Shown here one piece after another: positions 1-64,000 of a stretch of 64,000 nucleotides of DNA. Position 1 is the stretch's first letter, and each line of letters starts with the position of its first letter. The notes under the pieces are model-generated. The model worked only from the letters and a program-made list of their open reading frames with translations, was not told the DNA's origin and ran no database searches. A program made the position numbers and the translations under genes. This DNA comes from Moraxellaceae bacterium (GTDB lineage Bacteria; Pseudomonadota; Gammaproteobacteria; Pseudomonadales; Moraxellaceae), in assembly GCA_029267635.1 (NCBI GenBank), contig JAJUIK010000011.1, positions 1 through 64,000 on the forward strand. The letters run 5' to 3'.

Positions 1-91
1 CAGCCCAATTCGATGGATAATCTTTTTCGGATTCAATCAATAATTGAACCGCTCTATCTCGGATTTCAGGGGTATATTTTGGTTTTGTCAT
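1..91 (-). CDS. IS3-family transposase OrfA, 5' part only
   Basis: The minus strand begins with ATG at 91 and reads MTKPKYTPEIRDRAVQLLIE before running off the window edge. This is the N-terminal helix-turn-helix start typical of IS3-family OrfA proteins (a K/R-rich start followed by S/T-P-E-x-R-x-R-A-V). OrfA binds the IS ends and is normally joined to the DDE protein OrfB by frameshifting; OrfB would lie outside the window. Family assignment rests on only about 30 residues, but the adjacent terminal inverted repeat supports it. Confidence 0.75.
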   Translation of the reverse strand, partial: MTKPKYTPEIRDRAVQLLIESEKDYPSNWA

Positions 92-141
92 CGGGACATT
101 CTCTCAAGAAAGTTGGTCTCCGACAAACCCGGTACGGTTCA
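1..141 (-). mobile_element. End of an IS3-family insertion sequence
   Basis: Upstream of the OrfA start, the minus strand carries TGAACCGTACCGGGTTTGTC beginning at 141 and continuing toward GGAGAC. It starts with TGA and has the look of an IS3-group terminal inverted repeat. The IS therefore enters from the left edge and ends at about 141. The other end and the target duplication cannot be seen. Confidence 0.65.
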
Positions 142-247
142 CCTTGAGTGTATTCTTCAATAGAGGGTTATTCGGATAGTTTTTATATCAAACTCCCTAG
201 AAAGAGTCTTATAGGGCTTTTTGTTTTTCTTTATTACTTAAAAAATT

Positions 248-277
248 AAAAGGCAGAAGTTGGAGCTTCTGCCTTTT
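248..277. terminator. Stem-loop terminator
   Basis: AAAGGCAGAAG pairs with CTTCTGCCTTT around a short loop, followed by T residues and preceded by A residues, so it could act in both directions. No intact gene ends here, so it may be left over from a displaced gene. Confidence 0.6.
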
Positions 278-632
278 ACTAAAACGACTATGGATATAAC
301 CATGGTTCGGTTAGTTGTTCTAGTCATCGTATTATACAAAAAATCATGCTGTAGCACACAATTTTCGAGTAGCTGAACCCTCGACAGCCCCCATCCCCCG
401 CTTTTCCAGGGCAAAAATCACCCCCAATTTCTGCAGATAAACTTGGGAGATTTTTTAATCATCTTTGTACGCATTTACTTACGTCAATTCCGGTACTTTG
501 CTGCTATTCGGAATATTGGAATTTTCATATGATAGATTCATCGGGAACAGGAAGTTCCACACAATAATAAGAATATAGATACGCACAAGGACAGTAAGGT
601 ACGACAGGAGTTATGCCGAGCGAACCGATACG

Positions 633-662
633 AAAAACCCTGGCAGGATGCCAGGGTTTTTT
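633..662. terminator. Strong rho-independent terminator
   Basis: AAAACCCTGGCA and TGCCAGGGTTTT form a 12-bp perfect stem with a 3-base loop and flanking A/T runs. It can serve either strand and would stop transcription leaving the recombinase operon on the minus strand. Confidence 0.75.
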
Positions 663-681
663 CATTTCTCGTCTATTTAAC

Positions 682-792
682 TTAAATTAGACCCGGGTGA
701 GCATCCAAAATACGGATTAACGTCGCTGCAGGGCCAGTTGGATAGCGACGGCCTTGTTCCCAGTCTTGAGTAAGAGTTTTAACTCTTTCCGG
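682..792 (-). pseudogene. C-terminal remnant of an XRE-type (NadS/HigA-like) antitoxin or regulator
   Basis: Reading the minus strand from about 792 to the TAA at 682-684 gives ...TQDWEQGRRYPTGPAATLIR and then ILDAHPGLI. This is the classic C-terminal half of a HigA/NadS-type helix-turn-helix protein (WEQGRR-P-x-G-PA-LL-I). Upstream the reading frame is lost and there is no start codon, so only a fragment of about 36 codons survives. It may mark older DNA into which the recombinase trio inserted. The partner toxin is not visible. Confidence 0.6.
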
Positions 793-815
793 TTATTCAT
801 TTAAATACAGCATGA

Positions 816-3773
816 TTAAAGATGGTACACAATCATCATATACATCAAAAATTTAAACACGCCTAAGGCTGTTGAATCTTTACACTTGAAAGAAAACCTA
901 ATTCGATTTTCATCCTCGTTTAGATTGAAATTTTGTGGCTGTAATTTTAAACCTTGTAATGTGTTTTTAAGCTGCTCCTTGCTCTGTTGCGAAAGCTCTA
1001 GATGAAGATATTTTTTGGGGAATAGGCTGTTAATAAAAGACAGAAATTTTTTTAATTGGCGTTTTTCATTAAGATCAAAAACGAACTGAGATGAATTGGG
1101 CTGAACTTTTTCAAGATAACTCGTGTAGATAGCATTGAGCTGTTTTTGATATTTTCGATGTACAGCTGGAAATCGTTTTTGGACGTAATGGATGATCTTT
1201 TTTTCTTCTTTATTGGTCGGTAGCATCGTGACTAGAGCTTCGGGAGATTTTCTTAAAAAATCTGTAGTAAACAGCTTGGAGGATTTTTTTTGGTTTATAC
1301 AGGACGTTTTTAAGTGTAAAGCTCTGGCACGAAATTTTTGCGCTATTTGTAAAGGAATGGCTTCAGGCAACAAGAGGTCACCTTCCTTGGCTGTTGCCAG
1401 AATATGATGTAGCAGCTCAAAAGTCATTTCGGAGTCATGTGCTCCCAGCATCAGTGAATCGATTGACTGCTGTTGCTTGGCTTGATATTGATGATCATGT
1501 TGCTTATAACGATCTTTAGTGAGTTGATCAAATAAAAACTGTTTGATCGCCCGTTGCTGGACAGGGTATTTAACTGCATCATTACATTTCAGAATATTGT
1601 AATAGGCCTCTTTGGAGATCGGGCTTTGTATTTCATTCAGCTGATAGCTAATAGCCAAGTGCATTAAATGCAGATAGCTTGAGCAAGTCGTTTCAGGTGT
1701 AAGGTGTCCAGCAAAATGGGAGAGGGCGTACCAAGTCTGTTGAGTATTTCTGTTTCGTAGTAACGCGTAACGGATGCGTAGTTGCTCATGCGGAGTATAG
1801 TCAGTAAATGCGTCAGCAAGTGGTGAGTGTTTTAAAATCAGATAGAGATGATTAAATGCCGAATGGCGCAGGTTATGATAAGTAAAACTGTGCTCTCCAA
1901 AAATCGGCTGGATCAGTTGTTTCAGCAGCGAGTTCACTTCATTTTCATGACTTTCCTCCAGTGACTGTTTTAAAAACAGTGGCTGCGCAAATGATTTCCC
2001 TTGTTCTTTCAGTAGACGTTTTCTATTTAGGCTGTAGGCTTTGAATGCTCCCAACTCATCTGCTTTGAGTAGGTGATGCAGAGGAATTTTCCGGTAAGCT
2101 GAAAAGCTTTTTTGATTTTTATTGCGATTGTTGCGAATGGTAAGAATAACCGCATCCTCGGTAATCAGCAGATCACGTACGAAAACATTCAATGTTTCAT
2201 TAATCCGCAACCCGGCTCTGAACCCTAGGATAAAAATCAGTTCAAACATATTCTTATCCCGAACTGAGATGCCCTGTGCATTTTCAAGCTGTTGCTTCAT
2301 GCTGTGATAAAGATGCGGCGAGATCAATGCGGTTCTGCAAATTTTTGCTTGGATTAAATTATCCAGATTTACAGTGGGTGTCTGAAAAAATAAGGTCTGC
2401 TTGTGATGAAATTCACTCAGCCGTTTTTGCACAGTTGCTCGAGTCGTTTCTTTCTTAAGCAGAAGAATTTCCCCATAGAGATCTTCAAAATCAGCACTTG
2501 AGAATGATGAAATATCTTTGTCTTGCGTTGCCTGCAGCCAATGGACTGCGAACTGTGCAAACATGGTACTCAGGGAACTTTGTCTGACAGGCTGAAAATC
2601 CGCCCGTATAAGATTGCGCTCAAGTCGTTGCTGATGCTGGACAATTTGATTGAGGCGGTCCAGTTGTGTTTGCGTTAGTTCTGAACGCAGGATGATCCAC
2701 AAAAGCAAACGTTCCAGAACAGTGGGGAGTTTTCTTTCATACAATTTAATGATTTGATCTATATAGTTTTTTTTACGAATGGCTTGACGTACTTCAGCTA
2801 AAATTTCTGCTATATCTGTTTCAATATTGGCAGTAGATAGGACTTGATGGTTTTTAATAATATTCTTAATCGCAGTAGTATGTCCTTGCCCAGATTGAAC
2901 AAAATAAGTTTCTAATTGCTTTTCTAGAGGGCTAGAACTGTAAATGTCATTTTTTAAAATGGAAATCGACATTTGATCCAAACCGCAATTTTTTAGGAAT
3001 TGCGTATAGTAAAAACCGTATTTTAAAAGGTCTTTATAACGTACCTTTTCGTCTGGAAAACATTCGGTGATGCAATCGTTGATGATTTGTTCTGCATCAT
3101 TAATATCTAAAAATAAATCAAATTCCTGATGCTTTAGTCTGTAGATCCAGCATTTAACAATATCATGCAGCACAAATGTTTTCGTATAGCTGACTGAAAA
3201 ATCCGGGTCCTTTATACGCTGATTACCGAAACGCCGATTCGGGATTTCTAGTGAAATAATATGATTCAGGTTTAAGAAATTTTGAAATTTATCTGTTTTT
3301 AAAATGATTGTTAAAAACTTTTGTAGTTCAGTATCGTTATAAATGCCATTAAATAATATTGTACTGATCAAACAGAAACCGAGTGATTGAGTCGGACTGA
3401 AGTCATTATGCTGTGCCCAGTGATCAATCATATTTTTGGCAAATTGAGTAACTCTTTTACCATGTTTTAATGTTTCAATATTTTGTTGAGGTGGAGTCCT
3501 TTCGTGCCTCACGGGTGTGGAGGGTACTGAATAGTTTTGATTCGATGACAGATTAAAACGCTTGATATATTTCGCAAATTCTAGACGTGCCATTTGGTAG
3601 CTACGGATATTGGATTTATAGTGCTCTAAAAGCTGATTATCAACTTGTTGACAAATTTCATGATAGTTTTCTGGTGTCAGTTCTTTGCATTTCTCGCTAA
3701 ATAATTTCAGAAGAAATGCTTTGTGTTTTCTATGTTTTTCTATTCGTTTTTGGGAATGTGGATGTTTGCTCAT
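816..3773 (-). CDS. Very large tyrosine recombinase, third gene of a recombinase trio
   Basis: The 985-residue protein carries a tyrosine recombinase (phage integrase superfamily) catalytic core at about residues 500-700. Box I is GFRAGLRINE (Arg near 522), box II is HNLRHSA (near 635), then HFAGH (near 687) and a nucleophile candidate in SSYLH (near 698). All core residues are therefore present. It is two to three times longer than ordinary integrases: a roughly 480-residue N-terminal region and 280 extra C-terminal residues have no recognisable domain. The start overlaps the stop of the upstream 726-residue gene by 4 bases, implying translational coupling. It is the last gene of a minus-strand operon. 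Likely role: DNA strand exchange for the element. The family is clear; the specific element type is not. Confidence 0.8.
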   Translation of the reverse strand: MSKHPHSQKRIEKHRKHKAFLLKLFSEKCKELTPENYHEICQQVDNQLLEHYKSNIRSYQMARLEFAKYIKRFNLSSNQNYSVPSTPVRHERTPPQQNIETLKHGKRVTQFAKNMIDHWAQHNDFSPTQSLGFCLISTILFNGIYNDTELQKFLTIILKTDKFQNFLNLNHIISLEIPNRRFGNQRIKDPDFSVSYTKTFVLHDIVKCWIYRLKHQEFDLFLDINDAEQIINDCITECFPDEKVRYKDLLKYGFYYTQFLKNCGLDQMSISILKNDIYSSSPLEKQLETYFVQSGQGHTTAIKNIIKNHQVLSTANIETDIAEILAEVRQAIRKKNYIDQIIKLYERKLPTVLERLLLWIILRSELTQTQLDRLNQIVQHQQRLERNLIRADFQPVRQSSLSTMFAQFAVHWLQATQDKDISSFSSADFEDLYGEILLLKKETTRATVQKRLSEFHHKQTLFFQTPTVNLDNLIQAKICRTALISPHLYHSMKQQLENAQGISVRDKNMFELIFILGFRAGLRINETLNVFVRDLLITEDAVILTIRNNRNKNQKSFSAYRKIPLHHLLKADELGAFKAYSLNRKRLLKEQGKSFAQPLFLKQSLEESHENEVNSLLKQLIQPIFGEHSFTYHNLRHSAFNHLYLILKHSPLADAFTDYTPHEQLRIRYALLRNRNTQQTWYALSHFAGHLTPETTCSSYLHLMHLAISYQLNEIQSPISKEAYYNILKCNDAVKYPVQQRAIKQFLFDQLTKDRYKQHDHQYQAKQQQSIDSLMLGAHDSEMTFELLHHILATAKEGDLLLPEAIPLQIAQKFRARALHLKTSCINQKKSSKLFTTDFLRKSPEALVTMLPTNKEEKKIIHYVQKRFPAVHRKYQKQLNAIYTSYLEKVQPNSSQFVFDLNEKRQLKKFLSFINSLFPKKYLHLELSQQSKEQLKNTLQGLKLQPQNFNLNEDENRIRFSFKCKDSTALGVFKFLMYMMIVYHL

Positions 3774-5950
3774 GCAATAGTTATTCCTGTAAACGTAGCC
3801 ATGCTTTTAAGCTCTAAGCTTTGGATCAGCTTGTCTTGTGCTGTTCTAATTTGATTTAAATCGGTTGCCTGAAAACCGGAATAGCGGTCAAACAGTTCCT
3901 GCATCGCTTCATCGTGGCCAAAGATGCCCTTAAGGACATCTTCATTGCAGTATTGTGCAAAAAAATAGCGAGAAAAATGACGGGTCCAATTGCGCTGCAA
4001 GGCTATTTCAGCACAGTATTTTTGAATATCAGCGAGCTGTAAATTTCGGATATATCCCTGAGGTTCATAAAATAAAAGAAATGGGCGTTCGCCATCGAAG
4101 ACTTCCTGAATAGCCTGTACTTTTTCTTGAGGAAGACTGGCTCTCATAAGATGCTGAAATTGTTTTAAATAATCTAGGTAATACTGTATTTCATTGCGAA
4201 GAAAATCATTAAAAGCTAGGTAGCGTCCAATGGTACCTGAATAGCGTTGCTCTTTATCCGCTGCAGCTAATATACGATTGTCGAGATCAATATAGTCCAA
4301 ATTGGGTGGAAAGGATTCGCTCGGCCGTGCAGAGGTCATGATCATGCAAACATGCCAGAGCCAGATGGAATAATGATTCAAGGTCTGAAAGGGATTAGGA
4401 TTATTCCGAACTTGCTTGTCAAGTTGGTGGAAAAAAGACTGAACGAATGGAAGATCAGGTGTCTGCTGACTACCGAAACTAATTGAAGATTTAAACTCTT
4501 CAATATAGCTACTGTCGAGCTGAGGGCAAATCAGATCAAGTGTTTGGGTATAAATATCCAGGATATCAACAATTCTCGTTGAAAAGTAATGACATGGAGT
4601 GTAGTGATTAACGCTTTCGCCATTGAGTAATTTACTTTCCAGTTCATATCCCAGTTCGTTCAACGTAATATCACTGATTAAACGAGGAAGATTTTGAGCT
4701 GTTAAATGAAAAGTAAGGCCGTCACTGATTTTACGTAAATGTTTTTTTACTTTAGAAGTAATATCAGCTTTATTCCATTTTTTTAGTTGAGAAATCTGAT
4801 AAAAATAAACTTTGGGTAAGGGGATTGTAAAAGAATTGCCTATATTCAGCATATATTCTTTTAATACAGCATCTTTAAATTTGGAGTTGTCGAAGCTTTG
4901 TCGAAAATAGCAATTTTTAGGACTAAAAGTGATTTCTTTGCTTTTTGAACTCAGACGGAAATGTTTTCGAAATACCAATAGCTCTTCATAATGTGTGAAA
5001 CTGAGCACTGAAAATAAAAGCAAGGCATGAATTGGAGAATCCTCTGCTTGTTCAAATAAAATTCGCATAATGTACTGTGCAGTCGGCAAATCAAACACAC
5101 GTGGATTCGGTTTGTTCATTAAAGCATTCTTGTTTTGATGCAGAATTTTGTTCTTGAGATTAATGACTTGAGCAGTAACAGAACGTTGCTCTAATCCAGT
5201 AAATTCAAAGTTATGATCTTCAACTGTTTCAATGATTTTATCTTCGCGTGATTGTTTAGCCGTACCCTGTTCAAACTTGGTCTGATGCGTTTGCTCATCA
5301 TCGAGAGTCATTCTTGATGTCTTGTAAACATCTGTTTGGGGAGGTTCTTGGACGCTTGAATTAACTTGACGGTGTCTTTTTTGACGCTCTGATTGAGTAT
5401 ATGCATATTGATAGATGACACGAATATCTGCCAGTTGGCCAATCTGCTCTTTACTTAGACTTTGCTGTGAACGGTTTAGCAGTTCTTTATTTTCTTGCTC
5501 TTTTTTGTTTATAAAATCAATTAGATCCTCTAATTCTAGCGGCAGAGAGGGTAAAAAATTATAGAGCCAATAATATTTTTGCTTCGTACTGGCTAAACGG
5601 AAGCGCATACAAAGATTAGCTATGGTTGTTGCGTGCTCTTTGCTGTCGAGCAATTCAATACAATGGGTATTAAAAATAGCCCACTTGAGCGCGTTTGATT
5701 GGTGCGCGGATGGCGTGTTGATCAGGGCGAAGAGATAATGAATGAGCGGATATTCACTGATTAATGTATCAGTAAGCTGTTGAGTCATAATATTTTTAAG
5801 TTCAATAACTTGTATAATCTGAATGAAATCATTGAGCTTGATAGGACTTTGATAGTCTTCCAGTTTTGCTTCAGCCAGCGATTGATAGAAGTCCCTAAAT
5901 GGTTTCAGTTTGAGCGTTTGGGTATCTTCTAAAAAGTTATATCCGTTCAT
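3770..5950 (-). CDS. Second large tyrosine recombinase of the trio
   Basis: The 726-residue protein has a C-terminal tyrosine-recombinase core: TSARPSES (Arg near 540), RHFSRYFF (His-x-x-Arg near 658), GHDEAMQELF, and RYSGF with the candidate Tyr near 689. The first ~450 residues are unrecognised and contain a polar, low-complexity stretch around residues 160-245. It overlaps its neighbours by 4 bases on both sides, so the three genes are one translationally coupled operon. Two distinct, apparently intact recombinases in one operon resemble recombinase-in-trio and Tn554-like (TnpA/B/C) organisation, although the lengths fit neither well. The two proteins may form a heteromeric recombinase. 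Confidence 0.75.
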   Translation of the reverse strand: MNGYNFLEDTQTLKLKPFRDFYQSLAEAKLEDYQSPIKLNDFIQIIQVIELKNIMTQQLTDTLISEYPLIHYLFALINTPSAHQSNALKWAIFNTHCIELLDSKEHATTIANLCMRFRLASTKQKYYWLYNFLPSLPLELEDLIDFINKKEQENKELLNRSQQSLSKEQIGQLADIRVIYQYAYTQSERQKRHRQVNSSVQEPPQTDVYKTSRMTLDDEQTHQTKFEQGTAKQSREDKIIETVEDHNFEFTGLEQRSVTAQVINLKNKILHQNKNALMNKPNPRVFDLPTAQYIMRILFEQAEDSPIHALLLFSVLSFTHYEELLVFRKHFRLSSKSKEITFSPKNCYFRQSFDNSKFKDAVLKEYMLNIGNSFTIPLPKVYFYQISQLKKWNKADITSKVKKHLRKISDGLTFHLTAQNLPRLISDITLNELGYELESKLLNGESVNHYTPCHYFSTRIVDILDIYTQTLDLICPQLDSSYIEEFKSSISFGSQQTPDLPFVQSFFHQLDKQVRNNPNPFQTLNHYSIWLWHVCMIMTSARPSESFPPNLDYIDLDNRILAAADKEQRYSGTIGRYLAFNDFLRNEIQYYLDYLKQFQHLMRASLPQEKVQAIQEVFDGERPFLLFYEPQGYIRNLQLADIQKYCAEIALQRNWTRHFSRYFFAQYCNEDVLKGIFGHDEAMQELFDRYSGFQATDLNQIRTAQDKLIQSLELKSMATFTGITIA

Positions 5951-6537
5951 GATTTAATCCCCGCAAGAATTTTATCTAACGATAATCGGCTGTTATGGGT
6001 AGTAATTAAACTTGCAGGACTCTTAGATTTTGGGAGTTCAGTGAGTTCTCGTAAAAACTCATGGCTTAAGCTTCTATGGCCAAAAACTTCTCGCAGGTGA
6101 GCTGGTAAATATTGCTCATTCAGCCAATGTGCAATGACATCTAAGCCAGTAATGGAACGATGGAGGCCGGAATTGAGCAATATTTTTACTTCGTTTAAGG
6201 CATTAATGATGCACTCATATGAATTATTTTTTTCATAAGCTCTAAACTTTAATTCGTTTTTTTCTTTTGAGAAATAACAATAGATCCATGTGAAATGACT
6301 GCTAAAAAAATAATGATCCGGTTTGTTATTGGCCATAAGAGGGATTTCTACCTTCTGTTTTAAAGCGAAATCTAAAAGGTAATCTTGCATTTTTGTACTG
6401 AGTTGTACAAATAAAGAAATCCATATTTGATATGCAGGCATGCATTTTGGATAACACATTAACTCTATGTTTTTTGCAGCTACTCGGTAATTTGGTATGC
6501 TTTTATCTTTTACAGACATACAATTATGCTTCCCCAT
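5947..6537 (-). CDS. Small third protein of the recombinase trio
   Basis: The 196-residue protein (190 if the second ATG at 6519 is used) has no confident domain. Its C-terminal part, AHWLNEQYLPAHLREVFGHRS, recalls the LGH box of tyrosine recombinases, but no full catalytic set is visible, so it may be a degenerate or accessory recombinase relative. GGGGAAG lies about 9 bases before the ATG at 6519, which makes that the better-supported start. It is the first gene of the trio and overlaps the next by 4 bases. The phased repeat array at 6729-6826 lies about 200 bp upstream. The function is inferred from context only. Confidence 0.6.
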   Translation of the reverse strand: MGKHNCMSVKDKSIPNYRVAAKNIELMCYPKCMPAYQIWISLFVQLSTKMQDYLLDFALKQKVEIPLMANNKPDHYFFSSHFTWIYCYFSKEKNELKFRAYEKNNSYECIINALNEVKILLNSGLHRSITGLDVIAHWLNEQYLPAHLREVFGHRSLSHEFLRELTELPKSKSPASLITTHNSRLSLDKILAGIKS

Positions 6538-6925
6538 GTGTGTGCCAAATGGCTAAAAATAAAAACATTATTATTAATATATTTTAATTTTATTTTCATC
6601 AACATTTAAATTAAATTTTTGTGTTATCAATTTGTAAAAATAAAACACATTGTTTTTTAACATATTTTTTGTTTTTAAATGCATTCTTCTATTATTTTAT
6701 GAACTTTTTAAAATTAATTTGTGTACATTGGAATATTATTTTGTGGGATTTGGAATATTAGTTTGTATACACTGGAACATTATTTTGTGGGATTTGGAAT
6801 ATTGGTTTATGTACACTGGAACATTATATTGTTATATTATTATTCTGGTTTGTGTGTTCTTTCTGTTTGATTTTATTTGTGATTTAAGTTGATCACTTAG
6901 TTTGTATTTATAAATTTTAAAGCTT
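6538..6925. other. AT-rich leader region upstream of the recombinase trio
   Basis: Very AT-rich, low-complexity DNA with no credible gene; an 80-codon open frame here is hydrophobic and repetitive and is not accepted. The region should hold the promoter of the trio (minus strand) and contains the 22-bp-spaced decamer array. To its right it meets the damaged IS5-type element. Confidence 0.5.
6729..6826. repeat. Five TGGAAYATTR decamers at exact 22-bp spacing
   Basis: The decamers start at 6729, 6751, 6773, 6795 and 6817, so the period is exactly 22 bp (about two helical turns). Copies read TGGAATATTA, TGGAATATTA, TGGAACATTA, TGGAATATTG, TGGAACATTA. The 12-bp spacers alternate between two types (TTTTGTGGGATT and a GTTTGTATACAC-like sequence), so there is also a 44-bp higher-order repeat. 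Such phasing is typical of iterons or recombinase arm sites where a protein binds one DNA face. Because it lies directly upstream of the trio, it is probably the element end or an operator. The repeat is directly seen; the function is inferred. Confidence 0.8.
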
Positions 6926-7140
6926 TTGGTTGATCTTATACTTAAAAATATCAGGTTGCCAATCAACCCTGCACCTAAAACCTATCGTACAACCAATTGG
7001 TCTTCTTACAACCGAGCTTTAATAAATCGAGGAAACCTCTCGATCTGGTTTGACCCGACTACTCAATGGTATGCACAACCAAAAGGCAAACATGGTAGAA
7101 ATCAAACCTATTCCGATACGGCTATTCAATGCTGTCTTAT
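6926..7140 (+). pseudogene. IS5-family transposase, N-terminal fragment
   Basis: The frame encodes KTYRTTNWSSYNRALINRG and continues to SIWFDPTTQWYAQPKGKHGR and QTYSDTAIQCCL. This is the conserved N-terminal part of the Acinetobacter IS5-family transposases (IS1031-like group). Homology begins near 6969; sequence before that does not look like the usual start, so the left end of this IS seems lost. The frame is cut at about 7140 by the IS630-type element. The rest of the gene resumes at 8139 with roughly 45-50 codons missing, estimated from memory of intact relatives. Confidence 0.75.
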
Positions 7141-8138
7141 AGCTAAAAACAGAAAGTTTGCTACACTATAAAAAACGTTACTAGTCACTGTTATGCCTAA
7201 GCCATACTCCAATGATCTTCGTCACAAAGCTCTGGACTACTACAAAGAATGCCAGAATAAATCTAAAACCTGTACCGTTTTTAAGATCGCAAGAACGACT
7301 TTAGATCTCTGGATTCAGCTCGAACATCTTCAAGGAAATGCGAATCGACCACATCCCGAAAAAGCAGGTCGGCCCTATAAAATTAAAGACCTACAGGCTT
7401 TCAAAAGCTTTGTTGAAACAACACCATTTTCACAGGCTAAAGATCTGGTGCCATTATTTGAACAAAGATTTGGTTATTCCGTCAGCTATGCCAACATCTT
7501 ATTTGCTTTAAAAAAGCTGGGTTGGAGTCATAAAAAAAGAGTTTTCTATATCGACAAGCCAGCAAAATAGGACGAGCCGTATTCCAATGGTTCCTGCCAC
7601 AATGGAAACAGCAATATGGTGAAGAGCATATTTTATATATTGATGAATCAGGCATAAATACCAATGAAACCGCTGAGTATGGTTGGTCTGAGAAAGGAAA
7701 ACGTTGCCATGCCTTAAAATCGGGTGGGCATGGAACCAGACTGAGTATGATCAGTGCTGTTCAATCAAGTGCAGCCTTCAGATTCATTGTCCCATTGATC
7801 TTTCAGGGTTCATGTGATCGCAGCACTTTTGCTGGGTGGCTTGAATATTTGCTGAAAGGCTTACCTAAAGATAAAAATGGTCAGTACCAAAAGCATTTAT
7901 TGATTTTGGACAATGCCTCAATTCATAAAGGTGAAGAAATTGACCAGCTGGTTCTCCAATACAATGCCCGGCTTATGTATTTGCCAGCTTATAGTCCAGG
8001 TCTAAACCCAATTGAAAAAGCATGGTCTGTGCTTAAAAGAAAAGTCAGACATATTGTTAGCCAACAGCAGAAATCAGTCTTGGAAGCATTAGATGTCGGC
8101 TTTAAAGAAATGTAGCGTAGTTTATTTAACTAGATATA
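7139..8138 (+). mobile_element. IS630-family insertion sequence
   Basis: The unit of about 1 kb is bounded by TA dinucleotides (7139-7140 and 8137-8138), as expected for Tc1/mariner-IS630 elements that duplicate TA. The ends form imperfect inverted repeats: TATAGCTAAAAACAGAAAG at the left and TATATCTAGTTAAATAAACT reading inward from the right, both followed by a GCTACA motif. It interrupts an IS5-type transposase gene. Part of that gene is missing at the junction, so the insertion was accompanied or followed by a deletion. Confidence 0.75.
7193..8115 (+). CDS. IS630-family transposase made by -1 frameshifting (OrfA 7193-7570, OrfB frame to 8115)
   Basis: OrfA (125 residues, MPKPYSNDLRHKALDYYKEC...) carries the N-terminal helix-turn-helix domain. 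The OrfB frame carries the DDE catalytic core: YIDESG (near 7640), LILDNASIHK (near 7910) and YSPGLNPIEKAW (near 8000). The frames are joined by a -1 shift. A run of seven A followed by G at 7532-7539 lies in OrfA just before its stop, the standard slippery site for this family, and the shifted product reads on without a stop (KKKSFLYRQASKIGRAVFQW). The transposase catalyses cut-and-paste movement at TA targets. It appears intact and potentially active. Confidence 0.85.
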
Positions 8139-8745
8139 CCAGAAAAGTAATGATGGACTTCATCTACTCGTCGACTCTACTGGCTTGAAGTTTTTAGGTG
8201 AGGGTGAATGGAAACGTAAGAAACATCAGCCTGAATACCGTCGTCAATGGCGTAAATTGCATATCGGCATAGACGCTAAAACCCTGCAAATACGGGCTGT
8301 ACAGTTGACTACGAACAATATCAGTGATTCACAAGTACTCGGGGATTTACTTGATCAAATTCCATTTGATGAGCGGATTGATTCTGTCTATAAAGATGGG
8401 GCTTATGACACGAAATACTGCAGAAAAGTCATTTCAGATCGACAGGCATATGCGGTGATTCCGCTAAGAAAAAATGCGCAGTCTTGGAGAGATACAAGAA
8501 CCAGCTCGCTAGAAAGGAATGAGTTGCTTCGAACAGTTAAGCGTTTAGGAAGGACAATTTGGAAAAAGTGGTCTGGGTATCATCAGCGAAGCCTGGTAGA
8601 AACCAAGATGCATTGCATCAAATTATTGGGAGATAAACTCAGTGCCAGGAACTTTCAAAGCCAGGTGAATGAGATTCATGCACGTGTGGCAGTATTAAAT
8701 AAATTTACGGAATTAGGCGGACCTCATACCCAAGTTGTCACTTAA
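8139..8745 (+). pseudogene. IS5-family transposase, C-terminal fragment
   Basis: Continuing the broken IS5-type gene, the frame reads QKSNDGLHLLVDSTGLKFLG, then EGEWKRKKH, RRQWRKLHIGIDAKT, DGAYDTKYC, and RSLVETKMHCIKLLGDKL with an E-rich end. The catalytic D (LVDSTG), D (KDGAYD) and E (VETKMH) are all present. The N-terminal part is separated by the IS630-type element and some internal codons are gone, so no functional protein is expected. The right IS end should lie somewhere near 8790-8800 (TTGTGCAATAAAG), but I could not confirm an inverted repeat. Confidence 0.75.
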
Positions 8746-8995
8746 ACCTGAGTAGCTTAGGGTAACTCTAATTTTTAAATCTTTGTGCAATAAAGCCCTC
8801 GATTGTAATAAATTTCAATAAGGGCGGTGATGTCTATTATTGTGGTTAGGAGAATGGTGGCAGTCCATAGATTAGAGCTATTGGTATATGTATTTCTCTG
8901 TTTAACCAAAGATTTTAAGTTATAAATTGGTGATTTCAGGGTTGGGTCATGGCAGAATACATAAATTCTAAAAGATTTATATAACAAGGTTAAGA

Positions 8996-10591
8996 ATGAA
9001 TTTTATTGATGCAATAGGTGTATTGTCTAAGTCTTCTTCTTACGCTGTTTCCACAGAAAATGATCTTGATGCAGAATTGTCTTCAATAAAATCAGATCTA
9101 TATGTTGTGATGCCAATCGAAGAGCATCTTTTTGAATTGATAAATTCTGTAACTGAGGACTCCAAAAAAGTTATATTTCTTTGTGGTAGTAGTGGTGATG
9201 GAAAATCTGAGCTCTTATTGAGAGCACGAGAAAAATTTAGTCAAACCTATATAAAATTTCATTTAGATGCTACACATAGTTTTGCTCCACATGATTCTGC
9301 TGTTGATACTTTAAATAAGTTATTTGATGAGTATGAAGTTGGGAATCATTCACTAGTAATTGCAATCAATATTGGAATGTTGGGGAACTATGCAGCCGAA
9401 GCAAAAAATAAGGAAATTGGTTCTATCCTTAAAAAATATTTAGAAGAGAAACGAGCTTCTGAAGGCTATGAATTTTTAAGCTTTGAAGATTACCCAAAAT
9501 TCAAAATTACTGAAGATGGGTATGAGGCTGAATTTGTCACTAAGTTACTTGCTAGAATTACGGCTCCTAATTCATTGTTATACAAAAGTTATATTGCTCA
9601 AGTAGCTAATAAAAATAATACAAGTCAACAACAAATAAAACTTGTTAATTATAAATTGTTATGTGATCAAAATATTCAAAAAGTAATTGTCGAATTACTT
9701 TTTAAGATTAGATTGTTTAATAATCAATTTATTACTGCCCGAAATTTTTTAGATTTTATTTATGAACTTATATGCGGTAAAAAATATTTATTTGATAATC
9801 TATTTGGTGAGTCTGATAATGAATTATTGGAAAAGATAAGAGAGTTTGATCCCATACTTCTGAGAACAAAAGCTATTGATCGCTTTATCATTTCATTTGA
9901 ATTGAATACTACTAATGATAGGTTAGAAGAGTATAAAAAATATTTGCAAGATTCATTAAATATAGAAAGATTAGATAGTGCTACATCATACATTCGCTTG
10001 TTCTATTTATTGAAATTTTCTACTATTAGCAACGATTATCATCTAGATTTCAAAGAAGACTTTATAGAGAATCTACTAATAAATTACTTAGAAGTGTATC
10101 GTCATCATAGGTATTACGATGCAGATACATCCAAGCCTATACTTAAAAATTTTTATTCTAAAGATTTAATTTATGCTATAAGAAATTATATCAATAAAAA
10201 GGCACCTTATTTAGAAGAAGATCAATATTTAATTTCTAATTATGGGGATAGTCAAATTATTTCTAATTTAAAAATTACTCCTAATTTTAATGAGATAATG
10301 AAATATAGTCATCAGCAATTATGTGTAAAATTTAATGGTTTTTTGAAAATCAAAGATCATGGAAATATGAATATAACAATTGATATTAATCTATTTGAAT
10401 TGCTATTTAAATTGAAGTCAGGATATAGGCCAAGAAAAAATGATCGTAATGTGGTGGTCGTTTTAAATACTATTGTGAATAGACTACTAGTCCTTGCAAA
10501 TCAATCAACCCAAATCACAGTAAAGACCAAAGAACAGAGCTTTCGTTTAACTGTTGAAGATGATGAAATCGAAGTGGCAGGTATTAAATGA
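8996..10591 (+). CDS. dptF: DNA phosphorothioation-dependent restriction protein DptF
   Basis: The 531-residue P-loop ATPase has Walker A GSSGDGKS at residues 64-71 and the DptF-type N-terminus (MPIEEHLFELI followed by the nucleotide-binding strand FLCGSSGDGK). DptF acts with DptG and DptH as the restriction arm of type I Dnd systems, damaging DNA that lacks phosphorothioate. It is the first gene of a plus-strand operon: its stop overlaps the dptG start (ATGA at 10588). An AAGG Shine-Dalgarno-like motif precedes the ATG. The length fits the family, and strong AT bias marks it as island DNA. Family call from motif plus operon context. Confidence 0.9.
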   Translation: MNFIDAIGVLSKSSSYAVSTENDLDAELSSIKSDLYVVMPIEEHLFELINSVTEDSKKVIFLCGSSGDGKSELLLRAREKFSQTYIKFHLDATHSFAPHDSAVDTLNKLFDEYEVGNHSLVIAINIGMLGNYAAEAKNKEIGSILKKYLEEKRASEGYEFLSFEDYPKFKITEDGYEAEFVTKLLARITAPNSLLYKSYIAQVANKNNTSQQQIKLVNYKLLCDQNIQKVIVELLFKIRLFNNQFITARNFLDFIYELICGKKYLFDNLFGESDNELLEKIREFDPILLRTKAIDRFIISFELNTTNDRLEEYKKYLQDSLNIERLDSATSYIRLFYLLKFSTISNDYHLDFKEDFIENLLINYLEVYRHHRYYDADTSKPILKNFYSKDLIYAIRNYINKKAPYLEEDQYLISNYGDSQIISNLKITPNFNEIMKYSHQQLCVKFNGFLKIKDHGNMNITIDINLFELLFKLKSGYRPRKNDRNVVVVLNTIVNRLLVLANQSTQITVKTKEQSFRLTVEDDEIEVAGIK

Positions 10592-11878
10592 GCTTAGATT
10601 TAAAGTTGAAAGTCGAAAAAAACAACAGCATGGCCAAATTCTATCCGATCAGCACTCGAGGAGAAAGCAAGTTATTTAATTGGGATGCTTTAACACATCT
10701 CTTTATTTGTGAAATTTACGGTCTTGATATCTTTAAGAAGTCTAAATTAGAGCAAACGGTAAGGGATTTTGAAGATCAATGTAAATCACATTTCATTGAA
10801 TTATTAGATGATCCTCGAGCCTGGGATTATCTTTATAAAATTTATTTTGAAGAAAAAAATTTAACGTTAATTTCTCCTAAATTATGTGTCTATTCTCATT
10901 TAAATCAGATCAATAGTAAAAATATAGAGAAAAGGTTCTTAGGGCTATTAAAGACCATTCTTAAATCAGGAAATATTTATCAAGCGCATTCAAACCAACT
11001 AAATTTTTTGGAAAAAATTATCACAAAATCTTTTGATGATAAATTTACAACAAATGCTCCGAGTGAAAATGATTTCGTGAATTATTTTCCAAATCTAGCT
11101 AATATTTATGCTGAAGATTTAGAGTTCCTTACCAAGCATCCAAAATATTTTATTGAGAATATTCAACTTTTTATACAAATTTATATGTGTGTTTATACAT
11201 CACAATTATCATTAACAATCAATAGTTGGCAAAGTTTTAAAGATGAACATAATTTAGAGTGTTACTTTATTTTAGATTCTGAAAAGGCGAGTCAAGAACG
11301 TAATCTTCTTTTTCAAAGAGGTTATAGGGATGTAGAAAAAGGGTTAGGCTCAATTTTTCCAATTCTTGCAATGACTGAAAGTTTACAAAATAGTTTAGAG
11401 GGAAAAAAACCTTTATGGGAATTTTATCATCGCAGGCATGAGATCAATTTACAGGAGCTCGTCAAATATTGCCAGGATTTTGCAAATGCTCGTAAATTGC
11501 AATTAAAAAGTGAGCATATTAGCACTCATGAAGAAGCATTTATAGAGTTAGCATATTTGTTTAAAGAGCAGTTTTCTAAAACTACTGATCGATCTAGTCG
11601 AAATGATAATGTAATTAAGGATATTAAAAATATTGTATTAAAACCATTTGTACAAACACGTGGCCGGGCGGGAAGTCTATTTGTATTAAATCAAGAATAT
11701 CTTTTGTTATTAACTAATCTCGTAATTGGTGAGAAAGAGCAATTAAGGCTATATGAGTTGATAATAGGCTTTAATAAAAGAGGGATCTTTTTTGATCGAG
11801 AAAGTTATAAAGCTTTAGTTATATTTTATGAAAGATTGGGTAATATTGAAAAGTTGAGTGACAGTGGGGATGCGATTT

Positions 11879-11898
<20 letters not shown>
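10588..11898 (+). CDS. dptG: DNA phosphorothioation-dependent restriction protein DptG
   Basis: The 436-residue protein starts MSLDLKLKVEKNNSMAKFYP and lies between dptF and dptH, overlapping both (4 bases with dptF, about 20 with dptH). DptG is the small non-ATPase partner of the DptFGH restriction complex and is required for restriction in characterised enterobacterial systems. No catalytic motif is visible, as usual for this family. The call rests on position, length (family about 400-450 residues) and overall resemblance. Translation is probably coupled throughout the operon. Confidence 0.85.
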
Positions 11899-17131
<5,233 letters not shown>

Positions 17132-17143
17132 ATCTTTTTCAAG

Positions 17144-17168
17144 AGGAGCTTTTAAAGCTCCTTTTTTC
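17144..17168. terminator. Bidirectional terminator between dptH and the HEPN-like gene
   Basis: AGGAGCTTT and AAAGCTCCT form a 9-bp stem with T residues on the plus side and A/T-rich flanks, placed between convergent genes. Confidence 0.75.
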
Positions 17169-17169
17169 T

Positions 17170-17952
17170 TTAATTTTCAAATAAAGTTAGTTGTGAATTA
17201 TCTGAATTAAAATCTGTATGAAGTATATATGCATATTCAGAAGGGGCTAGATATTTAATTAACTCATTATCTTTAAAAACTTCAAAATAATAATGATTCT
17301 TCAGGTAAATGTGTAAAATAAATTGTAATGAGTATAAACAAATTCTTGATGCAATTTTAATTAAATCGAGTTGGGGACTAAAGGGTTCGTTGTTCTCATC
17401 TGGATAGGGGAACTCTAAGCTGCCGTGAGCAAAGGTGTTCCTTAATTCATATACAAGAATTAGTCCTAAACCAGCTATACCTTCTTCTGATAATTTTAAT
17501 TTGTTTGCTATATTTTCTTGCTTCAAAAAATCAAATGCTAATATTTTGAATTGACATACATTGTGTAGATAATCCTCAATTATCTTTGATTGTTCTAAAT
17601 TTTTATTTAGATAAAAGGCAATATTTCGAATTTTTCCTCTTATGTGTTTGACAGGGTGATTAGGTGGTTTGATTGCATCTATAATTGCTTCAATTGAGCA
17701 CCAAATAAAATTAAAAATAGACAATTCTCTTGTAAATTTTTTTAATAACTTTTCATTAGCTTCATCGTATTCATAAGCTGCATTGCATTTAAACCATAAT
17801 GAATCATATTTATCGATGTTAATTTCAATACTTTCAACTGAAGAGGCTAATAATAACCAATCACATGTAAGAATGAAATTATTGTTGCTGGAACAAATTA
17901 AAAACTCTCTCAATCTATAACAATGTTCTTGAAGAGATAGAATTCCAGACAT
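17170..17952 (-). CDS. HEPN-like protein with an RX4H motif, candidate RNase toxin
   Basis: The 260-residue protein has no family I can name with certainty. It is predicted mostly helical and contains VYELRNTFAH at residues 167-176, that is R-N-T-F-A-H, matching the RX4-6H signature of HEPN ribonucleases with the usual Asn after Arg. HEPN proteins occur as toxins and abortive-infection effectors. It is the second gene after an XRE regulator (20-bp gap), an arrangement common in toxin-antitoxin pairs. It sits inside the dnd-dpt locus, convergent with dptH. Function as an RNA-cleaving effector is inferred; a structural HEPN role is also possible. Confidence 0.6.
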   Translation of the reverse strand: MSGILSLQEHCYRLREFLICSSNNNFILTCDWLLLASSVESIEINIDKYDSLWFKCNAAYEYDEANEKLLKKFTRELSIFNFIWCSIEAIIDAIKPPNHPVKHIRGKIRNIAFYLNKNLEQSKIIEDYLHNVCQFKILAFDFLKQENIANKLKLSEEGIAGLGLILVYELRNTFAHGSLEFPYPDENNEPFSPQLDLIKIASRICLYSLQFILHIYLKNHYYFEVFKDNELIKYLAPSEYAYILHTDFNSDNSQLTLFEN

Positions 17953-17972
17953 GTTTGGCTCCTTGTTATGTA

Positions 17973-18233
17973 TTAATTGTTCTTGTTTAAATTTTGAAGC
18001 TGTGAGAAGAAATCAGATATTGAAAGACCGAAAGCATTACATATTTTATATACGGTATCTATTCGGCATGTTGCTTTCCCATTTTCTATATCTGAGAGTT
18101 GTCGTGTAGAAATACCGATCGAATAAGATAAAGTTTCTTGTTTATCACCGGCATCAACTCTTAATTTTTTTACTAATTTCCCAAAATCATTAACAAAGAT
18201 ATCGATTTTGTCGCTGTCAATATTATTACTCAT
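17973..18233 (-). CDS. XRE-family helix-turn-helix regulator
   Basis: The 86-residue protein has a Cro/C1-type HTH at about residues 16-70: FGKLVKKLRVDAGDKQETLS, then ISTRQLSDIENGKATCRIDT and LSISDFF. It is divergent from the AIPR gene and immediately upstream of the HEPN-like gene. The start ATG is only 9 bp from a perfect 40-bp palindrome. This resembles controller proteins of restriction systems or antitoxin-type autoregulators. It probably represses both its own operon and the AIPR gene. Confidence 0.85.
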   Translation of the reverse strand: MSNNIDSDKIDIFVNDFGKLVKKLRVDAGDKQETLSYSIGISTRQLSDIENGKATCRIDTVYKICNAFGLSISDFFSQLQNLNKNN

Positions 18234-18242
18234 TTTGATATT

Positions 18243-18282
18243 TACATGAAGTATAGTTCATATATGAACTATACTTCATGTA
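18243..18282. promoter_or_regulatory. Perfect 40-bp palindromic operator between the XRE and AIPR genes
   Basis: TACATGAAGTATAGTTCATA is followed directly by its exact reverse complement, with no loop, centred between 18262 and 18263. A TATACT hexamer suitable as a -10 occurs once on each strand within it (18270-18275 on plus). Two overlapping face-to-face promoters are therefore likely, and a dimer pair of the XRE protein could block both. It contains one GTTC and one GAAC tetramer. Confidence 0.85.
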
Positions 18283-18335
18283 CGTTTATTTCGGAAGCCT
18301 ATATCTTGTTTATACGAATTAAACAGGAGAAAAAC

Positions 18336-19526
18336 ATGAAATACGAATTTGAAGTAAAAACCTATAAGGATCTTGGTAATCCTTATGGTAAAGATGGTCA
18401 AAAGATGGTTTATCTTTTTGTGCACGCCAAAGATTTGCCTAAAGATTTATCATTTGGTCCAAACCCTCGTGAACAGAATATGAAAACGTCTGTTGCAAAA
18501 AAAATTATTGGAAGTTTGCATGAAGGAACTGAACAGTTCTATGTGAAAAATCGTGGGATTACAATTCATGCAAAAGATATTAAATTTATTCCGTCTAAAT
18601 CTATAGTAGAACTTGATTTGCCAGAAAATGAGATGTACGGAGTTTTGGATGGGGGGCATTCATATAGGGCTATTTTGGAAAATCGAATGATTGAGAAAGA
18701 TGGCGGAGAGGAATGGGTAAATGAATTTGTGAAAATTGAAGTAATTATCGGAGCTGAAGAGTATTTTGAGCAGTTGGCAGCATCACGAAATACATCAGTT
18801 CAAGTAACTGATAGTACAATTGCTGAATTAGAAAAAAAATTCGATTTCATTAAGGATGTCCTAAGTAAAAAACCATATTTCGACAAAATTTCATTTAAGC
18901 AAAATGAGCAAAAGGATATCGAAGTTATTGATATTCTAAGATTGATGTATGCTTTTAATTTGGAGAAGTTTCCTGATCACACTAGCGTAGGAGTATCTGC
19001 TTATACTTCTCCTAAAGCTGTTTTAAATGATTTTTTAGCTGATATAAAAAAGGCAGAAGCAACTAATTCTAAAAGTGAATATGAAGCGATTGCCAAAATT
19101 CTACCTGAAATTATTGAGCTTTATGACTTAATTGAAAAAGAAGCTGGGCTTAAATATAAGGAGGCTACTAAAACTGGTAAATATGGAGCAATTAAAGGTG
19201 TGGATGGGACTGAGGGAGATAAAAAACATTATTCAAAATTTTTCGGTGAGAAAATTGATTACAAGAGTCCAATAGGTTTTATTTTTCCAATCATTTCATC
19301 TTTTAAAGCCCTTGTAGATAAAGATGAGCATGGGAACTACAGTTGGATTTGTGATCCTAAAGAAGCTTGGGGTAAGAATGGTGCAACTTTAATGGAGGCA
19401 ACAGTTGAGCGTTCTACTTCTCTGGGATCTAATCCACAATCAACTGGTAAGGATTCGGGGTTGTGGAAACAAAATTTATCCGTGAATTTTATTACGGCTT
19501 TAACTGAAAAAGCTAAGAAAGTCTAA
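18336..19526 (+). CDS. AIPR-family (abortive infection/phage resistance) protein
   Basis: The 396-residue product starts at the ATG at 18336, preceded by AGGAGA; the open frame extends 30 codons further upstream, but that part overlaps the palindromic operator and lacks a ribosome site. Motifs fit the AIPR family: FYVKNRGITI near residue 68, then GVLDGGHSYRAI with DGGH at 105-108. This DGGH motif recalls the DGQHR motif of DndB in the same locus. AIPR proteins occur in abortive-infection loci; their biochemical activity is poorly defined. It is divergent from the XRE-HEPN pair and convergent with dndE. A link to the Dnd system is inferred from position. Confidence 0.75.
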   Translation: MKYEFEVKTYKDLGNPYGKDGQKMVYLFVHAKDLPKDLSFGPNPREQNMKTSVAKKIIGSLHEGTEQFYVKNRGITIHAKDIKFIPSKSIVELDLPENEMYGVLDGGHSYRAILENRMIEKDGGEEWVNEFVKIEVIIGAEEYFEQLAASRNTSVQVTDSTIAELEKKFDFIKDVLSKKPYFDKISFKQNEQKDIEVIDILRLMYAFNLEKFPDHTSVGVSAYTSPKAVLNDFLADIKKAEATNSKSEYEAIAKILPEIIELYDLIEKEAGLKYKEATKTGKYGAIKGVDGTEGDKKHYSKFFGEKIDYKSPIGFIFPIISSFKALVDKDEHGNYSWICDPKEAWGKNGATLMEATVERSTSLGSNPQSTGKDSGLWKQNLSVNFITALTEKAKKV

Positions 19527-19540
19527 TCTTTAAAAAAATT

Positions 19541-19569
19541 AAGGCAAGCCATTTAGGCTTGCCTTTTTA
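19541..19569. terminator. Bidirectional terminator between the AIPR gene and dndE
   Basis: AAGGCAAGCC pairs with GGCTTGCCTT around a 5-base loop and is followed by T residues; A-rich sequence on the other side allows use by dndE as well. Confidence 0.8.
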
Positions 19570-19570
19570 T

Positions 19571-19930
19571 TTATATATTAGCAATTAAACTTTCAGAAGT
19601 TTTATACCGAACGGACATAGCCCCAACACCTCTATGAATGTGTCCACGCATTCGATCAAGAAGTACTTTATTTTCTAAAGGTTCTTCTTGATTATCTTCC
19701 ACATATCTAAGAAGTGATAAGAAAAGATCTGTATTTTCACCTGTGAGGGTATAGGCATTGAATTCAGAGCCATCCTCATTAGGTAATGGAATATTACCTA
19801 ACGGACCTTCTTCTAATGACATCATGAGTGCAATACGACAAAGCAAATTTGGCGTTAAACCTGTACGTTGTTTCAGCATACGAAGACGAGTGGTTGCCTC
19901 AGATGAAATTTTAAGCTTGCTGTAATGCAA
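19571..19930 (-). CDS. dndE: DNA sulfur modification protein DndE
   Basis: The 119-residue basic, helical protein starts MHYSKLKISSEATTRLRMLK and contains LCRIALMMSLEEG, the usual DndE pattern. DndE is a small tetrameric DNA-binding protein, reported to prefer nicked DNA, and is needed for phosphorothioate incorporation together with DndC and DndD. It is the last gene of the minus-strand dndBCDE operon and overlaps dndD by 20 bases. The length is typical (about 110-130). Confidence 0.9.
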   Translation of the reverse strand: MHYSKLKISSEATTRLRMLKQRTGLTPNLLCRIALMMSLEEGPLGNIPLPNEDGSEFNAYTLTGENTDLFLSLLRYVEDNQEEPLENKVLLDRMRGHIHRGVGAMSVRYKTSESLIANI

Positions 19931-21914
19931 TTCTCTTCTCCGTATTGGTGCGTTTCAGATCAGTAAAGTAACCTGTCAATGCCTGAGTAGATGCCAACTC
20001 ATGATTGTATTCAAGTAGATAACTTTCAGAAATGAACTCATCTAACTGGTTCACATAAAGATCATCAATTTCAGTATCTGTTGAAAGAATAATGACTTGA
20101 TGGCTAACGTGAGGGAAGTAAAACTTCATGAGGTTGTCACGGTGTTCACGATCTAAACGGCCAAGTGGTGTATCAACAATCATTGGCAAATGGCGACCAC
20201 TTGTTTTAGCTAGAGACCATAACATGGCAATCGCATAAATTTGCTTTTCACCAGCAGATAAAGCTGACTTTTCAACGACTTTACCATTCGCTTTAATCAA
20301 ACGTGTGTTGAAGGTTTTAGCATCAATCTGTAAATCAGTAATGAAGTTACGTTTACGCAATAATGAATTGAAAATTTCTACAAAGTTTTTGCGAACTTGA
20401 GTAATTTTCTGTTCCAGTAAGGCAGTCTCAAAATCAATAAGCGCTTTAATGCTTTTTGCGGCTAAAGAGTTCTTATGATTTTGCAATTCAAACTCGGCAA
20501 TGGCTTCGCTAGCTACTTTTAAATTCCGTTCAGCCGTCACAACTTCCCAGCTAATTTTACGGCGTTCTTCTTCTTTCTGATTTAAGATAAGATCAAGCTC
20601 ACCGAGTTTACGCTCTTTCTGTAGCAGCTCATCAAGATAAGCATTTGAGTCTTCCGCATTTTCAGCACGGGCAATTGAAAACTCTGTTGCTTCTTTTTCC
20701 TGATTTAAAATTATAAAACGTTCATATAACCCTTTGACTTGCTGTTTTAGCTCCGCATCTAAGCTCAATAGTTTAGCCAAGGTTTGCTTGGGCTCAGTTA
20801 ATTCACCAAATGCTTTGTGGGGACTTAACTGTGGTTGCTCATTAAAGTAACTGGCAAGGAACTCATTGAGATTTGTCCAATGATCTTCTTTCCAGAGTTC
20901 TTTTTTCTGGATTGAACTATTTTGGAAGGTTGTAAGTATTTGCTCAAAAAGTTGACGATTTGAAGATTGATCTGCTGATGAACCTTCTAACTGTTTTGTA
21001 AACTTAGCTATGAGCTTCGGTGCAAATAAGAAGGGAAGTAGTCCATTTGCTAAATTGACCAGTTCTTGTTTAGATACATTAATCTCTTTATTCAGTTGAG
21101 AGAGTTTGGCTTTGAGTTGGTCATATTCCAACGCAATAGCACCACCTTCTGATACAAAACGAAGTCTTTGACGTTCAATGTTTTTTAATAATGCTTGGTG
21201 TTCAAATTTAATTCGGGCGTATTCATTATTTAAGAGCTCTTCTTGAACTTTGAACTGCTCTACTTGTTGGGTAAGGAGATCAACATCATTTTTTTCAGCA
21301 TCACCAGATTTATTACGACTCAAATATGAATGTAAATCTAGGCGTAACTTTTCTATTAAATCAATGCCTAGCAGGTTTTTAATAGCATCTGATAAAGCAG
21401 CATTGTTATCTTCTGCAATATCTTGAATTTTCTCACCATCAAAGAAGAATAGCTGAGAAACTCCGATTGGGATCAATTCCAGTAGAAAATTTTCCCATTC
21501 TTGCTTTGGTACAGAGGTAACTGTTTCACCGTTTTTATGTAAATCTAAATTTTCATGTACTTGTCCATCGGACCCGATTGTCCAAGAACGGCAAACGGTA
21601 AATTCAGCAGGAATACTGCCTTCTGTATAAATGAACTTAAGCTCAATGCTGGACGTACGTTCAGGGTGATTTTGATTGGTCTTACTGAAAAGATACTGAT
21701 GATATTCTTTGTTACTAATCCCTAAACCTAATGCACGCTTACCGTATAAGGCCAGGCGTACGGAGTCTAAGAATGTAGTTTTACCAGCACCATTTCTGCC
21801 GCCAATCAGAATAATTGGCCGACTAGTAATAGATGATTTTTTAGGTTCAAGTGAAAATTCAGTATGCTGACTGTATAAACCAATATTATCTAAAATTAAA
21901 GATTTGATAATCAT
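19911..21914 (-). CDS. dndD: DNA sulfur modification ATPase DndD
   Basis: The 667-residue SMC/Rad50-like ATPase has Walker A GGRNGAGKTT at residues 38-47, long coiled-coil segments in the middle (about 200-500), the ABC signature LSAGEKQ near 551 and Walker B MIVDTPLGRLD near 578. DndD hydrolyses ATP and is thought to open or nick DNA during sulfur insertion with DndC and DndE. It overlaps dndC by 4 bases (21911-21914) and dndE by 20. Length and motif order match the family. Confidence 0.93.
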   Translation of the reverse strand: MIIKSLILDNIGLYSQHTEFSLEPKKSSITSRPIILIGGRNGAGKTTFLDSVRLALYGKRALGLGISNKEYHQYLFSKTNQNHPERTSSIELKFIYTEGSIPAEFTVCRSWTIGSDGQVHENLDLHKNGETVTSVPKQEWENFLLELIPIGVSQLFFFDGEKIQDIAEDNNAALSDAIKNLLGIDLIEKLRLDLHSYLSRNKSGDAEKNDVDLLTQQVEQFKVQEELLNNEYARIKFEHQALLKNIERQRLRFVSEGGAIALEYDQLKAKLSQLNKEINVSKQELVNLANGLLPFLFAPKLIAKFTKQLEGSSADQSSNRQLFEQILTTFQNSSIQKKELWKEDHWTNLNEFLASYFNEQPQLSPHKAFGELTEPKQTLAKLLSLDAELKQQVKGLYERFIILNQEKEATEFSIARAENAEDSNAYLDELLQKERKLGELDLILNQKEEERRKISWEVVTAERNLKVASEAIAEFELQNHKNSLAAKSIKALIDFETALLEQKITQVRKNFVEIFNSLLRKRNFITDLQIDAKTFNTRLIKANGKVVEKSALSAGEKQIYAIAMLWSLAKTSGRHLPMIVDTPLGRLDREHRDNLMKFYFPHVSHQVIILSTDTEIDDLYVNQLDEFISESYLLEYNHELASTQALTGYFTDLKRTNTEKRIALQQA

Positions 21915-23404
21915 GGATTAACTCCAGCGTTATTTAATAAATCTAACTGACCTGAAGAAATTTCTTCTGCGAAAGATGATTCCTCATCCTCTATTTCAAT
22001 GATTTCATTGATATCTTGATCAGAATTGCTAGCGGCGAGAATTGTGGCTAAATCTCTCCATTCTTCATTGAGCACTTTGCTTAACTGGCTATGAATGTTA
22101 TGGCGTCGTTTAAGACCATGGGAAGCTTTTTCAACTCCAATCAGTTTCACCATTAGTTCCGTTGGAATGTCATGTTGTTTACAGATTGAATCAAGTAAAG
22201 CAAAGTCTTGTGTATTATATAAGACGCTATCCTCAATTTCCCAATCTAAATCGACTTCTAAGGTGTCTCTTACAATTTGTGGAACTGAATCAGCCCAATC
22301 TCCACTTTCAGAACGCCATAAACGCCGAATTTCATGTAATTCTGCAGGATGAATCAGAACCGGTGCTTCACCAATCGGTGCTTCAGTTTGTACTTGTTTT
22401 TGGACTTCTAAGAGTTTTCTGAGAAGTTCTTTACGGAATTCGAGTTTATAAGGACCAGGTACTAATTTTCCATTTGCGTGGTTAAAGGCAACTTGACCAT
22501 TACGACGTTTAAATTCACGATAGATAAATTTTTTTTCAGGATCTTGCGTTGAAGAAAGTAAATCACGGTACTCCAGTAAAGGCTCTAACCACTCTTCACC
22601 AGATTCAACCATAGCCTCCATTGACTTGTCCTGTTGGACTACTGTGCATACCCAGCAACCAAAGCGTGAATTACCGCAACTCGGCGTAGTTTTGTCTACT
22701 ACGAGAGGGCACTCACCAGCTTGAGCATTTCTATACATAGTTACAAGTTCACGGTTGTCATTATTCCATGGAGACTTGTTCTGTAATAAATAATTCCATA
22801 CATCATCAGTAGTGAATGCTTCAATTGGAGCAAATACAAACGCATTTAGTAAAGACGAGTGACGGGCAAGTTTTGTGCCTTTAATTTTATGCATTGCGAT
22901 CACTTGTGCACGGGTCGCACTTTCTGCAGAACGCACACCTAAGACAACAACCACCTCACCAAATTCAGCTACACGTTGTGTAATAAAGTCATTTGCCGGT
23001 TCAATCTTAAGTCGTTCAGTACACCAGCGGAATTTATTGCTTGGTGCAGGATAGCCACGGCCAATCAGGTTTACCCAAAATGAACGTTCTACTCGAGGGC
23101 TGACCTTTTGTACAATAAAAGGCATTCCTTGTTCATTAGACTTTTGCTGAATATTTTCTAAGTTTTTATCAATATATCGAACAATAATAGGTGTTTCTAC
23201 AAGAGTGTCAGAACTAATTACATATATAGGTTTTTGTCTTTGCTCACTCGGTAGTTTCGCTACAGCATTCCATACCAGTTGCAAAGCACAAGTTGAGTCC
23301 TTACCACCAGAGTAGCCAACGACCCATGGTCTTTGATCTGATAAATAGACTTCCTGGATAGATTCATATACATCTTTTAAAGAATTGGTCTCAAAAAAGC
23401 TCAT
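21911..23404 (-). CDS. dndC: DNA phosphorothioation sulfurtransferase DndC
   Basis: The 497-residue protein belongs to the PAPS-reductase/ATP-pyrophosphatase group. The PP-loop SGGKDST is at residues 32-38, and a cysteine cluster (CPLVV...PSCGNSRFGCWVC, about 231-252) is suited to the [4Fe-4S] cluster known in DndC. DndC activates the DNA backbone with ATP and transfers sulfur delivered by a cysteine desulfurase. The gene lies directly after dndB and overlaps dndD by 4 bases. No dndA desulfurase gene is in the window; IscS is known to replace DndA in other gammaproteobacteria. Confidence 0.93.
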   Translation of the reverse strand: MSFFETNSLKDVYESIQEVYLSDQRPWVVGYSGGKDSTCALQLVWNAVAKLPSEQRQKPIYVISSDTLVETPIIVRYIDKNLENIQQKSNEQGMPFIVQKVSPRVERSFWVNLIGRGYPAPSNKFRWCTERLKIEPANDFITQRVAEFGEVVVVLGVRSAESATRAQVIAMHKIKGTKLARHSSLLNAFVFAPIEAFTTDDVWNYLLQNKSPWNNDNRELVTMYRNAQAGECPLVVDKTTPSCGNSRFGCWVCTVVQQDKSMEAMVESGEEWLEPLLEYRDLLSSTQDPEKKFIYREFKRRNGQVAFNHANGKLVPGPYKLEFRKELLRKLLEVQKQVQTEAPIGEAPVLIHPAELHEIRRLWRSESGDWADSVPQIVRDTLEVDLDWEIEDSVLYNTQDFALLDSICKQHDIPTELMVKLIGVEKASHGLKRRHNIHSQLSKVLNEEWRDLATILAASNSDQDINEIIEIEDEESSFAEEISSGQLDLLNNAGVNP

Positions 23405-24523
23405 TTAGACCGTCTCCTTAGTAAGTGTATCTTCTTGGCTTGCATGTAGTGAGTTGAATAGTAGATTTTCGACTCGTTGTGCTTCAGGACTCAACGAAAT
23501 CCCTAATGTTTTCTGAAGATGATTGGTGACTAAAATGAGATTATTGCGTGATTTGTTTATTTTTCCTGCAACCAATGCACGACCATACCAAACTTTTAGA
23601 TTATTTCTAGACCAGTCAATATAGATTAATTTATTGAGTTTAGATTCCCAGTTGTCTGGATATTGTGTGAGTAAAATATTACCTAATTTACCGAGAGCCT
23701 GAACTGCAATGCCATGAGCATGAATATAATTGTTCCTTAACTCAGCTGCCGTGATTTTACCTTCTAAAAGATTTAACCAGCCTGGAATATATTCAATTAC
23801 ACAGCTCCAGAATTTGGTAGCAATTAGAACCTGTTCTTCATGGGTAGCTTCTTGTGGAAAATCACTTAAGAGTTGTTTAGTTGCCTGATGTAAGGAACTA
23901 AATGTAAATAAATTAGTTGTTCTGTTAGATAAACTGGATTTTTCAAAGTCGGTAAATTCTCTGAATAGTTCAATATTTTCAATTACCGCTTTAGTTATAT
24001 TTGATTGTTCATCTCTATGGTTAAAGAGTAACTTAATAGATTGAGCTGGCTTTACTGCATGCATGTTTAGGTCAGCGAACATTTGCTGAGAACGTTTTAG
24101 CCCCTGGTCCGCATAAACCACCACAGAAATAGTTTCATTTCCTAGATGAGGGCGGTGCTTCAGCGCTTCCTCTATAGCCGCTCTTCTATGTTGGCCATCA
24201 TTAATTAAAACAGTAGCATCCATTGAAATTTTTAACTTACCTAAATTACTTGAAAGATCATTAGGCTCAAATACAACTTCTCCATCTACACATGCACAAA
24301 GAGACGAAAGTATGTATTCGTCAGGATTATCAATAATATATCTACTTATTTGAGGGATTCTTGTTTTATTTAATGTGCGTTGAGCACGCATTGAGGGTGG
24401 TAAAGAGTCATCATCAAATTTAAAAAATTTAGGTACAACCTTGAGAGGAACCATAATGATGTAAAAGGCTTTACGAGCTTGTAGGCCTTGTATTGCTATG
24501 AATTCGAACCAATTCCCGTCCAT
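23405..24523 (-). CDS. dndB: DNA sulfur modification protein DndB (DGQHR domain)
   Basis: The 372-residue protein has the family hallmark INDGQHRRAAIEEA with DGQHR at residues 109-113. DndB is dispensable for modification in studied systems but acts as a transcriptional regulator of the dnd operon and influences which sites are modified. It is the first gene of the dndBCDE operon, with dndC starting right after its stop. Upstream, a TATAAT -10 candidate and two direct repeats suggest an autoregulated promoter. Confidence 0.9.
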   Translation of the reverse strand: MDGNWFEFIAIQGLQARKAFYIIMVPLKVVPKFFKFDDDSLPPSMRAQRTLNKTRIPQISRYIIDNPDEYILSSLCACVDGEVVFEPNDLSSNLGKLKISMDATVLINDGQHRRAAIEEALKHRPHLGNETISVVVYADQGLKRSQQMFADLNMHAVKPAQSIKLLFNHRDEQSNITKAVIENIELFREFTDFEKSSLSNRTTNLFTFSSLHQATKQLLSDFPQEATHEEQVLIATKFWSCVIEYIPGWLNLLEGKITAAELRNNYIHAHGIAVQALGKLGNILLTQYPDNWESKLNKLIYIDWSRNNLKVWYGRALVAGKINKSRNNLILVTNHLQKTLGISLSPEAQRVENLLFNSLHASQEDTLTKETV

Positions 24524-24554
24524 GCTAAGAAAATTTCAACTAATAAAAAATAGA

Positions 24555-24597
24555 ATTATATCAGCTTATGGAAGTTGAAAAATTAGATATGGAAGTT
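24555..24597 (-). promoter_or_regulatory. Candidate dnd operon promoter and operator
   Basis: On the minus strand TATAAT occupies 24560-24555, about 30 bases before the dndB ATG. Immediately upstream, the 10-mer TATGGAAGTT (plus-strand reading) occurs twice, at 24567-24576 and 24588-24597, 21 bp apart, covering where the -35 would lie. The -35 itself is weak, which fits a regulated promoter. Binding of DndB here is an inference. Confidence 0.45.
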
Positions 24598-24696
24598 ATT
24601 TTTTTAATTAATTAAGGTCAGATCCAACTAAGAATTAATATTACAAATGAAAAGCCAACCATCCTAATTTTAGGATAATTGGCCACTTGGACTCTG

Positions 24697-25443
24697 TTAC
24701 CCAATTACTCTTCTGTCGTCCCAATAGCATGGCACTACAATCAAATTGTTCTCATGTAACCGTGACCATAATCGGATACCTAAATCCCGCTGTGTATTCT
24801 GTAATGTGAAATTGGAAATCAGCAGTGTGGATTTCATATTGTCATAACGGCTATATAAGACCTTATGCACCATTTCCAGGCGTTTTTCATGCCGGTCATG
24901 CAGGCCATATTCATCTATCACCAATAAATCAAAACTGGAGAAATGGTCGATGACTTCCTTTTCAGAGCGCGAGGCGTCTGACCAGGTGTCCATCATTTTT
25001 TGAGCGATTTCTGCACTGGTATAGTATCGTGCAGATTTCGTACTGTTATGCAGAATGTTGCGAATGATTGATGCACTCAGATGGGTTTTTCCTGTACCTG
25101 GTGTGCCGATGAGCAGTAGGTTCGGATGATGGTCAGAAATAATTTGTTGTGCAAAGGCTTGACATAGTTTGATGGCATTCTCTTGTGCAGGACATGCAAC
25201 CACATAATTCTTAAAACCACGGTCCAGGTAGCGTTTATTGAGCCCTGAATTTTTGATTCTCTGCTGCAGTAAGCGTTGTTGTAGTTCATCTTCATAAGCT
25301 GCATGTGAGTGGTGGACAGTTTCTTTCGCACACAATTTACAGAGCCTGTGACCAGCAATTTTCATCAGAGGTATATGATGAGTAGGGCACAGCACTTCAG
25401 TTGCTTCTGCGCGAATCTGGAGCGTTTTAAGCATGGTATTCAT
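24697..25443 (-). CDS. DnaC/IstB-like AAA+ ATPase (replication helicase loader)
   Basis: The 248-residue protein has an N-terminal cysteine pattern (CPTHH...CKLCAKE, about residues 19-40), then an AAA+ core: Walker A IGTPGTGKTH near 113-120 and Walker B LLVIDEYGL near 173. Phage and satellite DnaC-like proteins load the host replicative helicase at the element's origin. It is downstream of a DUF1376-like gene with a 10-bp gap, the usual pairing of initiator-like protein and helicase loader. There is no transposase next to it, which argues against IstB of an IS21 element. Confidence 0.8.
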   Translation of the reverse strand: MNTMLKTLQIRAEATEVLCPTHHIPLMKIAGHRLCKLCAKETVHHSHAAYEDELQQRLLQQRIKNSGLNKRYLDRGFKNYVVACPAQENAIKLCQAFAQQIISDHHPNLLLIGTPGTGKTHLSASIIRNILHNSTKSARYYTSAEIAQKMMDTWSDASRSEKEVIDHFSSFDLLVIDEYGLHDRHEKRLEMVHKVLYSRYDNMKSTLLISNFTLQNTQRDLGIRLWSRLHENNLIVVPCYWDDRRVIG

Positions 25444-25453
25444 GGTTGTTCTC

Positions 25454-25990
25454 CTAAATCCATTTTGAATTTTCTAAAAAATTCTCATTTTTTTCTTTAA
25501 AATTTGAAGATGAAGATGAAGATGAAGATGAAGATGAAGGGCATTGCTTGAGCTTGGTTGGAGCAATGCTCGGGGTATCCTCAGAGGATGCTTGAACATT
25601 TTTTTGCACTTGCTTGTTAGATGCTTGAGCATTACTTGCAGATTTACTCCAGCGTGCTTGTGCTGCATTTTTAGCTTTATCAGATTTCATCTGCTGATTT
25701 TGTAACGCCTGACTTTTTAAACTGGTTAAAAAAATTGAATGAATTTGTTCAGATTCGATTTCAAATAATTCCAAGGCCATCAGTGTATTCAACAAAGCTT
25801 TAACTTTTGTCTGCTGCGGTAATTTCGTGATGCTGCATATCGTTGCTAGATCATGAGGAATAGCACCATTTTTCCAGAAATCCATCATTAACAGCAGTGT
25901 TGCACCGATTTGTTCTGCGGTCATTCGTGCGAATTTGGCCTGTAAGTCACCAATATAGAGTGGCATCCAAATTGAAATATCTTTATGCAT
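25454..25990 (-). CDS. DUF1376-like phage/satellite replication protein
   Basis: The 178-residue protein begins HKDISIWMPLYIGDLQAKFA and continues LTAEQ-like sequence (RMTAEQIGATLLLMMDFWKN), the pattern of DUF1376 proteins found before DnaC-like loaders in Acinetobacter prophages and satellites. The N-terminal ~100 residues form the helical domain; a KAxNAAQARW motif follows, then a low-complexity tail containing a run of eleven serines. The serine run comes from a GATGAA hexanucleotide repeat. Likely role: replication initiation of the island. The exact biochemical role is unknown. Confidence 0.7.
   Translation of the reverse strand: MHKDISIWMPLYIGDLQAKFARMTAEQIGATLLLMMDFWKNGAIPHDLATICSITKLPQQTKVKALLNTLMALELFEIESEQIHSIFLTSLKSQALQNQQMKSDKAKNAAQARWSKSASNAQASNKQVQKNVQASSEDTPSIAPTKLKQCPSSSSSSSSSSSNFKEKNENFLENSKWI
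25504..25538. repeat. GATGAA hexanucleotide microsatellite
   Basis: About five and a half tandem GATGAA units (plus strand) encode the polyserine segment of the DUF1376-like protein. Slippage would add or remove two serines without shifting frame. Confidence 0.85.
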
Positions 25991-26054
25991 GGGTTTACCT
26001 TTTTATGGGTATAGAGGGGCTAAGGTCATCGATTAGATGACCTTGTTGTTTGTT

Positions 26055-26306
26055 TTATTGGTGAGCGAGACTCATTAACCGGAGGCGGGCCTGTTGGGCC
26101 AAGTCATCGTAATGGGCTTGCCCATCATCCAGCAGTCGTTGTAGCCATAGTCTTAATGCTTGGTGATCATCGAAACATTTATTGATCTCCAGCAAAAAGG
26201 CCAGATTGTGCAGTTTGGGAATGTGTAACTCATAGATCAGTTCACGAGCGACCATATCGGCTTCCGGACTAACTACTACGCCGCCAAAGAAAGCTTTATT
26301 GTTCAT
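26055..26306 (-). CDS. Small hypothetical protein of the integrase module
   Basis: The 83-residue protein starts at the ATG at 26306 (MNNKAFFGGVVVSPEADMVA), with GGAGG 6 bases upstream. Its start overlaps the end of the integrase gene by 11 bases, so it is probably translationally coupled. I do not recognise the family; it is a soluble, helical, Leu-rich protein. It is co-oriented with the replication genes downstream. Confidence 0.65.
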   Translation of the reverse strand: MNNKAFFGGVVVSPEADMVARELIYELHIPKLHNLAFLLEINKCFDDHQALRLWLQRLLDDGQAHYDDLAQQARLRLMSLAHQ

Positions 26307-27480
26307 GGGCAACCTCCTCTGTATTTAGTCTCTCCAGCATGGCTTCAAAAGCACTGCCATCACGTCGCGTAACATTCGGAATGTAGCGGCTATAGACTCG
26401 GAACAGCATTTCAGTCGTTGAGTGCCCCAGTTGGCGTGCAATCCATTCTGGATTCTCACCTGCCGACAGCCAGAGTGTTGCAGCTGTATGGCGTGTTTGA
26501 TAAGCACGGCGCGGCTTTAGTCCTAGATAGCGTAGTAGAGGATGCCAGACGCGCTTGTTCACCAAGCGATAATCAAGAGGCCCACCATCACGGTTGCAGA
26601 AGACGAATTCTGATTTTCCATGATTTAAGTTTTTCTGTTGCAGAAAGGCTTGATAAACCCGATCACTCATTTGAATCGTGCGATCAGAACCATAAGTTTT
26701 GGTTCCCCCAAGAACACCATTCACTAGCGCTTCTCTAATATGGATTTCACGACGCTCTAAGTCGATATTTTTCCATTGAAGACCATCGATTTCACTCGTA
26801 CGCATACCTGTGAAAAAGCGAATGGTGTAATAAGGTTTAAAATCTTCACGTACCGTGGTAAGAATTTTATGTACCTCTTCCAGAGAAAAGGGTGTGACTT
26901 CAATCTTACTTTCCTTCAGATTGTTTATATTTTTATACGGCGACTCAAAGTCATATCGTTCCGCCGCATCATTCAGTATCATACGTAAAGGTGTCATGAT
27001 TTGATTAATCCTCGATGCTTTCAGACTTGTTTGATCTTTTCCGTGTGTCACTTTGGCGAGAGAGGCACGGAAGTTCAGCAAGTCTGACTTCTTAATTTTC
27101 GAGAGAACCTGATTACCAAAAGCAGGAATCAAATAGTTTTTAATAATAATTGAAACCTTGTGTCGATAGGATTCTCTCCACTCAATCTGTTTCTGCTTAA
27201 ACCATAGTGCAGCAAACTCTTTAAAAAGAGGAACCTTGGTTTGTACAGCGATTTGCTGACTTCTTTTTTCCTTAAACTCCTCAACACGGTTACTTTTTGG
27301 AAAGTACTTTTCGTATTCAAAAGTTCCCAAAGTAATCTCAGCTTCAAGCTGCTCGAGACGTTTTTTCAAAATGCGACGATTATAGGCATTGTCTTCAAGA
27401 TTGGTTGTTTCTCTGCAACGAATGCCCATGTAGCGAAAATCAGCAATCAGTTTGCCACTTCGTTCCCGGATGGTAGCCAT
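26296..27480 (-). CDS. Tyrosine-type phage/island integrase
   Basis: The 394-residue protein has an N-terminal arm-binding region with the RERSGKLIADFRYMGIRCRE pattern, a SAM-like core-binding domain (about 85-190) and the catalytic domain: FFTGMRTSEI (Arg near 225), YQTRHTAA (box II with Tyr in place of the first His), LGHSTTEM and RVYSRYI (Tyr near 362). Start chosen at ATG 27480 behind AGGAGG rather than TTG 27483. It integrates and excises the island, most likely at the tRNA-Gly locus 0.9 kb to the right. An excisionase-like gene precedes it. Confidence 0.92.
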   Translation of the reverse strand: MATIRERSGKLIADFRYMGIRCRETTNLEDNAYNRRILKKRLEQLEAEITLGTFEYEKYFPKSNRVEEFKEKRSQQIAVQTKVPLFKEFAALWFKQKQIEWRESYRHKVSIIIKNYLIPAFGNQVLSKIKKSDLLNFRASLAKVTHGKDQTSLKASRINQIMTPLRMILNDAAERYDFESPYKNINNLKESKIEVTPFSLEEVHKILTTVREDFKPYYTIRFFTGMRTSEIDGLQWKNIDLERREIHIREALVNGVLGGTKTYGSDRTIQMSDRVYQAFLQQKNLNHGKSEFVFCNRDGGPLDYRLVNKRVWHPLLRYLGLKPRRAYQTRHTAATLWLSAGENPEWIARQLGHSTTEMLFRVYSRYIPNVTRRDGSAFEAMLERLNTEEVAHEQ

Positions 27481-27499
27481 CAATTAAACCTCCTAGGTC

Positions 27500-27709
27500 T
27501 TATTGCAAAGCATCCATGCTTAGACCAGTGAATTTAAGCATTTCAGTTTCAATACGTTCCCAAACAAAAAGAATTTTTCGACCACCAAAAGGACGGATGT
27601 AGTGAACACCTTCAATAAAGACACTATCCTTCATTTGGTTGCGAATGGTACGAGCGTCGTACTGGATTTTTTCAGCCAGTTGTTGGGCTGTAAGGTAGGT
27701 ATATGACAT
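27500..27709 (-). CDS. Excisionase-like small DNA-binding protein
   Basis: The 69-residue protein, MSYTYLTAQQLAEKIQYDAR followed by TIRNQMKD and GVHYIRPFGGRKILFVWERI, has the winged-helix layout of Xis/AlpA-like proteins. It lies 20 bp upstream of the integrase in the same operon. Likely role: directing the integrase toward excision and perhaps regulating int expression. Confidence 0.75.
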   Translation of the reverse strand: MSYTYLTAQQLAEKIQYDARTIRNQMKDSVFIEGVHYIRPFGGRKILFVWERIETEMLKFTGLSMDALQ

Positions 27710-27735
27710 AATAAAGCCTCATATTTTTTACTAGG

Positions 27736-27817
27736 TAACTAGGAAAAATTATTCCTAAGACGTAAATTATCATATTTTTATGTCTTTGCAAGTACTTTTT
27801 ATCATTTAACTAGGAAA
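27736..27817. promoter_or_regulatory. Operator candidates between xis and the XRE repressor gene
   Basis: TAACTAGGAAA occurs at 27736-27746 and again at 27807-27817. The second copy overlaps the AGGAA ribosome site of the XRE gene. The first copy is part of an inverted repeat TAGGAA-6 bp-TTCCTA (27740-27757). This fits a divergent switch controlled by the XRE protein. Sites are seen; binding is inferred. Confidence 0.5.
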
Positions 27818-27821
27818 TTTT

Positions 27822-28049
27822 ATGATTATTTCAAACTTGGCGGTTTTATTAGCAGAAAGGAAACTGAAGGTCGCTGATTTGGTGAGGAGTACTGGAATTA
27901 ATAAATCCACTTTACACAAACTTTATAATGATGAATCTGTACGGATTGATTTTGAGACAATTGATAAGATTTGTACGGCATTAGATATAGAAGTAGGTGA
28001 TTTATTGATTTTTAAGAAAAGTTATAATAATCAAAAGGATGGTATCTAG
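27822..28049 (+). CDS. Small XRE/Cro-type repressor of the integrase module
   Basis: The 75-residue HTH_26-like protein has an ordinary Cro/C1 helix-turn-helix: LAVLLAERKLKVADLVRSTG, INKSTLHKLYNDESVRIDF and ALDIEVGDLLIF. It is divergent from xis-int. Likely a repressor controlling integration and excision genes, comparable to satellite or prophage repressors. Confidence 0.8.
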   Translation: MIISNLAVLLAERKLKVADLVRSTGINKSTLHKLYNDESVRIDFETIDKICTALDIEVGDLLIFKKSYNNQKDGI

Positions 28050-28051
28050 TT

Positions 28052-28259
28052 TGGTCACAAATGGTCACATCGAAAAGTGAAATGGTCACAAATTTTTGAT
28101 CATTTGATAAAAAATACTTTATTTAAAAAGAATCGGGTGATTTTTTGCCTTTCAAAAAAGCTCTGAAGGGGTAAAAAATAGTGATGGAATGAGAGCATTT
28201 GAGATCAATTGAGAGCATTTTTATAGTCATGGGCACGCCATGGTCACATCTTGGTCACA
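28052..28259. repeat. Five TGGTCACA repeats, candidate integrase arm-type sites
   Basis: TGGTCACA occurs in direct orientation at 28052, 28062, 28083, 28241 and 28252. Copies are grouped as closely spaced pairs about one helical turn apart, with a single copy between. Placed between the integrase module and the tRNA-Gly genes, this is the usual layout of integrase arm-type sites in an att region. TGAGAGCATTT also appears twice in between. The rest of 28050-28345 has no gene. Confidence 0.65.
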
Positions 28260-28346
28260 AAATAAAAAAGCCACGTTAAGAGTTTTTGTATTGAGTCGAA
28301 TAATAAAGGAAGGATAGTTGTAAAAATTATAATAAAATCAACAATA

Positions 28347-28378
28347 AAAAAGCCCCAGTCTTTCGACTAGGGCCTTTT
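28347..28378 (-). terminator. Terminator of the tRNA-Gly operon
   Basis: GACTAGGGCCTTTT and AAAAGCCCCAGTC form a long, slightly imperfect stem with a 4-base loop. On the minus strand it is followed by a T run (A run at 28343-28351 on plus), just downstream of the second tRNA. Confidence 0.7.
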
Positions 28379-28383
28379 GAATT

Positions 28384-28459
<76 letters not shown>

Positions 28460-28502
28460 AGATTGAGCAGTTTTACTATGAAAACTTACACTTAAAAGAT
28501 TT

Positions 28503-28578
<76 letters not shown>

Positions 28579-28587
28579 GTGCCAGCT

Positions 28588-28615
28588 ATAATACATGATG
28601 CGAAAAATGGGTCAA
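28588..28615 (-). promoter_or_regulatory. Promoter of the tRNA-Gly operon
   Basis: On the minus strand TTGACC (28615-28610) and TATTAT (28593-28588) are separated by 16 bp, just upstream of the first tRNA. This is a near-consensus sigma-70 promoter. Confidence 0.7.
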
Positions 28616-28825
28616 CCACTTTCTAAATATTATTGTATCAATTGCATAAAATAAGAGCAGAAGCGCTTTGGCGTAAAATAACGAACGGAAAATGCTGCAT
28701 CAACAGATTACAGCTGGTATGGGTTTATTTTGCACGGCCGGAAAGGATTAAACTGCCAGAGTCGCGGAAGATCATGGTATAAAATGAACATTATTGAAAT
28801 TGCCAAGCTTGCATAAGGAGCAGTG

Positions 28826-29137
28826 ATGAACCTAGAACAACAACTGGTTGAACGATTACAAACTCTTGCACCGAGCCATTTACAGGTCATCAATGAGTCT
28901 TCGGGTCATGGCGGTTATTTCCCAGGCAAAGAATCCCATTTTAAGGTGGCCATCGTTGCTGAATGTTTTAACGGTTTACGTTTGGTGCAGCGTCATCAGA
29001 AAGTGTATGCAGCAGCAGGGGATTTATTGGCACCGAGCCGTATTCATGCACTCGCCATTCATGCTTATGCACCACAAGAATGGCAAGGTGAAGTCCCGGC
29101 CAGTCCTGAATGTGCGCATGCACCCAAATCTGAATAA
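28826..29137 (+). CDS. BolA-family protein
   Basis: The 103-residue protein starts at the ATG at 28826 behind AAGGAG. BolA pattern: LQVINESSGHGG near the N-terminus, SHFKVAIVAECFNGLRLVQR, then the conserved end of the fold IHALAIHAYAPQEW. BolA proteins pair with monothiol glutaredoxins and bind Fe-S clusters or DNA. It lies upstream of a SirB2-like gene with a 15-bp gap. Confidence 0.9.
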   Translation: MNLEQQLVERLQTLAPSHLQVINESSGHGGYFPGKESHFKVAIVAECFNGLRLVQRHQKVYAAAGDLLAPSRIHALAIHAYAPQEWQGEVPASPECAHAPKSE

Positions 29138-29152
29138 TTCGAGTTGCCTACA

Positions 29153-29545
29153 ATGGATAGCCATTTACTGATCAAAATTGTTCATATGAGCGCGGCCGCC
29201 TTGGCCTTGCTTGCTTTCATTTTACGTGCCATAACTTTGTTTGTGGGCGTGCAGGGACAACAGCCCAATCCGGTGGCACGTAAGTTATTGGTGGGAATGC
29301 AACATTTGGCCTTTACCCTGATTATCCTGACTGGCGTGATTTTGCTGGTGATGAATCAGTTTCAGGTACAGCCGTGGTTCTATGCCAAAATCATCCTGTT
29401 TTTTGTCTTATTCTCTTCGATGATCAAGGCCTTTAAGCGTGATGATTCAATTTTGCTGGTGCAGCGCCGTGCCGGTCTGGTTTTAGGCGCAGTCGCCTTT
29501 ATTGCCATCATGGTCCTGGTGATTGTCAAACCGGTTTTTGGCTAA
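29153..29545 (+). CDS. SirB2-family inner membrane protein
   Basis: The 130-residue protein has four predicted transmembrane helices (about 8-28, 45-65, 75-93 and 105-125) and a His early in the first helix (IKIVHMSAAALALL), as in the SirB2 family. The function of the family is not established. The start is taken at ATG 29153; an earlier TTG is possible. Confidence 0.8.
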   Translation: MDSHLLIKIVHMSAAALALLAFILRAITLFVGVQGQQPNPVARKLLVGMQHLAFTLIILTGVILLVMNQFQVQPWFYAKIILFFVLFSSMIKAFKRDDSILLVQRRAGLVLGAVAFIAIMVLVIVKPVFG

Positions 29546-29627
29546 TTGTTCGACATTTTCTCGCAGCTTTATGATGCTCTGGGTTAAACTGCGCACTCGA
29601 CAGCAACAATAATATCTGAGGAAAACA

Positions 29628-30479
29628 ATGCTGACACGTGTGGTCTTTAACCAAAAGGGCGGAGTGGGGAAATCCAGTATTGCGGTGAATCTTGCAGCCA
29701 TCAGTGCACAGCACAAACTGAAAACGCTGTTGATTGATCTCGATCCACAAGCCAATTCCAGCCAGTATGTGTTGGGTGAAGAGGCCACTTATACGGCGGA
29801 TAAAGCTATATTGAGTCCGAATGTCGAAAATTTTTTTGATGAAGTGTTAGGCGCGAATCAAAGCAAAGGATTGCTGGGTAATGCGTTGGGTTCAATTCTC
29901 AAAAGCCGCAGTCATGGTCTGGAAAGTTATGTGCACCACAGCCCTTTTCCTGATTTGCATGTGATTCCGGCCAGTCCAACCCTCGGCTCACTGGAACACG
30001 CACTGGAAGCCAAACATAAAATTTATAAACTGCGTGATGCCATTCAGCAATTGCACACGCAATATGACCGTATCTATATTGATACGCCTCCTGCGTTTAA
30101 CTTTTTTACGCTTTCTGCGCTTATTGCAGCGGATCGAGTCCTGATTCCGTTTGATTGCGATGTATTTTCCAAACGTGCCTTGCATAGTCTGATTGCCAAC
30201 GTGATTGAAACCCAGGATGACCATAATGACCGGCTGGAAATCGAAGGGATTGTGGTCAATCAATTTCAGGCACAGGCCAAACTGCCGCGTGAAGTGGTAC
30301 AACAGTTGAAAGATGAAGGCCTGCCGGTACTGAACAGCATGTTGCCGCCTTCGGTGCTGATGAAAGAGTCTCATCATCGCAATCTGCCATTGGTGCATCT
30401 GGCGACAGAACATAAATTGACGCAAGCCTATCAATCGTTGTTCAATGAGATTGAGCAAGGGTCAGCGAGAGTAGCATGA
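29628..30479 (+). CDS. ParA-family ATPase (orphan)
   Basis: The 283-residue protein has deviant Walker [11 protein letters not shown] at residues 8-17, DLDPQANSS and the IDTPPAF switch motif. ParA/Soj-type ATPases position chromosomes, plasmids or protein complexes. No parB is adjacent, so this is an orphan ParA, perhaps positioning some other cargo. Its stop overlaps the start of the following lipoprotein gene. Confidence 0.88.
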
Positions 30480-30868
30480 TGAGAAAAGTTAATTTTTTAT
30501 TCTTGGTCAGCAGTGCATTGTTGCTCAGTGCCTGTGCGACGACGGTCAAACCGACCTATGTTTCGCCCACCCATTATCAGGCTTTTAGCTGTCAGCAATT
30601 GCAGAACGAATATAACCGTATTCAAGACTATATTGACCGTGGTGTTGAGCCGAGCAAAAGAACCGGAGTGGGAGTGGGGATTGGCATCGGTGGTGGCTGG
30701 AATGGAGATGATTGGGGCATTGGCCCTGCGGTTTCGGTCAATATGGGGCAGTCTTCCGATACCAAAAAAACTGAGTTGGCGCGTGTACTCGGTGAGCAGG
30801 AAGCGATTGTGCAAGCAGCCAAATTTAAAAATTGCCCGATGCTGATCAAAGCCAAACCACAGTCATAA
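30476..30868 (+). CDS. Putative lipoprotein
   Basis: The 130-residue protein has signal sequence [17 protein letters not shown] with lipobox LSAC (Cys near residue 20). The mature part contains a Gly-rich stretch ([20 protein letters not shown]) and no known domain. It is translationally coupled to parA (4-base overlap). Envelope location is inferred from the lipobox. Confidence 0.8.
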
Positions 30869-30991
30869 CATGCTGAGTGATTTTTACCATACAGAATCAG
30901 CTTGATCGAATTGATCTGGATCTTGGATCATGATTGAGCAAACCATTCGCTGAAAATAAGCAGGCTGTGATGATAATAAAAGCAAAAAAAC

Positions 30992-31020
30992 AGGCCGATG
31001 CTGAGTAGCAGCATCGGCCT
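30992..31020. terminator. Bidirectional terminator after the lipoprotein and dedA genes
   Basis: AGGCCGATGCTG and CAGCATCGGCCT form a 12-bp perfect stem with a 5-base loop. An A7 run on one side gives a T run on the minus strand. Confidence 0.8.
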
Positions 31021-31069
31021 TATTCTGATCAGCATCGAATGACTTATTTGATGCTTTTTAGACATCCAT

Positions 31070-31720
31070 TTATTTTGGTTGCTTGAGCGCGCTTCTGTTC
31101 TGCAAACGTTGGCGAATAAAACCGATCAACCCCGGCAAGATACTTAAAATAATGATGCCGAAAATTAGATGGGTGAAATTGTCTTTCACAATCGGCATAT
31201 TGCCAAACAGATAGCCCAAGGTGACAAAAGACGCAATCCAGCACAACGCCCCAATCACGTTATAGGTCAGGAAGAATTTATAATTCATGCTGCCCGTTCC
31301 GGCGACAAACGGCGCAAAGGTGCGCGCAAACGGAATAAAACGCGCGAAAATAATGGTTTTGCCACCATGACGGGCAAAGAATTGCTGGGTTTTAAGCAAG
31401 TGCTGTTTATTGATCAGTCGGCTATTCAGCTCAAACACCCGTGGTCCGATCCAGCGGCCAATATGGTAGTTCAAGGTATCGCCCAACACGGCTGCAATAA
31501 ACAGCAAGGTACCGAGTACCCATGGATCAATCGCACCTGTGGAGGCTGCCAATGCCCCTGCCGCAAACAGTAAACTGTCACCCGGCAAGAACGGCATGAC
31601 CACCAGACCCGTTTCAACAAAAATAATTAAAAATAGGATTCCGTAGATCCACACCCCATAGTTGGTAATAAATTCGAGCAGGTGCTGGTCAACGTGTAAG
31701 ATAAAATCGATGAGATCCAT
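31070..31720 (-). CDS. DedA-family membrane protein
   Basis: The 216-residue protein has the DedA/SNARE-associated pattern: FVETGLVVMPFLPGDSLLFA near residue 35, GDTLNYHIGR, and FFARHGGKTIIFARFIPFAR, TFAPFVAG near 115-140. Five to six membrane segments are expected. DedA proteins act in lipid carrier flipping, membrane homeostasis and proton-motive-force maintenance. Transcribed alone; its terminator lies at 30992-31020. Confidence 0.9.
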   Translation of the reverse strand: MDLIDFILHVDQHLLEFITNYGVWIYGILFLIIFVETGLVVMPFLPGDSLLFAAGALAASTGAIDPWVLGTLLFIAAVLGDTLNYHIGRWIGPRVFELNSRLINKQHLLKTQQFFARHGGKTIIFARFIPFARTFAPFVAGTGSMNYKFFLTYNVIGALCWIASFVTLGYLFGNMPIVKDNFTHLIFGIIILSILPGLIGFIRQRLQNRSALKQPK

Positions 31721-31915
31721 GGGACAGAAATAAAGGAAGATGTGGACAAATCCTAACAGTGATGGGGGCTAAAGTCAGTATCAAAAACTTAAAATCTGGC
31801 TCAAAAAGCTGTTCTGTTATTGCAACGATAAGTCCGGGTTTTGCATATATATTTTAACAGAACTAGGGCGTAGCATAATGGTGTTGATCAAATAACATAC
31901 AAAAAGGTGATTCTC

Positions 31916-32353
31916 ATGTTCAATCCCAATGTTGCGGTTAAAAATGTCGTGACTGCACCTACAGCGCACGCGGTTATTGCCCTGGTGGGCCGTTTATTGA
32001 TGGCTTATATTTTCCTGATGGCGGGCTGGGGAAAAATTAACGGTTATGACGCTACAGCCGGTTATATGGAGATGATGGGCGTACCGGGCGGTTTGTTGCC
32101 TTTGGTGATTCTGGTTGAGATCGGTGGTGGCTTGGCTTTGCTGGCCGGTTTCCAAACACGGATCGTTGCCCTGGTTCTGGCGATCTTTACCCTAGTGTCG
32201 GGCATGATTTTCCATGTCGGTGGCGCTACTCCGGCAGAGATTACCAATAACTCCATTCACCTCATGAAAAATATTGCCATCGTGGGGGGATTCTTGTTTG
32301 TGATGTTGCAAGGAGCTGGTCAGTTCAGTATTGATCACGCCATTGAGAAATAA
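31916..32353 (+). CDS. DoxX-family membrane protein
   Basis: The 145-residue protein starts at the ATG at 31916. Four transmembrane helices and motifs typical of DoxX (LVGRLLMAYIFLMAGWGKIN, LVEIGGGLALLAGFQTR) are present. Family members are linked to respiratory or thiol redox functions, but roles vary. A terminator follows. Confidence 0.88.
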   Translation: MFNPNVAVKNVVTAPTAHAVIALVGRLLMAYIFLMAGWGKINGYDATAGYMEMMGVPGGLLPLVILVEIGGGLALLAGFQTRIVALVLAIFTLVSGMIFHVGGATPAEITNNSIHLMKNIAIVGGFLFVMLQGAGQFSIDHAIEK

Positions 32354-32370
32354 ACCGTTGGTGATGTTGA

Positions 32371-32402
32371 AAAACCGGGTCTCATCAGACCCGGTTTTTT
32401 AT
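32371..32402 (+). terminator. Terminator after the doxX-like gene
   Basis: AAAACCGGGTCT pairs perfectly with AGACCCGGTTTT around CATC, followed by TT. Confidence 0.85.
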
Positions 32403-32515
32403 AATTTGCTGTGACTGAGACTACAAATGCTTGGGTTGTGCGAAGAATGTGCGTAATGCCGGGAAAAATGATAGAATCATGCGCTTAATTCGTTTGCCTT
32501 GCATAGTTGTTTGTC

Positions 32516-34084
32516 ATGACTACCAATACCCAAATTACTGAAGACCGCATCCTGATTCTGGATTTCGGTTCTCAATATAGTCAGCTGATTGCGCGTCGTG
32601 TGCGTGAAGCTGGCGTATATTCTGAAATGTATGCCTATGATATGTCTGAAGAAGACATTCGTGCCTTTAACCCAAACGGGATTATCTTGTCAGGTGGCCC
32701 TGAAAGTGTTCACGTTGAAGGCAGCCCGCGCGCACCACAAGTGGTGTTCGAGTTAGGCGTGCCAGTATTGGGGATCTGCTATGGTTTGCAAACCATGTCA
32801 GAACAGTTGGGCGGTAAGGTTGAGCCAGGCACTGTTCATGAGTTTGGTTATGCCGAAGTGGATATCTTGGTTCGTGACCAGCTGATTGGCAATTTGCAAG
32901 ACCGTGAAAACCAGCTGCATGTCTGGATGAGTCACGGTGACAAAGTCAGCGCAATTCCAGAAGGTTTTCAGGTCACTGCCAGCACAGCAAGCTGTCCGTT
33001 TGCTGCGGTGAGTGATGAAAAACGCCGTTTTTATGGCGTACAGTTCCATCCGGAAGTCACACACACCTCTAAGGGTGCCGAATTGCTTTCTAACTTCGTG
33101 CATAAAATTTGTGGCTGTCGTGGTCTTTGGACACCAGAACACATTATCGATTTGCGCGTAGAACAATTACGTAAACAAATTGGTGATGAAAAAGTACTGT
33201 TAGGTCTTTCCGGTGGTGTGGATTCATCTGTGGTTGCTGCCTTGTTGCATAAAGCGATTGGCGATCAACTCACTTGCGTATTCGTAGACAATGGTTTGCT
33301 TCGTTTGAACGAAGGCGACCAGGTCATGCAAATGTTCGCCGACAACATGGGCATCCGTGTGATCCGTGCCGATGCAGAAGCGCGTTTCTTGGGCGCACTT
33401 GCGGGCGAAACCGATCCTGAGAAAAAACGTAAAATTATTGGCCGTGAATTTATTGAAGTGTTTGCGGAAGAAGCACGTAAATTGGACGGTGTAAAATTCT
33501 TGGCACAAGGCACCATTTATCCAGACGTGATTGAATCTGCTGCCAGCAAACAAGGCAAAGCGCATGTGATTAAATCACACCATAACGTGGGCGGTTTGCC
33601 GGAAGATTTGGCCTTTGATCTGGTTGAACCTTTACGTGACCTGTTTAAAGATGAAGTGCGTAAGCTGGGTGTGACTCTAGGTTTGCCACACAGCATGATT
33701 TATCGTCACCCATTCCCGGGTCCAGGTTTGGGCGTGCGTATCTTGGGTGAAGTGAAAAAAGAATATGCGGACATCCTTCGTCTTGCGGACGACATCTTCA
33801 TGCAAGAGTTGCGTGACAGCGGCTGGTATGACAAAACTGCACAAGCTTTTGCCGTGTTCCAACCAGTGAAATCTGTGGGTGTTGTTGGTGATGGCCGCCG
33901 TTATGCTTGGGTGATTGCATTACGTGCGGTAGAGACCGTTGATTTTATGACCGCGCGTTTTGCGCACTTGCCATACGAGCTGGTGGATAAAATCTCGACC
34001 CGTATCATGAATGAAATTGCTGATGTGTCACGTGTGGTGTATGACGTATCCTCTAAGCCACCCGCAACGATTGAGTGGGAGTAA
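32516..34084 (+). CDS. guaA: GMP synthase (glutamine-hydrolysing)
   Basis: The 522-residue enzyme converts XMP to GMP with ATP and glutamine. The start is the ATG at 32516 ([20 protein letters not shown]). The class I glutamine amidotransferase domain has nucleophile GICYG (Cys near 83) and QFHPEVTHT. The ATP-pyrophosphatase loop GLSGGVDSS is near 227-235, and the C-terminal dimerisation domain ends PPATIEWE. The 3' end of guaA is a known integration site for genomic islands; an accessory HNH gene follows it here. Confidence 0.97.
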
Positions 34085-34095
34085 AACTGGGCTTT

Positions 34096-34183
34096 CAAGC
34101 AGCACTGCTGCTTGCCGGTTTTACGGCAAAGGCTACGCCTGCGCCAGTGAGGGATTTAGGACAGCATTGCTGTCCGCCTAAAT
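34096..34183. repeat. Pair of short palindromic hairpins after guaA
   Basis: A near-perfect palindrome CAAGCAGCACTGCTGCTTG (34096-34114) and a second inverted repeat, GGACAGCATTGCTGTCC inside TTTAG...CTAAA (about 34154-34183), lie in the 195-bp gap after guaA. They resemble dispersed palindromic repeats found downstream of genes. No coding function is visible. Confidence 0.5.
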
Positions 34184-34226
34184 TACGCCAAGAGCTATGC
34201 TCGCGGCAGAATAAAATGATTTTTAG

Positions 34227-34250
34227 AAAGGGCGCTTAGGCGTCCTTTTT
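34227..34250 (+). terminator. Terminator between guaA and the HNH gene
   Basis: AAAGGGCGC-TTAG-GCGTCCTTT followed by a T run. It belongs to the same stem family as those at 34991 and 38185. Confidence 0.75.
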
Positions 34251-34279
34251 TGTATATTTTTATTTTAATCGGAGGAGGT

Positions 34280-34957
34280 ATGGATTTTTATACTTGGTTG
34301 GTGAATGAAAAAGGATTATCGACCGCAACAGCTTCTAAATATAATCTCGTGATAAAAAATAGAATAAGTGAGTGGCTGCCAAGTTATGAGTTGCCTCAAA
34401 ATAGCATTGATTTTGAAGCTCTTAAACAAATTATAGAATCGTTGGATATTTATAAAGAAAGAAATACTGTGGGTAATTATATGTACTCATCAGCCCTTAA
34501 TTATTATGGAAAGTACCTGAAAGAACTGGATATCCAGAACAGGGATATTTTTTCGGAAGATCAGAAATTTACTTCGGAAGCTGAAAAGCTTATCAAAGTG
34601 AGATTGGTACAAAATAAATTTAGAAAAGGATTGTTTGATCTGAATCAATTTTGCGTCGTTACTGGCTTTAAGAATACTCAATTTTTAATTGCATCCCATA
34701 TAAAACCCTGGTCAGTAAGTAGTGATGAGGAGCGGTTAGATCCATATAATGGACTACTCTTAACGCCCAACTTTGATCGGTTATTTGATAAGGGGCTCAT
34801 ATCTTTTAGACATGACGGCGAAATTTTAATATCTCAGCAGCTCACTCAGACAGAACAAGAGTTTTTTAATATTCCTCATCATGCAATTATTCAATTTGGT
34901 TCTAGATATCAAAAATATTTTGAGTTTCATCAGAATGAAATTTTTAAAAAATACTAG
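34280..34957 (+). CDS. HNH endonuclease-domain protein
   Basis: The 225-residue protein starts at the ATG at 34280 behind GGAGGAGG. The N-terminal ~100 residues are helical and unassigned. The C-terminal HNH domain shows CVVTGFKN, FLIASHIKPW (conserved SHI) and RLDPYNGLLLTPNFDRLFDK-GLISF, the hallmark of HNH proteins found in restriction loci and solo nucleases. No methyltransferase is adjacent. AT-rich composition unlike guaA and the pirin gene, and its own terminators on both sides, suggest acquisition after guaA. Possible role: phage defence or modification-dependent restriction; not proven. Confidence 0.82.
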   Translation: MDFYTWLVNEKGLSTATASKYNLVIKNRISEWLPSYELPQNSIDFEALKQIIESLDIYKERNTVGNYMYSSALNYYGKYLKELDIQNRDIFSEDQKFTSEAEKLIKVRLVQNKFRKGLFDLNQFCVVTGFKNTQFLIASHIKPWSVSSDEERLDPYNGLLLTPNFDRLFDKGLISFRHDGEILISQQLTQTEQEFFNIPHHAIIQFGSRYQKYFEFHQNEIFKKY

Positions 34958-34990
34958 AAAGTAAAAACCGCTTTGACGAAGAAAGTTTTT

Positions 34991-35016
34991 AAAGGAGGCT
35001 TAGGCATCCTTTTTTA
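34991..35016 (+). terminator. Terminator after the HNH gene
   Basis: AAAGGAGGC-TTA-GGCATCCTTT followed by T residues; slightly imperfect stem. Confidence 0.65.
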
Positions 35017-35164
35017 TCAATCATAAAAAAACAAAATTCTTATTGTTCCATCCTTAACATTCAGCGTATTAACTAAGCCATAGGTATGCAAAAATTAAAT
35101 TGATAGCATGATTCTCAAAATCCGGCTTCATCAGATGAATCAATAAAAAAGGCAGGGGAATGAC

Positions 35165-36112
35165 ATGACGAATACCAATAATGCAGACATTTCCAACTCA
35201 ACAGAGTGCGAAACGCACATTAGCCAATTTATCCAGGAATTCCCCATTCGGTCTGCATTGCTTGGCAAAGGCACCGTGATCAAACGCGCATTGCCCAGTC
35301 GCCATAAACGCATGATTGGCGCCTGGTGTTTTCTGGATCATGCAGGACCGGTAACTTTCCCGGCAGGTGAAGGCTTGGATGTAGGACCTCATCCGCATAT
35401 GGGATTGCAAACTTTCACCTGGATGATTGAAGGCACCTTGATGCATACCGACAGTCTGGGTTCCAAGCAATTAATTTGCCCTAAACAGGTCAATTTGATG
35501 ACTGCCGGCTATGGCATTTCCCATACCGAAGTTTCCCCGGCAATCGAAATCCGTATGCATGCAGCGCAACTCTGGATTGCTTTGCCGGATAGCCATCGCA
35601 ATATGCCGCCAAAGTTTGAGCATTATCCGGAACTGCCGGTAGTGGTCAAAGATCAGATCGAATTTACGGTGCTGGTAGGTGAATTTTTAAATACCATTTC
35701 GCCAGTGACGGTGCATACGCCTTTATTGGGGGTGGACCTGATTGCGCAGGTCGACAGCACCACCCGCATCCCGCTGAATCCAGCATTTGAATACGGATTT
35801 ATGGTGTTGGAAGGTACCGCACGGGTCAATAGTCATGAATTGAATTTTGACAATATGCTGACTTTAGAACCGGGTCTGAGTGAGATTAATGTGGAGCTGA
35901 AAGCCGAGCAGCGGCTGTTGCTGATCGGTGGAGAGCCCTTTGCAACCCCGATCTTGTTGTGGTGGAATCTGGTGGGACGTACCACAGAAGAGTTGCGCGA
36001 AGCGCGCGAGCAGTGGATTAACCATGACGCGCGTTTTGGCGAGATTCCGGATTATGTCGGCGCCCGTTTAGAAGCCCCGGTTTTACCCAATCAAATGAGA
36101 GCATCAAAATGA
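35165..36112 (+). CDS. Pirin-family protein
   Basis: The 315-residue bicupin has pirin motifs: GAWCFLDHAGP, DVGPHPHMGLQTFTWMIEG (metal-binding His) and the IEIRMHAAQLWIALP segment. Pirins are metal-dependent proteins, some with quercetinase-like activity. It overlaps the OsmC gene by 4 bases, implying co-translation. Confidence 0.92.
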   Translation: MTNTNNADISNSTECETHISQFIQEFPIRSALLGKGTVIKRALPSRHKRMIGAWCFLDHAGPVTFPAGEGLDVGPHPHMGLQTFTWMIEGTLMHTDSLGSKQLICPKQVNLMTAGYGISHTEVSPAIEIRMHAAQLWIALPDSHRNMPPKFEHYPELPVVVKDQIEFTVLVGEFLNTISPVTVHTPLLGVDLIAQVDSTTRIPLNPAFEYGFMVLEGTARVNSHELNFDNMLTLEPGLSEINVELKAEQRLLLIGGEPFATPILLWWNLVGRTTEELREAREQWINHDARFGEIPDYVGARLEAPVLPNQMRASK

Positions 36113-36516
36113 GTATTATCGCAAGCAGTAGTGCCAAACCCTTAGCAGGACAATGGAAAGGTGAGGTGGTGAGTAGCGGAGAGCACCATTATTTTACTGA
36201 TGAGCCGGAGCATCTGGAAGGACAGGATCAGGGTCCATCCCCTTATGATTTGCTGACCGGAAGTTTGGCGGCCTGCACCATGATTACTTTGAGAATGTAT
36301 GCCAAGCATAAAGGGATTGATCTGGGCGATTTTGCGGTAGAAGCGCATTTTCACTGTAATGCCGACAATCAAGAGTGGATTGAGCGTCGTATTGTGTTTA
36401 CTGATTTACCTGATGAAGCCCTGCAAGCCCGGATTCTCAATGTGTGCAGCAAAACACCGGTGACCAAAACCTTGTTGCGCAGTGTCGAGATCCATACCGT
36501 GATTGCCGGAAAATAA
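36109..36516 (+). CDS. OsmC/Ohr-family protein
   Basis: The 135-residue protein has the two family cysteines in LAACTMITLRMYAKHKG (near 57) and NVCSKTPVTKTL (near 115), with the GPSPYDLLTGSLA motif before the first. Such proteins reduce organic hydroperoxides through a Cys pair. Coupled to the pirin gene, suggesting a shared stress role. Confidence 0.9.
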   Translation: MSIIASSSAKPLAGQWKGEVVSSGEHHYFTDEPEHLEGQDQGPSPYDLLTGSLAACTMITLRMYAKHKGIDLGDFAVEAHFHCNADNQEWIERRIVFTDLPDEALQARILNVCSKTPVTKTLLRSVEIHTVIAGK

Positions 36517-36635
36517 ACACCGAATTTGCTGGATATGGAGCAATGGTTTCCTCTTGAGTTTCAGATGGTTAGAAAGGAAATGAATTTTTCCAACCTATCG
36601 GCTTAAACTGAACGATCTGCTGATTTCTTACCCAT

Positions 36636-37910
36636 TTAAACTGTAGCTGTAGTGCTCGACTTAACAAAAACTTTCACCTGATTTCGGCCATTTTCTTTGG
36701 CCTGATAGAGAGCTTGGTCGGCTGATTTAATCAGATGATGCAGATCCTGTTCGTTTTTATCAACCAGGGTAATGCCCACCGAAATAGTGAATTGAATGAT
36801 GTCTCCGGCCTGTGTGATCACTCTGGATTCAGCAATGCGCTGGCGTAAACGTTCAGCTGCAATTTCCGCTTCAGCCAGGCTGGTATTCGGCAGTAAGGTG
36901 ATAAATTCTTCACCGCCAAAACGTGCCAGCAGGTCTTGTTCGCGCATTTCTTCTTGCGCGGTTTGGCTGATGATTTTCAATACTTCATCACCCACATCAT
37001 GACCATAGTGATCATTGATATGCTTGAAATGATCGACATCAAAGATGAATAAACACAGTGGTTGATAGTGGCGTTGCAGGCGGGCCAATTCACTGCGTGC
37101 CAGACGTTCAAACTGGCGACGGTTATTCAGGTTGGTCAGCATATCGGTATGTGCCAATTGATCCAACACCTGATGGTTCCACTCTTCCAGCATATGCCTC
37201 AGAAAAATTTGCCGGTTTTTCAGGGTGGCACTCCAGCTGATATACAAACTAAACAGTACCAGCGGTAAATACACCAAGCTAAAGATGAGTACCGCATGCA
37301 GTTGCCCAACACTGGTCCGGAAGACGCCCCACAATGTAACCGCCGAGATGATCAGCGAGACCAGTAATACCGGGATAAAACGCACTTGGGTGCCTAAATT
37401 GGCCAGAATAATAAAAATCACCGAAGCATATTGAAAGGTGTCGACATCTGGACTATTGGACAGCACCAGCAGCTCAAACCAGAGGATAGCTGCACCAATA
37501 ATTGAAATCGGCAGCAATAGATCAAGCAAGAGAATATTGCGTGAGTAACGAAAGAGAAAAAAAGTCAGACAAACTGCCAGAAATACATAGATGGAGCGAA
37601 TCCAGATCGACAGCTGGCCAATATCGGGCAACATAAACCAGTCTGCGAGTCCGTAGCTCCAGTACGCCAATTGCCCCAGCAGATTAACCTGCAACAGAAA
37701 ACGGCGGTGATGCTGGTTATGAAAGTCCAAAAAGGTTTGACGTAAAGGGGCTGGAATCGGAGCGATCGGATCCTGCAAGGCACGATTCAGCATGTCGCGG
37801 GAAATATTCAACTGATTACAGCTATTGAGCGGTTTTTTCCGGGCAGCCTTCCCCTTCACAATCGCTGCGAATCGCGGACTGACAGGACGATCAGGAGTTT
37901 CTGGCTGCAT
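36636..37910 (-). CDS. Membrane-bound diguanylate cyclase (GGDEF)
   Basis: The 424-residue protein has five to six transmembrane helices at about 75-240 and a C-terminal GGDEF domain with active-site RFGGEEF near 330. RxxD (REQD) lies five residues before GGEEF, matching the allosteric I-site, so product inhibition by c-di-GMP is expected. It makes c-di-GMP from two GTP. The sensory part has no recognisable ligand domain. Transcribed alone. Confidence 0.93.
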   Translation of the reverse strand: MQPETPDRPVSPRFAAIVKGKAARKKPLNSCNQLNISRDMLNRALQDPIAPIPAPLRQTFLDFHNQHHRRFLLQVNLLGQLAYWSYGLADWFMLPDIGQLSIWIRSIYVFLAVCLTFFLFRYSRNILLLDLLLPISIIGAAILWFELLVLSNSPDVDTFQYASVIFIILANLGTQVRFIPVLLVSLIISAVTLWGVFRTSVGQLHAVLIFSLVYLPLVLFSLYISWSATLKNRQIFLRHMLEEWNHQVLDQLAHTDMLTNLNNRRQFERLARSELARLQRHYQPLCLFIFDVDHFKHINDHYGHDVGDEVLKIISQTAQEEMREQDLLARFGGEEFITLLPNTSLAEAEIAAERLRQRIAESRVITQAGDIIQFTISVGITLVDKNEQDLHHLIKSADQALYQAKENGRNQVKVFVKSSTTATV

Positions 37911-38184
37911 CGGTGTTTTCCCCGTTTATAAAACTTATTATTGTTTTTAATAAATTATCAGTCTAAAGATTAAACAATTCAATCGCTATTTTTCACAAAA
38001 TCAAACAAATATGAAGAGGGGGAGTGCAGTACTTTAGGAGGTTATGCATTAGCTTTTAGATGCTTACTTTTAATTTTTTGACCGTAAACTGGCAGAGTAT
38101 GTCAGTTCACTGCAATATAGACGGGCTGAACGGATAGCCCAAAAGTTTTCCACGCAGTATGTAAAACTGCTCACATGCTATAAA
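37911..38184. other. Intergenic region between the SPOR and GGDEF genes
   Basis: About 270 bases without a gene. The AT-rich right half must hold the promoter context upstream of the GGDEF gene; only the terminator at 38182-38206 is clearly recognisable. Confidence 0.5.
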
Positions 38185-38206
38185 AAAGGACGCCTAAGCG
38201 TCCTTT
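38182..38206 (-). terminator. Terminator after the argS-SPOR operon
   Basis: AAAGGACGC-CTAA-GCGTCCTTT, with the A run at 38182-38187 giving a T run on the minus strand. Confidence 0.8.
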
Positions 38207-38214
38207 GCAAATTT

Positions 38215-38829
38215 TTAGCGTTTGATCACGATGGAATCGATCCCGCTATGTTGCAAGGTTTGCTGGGCAATCAGCGCTGCTTCTTGTGACTCATAAGGAC
38301 CGGAAATTACGCGGTACCACGTTTGACCATTTTCTACCGTTTTCACGATATCGGCCGATAAGCCATTCAGGATAATTTCCGCACGGCGGGCATCAGCACT
38401 GTCTGGATCCGCATAACTGCGCACTTGCAGAATATAAGTCGCTGGAGCAGGGGCAGGCGCTTCAGTCACGGCTTGCGGACTCGCTCCCGGCGCTGCTTCG
38501 GTCGGTGTTGGTGTAATCACCGGCGCTTCAACAATCACCACGGTGTCCTGCGTTTTGGTTTCAGGAACCGCCTGATCTGGAATCGGGGTGACTTGCTGCT
38601 CGGGTAACAGGTCATAGAAACGATAGTCTTTGTTGGTTTCTTCCTGATAATGCTGCGAGCTGATCTGGTTTTTCGGTTGAACAGGTTGCCACGGTTTCCA
38701 CAGGATCAAGGCGACCGCAAAGCATAATACCAGCAACACACCGACCAAGGTGCCGAGCCATTTAGGCACCAAGGTAGTTTTAGGCTTGTTCGGTCGTTCA
38801 GATACACCGCGTTGCGTTTTTCCAAACAC
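38215..38829 (-). CDS. SPOR-domain membrane protein
   Basis: The 204-residue protein has a short cytoplasmic N-terminus, one transmembrane helix (about 24-46, WLGTLVGVLLVLCFAVALIL), a Pro/Ala/Thr-rich periplasmic linker and a C-terminal SPOR domain (about 128-204, ILQVRSYADPDSADARRAEI). SPOR domains bind denuded peptidoglycan at the division septum, as in FtsN. It lies 17 bp after argS in the same operon. Confidence 0.9.
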   Translation of the reverse strand: MFGKTQRGVSERPNKPKTTLVPKWLGTLVGVLLVLCFAVALILWKPWQPVQPKNQISSQHYQEETNKDYRFYDLLPEQQVTPIPDQAVPETKTQDTVVIVEAPVITPTPTEAAPGASPQAVTEAPAPAPATYILQVRSYADPDSADARRAEIILNGLSADIVKTVENGQTWYRVISGPYESQEAALIAQQTLQHSGIDSIVIKR

Positions 38830-38846
38830 GTGGCACCTCTCCGTTA

Positions 38847-40637
38847 TTACATCGTTGTCGGGGCAGAAACACCCAGTAATTCCAAACCGTTACGCAACAC
38901 TTGCTGTACATTGACTGAAAGTAACAAGCGTGCCTGGGTCAGCTCAGCATCTTCATTCAGGACTTTATGCTCATTGTACCAACCATGGAACAGTGCAGCC
39001 AATTCCTTCAAGTAGTTACCTACTTGATGCGGCTCGTAAACATTGGCAGCGCGGAATACGATATCCGGATAAGCGGCGAGCTTGGCCAGAATTTCACTTT
39101 CTGCATCCAGTTGCAAACGGGCTGCATGTGCACGAGCAGTAGCCGTATCAAACTGAACACCAGTTGCTGCTGCTTTTTCTAGCATACGACAGATCCGCGC
39201 ATGTGCATACTGGATGTAGTACACTGCATTGTCTTTACTTTGTGACACAGCCAGATCAAGGTCAAAGTCGATATGCTGCTCAGACTTACGCATCACATAG
39301 TAAAAGCGTGCAGCATCATTGCCGACTTCTTTACGTAAGTCACGCAAAGTTACAAACTGGCCGGAACGTGAAGACATTTGGACCATTTCGCCCCCACGCC
39401 ACAAGCTAACGAACTGAACCAGTAAAACAGTCAGTTTTGACGAGTCATAACCCATCGCATCAATTGCCGCTTTGACGCGTGCTATATAGCCATGGTGGTC
39501 GGAACCCCAGATATCCACCAGATGGCTGTAACCACGTTGCAATTTGTTCAGGTGGTAGGCAATGTCTGAAGCAAAATAAGTGGTCTGGCCATTGCGACGT
39601 TTTACCACACGGTCTTTCTCATCACCAAATTCGGTGGATTTAAACCAGATGTTGCCATCGAGTTCATACAGGAAGCCGCGCTGATCCAAGGTCTGTAACG
39701 CTTCTTCAATTTTTTCAGTGAGGGATGCTTCGCTGAACCACTGGTTAAAGGTCACACCAAACTCGCCAAGGTCATCTTTAATGTCATCCAGAATGGCTTT
39801 GAGTGCGGCTTGGTGGAATACGCGGTAGCCAGCACCGATCAGTTGTTGTGAATTGGCAATCAGGCCATCAATATGTTTTTCTTTGTCACCGGAAAGCACC
39901 ACTTTATTGCCTTCAGCATCCGGTTCTGCCGCATATTGCACGTCTTCTGGCACATCTTTATAGACATCAGCTACCGGACGGACGTAGGCGTCACCCTCTT
40001 TGTCGATGATGCTTTGTGCGATTTCTTTGACATAGTCACCCTGGTAGGCATTTTTCGGGAACACCAGCGCCTGGCCAAGTAATTCTAAATAACGTAAATA
40101 AGTTGAAGTCGCCAAAATGTCCATCTGACGGCCAGCATCATTGACATAGTATTCGCGGTCCACTGTAGCACCGGTTGCTTCAAGCAGGTTCGCTACGGTC
40201 ATGCCATACGCAGCACCACGGCCATGTCCTACATGCAGGCTGGAGGTTGGGTTGGCAGAAACAAACTCGACCTGGATTTTTTTACCGGCATTGGCTTGGG
40301 TACGGCCAAATCGCTCACTTTGTGCCTGAATCTGGTCGAGAACCGCAAAATGCTGGTCGGCATTCAAAAAGAAATTGATAAAGCCTGGGCCGGCAATTTC
40401 CGCTTTACTGATATCTGCAACTTCAGGCAACGCTGCCAGAATTTTTTCCGCCAGATCACGAGGCTTCATGCCGGCAGCTTTGGCACCGATCATGGCAATA
40501 TTGGACGCAAAATCGCCGTGACTGCGGTCTTTGGTGCGCGTTAAATTGCTGGTATTGGTCCATTCGGATGGAAGTACCCCTTCGGCTTGAAGGGATTGGA
40601 CTGCATGATCGAGAGCTGCTTGGATGGCCGTATTCAT
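38847..40637 (-). CDS. argS: Arginyl-tRNA synthetase
   Basis: The 596-residue class I synthetase starts at ATG 40637 (MNTAIQAALDHAVQSLQAEG). The HIGH-type motif is HVGHGRG within SANPTSSLHVGH. The KMSKS loop is replaced by MSSRSGQ, normal for ArgRS. The C-terminal anticodon-binding domain ends in NVQQVLRNGLELLGV. It charges tRNA-Arg. A 43-codon upstream extension of the open frame is not homologous and is rejected. Confidence 0.96.
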   Translation of the reverse strand: MNTAIQAALDHAVQSLQAEGVLPSEWTNTSNLTRTKDRSHGDFASNIAMIGAKAAGMKPRDLAEKILAALPEVADISKAEIAGPGFINFFLNADQHFAVLDQIQAQSERFGRTQANAGKKIQVEFVSANPTSSLHVGHGRGAAYGMTVANLLEATGATVDREYYVNDAGRQMDILATSTYLRYLELLGQALVFPKNAYQGDYVKEIAQSIIDKEGDAYVRPVADVYKDVPEDVQYAAEPDAEGNKVVLSGDKEKHIDGLIANSQQLIGAGYRVFHQAALKAILDDIKDDLGEFGVTFNQWFSEASLTEKIEEALQTLDQRGFLYELDGNIWFKSTEFGDEKDRVVKRRNGQTTYFASDIAYHLNKLQRGYSHLVDIWGSDHHGYIARVKAAIDAMGYDSSKLTVLLVQFVSLWRGGEMVQMSSRSGQFVTLRDLRKEVGNDAARFYYVMRKSEQHIDFDLDLAVSQSKDNAVYYIQYAHARICRMLEKAAATGVQFDTATARAHAARLQLDAESEILAKLAAYPDIVFRAANVYEPHQVGNYLKELAALFHGWYNEHKVLNEDAELTQARLLLSVNVQQVLRNGLELLGVSAPTTM

Positions 40638-40837
40638 AATCAATCGAAAAATCAATGTCGCAGAAAAACCGCAAATATAGCAAATTTCCTCTGCTTTAGG
40701 GGAATGCATTTGCATTGAATGAAACTTAACCGACGGTTTGCCGGCAATGTCGGCATTTTTGAGCAAGAGCGCAGGTTGAATCCCGGATGGAAACAGCGTA
40801 TTAAAGGAAGAGTTTCCTCTAGGGTGAGTAGATCCGC

Positions 40838-41116
40838 ATGACCAGACCGCGTGCCACCATGATTGGCAATATTCCCAAATTACCGCCCAGAGCTGCCCTT
40901 TGGGTCATGCCACTTTTTCTTTCCTGCCTCATGAGTGGCATCGTATCGCTGGTGAATATGTTCAAAAATGTCGGTTGGGTGGAAAACTTTATCCAGATGT
41001 GGGTGTCTGCGTGGATGCTTTCCTGGGCTGTAGCCTTTCCGGTTGTGCTGTTGGTGTTGCCTTTGGTACGGCGACTTACGGCTGTATTTGTGGATGTCAA
41101 TCCGCCGCAGTCTTAA
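40838..41116 (+). CDS. DUF2798 membrane protein
   Basis: The 92-residue protein has two transmembrane helices and the DUF2798 pattern KLPPRAALWVMPLFLSCLMS, GIVSLVNMFKN, WMLSWAVAFPVVLLVLPLVR. Function unknown. An antisense frame of similar length lacks such a pattern. Confidence 0.8.
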   Translation: MTRPRATMIGNIPKLPPRAALWVMPLFLSCLMSGIVSLVNMFKNVGWVENFIQMWVSAWMLSWAVAFPVVLLVLPLVRRLTAVFVDVNPPQS

Positions 41117-41297
41117 ACCTGGATGAAATCTGCTCTGGCTGTCTCATACTGGTCTTGGTTTATTTTTCATTAAAATAGACGCATCAGCATAATCAAGGAT
41201 CTAAATGTCCTTTTGTGCTCAAATCGGCTTAATCTAAGAGAAATGTAGAGGCTATCGCAAGGATCGGCCTCATTTTTGCGAAGAATGAGATTTGAAA

Positions 41298-42998
41298 ATG
41301 AGCATAGCGAGTTCCAGCAATCCCCATCCTTTATATATTCCTTATGCAGGATATACCCTGTTAGAGTTGCCATTACTGAATAAAGGTTCGGCCTTTACCG
41401 AAGATGAGCGTCAGCGTTTCAACCTGCATGGCCTGTTGCCAAATACCATTGAAACCATCGAAGAACAAAGCCAGCGTTCTTACCAGCAATATTCCACGTT
41501 TCAGGATGACATTAATAAACATATTTACCTGCGCAATATTCAGGACACCAATGAAACCCTGTTCTATCATCTGATTGAGCAACATCTGGCGGAAATGATG
41601 CCGATCATTTACACGCCGACGGTGGGAGAGGCCTGCCAGCGTTTCTCGGATATTTACCGCCGCCATCGCGGAGTATTTATTTCCTATCCGGACCGTGCAC
41701 ATATTGATGATATTTTACAAAATGTGAATAAAAACAATGTCAAAGTGATTGTCATCACAGATGGTGAGCGCATTTTGGGCCTAGGCGATCAGGGCATTGG
41801 CGGAATGGGCATCCCGATTGGCAAACTGTCACTTTATACCGCCTGTGGCGGCATCAGTCCCGCATATACCTTGCCGATTACCCTGGATGTCGGTACCAAC
41901 AATCCGCAATTGCTGAATGATCCGATCTATATGGGCTGGAGCCAGCCACGGATCAGTGGCGATGAATATTATGCCTTTGTGGATGAAGTGATTGCAGGGA
42001 TTAAACGCCGTTGGCCAAAAGCACTGATCCAGTTTGAAGATTTTGCACAGCACAATGCCATGCCATTGCTGAATAAGTACCGCGAGCAGATTTGCTGCTT
42101 TAATGATGATATTCAGGGGACCGCCGCAGTCTCTGTAGGCAGCCTGATTGCGGCCAGTCGTGCCGCAGGCAAGCAGCTGAAAGATCAAACCATTGCCTTT
42201 TTGGGTGCAGGTTCGGCAGGTTGTGGTATTGCCGAACAGATTGTCGCGCAAATGGTGGCGGAAGGCCTGACTGATCAGGAGGCGCGTGCCCGGGTTTATA
42301 TGGTTGATCGTTTTGGCTTGATCACGGAAAACCAGCCGAACCTGCTGGATTTCCAGCGCAAGCTGGCACAAAAAGCAGAGGTGATCGGTTCCTGGGCCAA
42401 TGTCAACGAAGTCATTTCATTGCTGGACGTGGTGAAAAATGCCAAGCCGAGCGTATTGATCGGGGTGTCGGGGCAACCGGGCCTGTTTACCGAAGAAATT
42501 ATCCGAACCATGGCTGCGCAGTGTGAGCAGCCGATTGTTTTGCCATTGTCCAACCCAACCTCACGCGTGGAAGCCGTACCGGCAGATATTATTCAATGGA
42601 CGGAAGGTAAGGCATTGATTGCAACAGGTAGCCCGTTTGCACCGGTGAACTATCATGGCAAGATTTACCAGATTTCGCAGTGCAATAACTCCTATATTTT
42701 CCCGGGTATCGGTTTGGGAGTCGTGGCATGTGGTGCCCGCCGAGTGACAGACCGGATGTTGATGGCCTCCAGTAATGCGCTGGCCGAGTGTTCACCCAAG
42801 TTACAGGATCTGGAGGCTGATCTATTGCCAGATATTAATGAGATTCAGGGTGTATCCAAATTCATTGCGTTCAAAGTAGCGCAAGCGGCCATGAAGGATA
42901 GTGTGGCCCCTATGATCAGTGATGCTCAATTGCAGGAGCAGATCGAGGCCAATTTCTGGACGCCAGAATACCGTGCCTATCGACGCTTGCCTTATTAA
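41298..42998 (+). CDS. NAD-type malic enzyme (malate dehydrogenase, oxaloacetate-decarboxylating)
   Basis: The 566-residue enzyme of the large-subunit malic enzyme family has the [12 protein letters not shown] signature near 110, the active-site region [27 protein letters not shown] and the NAD-binding [15 protein letters not shown]. It converts malate to pyruvate and CO2. The start is the ATG at 41298. The MaeA/SfcA-type length supports the NAD-preferring form; cofactor choice is inferred. Confidence 0.93.
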
Positions 42999-43024
42999 TA
43001 GAGGAAGAACGAATACATGCAAAA

Positions 43025-43050
43025 AATAAAGGAGCTTCGGCTCCTTTATT
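43025..43050. terminator. Bidirectional terminator with TTCG tetraloop
   Basis: AATAAAGGAGC-TTCG-GCTCCTTTATT is a perfect stem between the convergent malic enzyme and DyP genes. Confidence 0.85.
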
Positions 43051-43973
43051 TATTCCTGATCGAGCAGCTGCTCGAGTAATTCTTCTGATGGAGCAAAATA
43101 ATAGGCGCCATCCATTGGAGTGACAAAGTGCAACAGACGGTCATGCACACCATCGCCACTGGTGCCAAACATGCGCTGCAACATGGTATCAATAATGCTC
43201 AGGTCATGGGTGTAGGCAATAAAAAACAGGCCCTGTTCAGATTTGCCATCTCCATAGGGCAGTGAATGACGCAGGATTTCCATTTCTTCGCCGGCTTCAT
43301 CTTCTACCACCGTACGCGAAACATGCGAATTTTCTGGTCTTACTTCATCGTCGAGTTCAATCGATTCCAGTTTGGTACGGCCAATCACCTGTTCCTGAAT
43401 GTCGACTTTCAGTTGTTTCCATTTGCTCAGGTCATGGGCATAACGCTGGGCAAAGACAAAGGAACCCTCGGCAAAAATACCGGCTTCAGCTGGCAATAAC
43501 GCTGCTTCGGCACGATTGTCGGGGAATTGTGGATTTTCTGTCCCATCAATAAAACCGGTGATGTCGCGGCCATCGAAATAGCGGAAGTAGACGCGTTCAT
43601 CCAGTACTTCCACCTGATCCTGAATTCCTTCAAAAAAAGCCTGACTCAGGGCAAAACAGATGTCAGCACGCGAACTGGCAATATGAATCAGTACATCTGC
43701 CGGAACCACCGGCATCTCGAACGCTCCGTGTTGCGGTTCCAGTTGTTTAAAACCGGCTGGCATCTGTTCGTACAGTTGGGCCCAGAGTTCGGGACCAAAA
43801 GCCACGCCGGTTTTGATTTGTGCTTGTGGGTACTGAGAAATGAAGCGATCCCGGTGCGAGAATAAATGCTCAAGTTGCTGTTTAAATTGCTCCAGGGAGA
43901 GGTCTTTTAAACGTAATACAATGAAACGGGCGTGATCTGAGGGTAGGGGCAAGATCACCGATTGAGCAGTCAT
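43050..43973 (-). CDS. DyP-type heme peroxidase (YfeX-like)
   Basis: The 307-residue protein has the hallmark GFIDGTENPQFPDNR (GxxDG, distal Asp near 149) and a proximal-heme His region EILRHSLPYGDGKSEQG near 225. No Tat signal is present, so it is the cytoplasmic class like YfeX. DyP peroxidases oxidise dyes and porphyrinogens using H2O2. Transcribed alone. Confidence 0.92.
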   Translation of the reverse strand: MTAQSVILPLPSDHARFIVLRLKDLSLEQFKQQLEHLFSHRDRFISQYPQAQIKTGVAFGPELWAQLYEQMPAGFKQLEPQHGAFEMPVVPADVLIHIASSRADICFALSQAFFEGIQDQVEVLDERVYFRYFDGRDITGFIDGTENPQFPDNRAEAALLPAEAGIFAEGSFVFAQRYAHDLSKWKQLKVDIQEQVIGRTKLESIELDDEVRPENSHVSRTVVEDEAGEEMEILRHSLPYGDGKSEQGLFFIAYTHDLSIIDTMLQRMFGTSGDGVHDRLLHFVTPMDGAYYFAPSEELLEQLLDQE

Positions 43974-44132
43974 TCAGGACTCCTAAATTTTATTTTTCAA
44001 GTAGCGTGGCCTATTGTGCCTGATGCACTTATAGCCGCATAGTCACAATCAATATTTTAAAACGATCAATAAATTTCCAGGCTGAAAGATCAAAATGCCT
44101 ATAATGACCTTTTTATATTTCTCCCGGATGTT

Positions 44133-44759
44133 ATGTCTTACCAGGTGTGGTTCGCGTTTATGTTGGCCTGCTGGGTGATCAGTGTATCTCCCGGTGCGGG
44201 TGCGATTGCATCCATGTCGAGTGGTCTGAGTTACGGTTTTCGCCGTGGTTATTACAATGCCATTGGGTTGCAGTTGGCATTGTTGCTGCAAATTTTAATT
44301 GTAGCCGCCGGGGCAGGGGTGTTGTTTGCCACCACGCCTTGGGCATTTGTGCTGGTGAAATGGTTGGGCGTACTGTATTTACTCTATCTGGCTTATGTGC
44401 AATGGATGGCACCTGCGCAGGTGATGGACGTCCAGATCCAGCCCGCACAGTTCAAATCGCGCAGAGGGTTGCTGCTGAATGGTTTTCTGGTCAATATGAG
44501 CAATCCCAAGGCCATAGTCTTTTTGCTGGCAGTATTGCCGCAATTTGTCGATTTGCAGCGACCGCAATGGTTGCAATATGCCATCATGGCCAGCACCATG
44601 ATTGCGATTGACCTGATCGTGATGGCCGGCTATACCGGGCTCGCAGCCAAAGTCTTAGGGCTATTAAAATCACCGCAACAACAAAAATTATTAAACCGTG
44701 CTTTTGCGCTGTTATTTGCCTGTGCAGCGGGTGTGTTGAGCATGTTGCATCAGGGATAA
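44133..44759 (+). CDS. LysE/RhtB-family exporter
   Basis: The 208-residue protein has six predicted membrane helices and LysE-family motifs: SPGAGAIASMSSGLSYGFRR near residue 20 and GFLVNMSNPKAIVFLLAVLP near 115. These export amino acids or homoserine-like compounds; the substrate is not readable. Confidence 0.9.
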   Translation: MSYQVWFAFMLACWVISVSPGAGAIASMSSGLSYGFRRGYYNAIGLQLALLLQILIVAAGAGVLFATTPWAFVLVKWLGVLYLLYLAYVQWMAPAQVMDVQIQPAQFKSRRGLLLNGFLVNMSNPKAIVFLLAVLPQFVDLQRPQWLQYAIMASTMIAIDLIVMAGYTGLAAKVLGLLKSPQQQKLLNRAFALLFACAAGVLSMLHQG

Positions 44760-44775
44760 AGATAGGTCACACAAT

Positions 44776-44802
44776 AAAAAAGGCTGTCTCAGACAGCCTT
44801 TT
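44776..44802. terminator. Bidirectional terminator between lysE-like and znuB
   Basis: AAAAGGCTGTCT and AGACAGCCTTTT form a 12-bp stem between convergent genes. Confidence 0.85.
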
Positions 44803-44822
44803 CGATCAGCAGATAAGCGTGA

Positions 44823-45623
44823 TTAAGCCAGTTTGCGTAACTTTTGCGCACTAAAGATCAGGGTAAATAGCAGCGCCATACACAGCACAATGCTTAATCC
44901 GGTCGACAGATTTAATGCTGCACTGGACCATAAGCCGACACTTACACCAATCTGCGCGATGACAAAGGCCCAGATCACCATCTGCTTAGGCGAGTGTGCC
45001 AGCAGACGGGCTGAAAGGGCTGGAATCACCAGTAAAGCCCCCATCAAAAGAGAACCGACGGCACGTAAAGCCAGTACGGTAAATAAGGCCAGCAATAACA
45101 TGAAGATTAAACGTTGCCATTTGGCATGAACCCCTTCACTGATGGCAATATCCGGATCAATCGCGATTTGAATCTGGGCTTTCCAGTATCTGACCAGTAC
45201 CACTAGTGATAGCACAATCACCAGGCCAAACATTGGCAGGTCGGACCAGCTGATGGTAAGTAAATCGCCAAACAGATAGCTGAGTAGTTCCGGTCTTAAA
45301 CTTGGGATGTGCTGAATAAACAGTAAACCTGAACAGAGCAAGGTGGCGGAACATAAAGCCAGCAAGGCATCATTGGGTAAGCGTGGATCATGCAGCATCC
45401 AGAGCACCCCCACCAGGAGAATGGCCAGAAAGGCCACGCCTAACCAGAGCGGCAGGCTCAGCGCCCCGGCTATGGCTACTCCTAATAAAGTGCCATGTGC
45501 CATGGTGTCGGCAAAAAAAGACATACGCCGCCATAGCATGAGACAGCCCAGTGGAGCGGTCAGAAAGACCAGCAGGGTGCCCATGGTCCAGGCCGGTAGC
45601 AGCAGTTGTAACCATTCCATCAT
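44823..45623 (-). CDS. znuB: Zinc ABC transporter permease ZnuB
   Basis: The 266-residue ABC-3 family permease has about eight membrane helices, with FADTMAHGTLLGVA near 38 and LRAVGSLLMGALLVIPALSA near 190. It forms the channel for high-affinity zinc import with ZnuC and periplasmic ZnuA. It is the third gene of zur-znuC-znuB, 3 bp after znuC. Confidence 0.93.
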   Translation of the reverse strand: MMEWLQLLLPAWTMGTLLVFLTAPLGCLMLWRRMSFFADTMAHGTLLGVAIAGALSLPLWLGVAFLAILLVGVLWMLHDPRLPNDALLALCSATLLCSGLLFIQHIPSLRPELLSYLFGDLLTISWSDLPMFGLVIVLSLVVLVRYWKAQIQIAIDPDIAISEGVHAKWQRLIFMLLLALFTVLALRAVGSLLMGALLVIPALSARLLAHSPKQMVIWAFVIAQIGVSVGLWSSAALNLSTGLSIVLCMALLFTLIFSAQKLRKLA

Positions 45624-45626
45624 GAC

Positions 45627-46418
45627 TTAGGCTTCCGGTTCAGGGTGAATATGCGGGCGCGGATCGTGCTGGCATGGATTGGCACTGTCGCCATGGGCAC
45701 AGTGATCATGGTGATGTTGGTAAAATACGCGGTTGGGACCAAAAATCGCCTGATATTCCGGATGCTGTTGTACATTTTCCGGCAAACCGCTACAGCAGAT
45801 ATGCTTGTTGAGACAGACCACACGATGGGTGCCTTGCATCACCCATTGCAGATCATGTGACACCATCAAAATGGCACAGCCATAACGTTCCGGAAGACTG
45901 CGGACATAATCATACAATTCGGCTTCGGACTGGATGTCCAGCCCTTGCATCGGTTCATCCAGTACCAAGATGTCGGGTTGACGCAGTAGAGCCCGTGCCA
46001 ACAGCACACGCTGCCGTTCACCGCCAGAAAGTTGCTGTACTGTAGCTTCTTGCAGTTTGGCAATTCCGGTATCGCGGATAATTTCGGCTTTGATGGCAGC
46101 TTCACATTTTTCCAGGGCCAGCAGGTCTTTGACCCGTAACGGTAAGCTATGCGAAGGATTGAATTTCTGTGGCACATAAGCCAGTTTCAGTTTTTTGCGA
46201 CTGCTGATTTTTCCGGATGTGGGCTGCACAATCCCCAGCAAGACTTTAATCAAGGTAGATTTGCCTGCACCGTTCGGACCGATCAGCGTGACAATTTCTT
46301 TTTCATGCAGGCTGAAATCCACCTGTTTGAGAATGTCACGGTCATCCATGCGCACACTGATTTTTTGTAGATCAACCAGCGGGGCAGGGGGGATTATTTG
46401 TGGGTGCACTGCTGACAT
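45627..46418 (-). CDS. znuC: Zinc ABC transporter ATPase ZnuC
   Basis: The 263-residue ATPase has Walker A GPNGAGKST, signature LSGGERQRVLLARAL and Walker B ILVLDEPMQGLD. The C-terminal tail is unusually rich in His/Asp/Cys (HHHDHCAHGD and PCQHDPRPHIH), a plausible zinc-sensing tail. Its start lies inside zur (25-base overlap). Confidence 0.94.
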   Translation of the reverse strand: MSAVHPQIIPPAPLVDLQKISVRMDDRDILKQVDFSLHEKEIVTLIGPNGAGKSTLIKVLLGIVQPTSGKISSRKKLKLAYVPQKFNPSHSLPLRVKDLLALEKCEAAIKAEIIRDTGIAKLQEATVQQLSGGERQRVLLARALLRQPDILVLDEPMQGLDIQSEAELYDYVRSLPERYGCAILMVSHDLQWVMQGTHRVVCLNKHICCSGLPENVQQHPEYQAIFGPNRVFYQHHHDHCAHGDSANPCQHDPRPHIHPEPEA

Positions 46419-46888
46419 TTTCCTGAAATTTCAATGATGCTGTGATGAGCCGTAAACTGATCTGAAGCGGCCAGTTGATCCAGTTGTTGTAACAAACCCT
46501 GTGCTGAGGCTTCTTTCACTACATGGCACTCGGTACAGATTAAAAAGGCGGCTTGATGGCCTTCACGGGGATGACAGCAGGGAATATAGGCATTAATTGA
46601 GGTTAAACGGTGAATCAGGCCTTTTTCCAGCAGGAAGTCCAGACTGCGGTAGACCGTAGGCGGAGCGGCAGGACGATCTGAAGCACTTTTGATTTGTGCC
46701 AGAAGATCGTAAGCACCGATCGGTCCGGCGGCATTTAAAATCAGTTGCAGCACTTCTTTACGCAGCGGCGTGAGCCGTGCCCCTGAGCTTGCACACAATT
46801 GCTCTGCTTCCGCGAGACGCGCATCGATATTGGGGTGATCATGCACGCCGTGCAGGGCATTGTGATGTTCATGCGAACATAAGCTCAT
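46394..46888 (-). CDS. zur: Fur-family zinc uptake regulator Zur
   Basis: The 164-residue protein starts at ATG 46888 (MSLCSHEHHNALHG). It has a winged-helix DNA-binding part (LTPLRKEVLQLILNAAGPIG; PPTVYRSLDFLLEKGLIHRL), metal sites CCHPREGHQAAFLICTECH and a C-terminal CQQC pair. Represses zinc uptake genes when zinc-loaded. A Zur-box-like palindrome lies between it and znuA. Confidence 0.92.
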   Translation of the reverse strand: MSLCSHEHHNALHGVHDHPNIDARLAEAEQLCASSGARLTPLRKEVLQLILNAAGPIGAYDLLAQIKSASDRPAAPPTVYRSLDFLLEKGLIHRLTSINAYIPCCHPREGHQAAFLICTECHVVKEASAQGLLQQLDQLAASDQFTAHHSIIEISGKCQQCTHK

Positions 46889-46976
46889 GGCAAACCTCAG
46901 ATATTTGAACAATCCAGAATGACATTAAATTTTAACATGGCTAACCCCTGTTTCGTTAGGCATAGGTATTTTTCTT

Positions 46977-46999
46977 GAATTGTTATATTATAACGTCTA
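46977..46999. promoter_or_regulatory. Zur box in the zur/znuA intergenic region
   Basis: GAATTGTTATATTATAACG around 46977-46995 contains TGTTATATTATAACG, one base from the palindromic Zur consensus TGTTATANTATAACA of gammaproteobacteria. It lies about 30 bp upstream of the znuA ATG. Confidence 0.8.
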
Positions 47000-47024
47000 T
47001 TCAAATTTTGGGTTGTTTTTCTTC

Positions 47025-47864
47025 ATGACGCGTTTTCTTGCCCTGTGCATGTTGGCTTTACTCAGTCCTTTGAGCTGGTCTCAGGGGCTGGTGGTGTCCA
47101 CACATCCGGTTTACCTGATTGCCCAGCAGGTGACGCAGGGAGTCGAACAGCCAGCCTTATTATTGGCCAATCAATCGGGACATGATGTACAGCTGATGCC
47201 TGAACATCGTAAAGCCCTACAGGACGCCAATCTGGTGATCTGGCTGGGGCAGGCACATGAGGCACCGCTACAAAAACTGTTGGCCCATCAGCCAAAAGCG
47301 ATTGCTATTTTAGATTCGGGTCTGGTCAAAGTATTGCCGCAGCGAACCACGCGTGGCGTGCCGATCGCGAATACTACAGATACCCATGTCTGGCTGGATC
47401 CAAACAATGCAGTCCGGATCGGTTTCTTTATTGCCGCTTTGCGTTCTCAGCAGTATCCACAGCATCGTAGCGCGTACTGGAATAACGCGAAGAAATTTGC
47501 CCAGGAGATGCTGCAAGCAGCACGCCCTTATCAACGGCTCAATACGGGTCGTGCTTATTGGGCTTATCATGATGCCTATCAGTATCTGGAACAGGCCTTG
47601 CACTTAAAGTTTGCGGGGGCCTTGACTGATGAGCCGCATGTGGCCCCGACTCTGGCGCAGATTAAGTATTTGAATGACCAGCGCCCTAATCCGCGTATGT
47701 GCCTGCTCGCTGAAGCACATGCCAGCAAGAACCAATATCAAAAACTCAACCCGATTCTGTTCCAGGCCGTTGACGAAAGTATGGGGGATGAGCAGAATTT
47801 TGTGACCGCTTGGCGGAAATTGGCTGCACAAACGCAAAAATGCGTAGCAAATGCCCAGAAATGA
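47025..47864 (+). CDS. znuA: Periplasmic zinc-binding protein ZnuA
   Basis: The 279-residue cluster A-1 solute-binding protein starts at ATG 47025 with a signal peptide (MTRFLALCMLALLSPLSWSQ). Likely zinc ligands are His in QSGHDVQL, TDTHVWLDP and AYHDAYQ. The long His/Asp-rich loop of many ZnuA proteins is missing. Divergent from zur-znuCB and controlled by the Zur box just upstream. Confidence 0.9.
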   Translation: MTRFLALCMLALLSPLSWSQGLVVSTHPVYLIAQQVTQGVEQPALLLANQSGHDVQLMPEHRKALQDANLVIWLGQAHEAPLQKLLAHQPKAIAILDSGLVKVLPQRTTRGVPIANTTDTHVWLDPNNAVRIGFFIAALRSQQYPQHRSAYWNNAKKFAQEMLQAARPYQRLNTGRAYWAYHDAYQYLEQALHLKFAGALTDEPHVAPTLAQIKYLNDQRPNPRMCLLAEAHASKNQYQKLNPILFQAVDESMGDEQNFVTAWRKLAAQTQKCVANAQK

Positions 47865-47941
47865 TGCAAATATAAGCAATTGCCGCTCAGAATGAGCGCA
47901 ATTCATGCACGGAAAAAAACAAGACTTAGGTCGGGAAAAGA

Positions 47942-47970
47942 TTGCATGTTCAGGGGTGTAACTCTATAAT
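47942..47970 (+). promoter_or_regulatory. Sigma-70 promoter of the atp operon
   Basis: TTGCAT (47942-47947) and perfect TATAAT (47965-47970) are separated by 17 bp, about 65 bp before the atpI start. Confidence 0.75.
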
Positions 47971-48034
47971 GCCTGCGATTAAAAACGATCATCAGCTAAA
48001 CTTGTCAAGCATTTGTGCTGTGAGTGGATAATAA

Positions 48035-48433
48035 ATGAGCCGAACTAGTCGCTTGATTGACCGACGATTAGCGAAAGCTTTAGTCTTCTTACAAGCCCTT
48101 ATGATACCTGTTTCAGCCTTGATAGCGTGGGCCGTGAAAGACTTGACGGCAGCATATAGTGCCGCACTTGGTGCGTTGGTGTGCTGGCTGGCAAGTGTTT
48201 ATTTTTCCTGGCAATCGTTTCGAGCTGCAGGTGCGCGAGCGTCCAAACAGGTTCTTTCGAACATGTACCGTGGCTTGCTCGGCAAATTTGCAATTGTGAT
48301 CGTTGGTTTCATTTTGATTTTAAGCAATGTCAAACCGCTGTCACCGGTGGCATTGTTTTGTGGTTTTATTCTCGTTCAGAGCATGTCGTGGGTCGCCCCC
48401 TTTTGGGTTTCACGCCTACAAAAACGAGCATAA
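48035..48433 (+). CDS. atpI: ATP synthase accessory protein AtpI
   Basis: The 132-residue membrane protein has four helices and is the first gene of the atp operon. AtpI assists assembly of the c-ring. The call rests mainly on operon position, topology and length. Confidence 0.88.
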   Translation: MSRTSRLIDRRLAKALVFLQALMIPVSALIAWAVKDLTAAYSAALGALVCWLASVYFSWQSFRAAGARASKQVLSNMYRGLLGKFAIVIVGFILILSNVKPLSPVALFCGFILVQSMSWVAPFWVSRLQKRA

Positions 48434-48536
48434 GCGCATAAAAAAATTGAAAATTTTTTGAGGGTGGCGAGATATCAAGCAGCACGCGATATTCGTTTAA
48501 CTCTCTTTAATAGTAATTGACATTGACCAGGTGTGA

Positions 48537-49415
<879 letters not shown>

Positions 49416-49465
49416 TGGTATTGCCTAACTGTCATCCGGCGGTTAGGTACAATTTTTTAGTTTAA

Positions 49466-49744
<279 letters not shown>

Positions 49745-49784
49745 TCAGCTTAATTCCCAAAAATCCACTATTTGAGGAATAGCA

Positions 49785-50255
49785 ATGAATATCAACCTCA
49801 CATTGATTGGCCAAGCGATTGCGTTTGCGATTTTCGTCGCATTCTGCATGAAGTTTGTATGGCCACCACTAATCAATGCGATTAGTGAGCGTCAGCGTAA
49901 AATTGCTGATGGCTTAAATGCTGCTGAAAAAGCAAAAGCTGATCTTGCAGATGCGCAAGCGCAAGTAAAAGCTGAGCTTGATGCGGCAAAAGCACAAGCG
50001 GCTCAATTGATCGAACAAGCGAACCGTCGTGCAGCACAACTGGTCGAAGAAGCGCGTACCCAAGCATCTGCTGAAGGTGAGCGTATCCGTCAACAGGCGA
50101 AAGAAGCTGTTGATACTGAAATCAATGCTGCTCGCGAAGAATTACGTCAACAAGTGGCTGCTCTTGCAGTAACTGGTGCGGAAAAAATCCTTAACCAACA
50201 AGTTGACGCAGAAGCTCACAATGCCATGCTGACTCAGCTGGCTGCTAAACTTTAA
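49785..50255 (+). CDS. atpF: ATP synthase F0 subunit b
   Basis: The 156-residue protein has one N-terminal membrane helix (about 5-25) followed by a long Ala/Lys/Glu-rich coiled coil, the peripheral stalk that links F0 to F1 delta. Confidence 0.96.
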
Positions 50256-50267
50256 GCGAGGCGAAAT

Positions 50268-50804
50268 ATGGCTGAACTCTTGACGTTGGCACGCCCGTAC
50301 GCCAAAGCAGCATTTGCTTACGCTTCTGAGCAAGGTGCAACTGACAATTGGTCGAATGCGTTACAAGTGCTCAGTGCTGCGGTGCAAGACGAAGCATTTT
50401 CCGCTTATTTAAATCGCCCTGAGCTTACTCCTGTACAACAGGTTAAAGTTTTTGCGAAAGTTTTAGGTGCTGAACAGTCACAAGAAGTGTCAAACTTTTT
50501 GACCCTTCTTGCTGACAACGACCGTTTGGCGTTGTTACCTGAAATTACTGCAGAATACGAACAGCTTAAATCACAGAATAACAATACTGTGGATGTCGTG
50601 ATTGAATCGGCATTCCCTTTGACTTCGGTACAAGAACAATTGTTGGCGCATGCGTTAGAGAAACGTTTTAACGCTGCGATCAATGTTTCTGTTGAAGTGA
50701 ATCCGGCGTTAATCGCGGGTGTTGTGATTCGTGCAGGCGATCAAGTGATAGATGATTCTGCGCTTAACAAGCTTGAAAAAATGCGGACTCGTCTTCTTGC
50801 GTAA
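50268..50804 (+). CDS. atpH: ATP synthase F1 subunit delta
   Basis: The 178-residue protein ([20 protein letters not shown] at the start) has the C-terminal segment [20 protein letters not shown] typical of the delta subunit. Connects the b stalk to the alpha3beta3 head. Confidence 0.96.
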
Positions 50805-50849
50805 TGCGGAATAGAAGACTGAACTAATCAAAGATTGAGGTATAGCGCA

Positions 50850-52394
50850 ATGCAACAACTGAATCCATCCGAGATCAGTGCGCTCATTAAACAGCGTATC
50901 GGCGATCTGGACACCAGCGCGACCGCTAAAAATGAGGGTACCATTGTCATGGTATCTGACGGTATCGTGCGTATTCACGGTCTCGCTGATGCGATGTACG
51001 GTGAAATGATCGAATTTGACGGCGGCTTATATGGTATGGCACTGAACCTAGAACAGGATTCAGTGGGTGCTGTTGTTTTAGGTAGCTACCTAAGCCTGCA
51101 AGAAGGTCAAAAAGCTCGTTGTACAGGTCGTGTATTAGAAGTTCCAGTTGGTCCTGAACTTCTTGGCCGTGTAGTCGATGCTTTGGGTAATCCTATTGAT
51201 GGTAAAGGCCCAATTGATGCGAAAATTACTGATGCTGTTGAAAAAGTAGCACCAGGCGTAATTTGGCGTCAATCAGTGGATCAACCTGTACAAACTGGTT
51301 ATAAATCAGTAGATACCATGATCCCTGTAGGCCGTGGTCAGCGTGAGTTGATCATTGGTGACCGTCAGACTGGTAAAACTGCAATGGCGATCGATGCGAT
51401 CATCGCACAGAAGAACTCTGGCATTAAATGTGTATACGTAGCAATTGGTCAAAAACAATCGACTATCGCGAACGTGGTGCGCAAGCTAGAAGAAACTGGC
51501 GCTATGGCGTATACCACTGTTGTCGCTGCTGCGGCTGCTGATCCTGCTGCAATGCAGTACTTGGCTCCGTACTCTGGCTGTACAATGGGTGAATATTTCC
51601 GTGACCGCGGTGAAGATGCGTTGATCATTTATGATGACTTGTCTAAACAAGCAGTTGCTTATCGTCAAATTTCATTGCTTCTTCGTCGTCCACCAGGTCG
51701 TGAAGCGTATCCAGGTGACGTGTTCTATCTACATTCACGTCTTCTTGAACGTGCTTCTCGTGTATCTGCTGACTACGTTGAGAAATTCACTAACGGCGAA
51801 GTGAAAGGCCAAACTGGTTCTTTAACTGCATTGCCGATTATTGAAACTCAAGCGGGTGACGTATCTGCATTCGTACCAACCAACGTAATTTCGATTACTG
51901 ATGGTCAGATCTTCCTTGAAACATCATTGTTCAACGCGGGTATCCGTCCTGCTGTGAACGCGGGTATCTCAGTATCTCGTGTTGGTGGTTCAGCTCAAAC
52001 CAAGATCATCAAGAAATTGTCAGGTGGTATCCGTACTGCTTTGGCGCAATACCGTGAATTGGCAGCGTTTGCTCAGTTCGCTTCTGACCTTGACGAAGCA
52101 ACGCGTAAACAACTTGAACACGGCCAACGTGTAACTGAGTTAATGAAGCAAAAACAATATGCTCCTTACTCAATTGCTGACCAGGCTGTTTCAATTTATG
52201 CATCTAACGAAGGCTACATGGCTGACGTTGAAGTGAATAAAATCGTTGCATTTGATGCGGCGCTTATCGCTTACTTCCGTTCAGAACATGCTGCGTTAAT
52301 GCAACAAATCGATGAAACTGGTGATTACAACAAAGACATCGAAGCTGCAATCAAAGCAGGTATTGAGAGCTTCAAAGCGACTCAAACTTACTAA
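50850..52394 (+). CDS. atpA: ATP synthase F1 subunit alpha
   Basis: The 514-residue protein starts at ATG 50850 ([20 protein letters not shown]) behind TGAGG. It has Walker A GDRQTGKT near 169-176 and the family signature region [17 protein letters not shown]. Non-catalytic nucleotide-binding subunit of F1. Confidence 0.97.
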
Positions 52395-52471
52395 GTTAGG
52401 TCTTGGTTAGGTTTGGTTCACGGATCAACCTTCGGAAGCTCGCAAGGGCTTTCGAATACTAGGTTAAGCGT

Positions 52472-53341
52472 ATGGCAAATTTAAAAGAAATTCGCGCCAA
52501 AGTTGCCAGTATCAAGAGCACGCAAAAGATTACTCGAGCGATGCAAATGGTAGCGGCTTCTAAGATGCGTCGTGCGCAAGAGCGCATGGCTCAAGGCCGT
52601 CCGTATGCCGAAAATATGCACCGTGTAATTGCTCATTTGGTACAAGCGAATCCTGAATACAAACACCGTTATATGGTTGAACGCCCAGTAAAACGCGTCG
52701 GCTATATCATTGTGTCTTCAGATCGTGGTTTGGCAGGTGGTTTGAACATTAACTTGTTCAAAAAAGTTGTGAAACACGTACAGCAACAACAAGAGCAGTC
52801 AATTGAAGTTCAATTTGCTTTAATTGGTCAAAAAGCGGTTTCGTTTTTTAAAAACTACGGCGGTAAAGTGCTTGGTGCAACTACGAATGTAGGTGATGCT
52901 CCAAGTCTTGAACAGTTATCTGGTTCTGTACAGGTGATGTTGGACGCATTTGATAAAGGCGAGCTCGATCGTATTTATCTTGTGTCTAACGGCTTTGTCA
53001 ATGCCATGACTCAAAATCAAAAAATCGAACAACTTGTTCCTTTAGCTGCGGCTGATACGGACAAGAGCCTGAACCGTCAATACGGTTGGGACTATATCTA
53101 TGAACCAGAAGCTGAAGAGCTGTTAAATGGTTTATTGGTTCGTTATATCGAGTCTATGGTTTATCAAGGCGTAATTGAAAACATCGCCTGCGAGCAATCT
53201 GCACGTATGGTTGCAATGAAAGCTGCAACTGACAACGCAGGTGAGCTGATCAAGAGCCTGCAACTTATTTATAACAAGCTGCGTCAAGCCGCGATTACTC
53301 AGGAAATTTCTGAGATCGTTGGTGGTGCCGCTGCCGTTTAA
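52472..53341 (+). CDS. atpG: ATP synthase F1 subunit gamma
   Basis: The 289-residue protein has N- and C-terminal helices forming the rotor shaft ([35 protein letters not shown]). Couples c-ring rotation to catalysis. Confidence 0.97.
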
Positions 53342-53355
53342 CATTATTAGTTTGA

Positions 53356-54765
<1,410 letters not shown>

Positions 54766-54791
54766 TTAGTTACCTAATTTAGGAGATTCTC

Positions 54792-55211
54792 ATGTCGACT
54801 ATGCAATGTGATGTTGTAAGTGTTAAAGAGTCAATTTACTCTGGCGCTGTAAGCATGCTGATTGCAAAAGGCGCTGGTGGTGAACTCGGTATTATGCCGG
54901 GTCACGCACCGCTAGTGACTTTGCTCCAACCAGGACCGATCCGTGTCCTATTGGAAAATGGTACAGAAGAGATCGTCTATGTATCTGGTGGTGTGTTAGA
55001 AGTTCAACCGCATGTGGTGACGATTCTTGCAGATACTGCAATTCGTGCCCATAACTTGGATGAAGCGGCAATTATTGAAGCGCGTAAACACGCTGAACAA
55101 TTGTTGGCAAACCAAAAAAGCGATTTGGACTCGGCTGCTGCGCTTGCTGCCTTGGCAGAAACTGCGGCTCAGCTCGAAACCATCCGCAAAATCAAAAACC
55201 GCGCTCAATAA
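54792..55211 (+). CDS. atpC: ATP synthase F1 subunit epsilon
   Basis: The 139-residue protein has an N-terminal beta sandwich (GELGIMPGHAPLVTLLQPG) and C-terminal helices that regulate ATP hydrolysis. Last gene of the operon, followed by a strong terminator. Confidence 0.96.
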   Translation: MSTMQCDVVSVKESIYSGAVSMLIAKGAGGELGIMPGHAPLVTLLQPGPIRVLLENGTEEIVYVSGGVLEVQPHVVTILADTAIRAHNLDEAAIIEARKHAEQLLANQKSDLDSAAALAALAETAAQLETIRKIKNRAQ

Positions 55212-55230
55212 GACACGGTTCGAGATTGAA

Positions 55231-55257
55231 AAAACCACCCGAAAGGGTGGTTTTTTT
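55231..55257 (+). terminator. Terminator of the atp operon
   Basis: AAAACCACCC-GAAA-GGGTGGTTTTTTT, a GC-rich stem with a GNRA-type loop and T7 tail. Confidence 0.92.
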
Positions 55258-55323
55258 ATGTCTGAAATAAGTGTTCTGCAATGCGATGTATAAAGAACGA
55301 AAGAGCCTGTTAAATGGATGGTG

Positions 55324-55920
55324 TTAACTTTCCGTTTCTTGTTGCGCTTGATCTTTTTCTGCTTTTTTCTCTTGAGGAATCAACATGGCTGCTAGTTTGA
55401 CCATTTCACCCTGAATATTTCCCATTTGCTGCTCTATCTGTTTGAAATCAACCTTGCTTAGATCCATTTCACCATTCAGAAAAGGAGAGGCCAATGCCTG
55501 CTGGGTGGTGTGTTGCAGGTTTTGCCGGATCGTATCAATTTCCTGACTTTTCAGATTTAGGCTGGTCAAGGCCGTATCGAGCTGATGCAGCTGGCCATCG
55601 AGTGTGTTGGCAAGCTGTTGCAACTGCTGCGGATCTTTGGCCTCTACCGCTTGTTGCAGTTCTTCTTGCGTTTGTTTCAACTGGCTAATGTATTCTCCTG
55701 TCTTGAGCTGCATATCTGCAACATCCCGCGCAATGTACAGCAGATTGCCACTTTTCAGTTCAGTGCTTGCCTGCTCGCTATGGTCGCTACTTATTTCAGT
55801 GCTATTTTGGCTCTCTGGTGTATTTTGCGGCAGCTGATTGGCCTGTTCGCAACCAAGAAGCAGCAAAGCACAGCTAAAAATGCTGAAGGGCAGCAAGGCA
55901 CCCTGGACTAATTTTTTCAT
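55324..55920 (-). CDS. Putative lipoprotein with coiled-coil body
   Basis: The 198-residue protein starts at ATG 55920 (MKKLVQGALLPFSIFSCALL) with lipobox LLLGC. The mature part is Gln/Glu/Leu-rich with predicted coiled coil (about 75-185), no known domain. Envelope-anchored protein of unknown role. Confidence 0.75.
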   Translation of the reverse strand: MKKLVQGALLPFSIFSCALLLLGCEQANQLPQNTPESQNSTEISSDHSEQASTELKSGNLLYIARDVADMQLKTGEYISQLKQTQEELQQAVEAKDPQQLQQLANTLDGQLHQLDTALTSLNLKSQEIDTIRQNLQHTTQQALASPFLNGEMDLSKVDFKQIEQQMGNIQGEMVKLAAMLIPQEKKAEKDQAQQETES

Positions 55921-56033
55921 AAACAGAAGATCACCCGGCAAAACATCATTCACTATAAAATGGAACTACAGTATTGGAACAGAGAATTGCAAAGCGATAA
56001 CACGTTTTCTCTGCCAACAACAGGTTCAAGATC

Positions 56034-56057
56034 AAAAAGAGCGCTACTGCGCTCTTT
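56034..56057 (-). terminator. Terminator after the rcnB-like gene
   Basis: AAAGAGCGC-TACT-GCGCTCTTT, with the A run at 56034-56038 giving T residues on the minus strand. Confidence 0.75.
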
Positions 56058-56080
56058 ATCTTCTACTAGATCGAATGCCT

Positions 56081-56461
56081 TTAGTCAGCAATCATTTTAA
56101 GGATACTATGGTTCACAGTATTGATCAGGATGTAATCGCCATTCACCCGAATCCAGCGCTGGTTCTTGCCCGGTTTTGACAGATGCTTATAACGTTTATG
56201 ATCAACAGTGTAGCCCTTGCCATAATAGCGTGAAGGCAGGGCCTGTCCTGCTTTCCAGTCACGTGATGGTTTAAGCACTCGGTCTTGTACCACTTCGCGA
56301 TGGCGCTGTTCAGAATGCTGCTGGCCATAAGTATTGCCTGGATGCACATTTTGTGCATGGCTGTTGTTGTCGTGGGCATGTGTTGCAGGGGCAGCGATGG
56401 CTGGAGCTGCAACCACAGCCGTCGTTAAAGCAAAGAGTCCGGCTTGTACTAATTTTTTCAT
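56081..56461 (-). CDS. RcnB-family periplasmic protein
   Basis: The 126-residue protein starts at ATG 56461 with a signal peptide (MKKLVQAGLFALTTAVVAAP, cleavage after AIA). It is His-rich after cleavage (HAHDNNSHAQNVH). The RcnB pattern is LPSRYYGKGYTVDHKRYKHL, then NQRWIRVNGDYILINTVN. Family members modulate Ni/Co homeostasis or are simply DUF-type envelope proteins; metal binding here is inferred. Confidence 0.85.
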   Translation of the reverse strand: MKKLVQAGLFALTTAVVAAPAIAAPATHAHDNNSHAQNVHPGNTYGQQHSEQRHREVVQDRVLKPSRDWKAGQALPSRYYGKGYTVDHKRYKHLSKPGKNQRWIRVNGDYILINTVNHSILKMIAD

Positions 56462-56649
56462 GAGTTCACCTGCGCCCAAAGGCGGCTGTAAGTTGATGTT
56501 ATTATTGAACCGCTAAGTTAAAGATGAAACGTGGATACTCTGTTATATAAATGTAACTTACTGGAATATCTTGTGAATTTATGAAAATGTATCGTCCAAA
56601 TCAGCAAGATCTCAAAATTATGCTGATTTGGTTTTAAACCCAGTAGGTT

Positions 56650-57195
56650 TTATTTTGCCAGTTCTGCTTCAATCGCTTGCACAATACGGGCATCATTTGC
56701 CTTGATATCCGGCGCAAAACGGGCAACCACTTCACCCTGTTTGTTAACCAGAAATTTTTCAAAATTCCATAATATTTGTGGTGCTGGATTTGGAGTTAAA
56801 CCATATTCGATCAAATCCTCGACCCAAGGCCCTTCTCCAATCCGCTCAGGTTGTGCTGTTGTGAGTACCTGATAAAGTGGATGCTGGTCTTCGCCGACCA
56901 CCGAGATTTTTGAAAATAAAGGAAAGTGCACATCATAGGTGCTTGAGCAGAATTCCTGGATTTCTGCATCGGAACCCGGCTCTTGGGCTAGGAAATTATT
57001 CGCAGGGAAACCGAGAATTTCTAAACCCTGATCTTTTTTGGCTTGATAAAGTGCTTCTAGCTCTTCGTATTGTGGTGTTAAGCCACATTTGGAAGCAACA
57101 TTGACGATCAATAACACTTTACCCTGATAAGAATTTAGCGTGGTTTCTGTACCCGTAATGGTTTTGACCGGAATGTTATAGATGGTATGGGCCAT
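56650..57195 (-). CDS. Glutathione peroxidase-family protein (BtuE-like)
   Basis: The 181-residue protein has thioredoxin fold with peroxidatic Cys in NVASKCGLTPQY (near 38) and the WNFEKF motif. The usual Gln of the tetrad in FPxNQF is Asn here (GFPANNFLAQEPG). Reduces hydroperoxides, probably with thioredoxin in bacteria. Confidence 0.92.
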   Translation of the reverse strand: MAHTIYNIPVKTITGTETTLNSYQGKVLLIVNVASKCGLTPQYEELEALYQAKKDQGLEILGFPANNFLAQEPGSDAEIQEFCSSTYDVHFPLFSKISVVGEDQHPLYQVLTTAQPERIGEGPWVEDLIEYGLTPNPAPQILWNFEKFLVNKQGEVVARFAPDIKANDARIVQAIEAELAK

Positions 57196-57429
57196 GGAGA
57201 ATTCCTTGTGCTTTGGATCGAAAAAATAGTGCTCTGAGTGTTAGAGGAATGGAGCATAAATACAAGTCCATTTACGTATTTTTCTTTGCTTAAGGCTAAA
57301 AATAAGTTGCTGAATGGAGAGTTATAAGATTCTAAAATACAAAAGTATTTTCTATAAAAAGCACGGATCTAAAGTCATGCTTAAAGATGTAGGTCGGATT
57401 CATTTGAAAATGAGTATTTACCTGCCAAT

Positions 57430-58194
57430 TTAGGTAATCCGTATCTGCGCTGGCGTTTGTCCGGTACAGCGTTTAAAAAATTCAATAAAGCTGGAACTGT
57501 GCTGGTAGCCGAGGGTATAGGCAAGCTGTTTAATGGTTACGCCCTGATGCAGCTGGGTAATGGCATAAATAATTTTCGCCCGGTTGCGCCATTCGGACAG
57601 GGATAAATGCAGTTCTTGTTGGCAAAGGCGTAATAGATGCCGTTCACTGACTGTAGAAGAGGCGAGTAATTGTTGCAGGCTGCAGTGGAAATGCAGGGGA
57701 TTTCCTAAGAGCGCAAGCACTTCCTGTAACAGAGGATGATCGCTATGCGGTAAATAGTGCGAGTAGGTGGGAGCCGTTTGTAGCTGGTCATAGAGGACCT
57801 GCAGCAGATGTTCGAGCTGTGTACCGGATGATCCGGATTTTTGCTGCCCCAAAATTTGCTGCACCAGACCGCGGAAAAAAGGCTGGATACTCAACACTTG
57901 GGTACTGTGAGCCAAATTTCTACATAAACTCGGATGCACGCGAATACAAACATAATGGGTTTGATGGTCCAAAGCGACAGAGTGGTGTGCAGTGTGTGGT
58001 GGTAGCCATAAACCGTAATTCGGCGGTGACAGATAGCACTGCTGTTCCACGTGAAACTCCAGTACTCCGTTCAGACTGAAATTGAAATCGCCCCAAAGCG
58101 AACTATGCGGGCTGATATGCTCATCCTGCTGATAAATGAATTCATGCACTTCGATTAAATCGCAGAGGGAAATCGGATTCATGGCTATGCTCAT
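57430..58194 (-). CDS. AraC-family transcription regulator
   Basis: The protein of about 254 residues (start ATG 58194; 58182 possible) has an N-terminal cupin sensor (HEFIYQQDEHISPHSSLWGD, with GLWLPPHTAHHS) and a C-terminal double HTH ending LGYQHSSSFIEFFKRCTGQT-PAQIR. Divergent from an EamA exporter that it probably controls; the effector is unknown. Confidence 0.88.
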   Translation of the reverse strand: MSIAMNPISLCDLIEVHEFIYQQDEHISPHSSLWGDFNFSLNGVLEFHVEQQCYLSPPNYGLWLPPHTAHHSVALDHQTHYVCIRVHPSLCRNLAHSTQVLSIQPFFRGLVQQILGQQKSGSSGTQLEHLLQVLYDQLQTAPTYSHYLPHSDHPLLQEVLALLGNPLHFHCSLQQLLASSTVSERHLLRLCQQELHLSLSEWRNRAKIIYAITQLHQGVTIKQLAYTLGYQHSSSFIEFFKRCTGQTPAQIRIT

Positions 58195-58370
58195 TATTAA
58201 AGATTCAGTGCTGCACCGACAGCTTGCCAATTCTGCAGTGATAGCATGCAAATTTGACAGTGATCAAATTGTATTATGGCGAATCTGCTGTATAGATGTC
58301 GGAAAATCAGTATATCTATCAAATTAGACTTCCTCCACAATACAGTGAAGACAGCAGGGAAGAGAGTGTT

Positions 58371-59285
58371 ATGTCTATTACGGAAAAAACACCGATTTGG
58401 GTGTTGGGATTACCTTTAATCGCAGTATTTATCTGGTCATTCAATATTGTGGTGACGCGTTATGTTGCCGAATTTATTTCACCGGTCAGCATCAGTTTCT
58501 ATCGCTGGCTACTGGCTTTTCTTGTCTTAACGCCTTTTATGCTGCCGAAGGTGTGGAAAAATCGCCATGTGATCCGTCCGCATCTGAAACAACTGGCGAT
58601 TCTCAGCGCTTTTGGCATGGTGTTGTATCAGGGTTTGGCTTACACCGCAGCAAAACATACCACGGCGACCAACATGGGGATTATTAATGCCTTTATTCCG
58701 GTCTTTACCATTTTTGTGTCCTGGATCATTTTGCAAGACCGTCCCAATCGTTTTGCCATTGTCGGGAGTGCGCTGTCTTTTTCGGGTCTGCTATATGTGA
58801 TGGGGCAGGGCGATCTCGGCCGTATCTTGCAGTTGGGCATGCACTGGGGTGATCTACTCATGATCGCGGCGGTGTTTTTCTATGCCTTTTATGGAGTATT
58901 CCTAAAAAAGTGGCAGTTGAAACTGGTCTTGCTGGAAAGCCTCTATATACAAATTGTATTTAGCCTGCTTTACCATATGCCATTTATTTTATGGTTGGGT
59001 CTGGATGCCCTGAATGCACAGAATGTGATGAGCGTGGCGTATGCCGGAATTTTTCCGTCATTGATTGCCCCGTTGGTATGGATGCTGGCGGTACAGAAAA
59101 TTGGCCCTAATAGGACGAGTATTTTTATGAACCTCATGCCGGTATTTACCGCCATCATTGCCTACTTGTGGTTAGATGAAGCGTGGACCATGGCACATAG
59201 CCTGGGTGGTCTGGTCATTTTATCCGGCATTTTATTGGCGCAAAAGAAAATCGGTACAGTATCGTTGGCGTCAGTAAAGTCTTAA
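58371..59285 (+). CDS. EamA/DMT-family exporter
   Basis: The 304-residue protein starts at ATG 58371. Ten predicted membrane helices form two EamA repeats (FIWSFNIVVTRYVAEFISPV; the second repeat ends IAYLWLDEAWTMAHSLGG). Likely exports a metabolite; divergent AraC regulator suggests inducible expression. Confidence 0.9.
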   Translation: MSITEKTPIWVLGLPLIAVFIWSFNIVVTRYVAEFISPVSISFYRWLLAFLVLTPFMLPKVWKNRHVIRPHLKQLAILSAFGMVLYQGLAYTAAKHTTATNMGIINAFIPVFTIFVSWIILQDRPNRFAIVGSALSFSGLLYVMGQGDLGRILQLGMHWGDLLMIAAVFFYAFYGVFLKKWQLKLVLLESLYIQIVFSLLYHMPFILWLGLDALNAQNVMSVAYAGIFPSLIAPLVWMLAVQKIGPNRTSIFMNLMPVFTAIIAYLWLDEAWTMAHSLGGLVILSGILLAQKKIGTVSLASVKS

Positions 59286-59519
59286 ATTGATTAAAAAACG
59301 AACATTCAGATTATTTTTTTATCATCTTGATTTGTACAAAGAACAGTGGAAAATTATTCTTTTGCTTTTTTGTAACAAAAAATTGACAAAATATTAAACA
59401 AAAATAGAAAGATAATTTGAATGATCAGATGAAAACCATAAAAAATTCATCCTTATAAGATTTTGACTGAAATAAATAATCTATTTGTCTAATGCAACGA
59501 TTTGTATCATAATATACAT

Positions 59520-59645
59520 ATCTAATACATCTTAAAGTTTTTCTTAACTGAGAGTGTATTGATCCAGATTTTGGAACCCTCTGGATGTGACTGAAACACA
59601 TCCTTTTTTATGCTCAGCCTCCACTATAAGGCTGAGCTTTTTTTT
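59520..59645 (+). ncRNA. Candidate small RNA with tandem terminators
   Basis: A promoter-like pair TTGTCT-17 bp-CATAAT lies near 59487-59515. Downstream are a CCAGA/TCTGG hairpin, then GGATGTG-7-CACATCC followed by T6 (59583-59609), then GCTCAGCC-10-GGCTGAGC followed by T8 (59612-59645). The plus-strand EamA gene ends about 240 bp earlier, so these terminators probably belong to a separate short transcript of about 90-125 nt. The family is not recognised. No peptide is evident. Confidence 0.5.
59583..59645 (+). terminator. Two tandem rho-independent terminators
   Basis: First stem GGATGTG/CACATCC (59583-59603) with T6; second stem GCTCAGCC/GGCTGAGC (59612-59637) with T8. The second may also help terminate tsaC on the minus strand, though its A-side is weak. 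Confidence 0.85.
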
Positions 59646-59694
59646 ATCCAAAATTCCTGTATTTCAGAGGAATAATCTGCAATCGACAGCGTTT

Positions 59695-60264
59695 TTAAGC
59701 ACGGATCACTGCACCGCTGACAGCATCCAGAATACGACTGGGTTCCTGACTAAAACCCAAATCACCATTCAGATAATTCAGTTCAGTGCCAAAATATTGC
59801 GTGGCCTGTTGCAGTGATCGCGCGGGTTCGAGTCCTGCAGGGTTGGCGCTGGTAGAGACAATAAAGCCCTGGAATGCATTGCATAAGGCGATGCAGAGTG
59901 GATGTGTGGTGACCCGTACCGCCACTTGAGGATGATTGCCTTTAATCCAGCTGGGAATCTGTTGATCTGCAGGTAATAGCCAAGTGGTAGCGCGTTCTGC
60001 TGGATTGCGATCGGTCCAACTGGCAATAACTTGTTCACGAATCTCTGGACGCAGCGTACTCAGTAAATGTTCAACTTGAGCAATCTGACTCGCGAGCAGA
60101 ATGACGCCTTTTTCAATCGGGCGTTGTTTTAAACGTAGAATTTCTAAAAAAGCCTGTTCATTCATCGGGTCACAGCCTAAACCCCAAACGGCCTCTGTGG
60201 GATAAGCCAATACCTGTCCGGCACGCAGACATTCTGCAGCTTCAGCGACAGAGGTGGTAATCAT
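59695..60264 (-). CDS. tsaC: Threonylcarbamoyl-AMP synthase (TsaC/YrdC)
   Basis: The 189-residue YrdC-domain protein has LAYPTEAVWGLGCDP near 19, LRLKQRP, and GFIVSTSANPAG near 133. Makes threonylcarbamoyl-AMP from Thr, bicarbonate and ATP for tRNA t6A modification. The short form without a Sua5 extension supports TsaC. It follows dprA by 39 bp. Confidence 0.93.
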   Translation of the reverse strand: MITTSVAEAAECLRAGQVLAYPTEAVWGLGCDPMNEQAFLEILRLKQRPIEKGVILLASQIAQVEHLLSTLRPEIREQVIASWTDRNPAERATTWLLPADQQIPSWIKGNHPQVAVRVTTHPLCIALCNAFQGFIVSTSANPAGLEPARSLQQATQYFGTELNYLNGDLGFSQEPSRILDAVSGAVIRA

Positions 60265-60303
60265 GCTATTTCCTTTGTCTGATCGAAAGCGCTATTGTGA
60301 ACT

Positions 60304-61431
60304 TTATTGGCCTGTCCGACAACGCAGATATAAACCGGCCTGTTGCATGCACAGCCCCATGAGTTCCAGTTCCATCAGCTGGCTGGTCAATTCGGCAATG
60401 CTCGTTTGGGTATTTAGCAGTAATTGATCGATTTCCTGTCCTACCCAGTCGAGTTGCTGATACAGGGGATATAAATGTGCTGGAATATTCAGACTAGTTG
60501 TCTTGGCAATCGGGCTCTGCTGGAGTTGCCATTGGGTAGGCAGTGCCAGATCTTCAATAATCTGTTCGGGATGATCGACCAAGATCGCACCTTCACGAAT
60601 CAGTTGATGACAGCCTCGATGATGTTCACTATAAATGTGGCCGGGTACCGCAAAAATGCTTTTACCCTGTTCTGCCGCTGCTTGAGCGGTAATGAGTGAT
60701 CCGCTTTTGAGCGCGGCTTCCGCCACCACCACACCTAGACTGAGTGCGCTGACAATACGGTTGCGGCGTGGGAAATTGTGCTGTAAGGGTTTGGTACCCG
60801 GTAAAAATTCACTGATGACTGCGCCAGACTGTTGTACGATTTGCTGTTGCAGGCCGCTGTTCTGGCGGGGATAAGTCTGGTCCAGTCCTGTACCGATTAC
60901 CGCGATGGTCCGCTGGTGGCACAATGCACCCTGGTGTGCTGCGGTGTCAATTCCTTCAGCCAGCCCACTGACGATATAAAAACCTTGTTCACTGAGATAA
61001 TAGGCAAAATCATAGGCCACTTGCCGGCCATGCGGGCTTGGTTTGCGGCTACCGACAATCGCGATTTGCGCTTGACTCAAACTTTGCAGATTGCCCTGAC
61101 CAAACAAGAGGGGAGGTTTATCTGCATAAGGTTTTAATTGCTGCGGATAACCTGGATCTTCCGGCATCAGGATAAAATCACTGCTGTCCAGGACTTTTTG
61201 TAGCAGCTGTTCAAATTCCTGCTGCCCGGCAATACTTTGAAATTGCTTAACACGTTGCAGGTGACTGGCATGCAGCGCCAGATCAGACCAGCGCGCTAGA
61301 TTGGCCGGAGTGCAGGCCTCTTCTAGCGAACCGAAATAGTGTTGCAGTTTGGCAAAACTGGAGAGGGAATGCTGCACCAGATACCAGACGCTGACACTTG
61401 CCAGTTGACGCGCAGAGAATCCGGACAGCAT
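60304..61431 (-). CDS. dprA: DNA-processing protein DprA
   Basis: The 375-residue protein has the extended Rossmann fold: VGSRKPSPHGRQVAYDFAYY, IVSGLAEGIDTAAHQGAL, LITAQAAAEQGKSIFAVPG, and a C-terminal winged-helix (DML1-like) part. Loads RecA on incoming single-stranded DNA during natural transformation, consistent with Acinetobacter competence. Confidence 0.95.
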   Translation of the reverse strand: MLSGFSARQLASVSVWYLVQHSLSSFAKLQHYFGSLEEACTPANLARWSDLALHASHLQRVKQFQSIAGQQEFEQLLQKVLDSSDFILMPEDPGYPQQLKPYADKPPLLFGQGNLQSLSQAQIAIVGSRKPSPHGRQVAYDFAYYLSEQGFYIVSGLAEGIDTAAHQGALCHQRTIAVIGTGLDQTYPRQNSGLQQQIVQQSGAVISEFLPGTKPLQHNFPRRNRIVSALSLGVVVAEAALKSGSLITAQAAAEQGKSIFAVPGHIYSEHHRGCHQLIREGAILVDHPEQIIEDLALPTQWQLQQSPIAKTTSLNIPAHLYPLYQQLDWVGQEIDQLLLNTQTSIAELTSQLMELELMGLCMQQAGLYLRCRTGQ

Positions 61432-61448
61432 GAGTGGATCACCTGAAC

Positions 61449-62600
61449 TTAGTCATTGAGTAAGGGCGGTTGGATCCCAGCACCTACCTTGATTGGCAAT
61501 TCACTATCCAGTACATAGGCATAGCTCAACTGGTCAAAGGTACGGAAGACCATGACATTACCAATACGTTGGCTCGGCAGTTTGATCGCTTCTTTGGTTT
61601 TCGGGTCTTGTACCACTTCACCCTGCTGATAGACACTGAAAACCTGACCGACTTTAGTGCCATGCGTTGCACCACGGTCAATGGTCACGACACTATGACG
61701 TGCTGCAGTGCCGATAGAACCCATCACTCGAATAATTTTGCCACCTTCAGTGACTTCATTGGCTTCGGTTGGGTAGAACAGGGTAGGTAACATGGCATCA
61801 TATTCAGGCAAGACACGGTCACCACGGCGCACTTCAGCATTGTAACTGTCGGTGAGTTCTAAGGTCGTAACGTCATTTTCTGCCTGAACCGCAATGCCGG
61901 AAGCCACTTGGACCAGCTCTACACCAGCATTGTATTTTTTGCCTTCGGCATCGGTGAAGACGTAAGGTTCACCTTCACGGTAAACGGCATAACGCTGACC
62001 GACTTGCAGACCATTGCCACGGGTATAGACGGTTTGACCTTTACCTGCCAGTACACGATTATCCGCCGTGCCTAAAATATAAGGAGTATTTTCCAGAGAT
62101 TCTGGGGCAATAATGGCGGTACGCTCCAGCCAATGCTGAATATGTTCTAAAGGAATTACCGGAATACTATTGTTGAGCGACTCGACGCGAACCTGCGGCT
62201 GCAAGTTAGTACGGCCAGAATAGCGGTTGATAATTCCGGCACAGCCATCGCCTTGATCTTTACCAATCAATGGACGGCCATTCAGAGTACAAAGAAGTAA
62301 GCGATCACCCGGGTAAATCCAGTGCGGGTTTTTGACGTGCTTGTTGCTGGCCCAGATTTCTGGCCAGCGCCATGGTTTTTTCAGGAATTTACCGGAAATA
62401 TCCCATAAAGTGTCCCCTTTTTTCACCACATACACATTGGGTGCACTGGCTTTTAGTGCGGGTGGATTATTGTTGCGGCTTGCAGCTTCAGCCGTATCGA
62501 GTTGCACAAGCCCTACGCCCATACATACCGCCAGTGCCAGCAATTGCTTTTTTAACCCCAAGGCACTAAAAGATGGCATGCCCGTCAAAACCTTTTTCAT
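61449..62600 (-). CDS. LysM-domain cell-envelope protein
   Basis: The 383-residue protein starts at ATG 62600 (AGGA 9 bases upstream). It has a signal peptide, then one LysM domain (about 52-100, VYVVKKGDTLWDISGKFLKK...WIYPGDRLLL) that binds peptidoglycan. The remaining ~280 residues have a beta-rich, family-typical region found with LysM next to dprA. 17 bp separate it from dprA. Confidence 0.9.
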   Translation of the reverse strand: MKKVLTGMPSFSALGLKKQLLALAVCMGVGLVQLDTAEAASRNNNPPALKASAPNVYVVKKGDTLWDISGKFLKKPWRWPEIWASNKHVKNPHWIYPGDRLLLCTLNGRPLIGKDQGDGCAGIINRYSGRTNLQPQVRVESLNNSIPVIPLEHIQHWLERTAIIAPESLENTPYILGTADNRVLAGKGQTVYTRGNGLQVGQRYAVYREGEPYVFTDAEGKKYNAGVELVQVASGIAVQAENDVTTLELTDSYNAEVRRGDRVLPEYDAMLPTLFYPTEANEVTEGGKIIRVMGSIGTAARHSVVTIDRGATHGTKVGQVFSVYQQGEVVQDPKTKEAIKLPSQRIGNVMVFRTFDQLSYAYVLDSELPIKVGAGIQPPLLND

Positions 62601-62720
62601 TATCATAATTCCTAAAATTATGCATGTAGTTGCGTTATAATAACGATATTACACACAATTTTTTGATGAAGCATTCCCTTCATTTGGTTTTTTGATCAAT
62701 GGCATAATTGAGGACGCAGT

Positions 62721-63251
62721 ATGGCCTTATTACCTATTTTAAGTTTCCCTGATCCCCGACTCCGTACCATTGCTCAACCAGTGGAAGAGGTGACTGATGA
62801 AATTCGTCAGCTTGTTGCAGATATGCTTGAAACCATGTACGAAGCCCCAGGTATTGGTTTAGCCGCAACGCAAGTGGACCGTCATATCCAGTTAATCGTG
62901 ATGGATCTTTCCGAATCCAAAGATCAACCGATGGTGTTCATTAACCCCAAAGTTACTCTACTCACCGAAGAAACCCAGCCTTATGAAGAAGGCTGCTTGT
63001 CAGTGCCTCAAATATACGACAAAGTTGAGCGCCCGTCACGCGTCAAGATCAACGCAATTAACCTTGAAGGTCAAGCAGTTGAGATAGAAGCTGACGGACT
63101 TCTCGCTGTTTGTATCCAACATGAAATGGATCACTTAAATGGCAAATTATTCGTTGATTATTTGTCGCCGTTAAAACGCCAGCGTGCGCGAGAAAAAATA
63201 GAAAAAGTGACTCGACAGAAAGAACGTCAAAAAGTGGCAGTTAAACGCTAA
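62721..63251 (+). CDS. def: Peptide deformylase
   Basis: The 176-residue metalloenzyme has all three motifs: GIGLAATQV (43-51), EGCLSVP (near 91) and QHEMDHLNG (near 133). Removes the formyl group from nascent proteins. Divergent from the LysM-dprA-tsaC group. No fmt follows in this window. Confidence 0.97.
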
Positions 63252-63273
63252 CTTTTTAGGCATTAGTCGAAGA

Positions 63274-63300
63274 AAAGCCCAATCTTGAATTGGGCTTTGT
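63274..63300 (+). terminator. Terminator after def
   Basis: AAAGCCCAAT-CTTGA-ATTGGGCTTT, perfect 10-bp stem, weak T tail. Confidence 0.8.
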
Positions 63301-63337
63301 TATACTTAACTAGTGTGAAAATTTTGAGATTCAAAAT

Positions 63338-63766
63338 TTGTTATTACGTAGTGGACTGCTGCTGTCTTTTGCAGCGGTATTTTTGCAGATTGCGGTATTT
63401 TTACAGCCACTGCTGCCCAAGCAGTATCAGGTTGCGCCCGTCTGTGAAACCATTACCCAGGCATTACTCCTTTCTCCTGCTACAGATACGCACTCCTCCG
63501 CCTCGCATACTGCTCATGCGACCCATGCAGAACATCAGCAAGTTGTTAAACAAACCGTTCATGATCACCATGATGCCAACCATCAATGCCAATACTGTAC
63601 CGTGTATGGCAATCTGGTACTGCCGCCAGAACTTGAGGTGAAGCAGGTTCTGGATCGTATCCAGGTTCGCCTGATGGCATTTCAACAGGCATTTAGCCAT
63701 GTCTGGTTTGTTCTACAGCGACTGTTTCTCATTCCCCAAGGCAGGGCACCACCTGTTTTTGCATAA
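63338..63766 (+). CDS. DUF2946-like His-rich secreted or membrane protein
   Basis: The 142-residue protein starts at TTG 63338 (no in-frame ATG earlier). It has a hydrophobic N-terminus (LLLSFAAVFLQIAVFLQPLL), a His-rich middle (HSSASHTAHATHAEH) and HDHHDANHQCQYCTVYG with a CxxC pair. This layout fits DUF2946 proteins placed before copper-type TonB receptors. A role in metal handling is inferred from the His/Cys pattern and the neighbour. Confidence 0.7.
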   Translation: MLLRSGLLLSFAAVFLQIAVFLQPLLPKQYQVAPVCETITQALLLSPATDTHSSASHTAHATHAEHQQVVKQTVHDHHDANHQCQYCTVYGNLVLPPELEVKQVLDRIQVRLMAFQQAFSHVWFVLQRLFLIPQGRAPPVFA

Positions 63767-63840
63767 ACAAAACGTTGCGTTTTTCTGGGTCTTCTCTGAG
63801 ACCTGCACAGTTTTATTTATGTATTAAAAGGTATTGTGCG

Positions 63841-64000
63841 ATGTCACACCCTCAATTTTTATTACAGCCACTCACGGCTGCTGTTTTGGCTGCGTGTTCT
63901 TCTACGCTGGTATGGGCAAATGATGCCGAAAATTCATCTGAACACGTCTTGCACTCTTTGGCACCTCTGGTTGTTACTGCACAACAAGCCAATGATGCCA
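63841..64000 (+). CDS. TonB-dependent receptor, 5' part only
   Basis: ATG at 63841 gives a signal peptide (FLLQPLTAAVLAACSSTLVW, then AND) followed by LAPLVVTAQQAND, a typical TonB-box start of an outer-membrane receptor. The gene runs off the window. Preceded by a DUF2946-like gene, suggesting copper or another metal substrate. Confidence 0.75.
   Translation, partial: MSHPQFLLQPLTAAVLAACSSTLVWANDAENSSEHVLHSLAPLVVTAQQANDA

Follow-up and report, generated by a model that had tools for sequence, protein, structure and literature searches.

A three-gene operon with a giant tyrosine recombinase is probably a conserved module of tRNA-integrating genomic islands

Introduction

The Gamma-Mobile-Trio elements, as presented in a paper citing Mahata et al. 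2024 (PMC12715929), are defined by a three-gene signature with a recombinase and carry defensive cargo. The strand-biased circularizing integrative elements (SE), marked by a strand-biased circle with a 6-bp spacer, possess the genes intA-tfp-intB-srap, of which tfp encodes a protein with a recombinase fold and without the catalytic residues (PMC10214605). In GInt elements, a four-gene ginABCD operon delimits the 5' end (PMC5385486). Genomic islands integrated at tRNA genes and equipped with IntBPP-1-type (DUF3596) integrases are known as well (PMC8138268), and tRNA-Gly islands with defence cargo have already been reported, e.g., GI1 of A. baumannii NCIMB8209, which is listed with a size of 39.7 kb at tRNA-Gly-GCC and with type III RM and TA systems (PMC7392541).

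Here, we describe a three-gene operon (the trio) found at the start of contig 4 of a Moraxellaceae genome, in a stretch of 64,000 nucleotides that is referred to as the window. Its products were named P1 (985 aa), P2 (726 aa) and P3 (196 aa). No description of such a trio was found in the literature search, which covered open-access papers.

Comparison with described systems

The trio shares with the Gamma-Mobile-Trio a three-gene signature including a recombinase and the presence of defence cargo, but its proteins and their sizes are different. The preliminary description of the locus had named membership in this group, or a relation to it, as worth testing, and the profile comparison with GmtY turned out negative for P1, P2 and P3. 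The GmtY model (NF040693, 441 positions, cut-off of 340 bits) matched none of the three proteins, and neither did any NCBIfam model named for GMT. In the reverse direction, the trio profiles remained at noise on real GmtY and gave nothing above noise on a partial GmtZ-like ORF that adjoins it. Membership was rejected on these profile comparisons.

The likeness to SE extends to the overlapping operon, the active tyrosine recombinases, a Tfp comparable to P2, a small fourth protein comparable to P3 and the occurrence in Gammaproteobacteria. In contrast to the trio, the SE of pAQU1 encodes proteins of 545, 614, 671 and 161 aa in the order intA-tfp-intB-srap, and the SE genes are located at the left end of the element. 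When the pAQU1 SE proteins were located and compared, no similarity to P1-P3 was found: hhalign returned a probability of 0.1 for the P2/Tfp and P1/IntB pairs, and hmmsearch was non-significant for all four SE proteins, so SE membership was likewise discarded. GInt elements resemble the trio islands in having several recombinases (one of them degenerate) with a small protein, variable cargo and island ends with repeats. The trio differs from them in consisting of three genes with the small gene first, and its islands additionally have an ordinary integrase at the tRNA; the two are set apart by architecture only.

The Tn554 proteins TnpA, TnpB and TnpC had no counterpart among the Pfam and NCBIfam matches of the trio, a comparison made by family scan only. 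The trio also departs from the recombinase-in-trio arrangement of three tandem active recombinases, as no scan identified P3 as a recombinase and the tyrosine of P2 is not conserved. Sizes unlike those of classic Tn554 TnpABC and ordinary recombinase-in-trio elements had been pointed out before, and they were indeed unlike those of the related multi-recombinase systems checked here. In setting, there is a resemblance to GI1 and the DUF3596 islands, with a tRNA-Gly(GCC) site, an integrase and cargo of defence and TA systems, a pattern that the window island fits. The table entry for GI1 (PMC7392541), which is the source used here for that island, names no giant recombinase trio.

Operon structure and conservation

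The operon lies on the minus strand and is transcribed in the direction P3, P2, P1 (Table 1). Consecutive genes overlap by exactly 4 bp at both junctions; the three-gene layout with 4-base overlaps, as originally outlined, was reproduced precisely in coordinates, sizes and both overlaps. Other Acinetobacter genomes contained full trios that were about 61-80% identical, the P3-P2-P1 order was maintained down to about 20% identity, and the median dN/dS among eight close trios was 0.17-0.20, which together place the operon well beyond chance. The dN/dS values indicate that the trio genes are under purifying selection. A single ORF of 1,924-1,963 aa unites P2 and P1 in Idiomarina, an Idiomarinaceae MAG and Pseudidiomarina (loci L175, L176 and L178), and these natural fusions argue that P2 and P1 work together.

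Relatives of P2 were detected in 122 of the 299 Moraxellaceae genomes sampled. Related trios or P1 relatives also occur in Vibrio, Aeromonas, Halomonas and Idiomarinaceae, and no P1 relative was found in phages (two IMG/VR contigs only).

Table 1. Features of the window around the trio and its island
Feature	Position	Strand	Remarks
Contig-start repeat, probably IS end	1..141	.	100% copy on contig C5
P1, giant tyrosine recombinase, 985 aa	816..3773	-	catalytic set R523, K555, H633, R636, H690, Y700
P2, tyrosine-recombinase-fold partner, 726 aa	3770..5950	-	catalytic Tyr not family-conserved; fold suggested by predicted model
P3, small first gene, 196 aa	5947..6537	-	predicted model and weak ParB/Noc-like fold matches
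IS-like transposase gene pieces between trio and cargo, split by a second transposase (7193-8115)	6926..8745	+	element families judged by reading only
Cargo: DptF, DptG, DptH	8996..17131	+	
Cargo: unknown protein, 260 aa	17170..17952	-	
Cargo: AIPR-domain protein	18246..19526	+	
Cargo: DndE, DndD, DndC, DndB	19571..24523	-	
DnaC/IstB-like ATPase, integrase-end module	24697..25443	-	same place in pALWED3.4
DUF1376 protein, integrase-end module	25454..25990	-	
INT, ordinary integrase, 395 aa	26296..27483	-	Arm-DNA-bind_2 (DUF3596), SAM-like and catalytic domains
Stretch matching helix-turn-helix gene of pALWED3.4	27822..28006	+	69.5% over 187 bp
tRNA-Gly(GCC), island end	28384..28459	-	shared att core ACCTTGCCAAGGTTGGGGT at 28413-28431
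Second tandem tRNA-Gly(GCC), outside island	28503..28578	-	

Proteins of the operon

A tyrosine-recombinase domain was identified in P1 by a XerC match (E=2.6e-9) and by a Phage_integrase match that exceeded the cut-off in the whole-genome search (E=1.8e-7). Its PDB matches were XerA/Int chains, with E-values from 1.4e-7 (XerA) to 0.003. P1 contains the R-K-HxxR-H-Y set of tyrosine recombinases, and in an alignment with 17 diverse relatives R523, K555, R636, H637, H690 and Y700 were invariant. H633 was kept in 16 of the 17, the single exception being a His-to-Tyr change.

No convincing Pfam, NCBIfam or PADLOC family was obtained for P2 or P3. On Acinetobacter plasmids, the middle gene (P2) is annotated as ‘hypothetical protein’. 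The predicted model of P2 (mean pLDDT 79.5) found its best fold matches among tyrosine recombinases, namely Tn1549 Int, integron integrase and XerH; their E-values of 0.03-0.4 were non-significant, and their probability reached 0.97. The model is thus suggestive of a tyrosine-recombinase fold. The window copy of P2 carries R542, H658-x-x-R661, H679 and Y690. Across 37 sequences, R542, K566, H658, H679 and S691 were invariant, the last of these adjoining Tyr690, and R661 was replaced by Gln in eight. The Tyr690 position itself was highly variable (10 Tyr, 10 Phe, 8 Met, 4 Asn, 2 His, 2 Ser and 1 Gln), so that the catalytic tyrosine of an active tyrosine recombinase was present in only 10 of the 37. 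This variability suggests that P2 is probably a non-cleaving partner. The preliminary statement that both large proteins keep the catalytic residues consequently stood for P1 across its 17 relatives, and for P2 in the window copy but not across the family.

For P3, the predicted model (pLDDT 85.7) gave its best fold matches with ParB/Noc/Spo0J chains (ParB/Noc N-terminal domains), none of them significant (best E of 0.018), a weak resemblance of the modelled protein to the ParB/Noc fold. Neither the Pfam and NCBIfam scans nor the fold search supported P3 as a recombinase.

Island anatomy and distribution

In the window, the trio is the distal module of an island at tRNA-Gly(GCC), opposite the end at which INT lies about 0.9 kb from the tRNA gene. 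The cargo between them includes Dnd/Dpt phosphorothioation defence (DndBCDE plus DptFGH); DndA was not found among the window cargo. The right att end of the island is lost beyond the contig break, and since the first 141 bp are repeated at 100% on another contig, the break lies inside a repeat, probably an insertion sequence. A hipB remnant suspected by eye near positions 690-790 was not supported.

Relatives share one plan: tRNA-Gly, INT, a DUF1376-sized gene, a 248-aa DnaC-like gene, variable cargo, P3-P2-P1 and a copy of tRNA-Gly, with hipBA between the trio and the far-end tRNA copy in some of them. This plan, together with att repeats, was conserved in six genomes (G060, G147, G219, G223, G235 and G283). 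The far-end copy of the tRNA-Gly 3' half measured 46-49 bp in the relatives. Island lengths spanned roughly 26-54 kb, with 37.5 kb for the trio-bearing G223 island of the type strain A. towneri DSM 14962. Two other islands include restriction enzymes of types III and I in their cargo, and G235 also has a Dpt/Dnd-like set. As the early description had called for, occupied and empty loci were compared, and both exist. Three genomes (G217, G227 and G203) have just a short gap between the flanking genes, and the left and right flanks of the empty G217 junction align to the occupied G060 locus at 97% and 94%, respectively, meeting inside the tRNA. With an integrase beside the tRNA, a far-end tRNA fragment in relatives and empty sites in related strains, the anatomy of a tRNA-integrated island is well supported.

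The association of the trio with INT was evident across the sample. A close INT occurred in 29 Acinetobacter genomes, 27 of which also had P2. In 23 of them a single contig held both genes, separated by 5-45 kb, and the two were co-directional in 22 of these 23 (p=6e-6 versus random orientation, a value that ignores kinship among the genomes). INTs that are 95-96% identical accompany trios only about 25% identical, which means that the modules reassort while a trio remains present at these sites. Several of the divergent trios likewise lie within islands of the same plan ending in a tRNA-Gly fragment. In Psychrobacter, the trio is flipped and the tRNA-Gly core is found upstream of P3. The integrase and the trio are adjacent at tRNA-Gly or tRNA-Val in a further set of loci (L112, L135, L109, L178 and L167 of Moraxella).

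Right ends of the same kind were also found without the trio. The G079 island has INT and such a right end, with no trio detected, and two small islands (G054 and G213) have the same right end and neither INT nor trio. The 12.4-kb circular record pALWED3.4 carries INT and a tRNA-Gly 3' half without the trio. The right end with its core is present in four tandem copies on one plasmid and also beside hipBA. Recurrence of this right end of about 90 bp and core away from tRNA-Gly had prompted an integron-like gene-cassette reading, which was dropped because the right end mostly occurs singly and closes islands both with and without the trio, and because many of its copies are simply att sites at tRNA-Gly. 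The idea that the trio is bounded by core sites on both sides was also abandoned, as the close Acinetobacter group has no core upstream of P3.

At tRNA-Met loci, the trio is paired with a different integrase subgroup (Arm-DNA-bind_3) and lies nearer the integrase end. Besides the trio and an Arm-DNA-bind_3 integrase, the A. johnsonii plasmid NZ_CP140004 has a tRNA-Met fragment of 46 bp. An A. lwoffii contig matches this plasmid at 95.1% over 8,947 bp, the match ending exactly at the att base, and the A. lwoffii copy adjoins a complete tRNA-Met, with yebC further on. Judged from this alignment, the two loci are best read as the plasmid and integrated forms of one module. Other plasmids carry trios near rep genes. 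INT was not found near some of the plasmid trios, or by a strict search. On A. towneri plasmids, a distance of 247 bp separates P3 from the 19-bp core, which lies upstream together with the right end, and no INT of the tRNA-Gly island family was detected on them at E<=1e-40.

Discussion

The operon is real, and the trio is a conserved module of tRNA-integrating islands that has probably not been described before. As to its role, we prefer to read the trio as a heteromeric tyrosine-recombination module that is accessory to tRNA-integrating islands and plasmids, and we put the chances of this being correct at about even. Under this proposal, DNA cleavage would fall to P1; P2 would contribute structure or DNA binding but no cleavage, and P3 would be a small helper that binds DNA. 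INT would integrate the island at the tRNA and excise it again. Once excised, the circle would have attP flanked by the trio and INT, which would come to lie at opposite ends of the island after integration. The trio would most likely assist or direct recombination at some step, acting on the circle or on the integrated island; no site of its own for recombination was found. The preliminary description had further proposed that the trio might be a mobile element that helped to build the defence island. The trio does sit in a mobile defence island, but the ordinary arm-type integrase at the tRNA att, as well as G079 and pALWED3.4 with no trio, speak against the trio as the mover.

In the main competing explanation, the trio serves multimer resolution or segregation: dimers of the circular form would be resolved by P1, acting as a Xer-like enzyme, together with P2 and P3, the latter being ParB-like. 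We consider it unlikely, even with several observations in its favour: the best family match of P1 is XerC/XerA, P3 models best on ParB/Noc/Spo0J chains, plasmid trios lie near rep genes, and most islands inspected contain replication-type DnaC-like and DUF1376-sized genes. However, the ParB matches fall short of significance, the trio showed no cer/dif-like site, and its 5.7 kb is more than would be expected of a resolution system. Less probable still is a role of the trio as the actual integrase at the tRNA-Gly core, with INT being secondary. In favour of such a role, the junction on the trio side of the island falls at the core and connects to tRNA-Gly or, in several loci, to unrelated DNA, and the A. 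towneri plasmids have the core upstream of P3 and no INT at the threshold used. It is hard to reconcile with G079, an INT island in which no trio was detected and whose right end and core are of the same type, with G054 and G213, which end likewise and have neither gene, and with the circular pALWED3.4, in which INT and the tRNA-Gly 3' half occur with no trio.

An autonomous transposon of the Tn554, GInt or SE type that jumped into the island would account for several recombinases in one operon, for the presence on both islands and plasmids and for the reassortment with INT. We nevertheless regard this origin as quite improbable, given that the position and orientation of the trio relative to INT and att are constrained, that neither ends nor target duplications were seen around it and that its proteins lack similarity to SE proteins. 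Hardly credible at all is a variant of the Gamma-Mobile-Trio (GmtXYZ): both comprise three genes, one of them for a tyrosine recombinase, and occur on islands rich in defence systems, but the absence of a GmtY model match, the mere noise on real GmtY and the partial GmtZ-like ORF, and the 441-aa size of GmtY weigh heavily against it.

The trio may represent a class of recombination system not described before. In such a class, a giant cleaving P1 would work with an obligatory Tyr-less sister, in some cases as a fusion, and with a small protein that is ParB-like and binds DNA, and the system would serve tRNA islands with different integrases, as well as plasmids, across Gammaproteobacteria; we hold this slightly short of an even chance. 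The trio is tied to a chromosomal hotspot of defence systems whose ends are defined and for which empty sites exist. Should it cooperate with ordinary integrases, this would be an uncommon form of tyrosine recombination, carried out by cleaving and non-cleaving sister subunits.

Variation at the trio and at the ends of the island

The trio of one relative (locus L042, contig C7 of genome G287) carried a natural internal inversion, in which P3 and residues 1–433 of P2 were inverted relative to the remaining P2 and the giant tyrosine recombinase P1. In the window, and upstream of P3 in several relatives (loci L031, L034, L037 and L061), transposase insertions separated P3 from the cargo; some of these insertions occupied an identical point. 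The 1757-aa DptH of the window contained a low-complexity segment at approximately residues 1340–1375.

The trio-side right end of the island was also observed fused at the core att sequence to non-tRNA DNA, which varied between loci (L181, L183, L184, L190, L197, L199, L203, L210, L211 and L216). On a 395-kb Acinetobacter plasmid, the right end and core formed a 168-bp unit present in four tandem copies, and at the tRNA-Gly locus of genome G330 the islands themselves were in tandem: after one right end and core came another island, which had a right end of its own.

Positions of the observed features
Locus	Position	Feature
L042	8414-11927	trio with inversion
Window	6926-8745	transposase insertion
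Window	11858-17131	DptH
L181	7001-7200	right end at non-tRNA DNA
L182 (NZ_CP039144 91229-105328)	7083-7605	four-copy array
L220 (G330)	17145-17250	tandem islands

The small plasmid pALWED3.4 (L179, NZ_CP032289) from permafrost A. lwoffii looks like a circularised integrase island, because its INT, DUF1376 and ATPase genes and cargo abut a tRNA-Gly 3' half within an hlyD gene.

What the first reader, a model, noticed from the sequence alone, without database searches (positions are those of the whole stretch)
17170..19526. HEPN/XRE/AIPR cassette embedded between dptFGH and dndBCDE
Seen: a HEPN-like gene with an RX4H motif and an XRE gene in one operon, divergent from an AIPR-family gene, with a perfect 40-bp palindrome between. 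The cassette sits exactly between the convergent restriction and modification operons and has terminators on both outer sides, so it is a self-contained unit. Known: HEPN proteins and AIPR proteins occur in abortive infection, and XRE proteins act as antitoxins or controllers. Inference: a second-line suicide module guarding, or triggered by failure of, the phosphorothioate system. I do not know of this three-gene combination as a described system.
Basis: partly seen in the sequence, partly recalled or inferred. Interest (0 to 1): 0.85.

Follow-up and report, generated by a model that had tools for sequence, protein, structure and literature searches.

The report
Phosphorothioate-linked HEPN plus XRE–AIPR cassette
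Between the two halves of a bacterial DNA-sulfur immunity system sits a small cargo of three genes, made of two modules that each turn up beside DNA-sulfur systems in unrelated bacteria, which suggests a recurring, still undescribed back-up effector rather than a fixed three-gene system.

Summary
The three genes, the XRE/AIPR divergence and the perfect 40-bp palindrome are real. Two details change: AIPR starts at 18336, not 18246, and the left terminator belongs to dptH. The trio was found in no other genome. It is a composite. (1) XRE–AIPR is a widespread divergent pair (at least 41 loci, none with this HEPN protein) that joined phosphorothioate (PT) genes at least four separate times. In three Clostridia it sits with dndBCDE and no dndFGH was detected. 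(2) The 260-aa protein belongs to a rare family absent from Pfam, NCBIfam and PADLOC. All three readable members lie in PT loci: next to dptH here, straight after sspH, and between sspB and sspC. AIPR is modelled with high confidence and matches the DndB/GmrSD-N/ParB fold group. The dptH–dnd interval in related genomes is a variable cargo slot that usually holds such a ParB-type protein plus a candidate effector. Best reading: a PT-associated accessory effector cassette with a HEPN-like effector, a ParB-fold AIPR partner or sensor, and an XRE autoregulator. HEPN RNase activity is unproven: fold unconfirmed, catalytic Arg lost in one homologue. Suicide effectors at PT loci were already proposed (Makarova 2012; Rakesh 2024), so this is a new variant of a known kind.

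The parts
17170..17952 (-). 260-aa HEPN-like protein (motif LRNTFAHG); member of a rare PT-system-associated family with no Pfam/NCBIfam/PADLOC model
   Evidence: homologues L009 (BLASTP 2e-13), L153 and L154 (1.4e-48, 2.5e-46); alignment
17973..18233 (-). 86-aa XRE/HTH_3 regulator, first gene of the XRE-HEPN pair; best NCBIfam model couple_hipB/Y4mF antitoxin (below its cut-off)
   Evidence: 20-bp gap to HEPN, which has its own AAGGAG ribosome site
18243..18282 (.). perfect 40-bp palindrome; contains two 12-bp dyads GAASTATASTTC (18248-18259, 18266-18277), probable double operator of XRE over the divergent promoters
   Evidence: no other site in the 2.45-Mb genome; similar dyad TGAACTATAGTTCA in the L107 XRE-AIPR intergenic
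18336..19526 (+). 396-aa AIPR protein (PF10592), corrected start; DGGH motif; fold similar to DndB / GmrSD-N / ParB
19541..19565 (.). bidirectional terminator shared by AIPR (+) and dndE (-)
17141..17165 (+). terminator of dptH (scored on + strand only)
8996..17131 (+). dptF-dptG-dptH restriction operon (DndF, DndG, DndH)
   Evidence: PADLOC 2e-181, 7e-133, 0
19571..24523 (-). dndB-dndC-dndD-dndE modification operon (no dndA in it)

Best explanation
The cassette is accessory cargo of a phosphorothioate defence system, built from two independently PT-associated modules. The HEPN-like protein is a PT-linked effector, probably an RNase that stops growth. AIPR is a ParB/Srx-fold relative of DndB and of the SspE N-domain that most likely gates the effector or the modification machinery, sensing PT state or nucleotides. 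XRE binds the double operator and represses both divergent transcripts, so expression rises only when XRE is lost or titrated. The module would act as a second line when DptFGH is blocked or PT marking fails. Shown: gene identities, operator, XRE-AIPR pairing, recurrent PT linkage of each module, AIPR fold group. Inferred: RNase activity, gating by AIPR, repression by XRE, trigger.
For: HEPN family: only two relatives were found besides this one and L153. L009 lies directly after sspH in an SspABCD-FGH-type island; L154 lies between sspB and sspC with no gap after sspB. Window vs L154 E=2.5e-46. XRE-AIPR: divergent pair in at least 41 loci; AIPR directly beside dndB in L090, L094, L095 and within a degraded dnd patch in L119; the AIPR tree needs at least 4 separate origins of the link. 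AIPR model pLDDT 93.5 with Foldseek matches to a DndB-family protein (prob 1.00), GmrSD-N (0.99) and ParB proteins; hhalign to DndB aligns DGGH with DGQH, E=0.001. The same interval in related dnd loci is a variable slot holding a ParB/DGQxR-type protein in 7 of 9 cases. The operator is private to the cassette. Precedent for a DGQQR domain that senses PT by GTP hydrolysis and releases a nuclease: SspE (PMC9646914).
Against: The trio occurs nowhere else examined. HEPN fold not confirmed and the R of the RX4H motif is G in L154. XRE-AIPR usually lacks HEPN, so AIPR need not act on it. AIPR has DGGH, not DGQxR; Foldseek TM-scores are low (0.27-0.54) and PDB gave no match. No experimental data.
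Confidence: 0.5

Rival explanations
1. XRE-HEPN is an ordinary toxin-antitoxin pair (HEPN toxin, XRE antitoxin/autorepressor) that happened to land in a defence island; AIPR is an unrelated neighbour.
For: Antitoxin-first order, 20-bp gap, HipB/Y4mF-type XRE, palindromic operator. An Xre-RES pair sits just upstream of dndB in Ruegeria plasmid L148.
Against: XRE's conserved partner elsewhere is AIPR, not HEPN; no XRE homologue was found beside the HEPN relatives in L009/L154, which instead are coupled to ssp genes.
Confidence: 0.15
2. XRE-AIPR is a two-gene defence or regulatory unit of its own that works with PT modification (or RM) directly, as a restriction or DndB-like control component; HEPN is a separate addition.
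For: Three Clostridia genomes have XRE/AIPR beside dndBCDE and no DndH or DptF match; AIPR is common beside other RM genes (PMC2292703); fold kinship with DndB.
Against: Two of the three genomes are nearly identical at AIPR and two are metagenome bins; no activity known; in the window dptFGH is already present.
Confidence: 0.25
3. Chance clustering: defence islands collect unrelated cargo, and the dptH-dndE gap is just a permissive insertion point.
For: The slot holds many different genes; the trio is unique; integrases and IS remnants lie in the window.
Against: The rare HEPN family is in PT loci 3 of 3 times, across Dnd and Ssp types and at different positions; AIPR gained the link at least 4 times; slot cargo is biased to ParB/DGQxR-type proteins.
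Confidence: 0.1

Closest known systems
HEPN/PIN endoRNases at dnd borders (Rakesh, Aravind and Krishnan 2024, PMC10853773)
   Same: Stand-alone HEPN-type gene at the border of a PT locus, on the strand opposite to the restriction operon; proposed back-up suicide effector
   Different: That paper names HEPN in general and does not mention AIPR (0 occurrences); this family has no library model and is paired here with XRE-AIPR
AIPR / AbiU1 family (PF10592)
   Same: Passes the Pfam cut-off by a wide margin; known to sit in RM operons; Makarova 2012 places the DndB N-terminus in this family
   Different: Divergent XRE partner with a double operator; inserted between dptFGH and dndBCDE
SspE / GmrSD (DUF262 plus HNH)
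   Same: ParB/DUF262-type domain next to an effector in a PT locus; GmrSD occupies the same interval in L048 and L049
   Different: No HNH domain, DGGH instead of DGQQR, and the candidate effector is a separate HEPN-like protein
DNA phosphorothioation-associated DGQHR protein 1 (TIGR04172 family)
   Same: Second DndB-like protein in the same slot with a small partner gene (L043, L044, L046)
   Different: Partner is a predicted membrane protein rather than HEPN-like; no XRE
C-protein or Xre autoregulated RM / toxin-antitoxin operons
   Same: Small XRE gene with two dyad operators over a divergent promoter
   Different: Controls AIPR and HEPN rather than a restriction endonuclease; binding not tested

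Membership tests
HEPN superfamily | R-X4-6-H catalytic motif | tested here: inconclusive
   Present in the window (RNTFAH), L153 and L009; in L154 the R is G while N, A, H, G are invariant
HEPN superfamily | match to a HEPN profile | tested here: not met
   No Pfam/NCBIfam/PADLOC HEPN hit; weak match of a two-sequence profile to HepS 9oij over the motif, E 0.006, lost with four sequences
HEPN superfamily | all-helical HEPN fold | tested here: inconclusive
   Model mostly helical but pLDDT 40
HEPN superfamily | RNase activity / toxicity | not testable with these tools
   Needs expression and mutants
AIPR (PF10592) | Pfam score above cut-off | tested here: met
   98.8 vs 25 bits
ParB/Srx-DndB-DUF262 superfamily | DGQxR-type motif | tested here: inconclusive
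   Invariant DGGH at 105-108 in 62 homologues, aligned with DndB DGQH by hhalign; no R
ParB/Srx-DndB-DUF262 superfamily | shared fold | tested here: met
   Foldseek prob 1.00 DndB-family, 0.99 GmrSD-N, several ParB, with low TM-scores; no PDB match
SspE-type PT-sensing effector | DUF262 domain fused to HNH nuclease | tested here: not met
   No HNH domain in AIPR or the HEPN-like protein
XRE regulator | HTH_3 domain | tested here: met
   1.8e-10, 41 bits vs cut-off 23
Type II toxin-antitoxin system | toxin gene paired with a conserved antitoxin gene | tested here: not met
   XRE pairs with AIPR in other genomes, never with this HEPN protein
PT-associated accessory module | recurrent position inside dnd/ssp loci | tested here: met
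   HEPN 3 of 3 readable loci; AIPR at least 4 separate gains

The most novel reading that the evidence does not exclude
A PT-dependent defence effector in which a ParB-fold AIPR protein reads PT state or nucleotides and releases a separate HEPN RNase: a split, RNA-targeting counterpart of SspE, occupying the same cargo slot and built from parts that also serve Ssp systems.
Probability: 0.2. Interest if true: 0.85.

Novelty: new variant of a known kind. Interest (0 to 1): 0.6.

Why it matters
It turns a general idea (suicide effectors guard PT immunity) into a named, testable family. This HEPN-like protein is undescribed in the family libraries searched, spans both Dnd and Ssp systems, and may mark PT loci. 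The variable dptH-dnd slot and its bias to ParB/DGQxR-type proteins give a simple place to look for further PT effectors. XRE-AIPR beside dndBCDE without dndFGH offers a candidate for the missing restriction or control partner of orphan PT modification.

Tried and rejected
HEPN searches in plasmids and phages by tblastn, viral contigs and E. coli genomes by blastn found nothing. The cassette DNA matches no plasmid. A single-sequence fold of the HEPN-like protein was useless and was not searched. BLASTP of AIPR against DndB gave nothing; only profile and fold comparison did. The operator occurs nowhere else in the genome, so direct control of dptF or dndB by XRE through it was rejected. AIPR as a HEPN-domain protein (as stated in Makarova 2012) was not borne out by the model matches. 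HepS as the closest solved relative was not kept, as the match vanished with the better profile. No paper on HepS was found.

Full report
What is there. The window holds dptF-G-H on the + strand (8996-17131) and dndB-C-D-E on the - strand (24523-19571), facing each other. Between them lie a 260-aa gene (17170-17952, -), an 86-aa XRE gene (17973-18233, -) and an AIPR gene on the + strand. The listed AIPR start at 18246 lies inside the palindrome. The real start is 18336, supported by an AGGAG site and by alignment to six homologues. The palindrome 18243-18282 is perfect over 40 bp, with about 1e-7 expected in 64 kb. It is made of two 12-bp dyads, GAASTATASTTC, 18 bp apart; these are the only two sites in the 2.45-Mb genome, against about one expected. 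A similar dyad, TGAACTATAGTTCA, lies between XRE and AIPR in L107, although that one alone is not significant; about nine of the 42 XRE-AIPR intergenic regions examined (window included) have a stronger inverted repeat than most shuffles. This fits a double XRE operator over divergent promoters. The left terminator serves dptH; the right one is bidirectional. No convincing direct repeats flank the cassette, although its HEPN-XRE part is lower in G+C (28-29%) than its neighbours.

The HEPN-like protein. It matches no model in Pfam, NCBIfam or PADLOC. Three relatives were found in three genome samples (order, phylum, class; partly overlapping). L009: BLASTP 2e-13. L154 and L153: 2.5e-46 and 1.4e-48. 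L153 is a 4.8-kb contig and says nothing about context. L009 lies directly after an sspH-type gene in an island with SspG, SspB, SspD and a DndB-like protein. L154 lies between sspB (4.8e-108) and sspC (0), followed by sspD, with its start codon right after the sspB stop. So the family is in PT loci 3 of 3 readable times, in both Dnd and Ssp types, at different positions. The motif ELRN[ST]xAHG is conserved, but in L154 the arginine is glycine. The fold is not established. A two-sequence profile matched HepS (PDB 9oij, with an H105A mutant 9oik) over the motif at E=0.006, but the four-sequence profile did not.

The XRE-AIPR pair. Firmicutes plasmids carry AIPR at 36-41% identity, always divergent from a small HTH gene. 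A scan of one genome per species returned 80 loci and viral contigs four. In at least 41 the gene immediately upstream is an XRE on the other strand; none has the HEPN-like protein. Neighbours are often RM genes. Four loci have dnd genes: L090 (XRE then dndB-C-D-E on one strand), L094 and L095 (AIPR then dndB-C-D), and L119 (AIPR in a degraded dnd patch). A maximum-likelihood tree of 62 AIPR proteins forces at least four separate origins of the dnd link, the window included; the shuffle test shows no clustering of the label, as expected for repeated gain. The three Clostridia genomes of L090, L094 and L095 have no DndH or DptF match, so AIPR there sits with modification genes alone. Two of them are metagenome bins, and L094/L095 are near-identical at AIPR.

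AIPR's fold. With 62 sequences the model has pLDDT 93.5. The best Foldseek matches are viral AIPR-type proteins, a DndB-family protein (prob 1.00), a GmrSD N-domain protein (0.99) and ParB proteins; TM-scores are low and the PDB gave nothing. Profile comparison with DndB-type proteins gives E=0.001 and aligns DGGH with DGQH. Makarova 2012 already assigned the DndB N-terminus to the AIPR family, and Rakesh 2024 puts DndB in the ParB superfamily.

The slot. In nine other dnd loci of the same order (counting L050/L051 once and the truncated L049) the interval next to dptH varies: a predicted membrane protein plus a second DGQHR protein (L043, L044, L046), GmrSD (L048, L049), a GNRRL ParB-like protein plus a partner (L045, L047), HNH (L050/L051), or nothing (L052). 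Seven of nine hold a ParB/DGQxR-type protein besides DndB. The window fits this pattern with AIPR as the ParB-type member and the HEPN-like protein as the candidate effector. The ParB-like call for L045 and L047 rests on motif and a weak model match only.

Mechanism. In SspE a DUF262 domain with DGQQR senses PT, hydrolyses GTP and frees an HNH nuclease (PMC9646914). I propose that AIPR and the HEPN-like protein divide such work, with XRE limiting both transcripts. The sensing, gating and RNase steps are inferred. An XRE-HEPN toxin-antitoxin pair, a stand-alone XRE-AIPR unit, and chance clustering remain rivals.

Novelty. Suicide genes in DND loci (2012) and HEPN RNases at dnd borders (2024) are published ideas. 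What is new here is a specific, unmodelled HEPN-like family tied to both Dnd and Ssp loci, repeated independent joining of XRE-AIPR to PT genes, and the description of the slot. Absence from the open-access library searched does not prove that nobody has described them.

Noticed in passing
L090, L094, L095: Clostridia with dndBCDE joined to AIPR/XRE and no DndH or DptF match in the genome: AIPR may be the partner of orphan PT modification.
   Followed up: partly
L154:9004-15101: sspB, HEPN-like, sspC, sspD in one run, followed by a histidine-kinase-like ATPase and an unknown 637-aa protein; the HEPN-like copy has lost the motif arginine.
   Followed up: partly
L043, L044, L046 downstream of dndH: Predicted membrane protein paired with a second DGQHR protein in the dptH-dnd slot; a candidate membrane effector pair.
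   Followed up: partly
L045:11062-13105 and L047:5148-7216: ParB-like (GNRRL) protein next to an unknown 326-327-aa protein that looks related between the two loci, in the dptH-dndE slot.
   Followed up: no
L148:9524-10641: Xre antitoxin and RES toxin genes directly upstream of dndB on a Ruegeria plasmid.
   Followed up: no
L119:5109-7996: Split or degraded dndB, a GIY-YIG-like ORF and a DGQHR-type gene beside AIPR in Paenibacillus sambharensis, with DndFGH-type genes on another contig.
   Followed up: no
window 816-6537: Three adjacent same-strand ORFs, at least two of them recombinase-like, at the left end of the island.
   Followed up: no
window 11858-17131: DptH carries a long Pro-Glu repeat linker (about residues 1340-1375) just before its HerA-type domain.
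   Followed up: no
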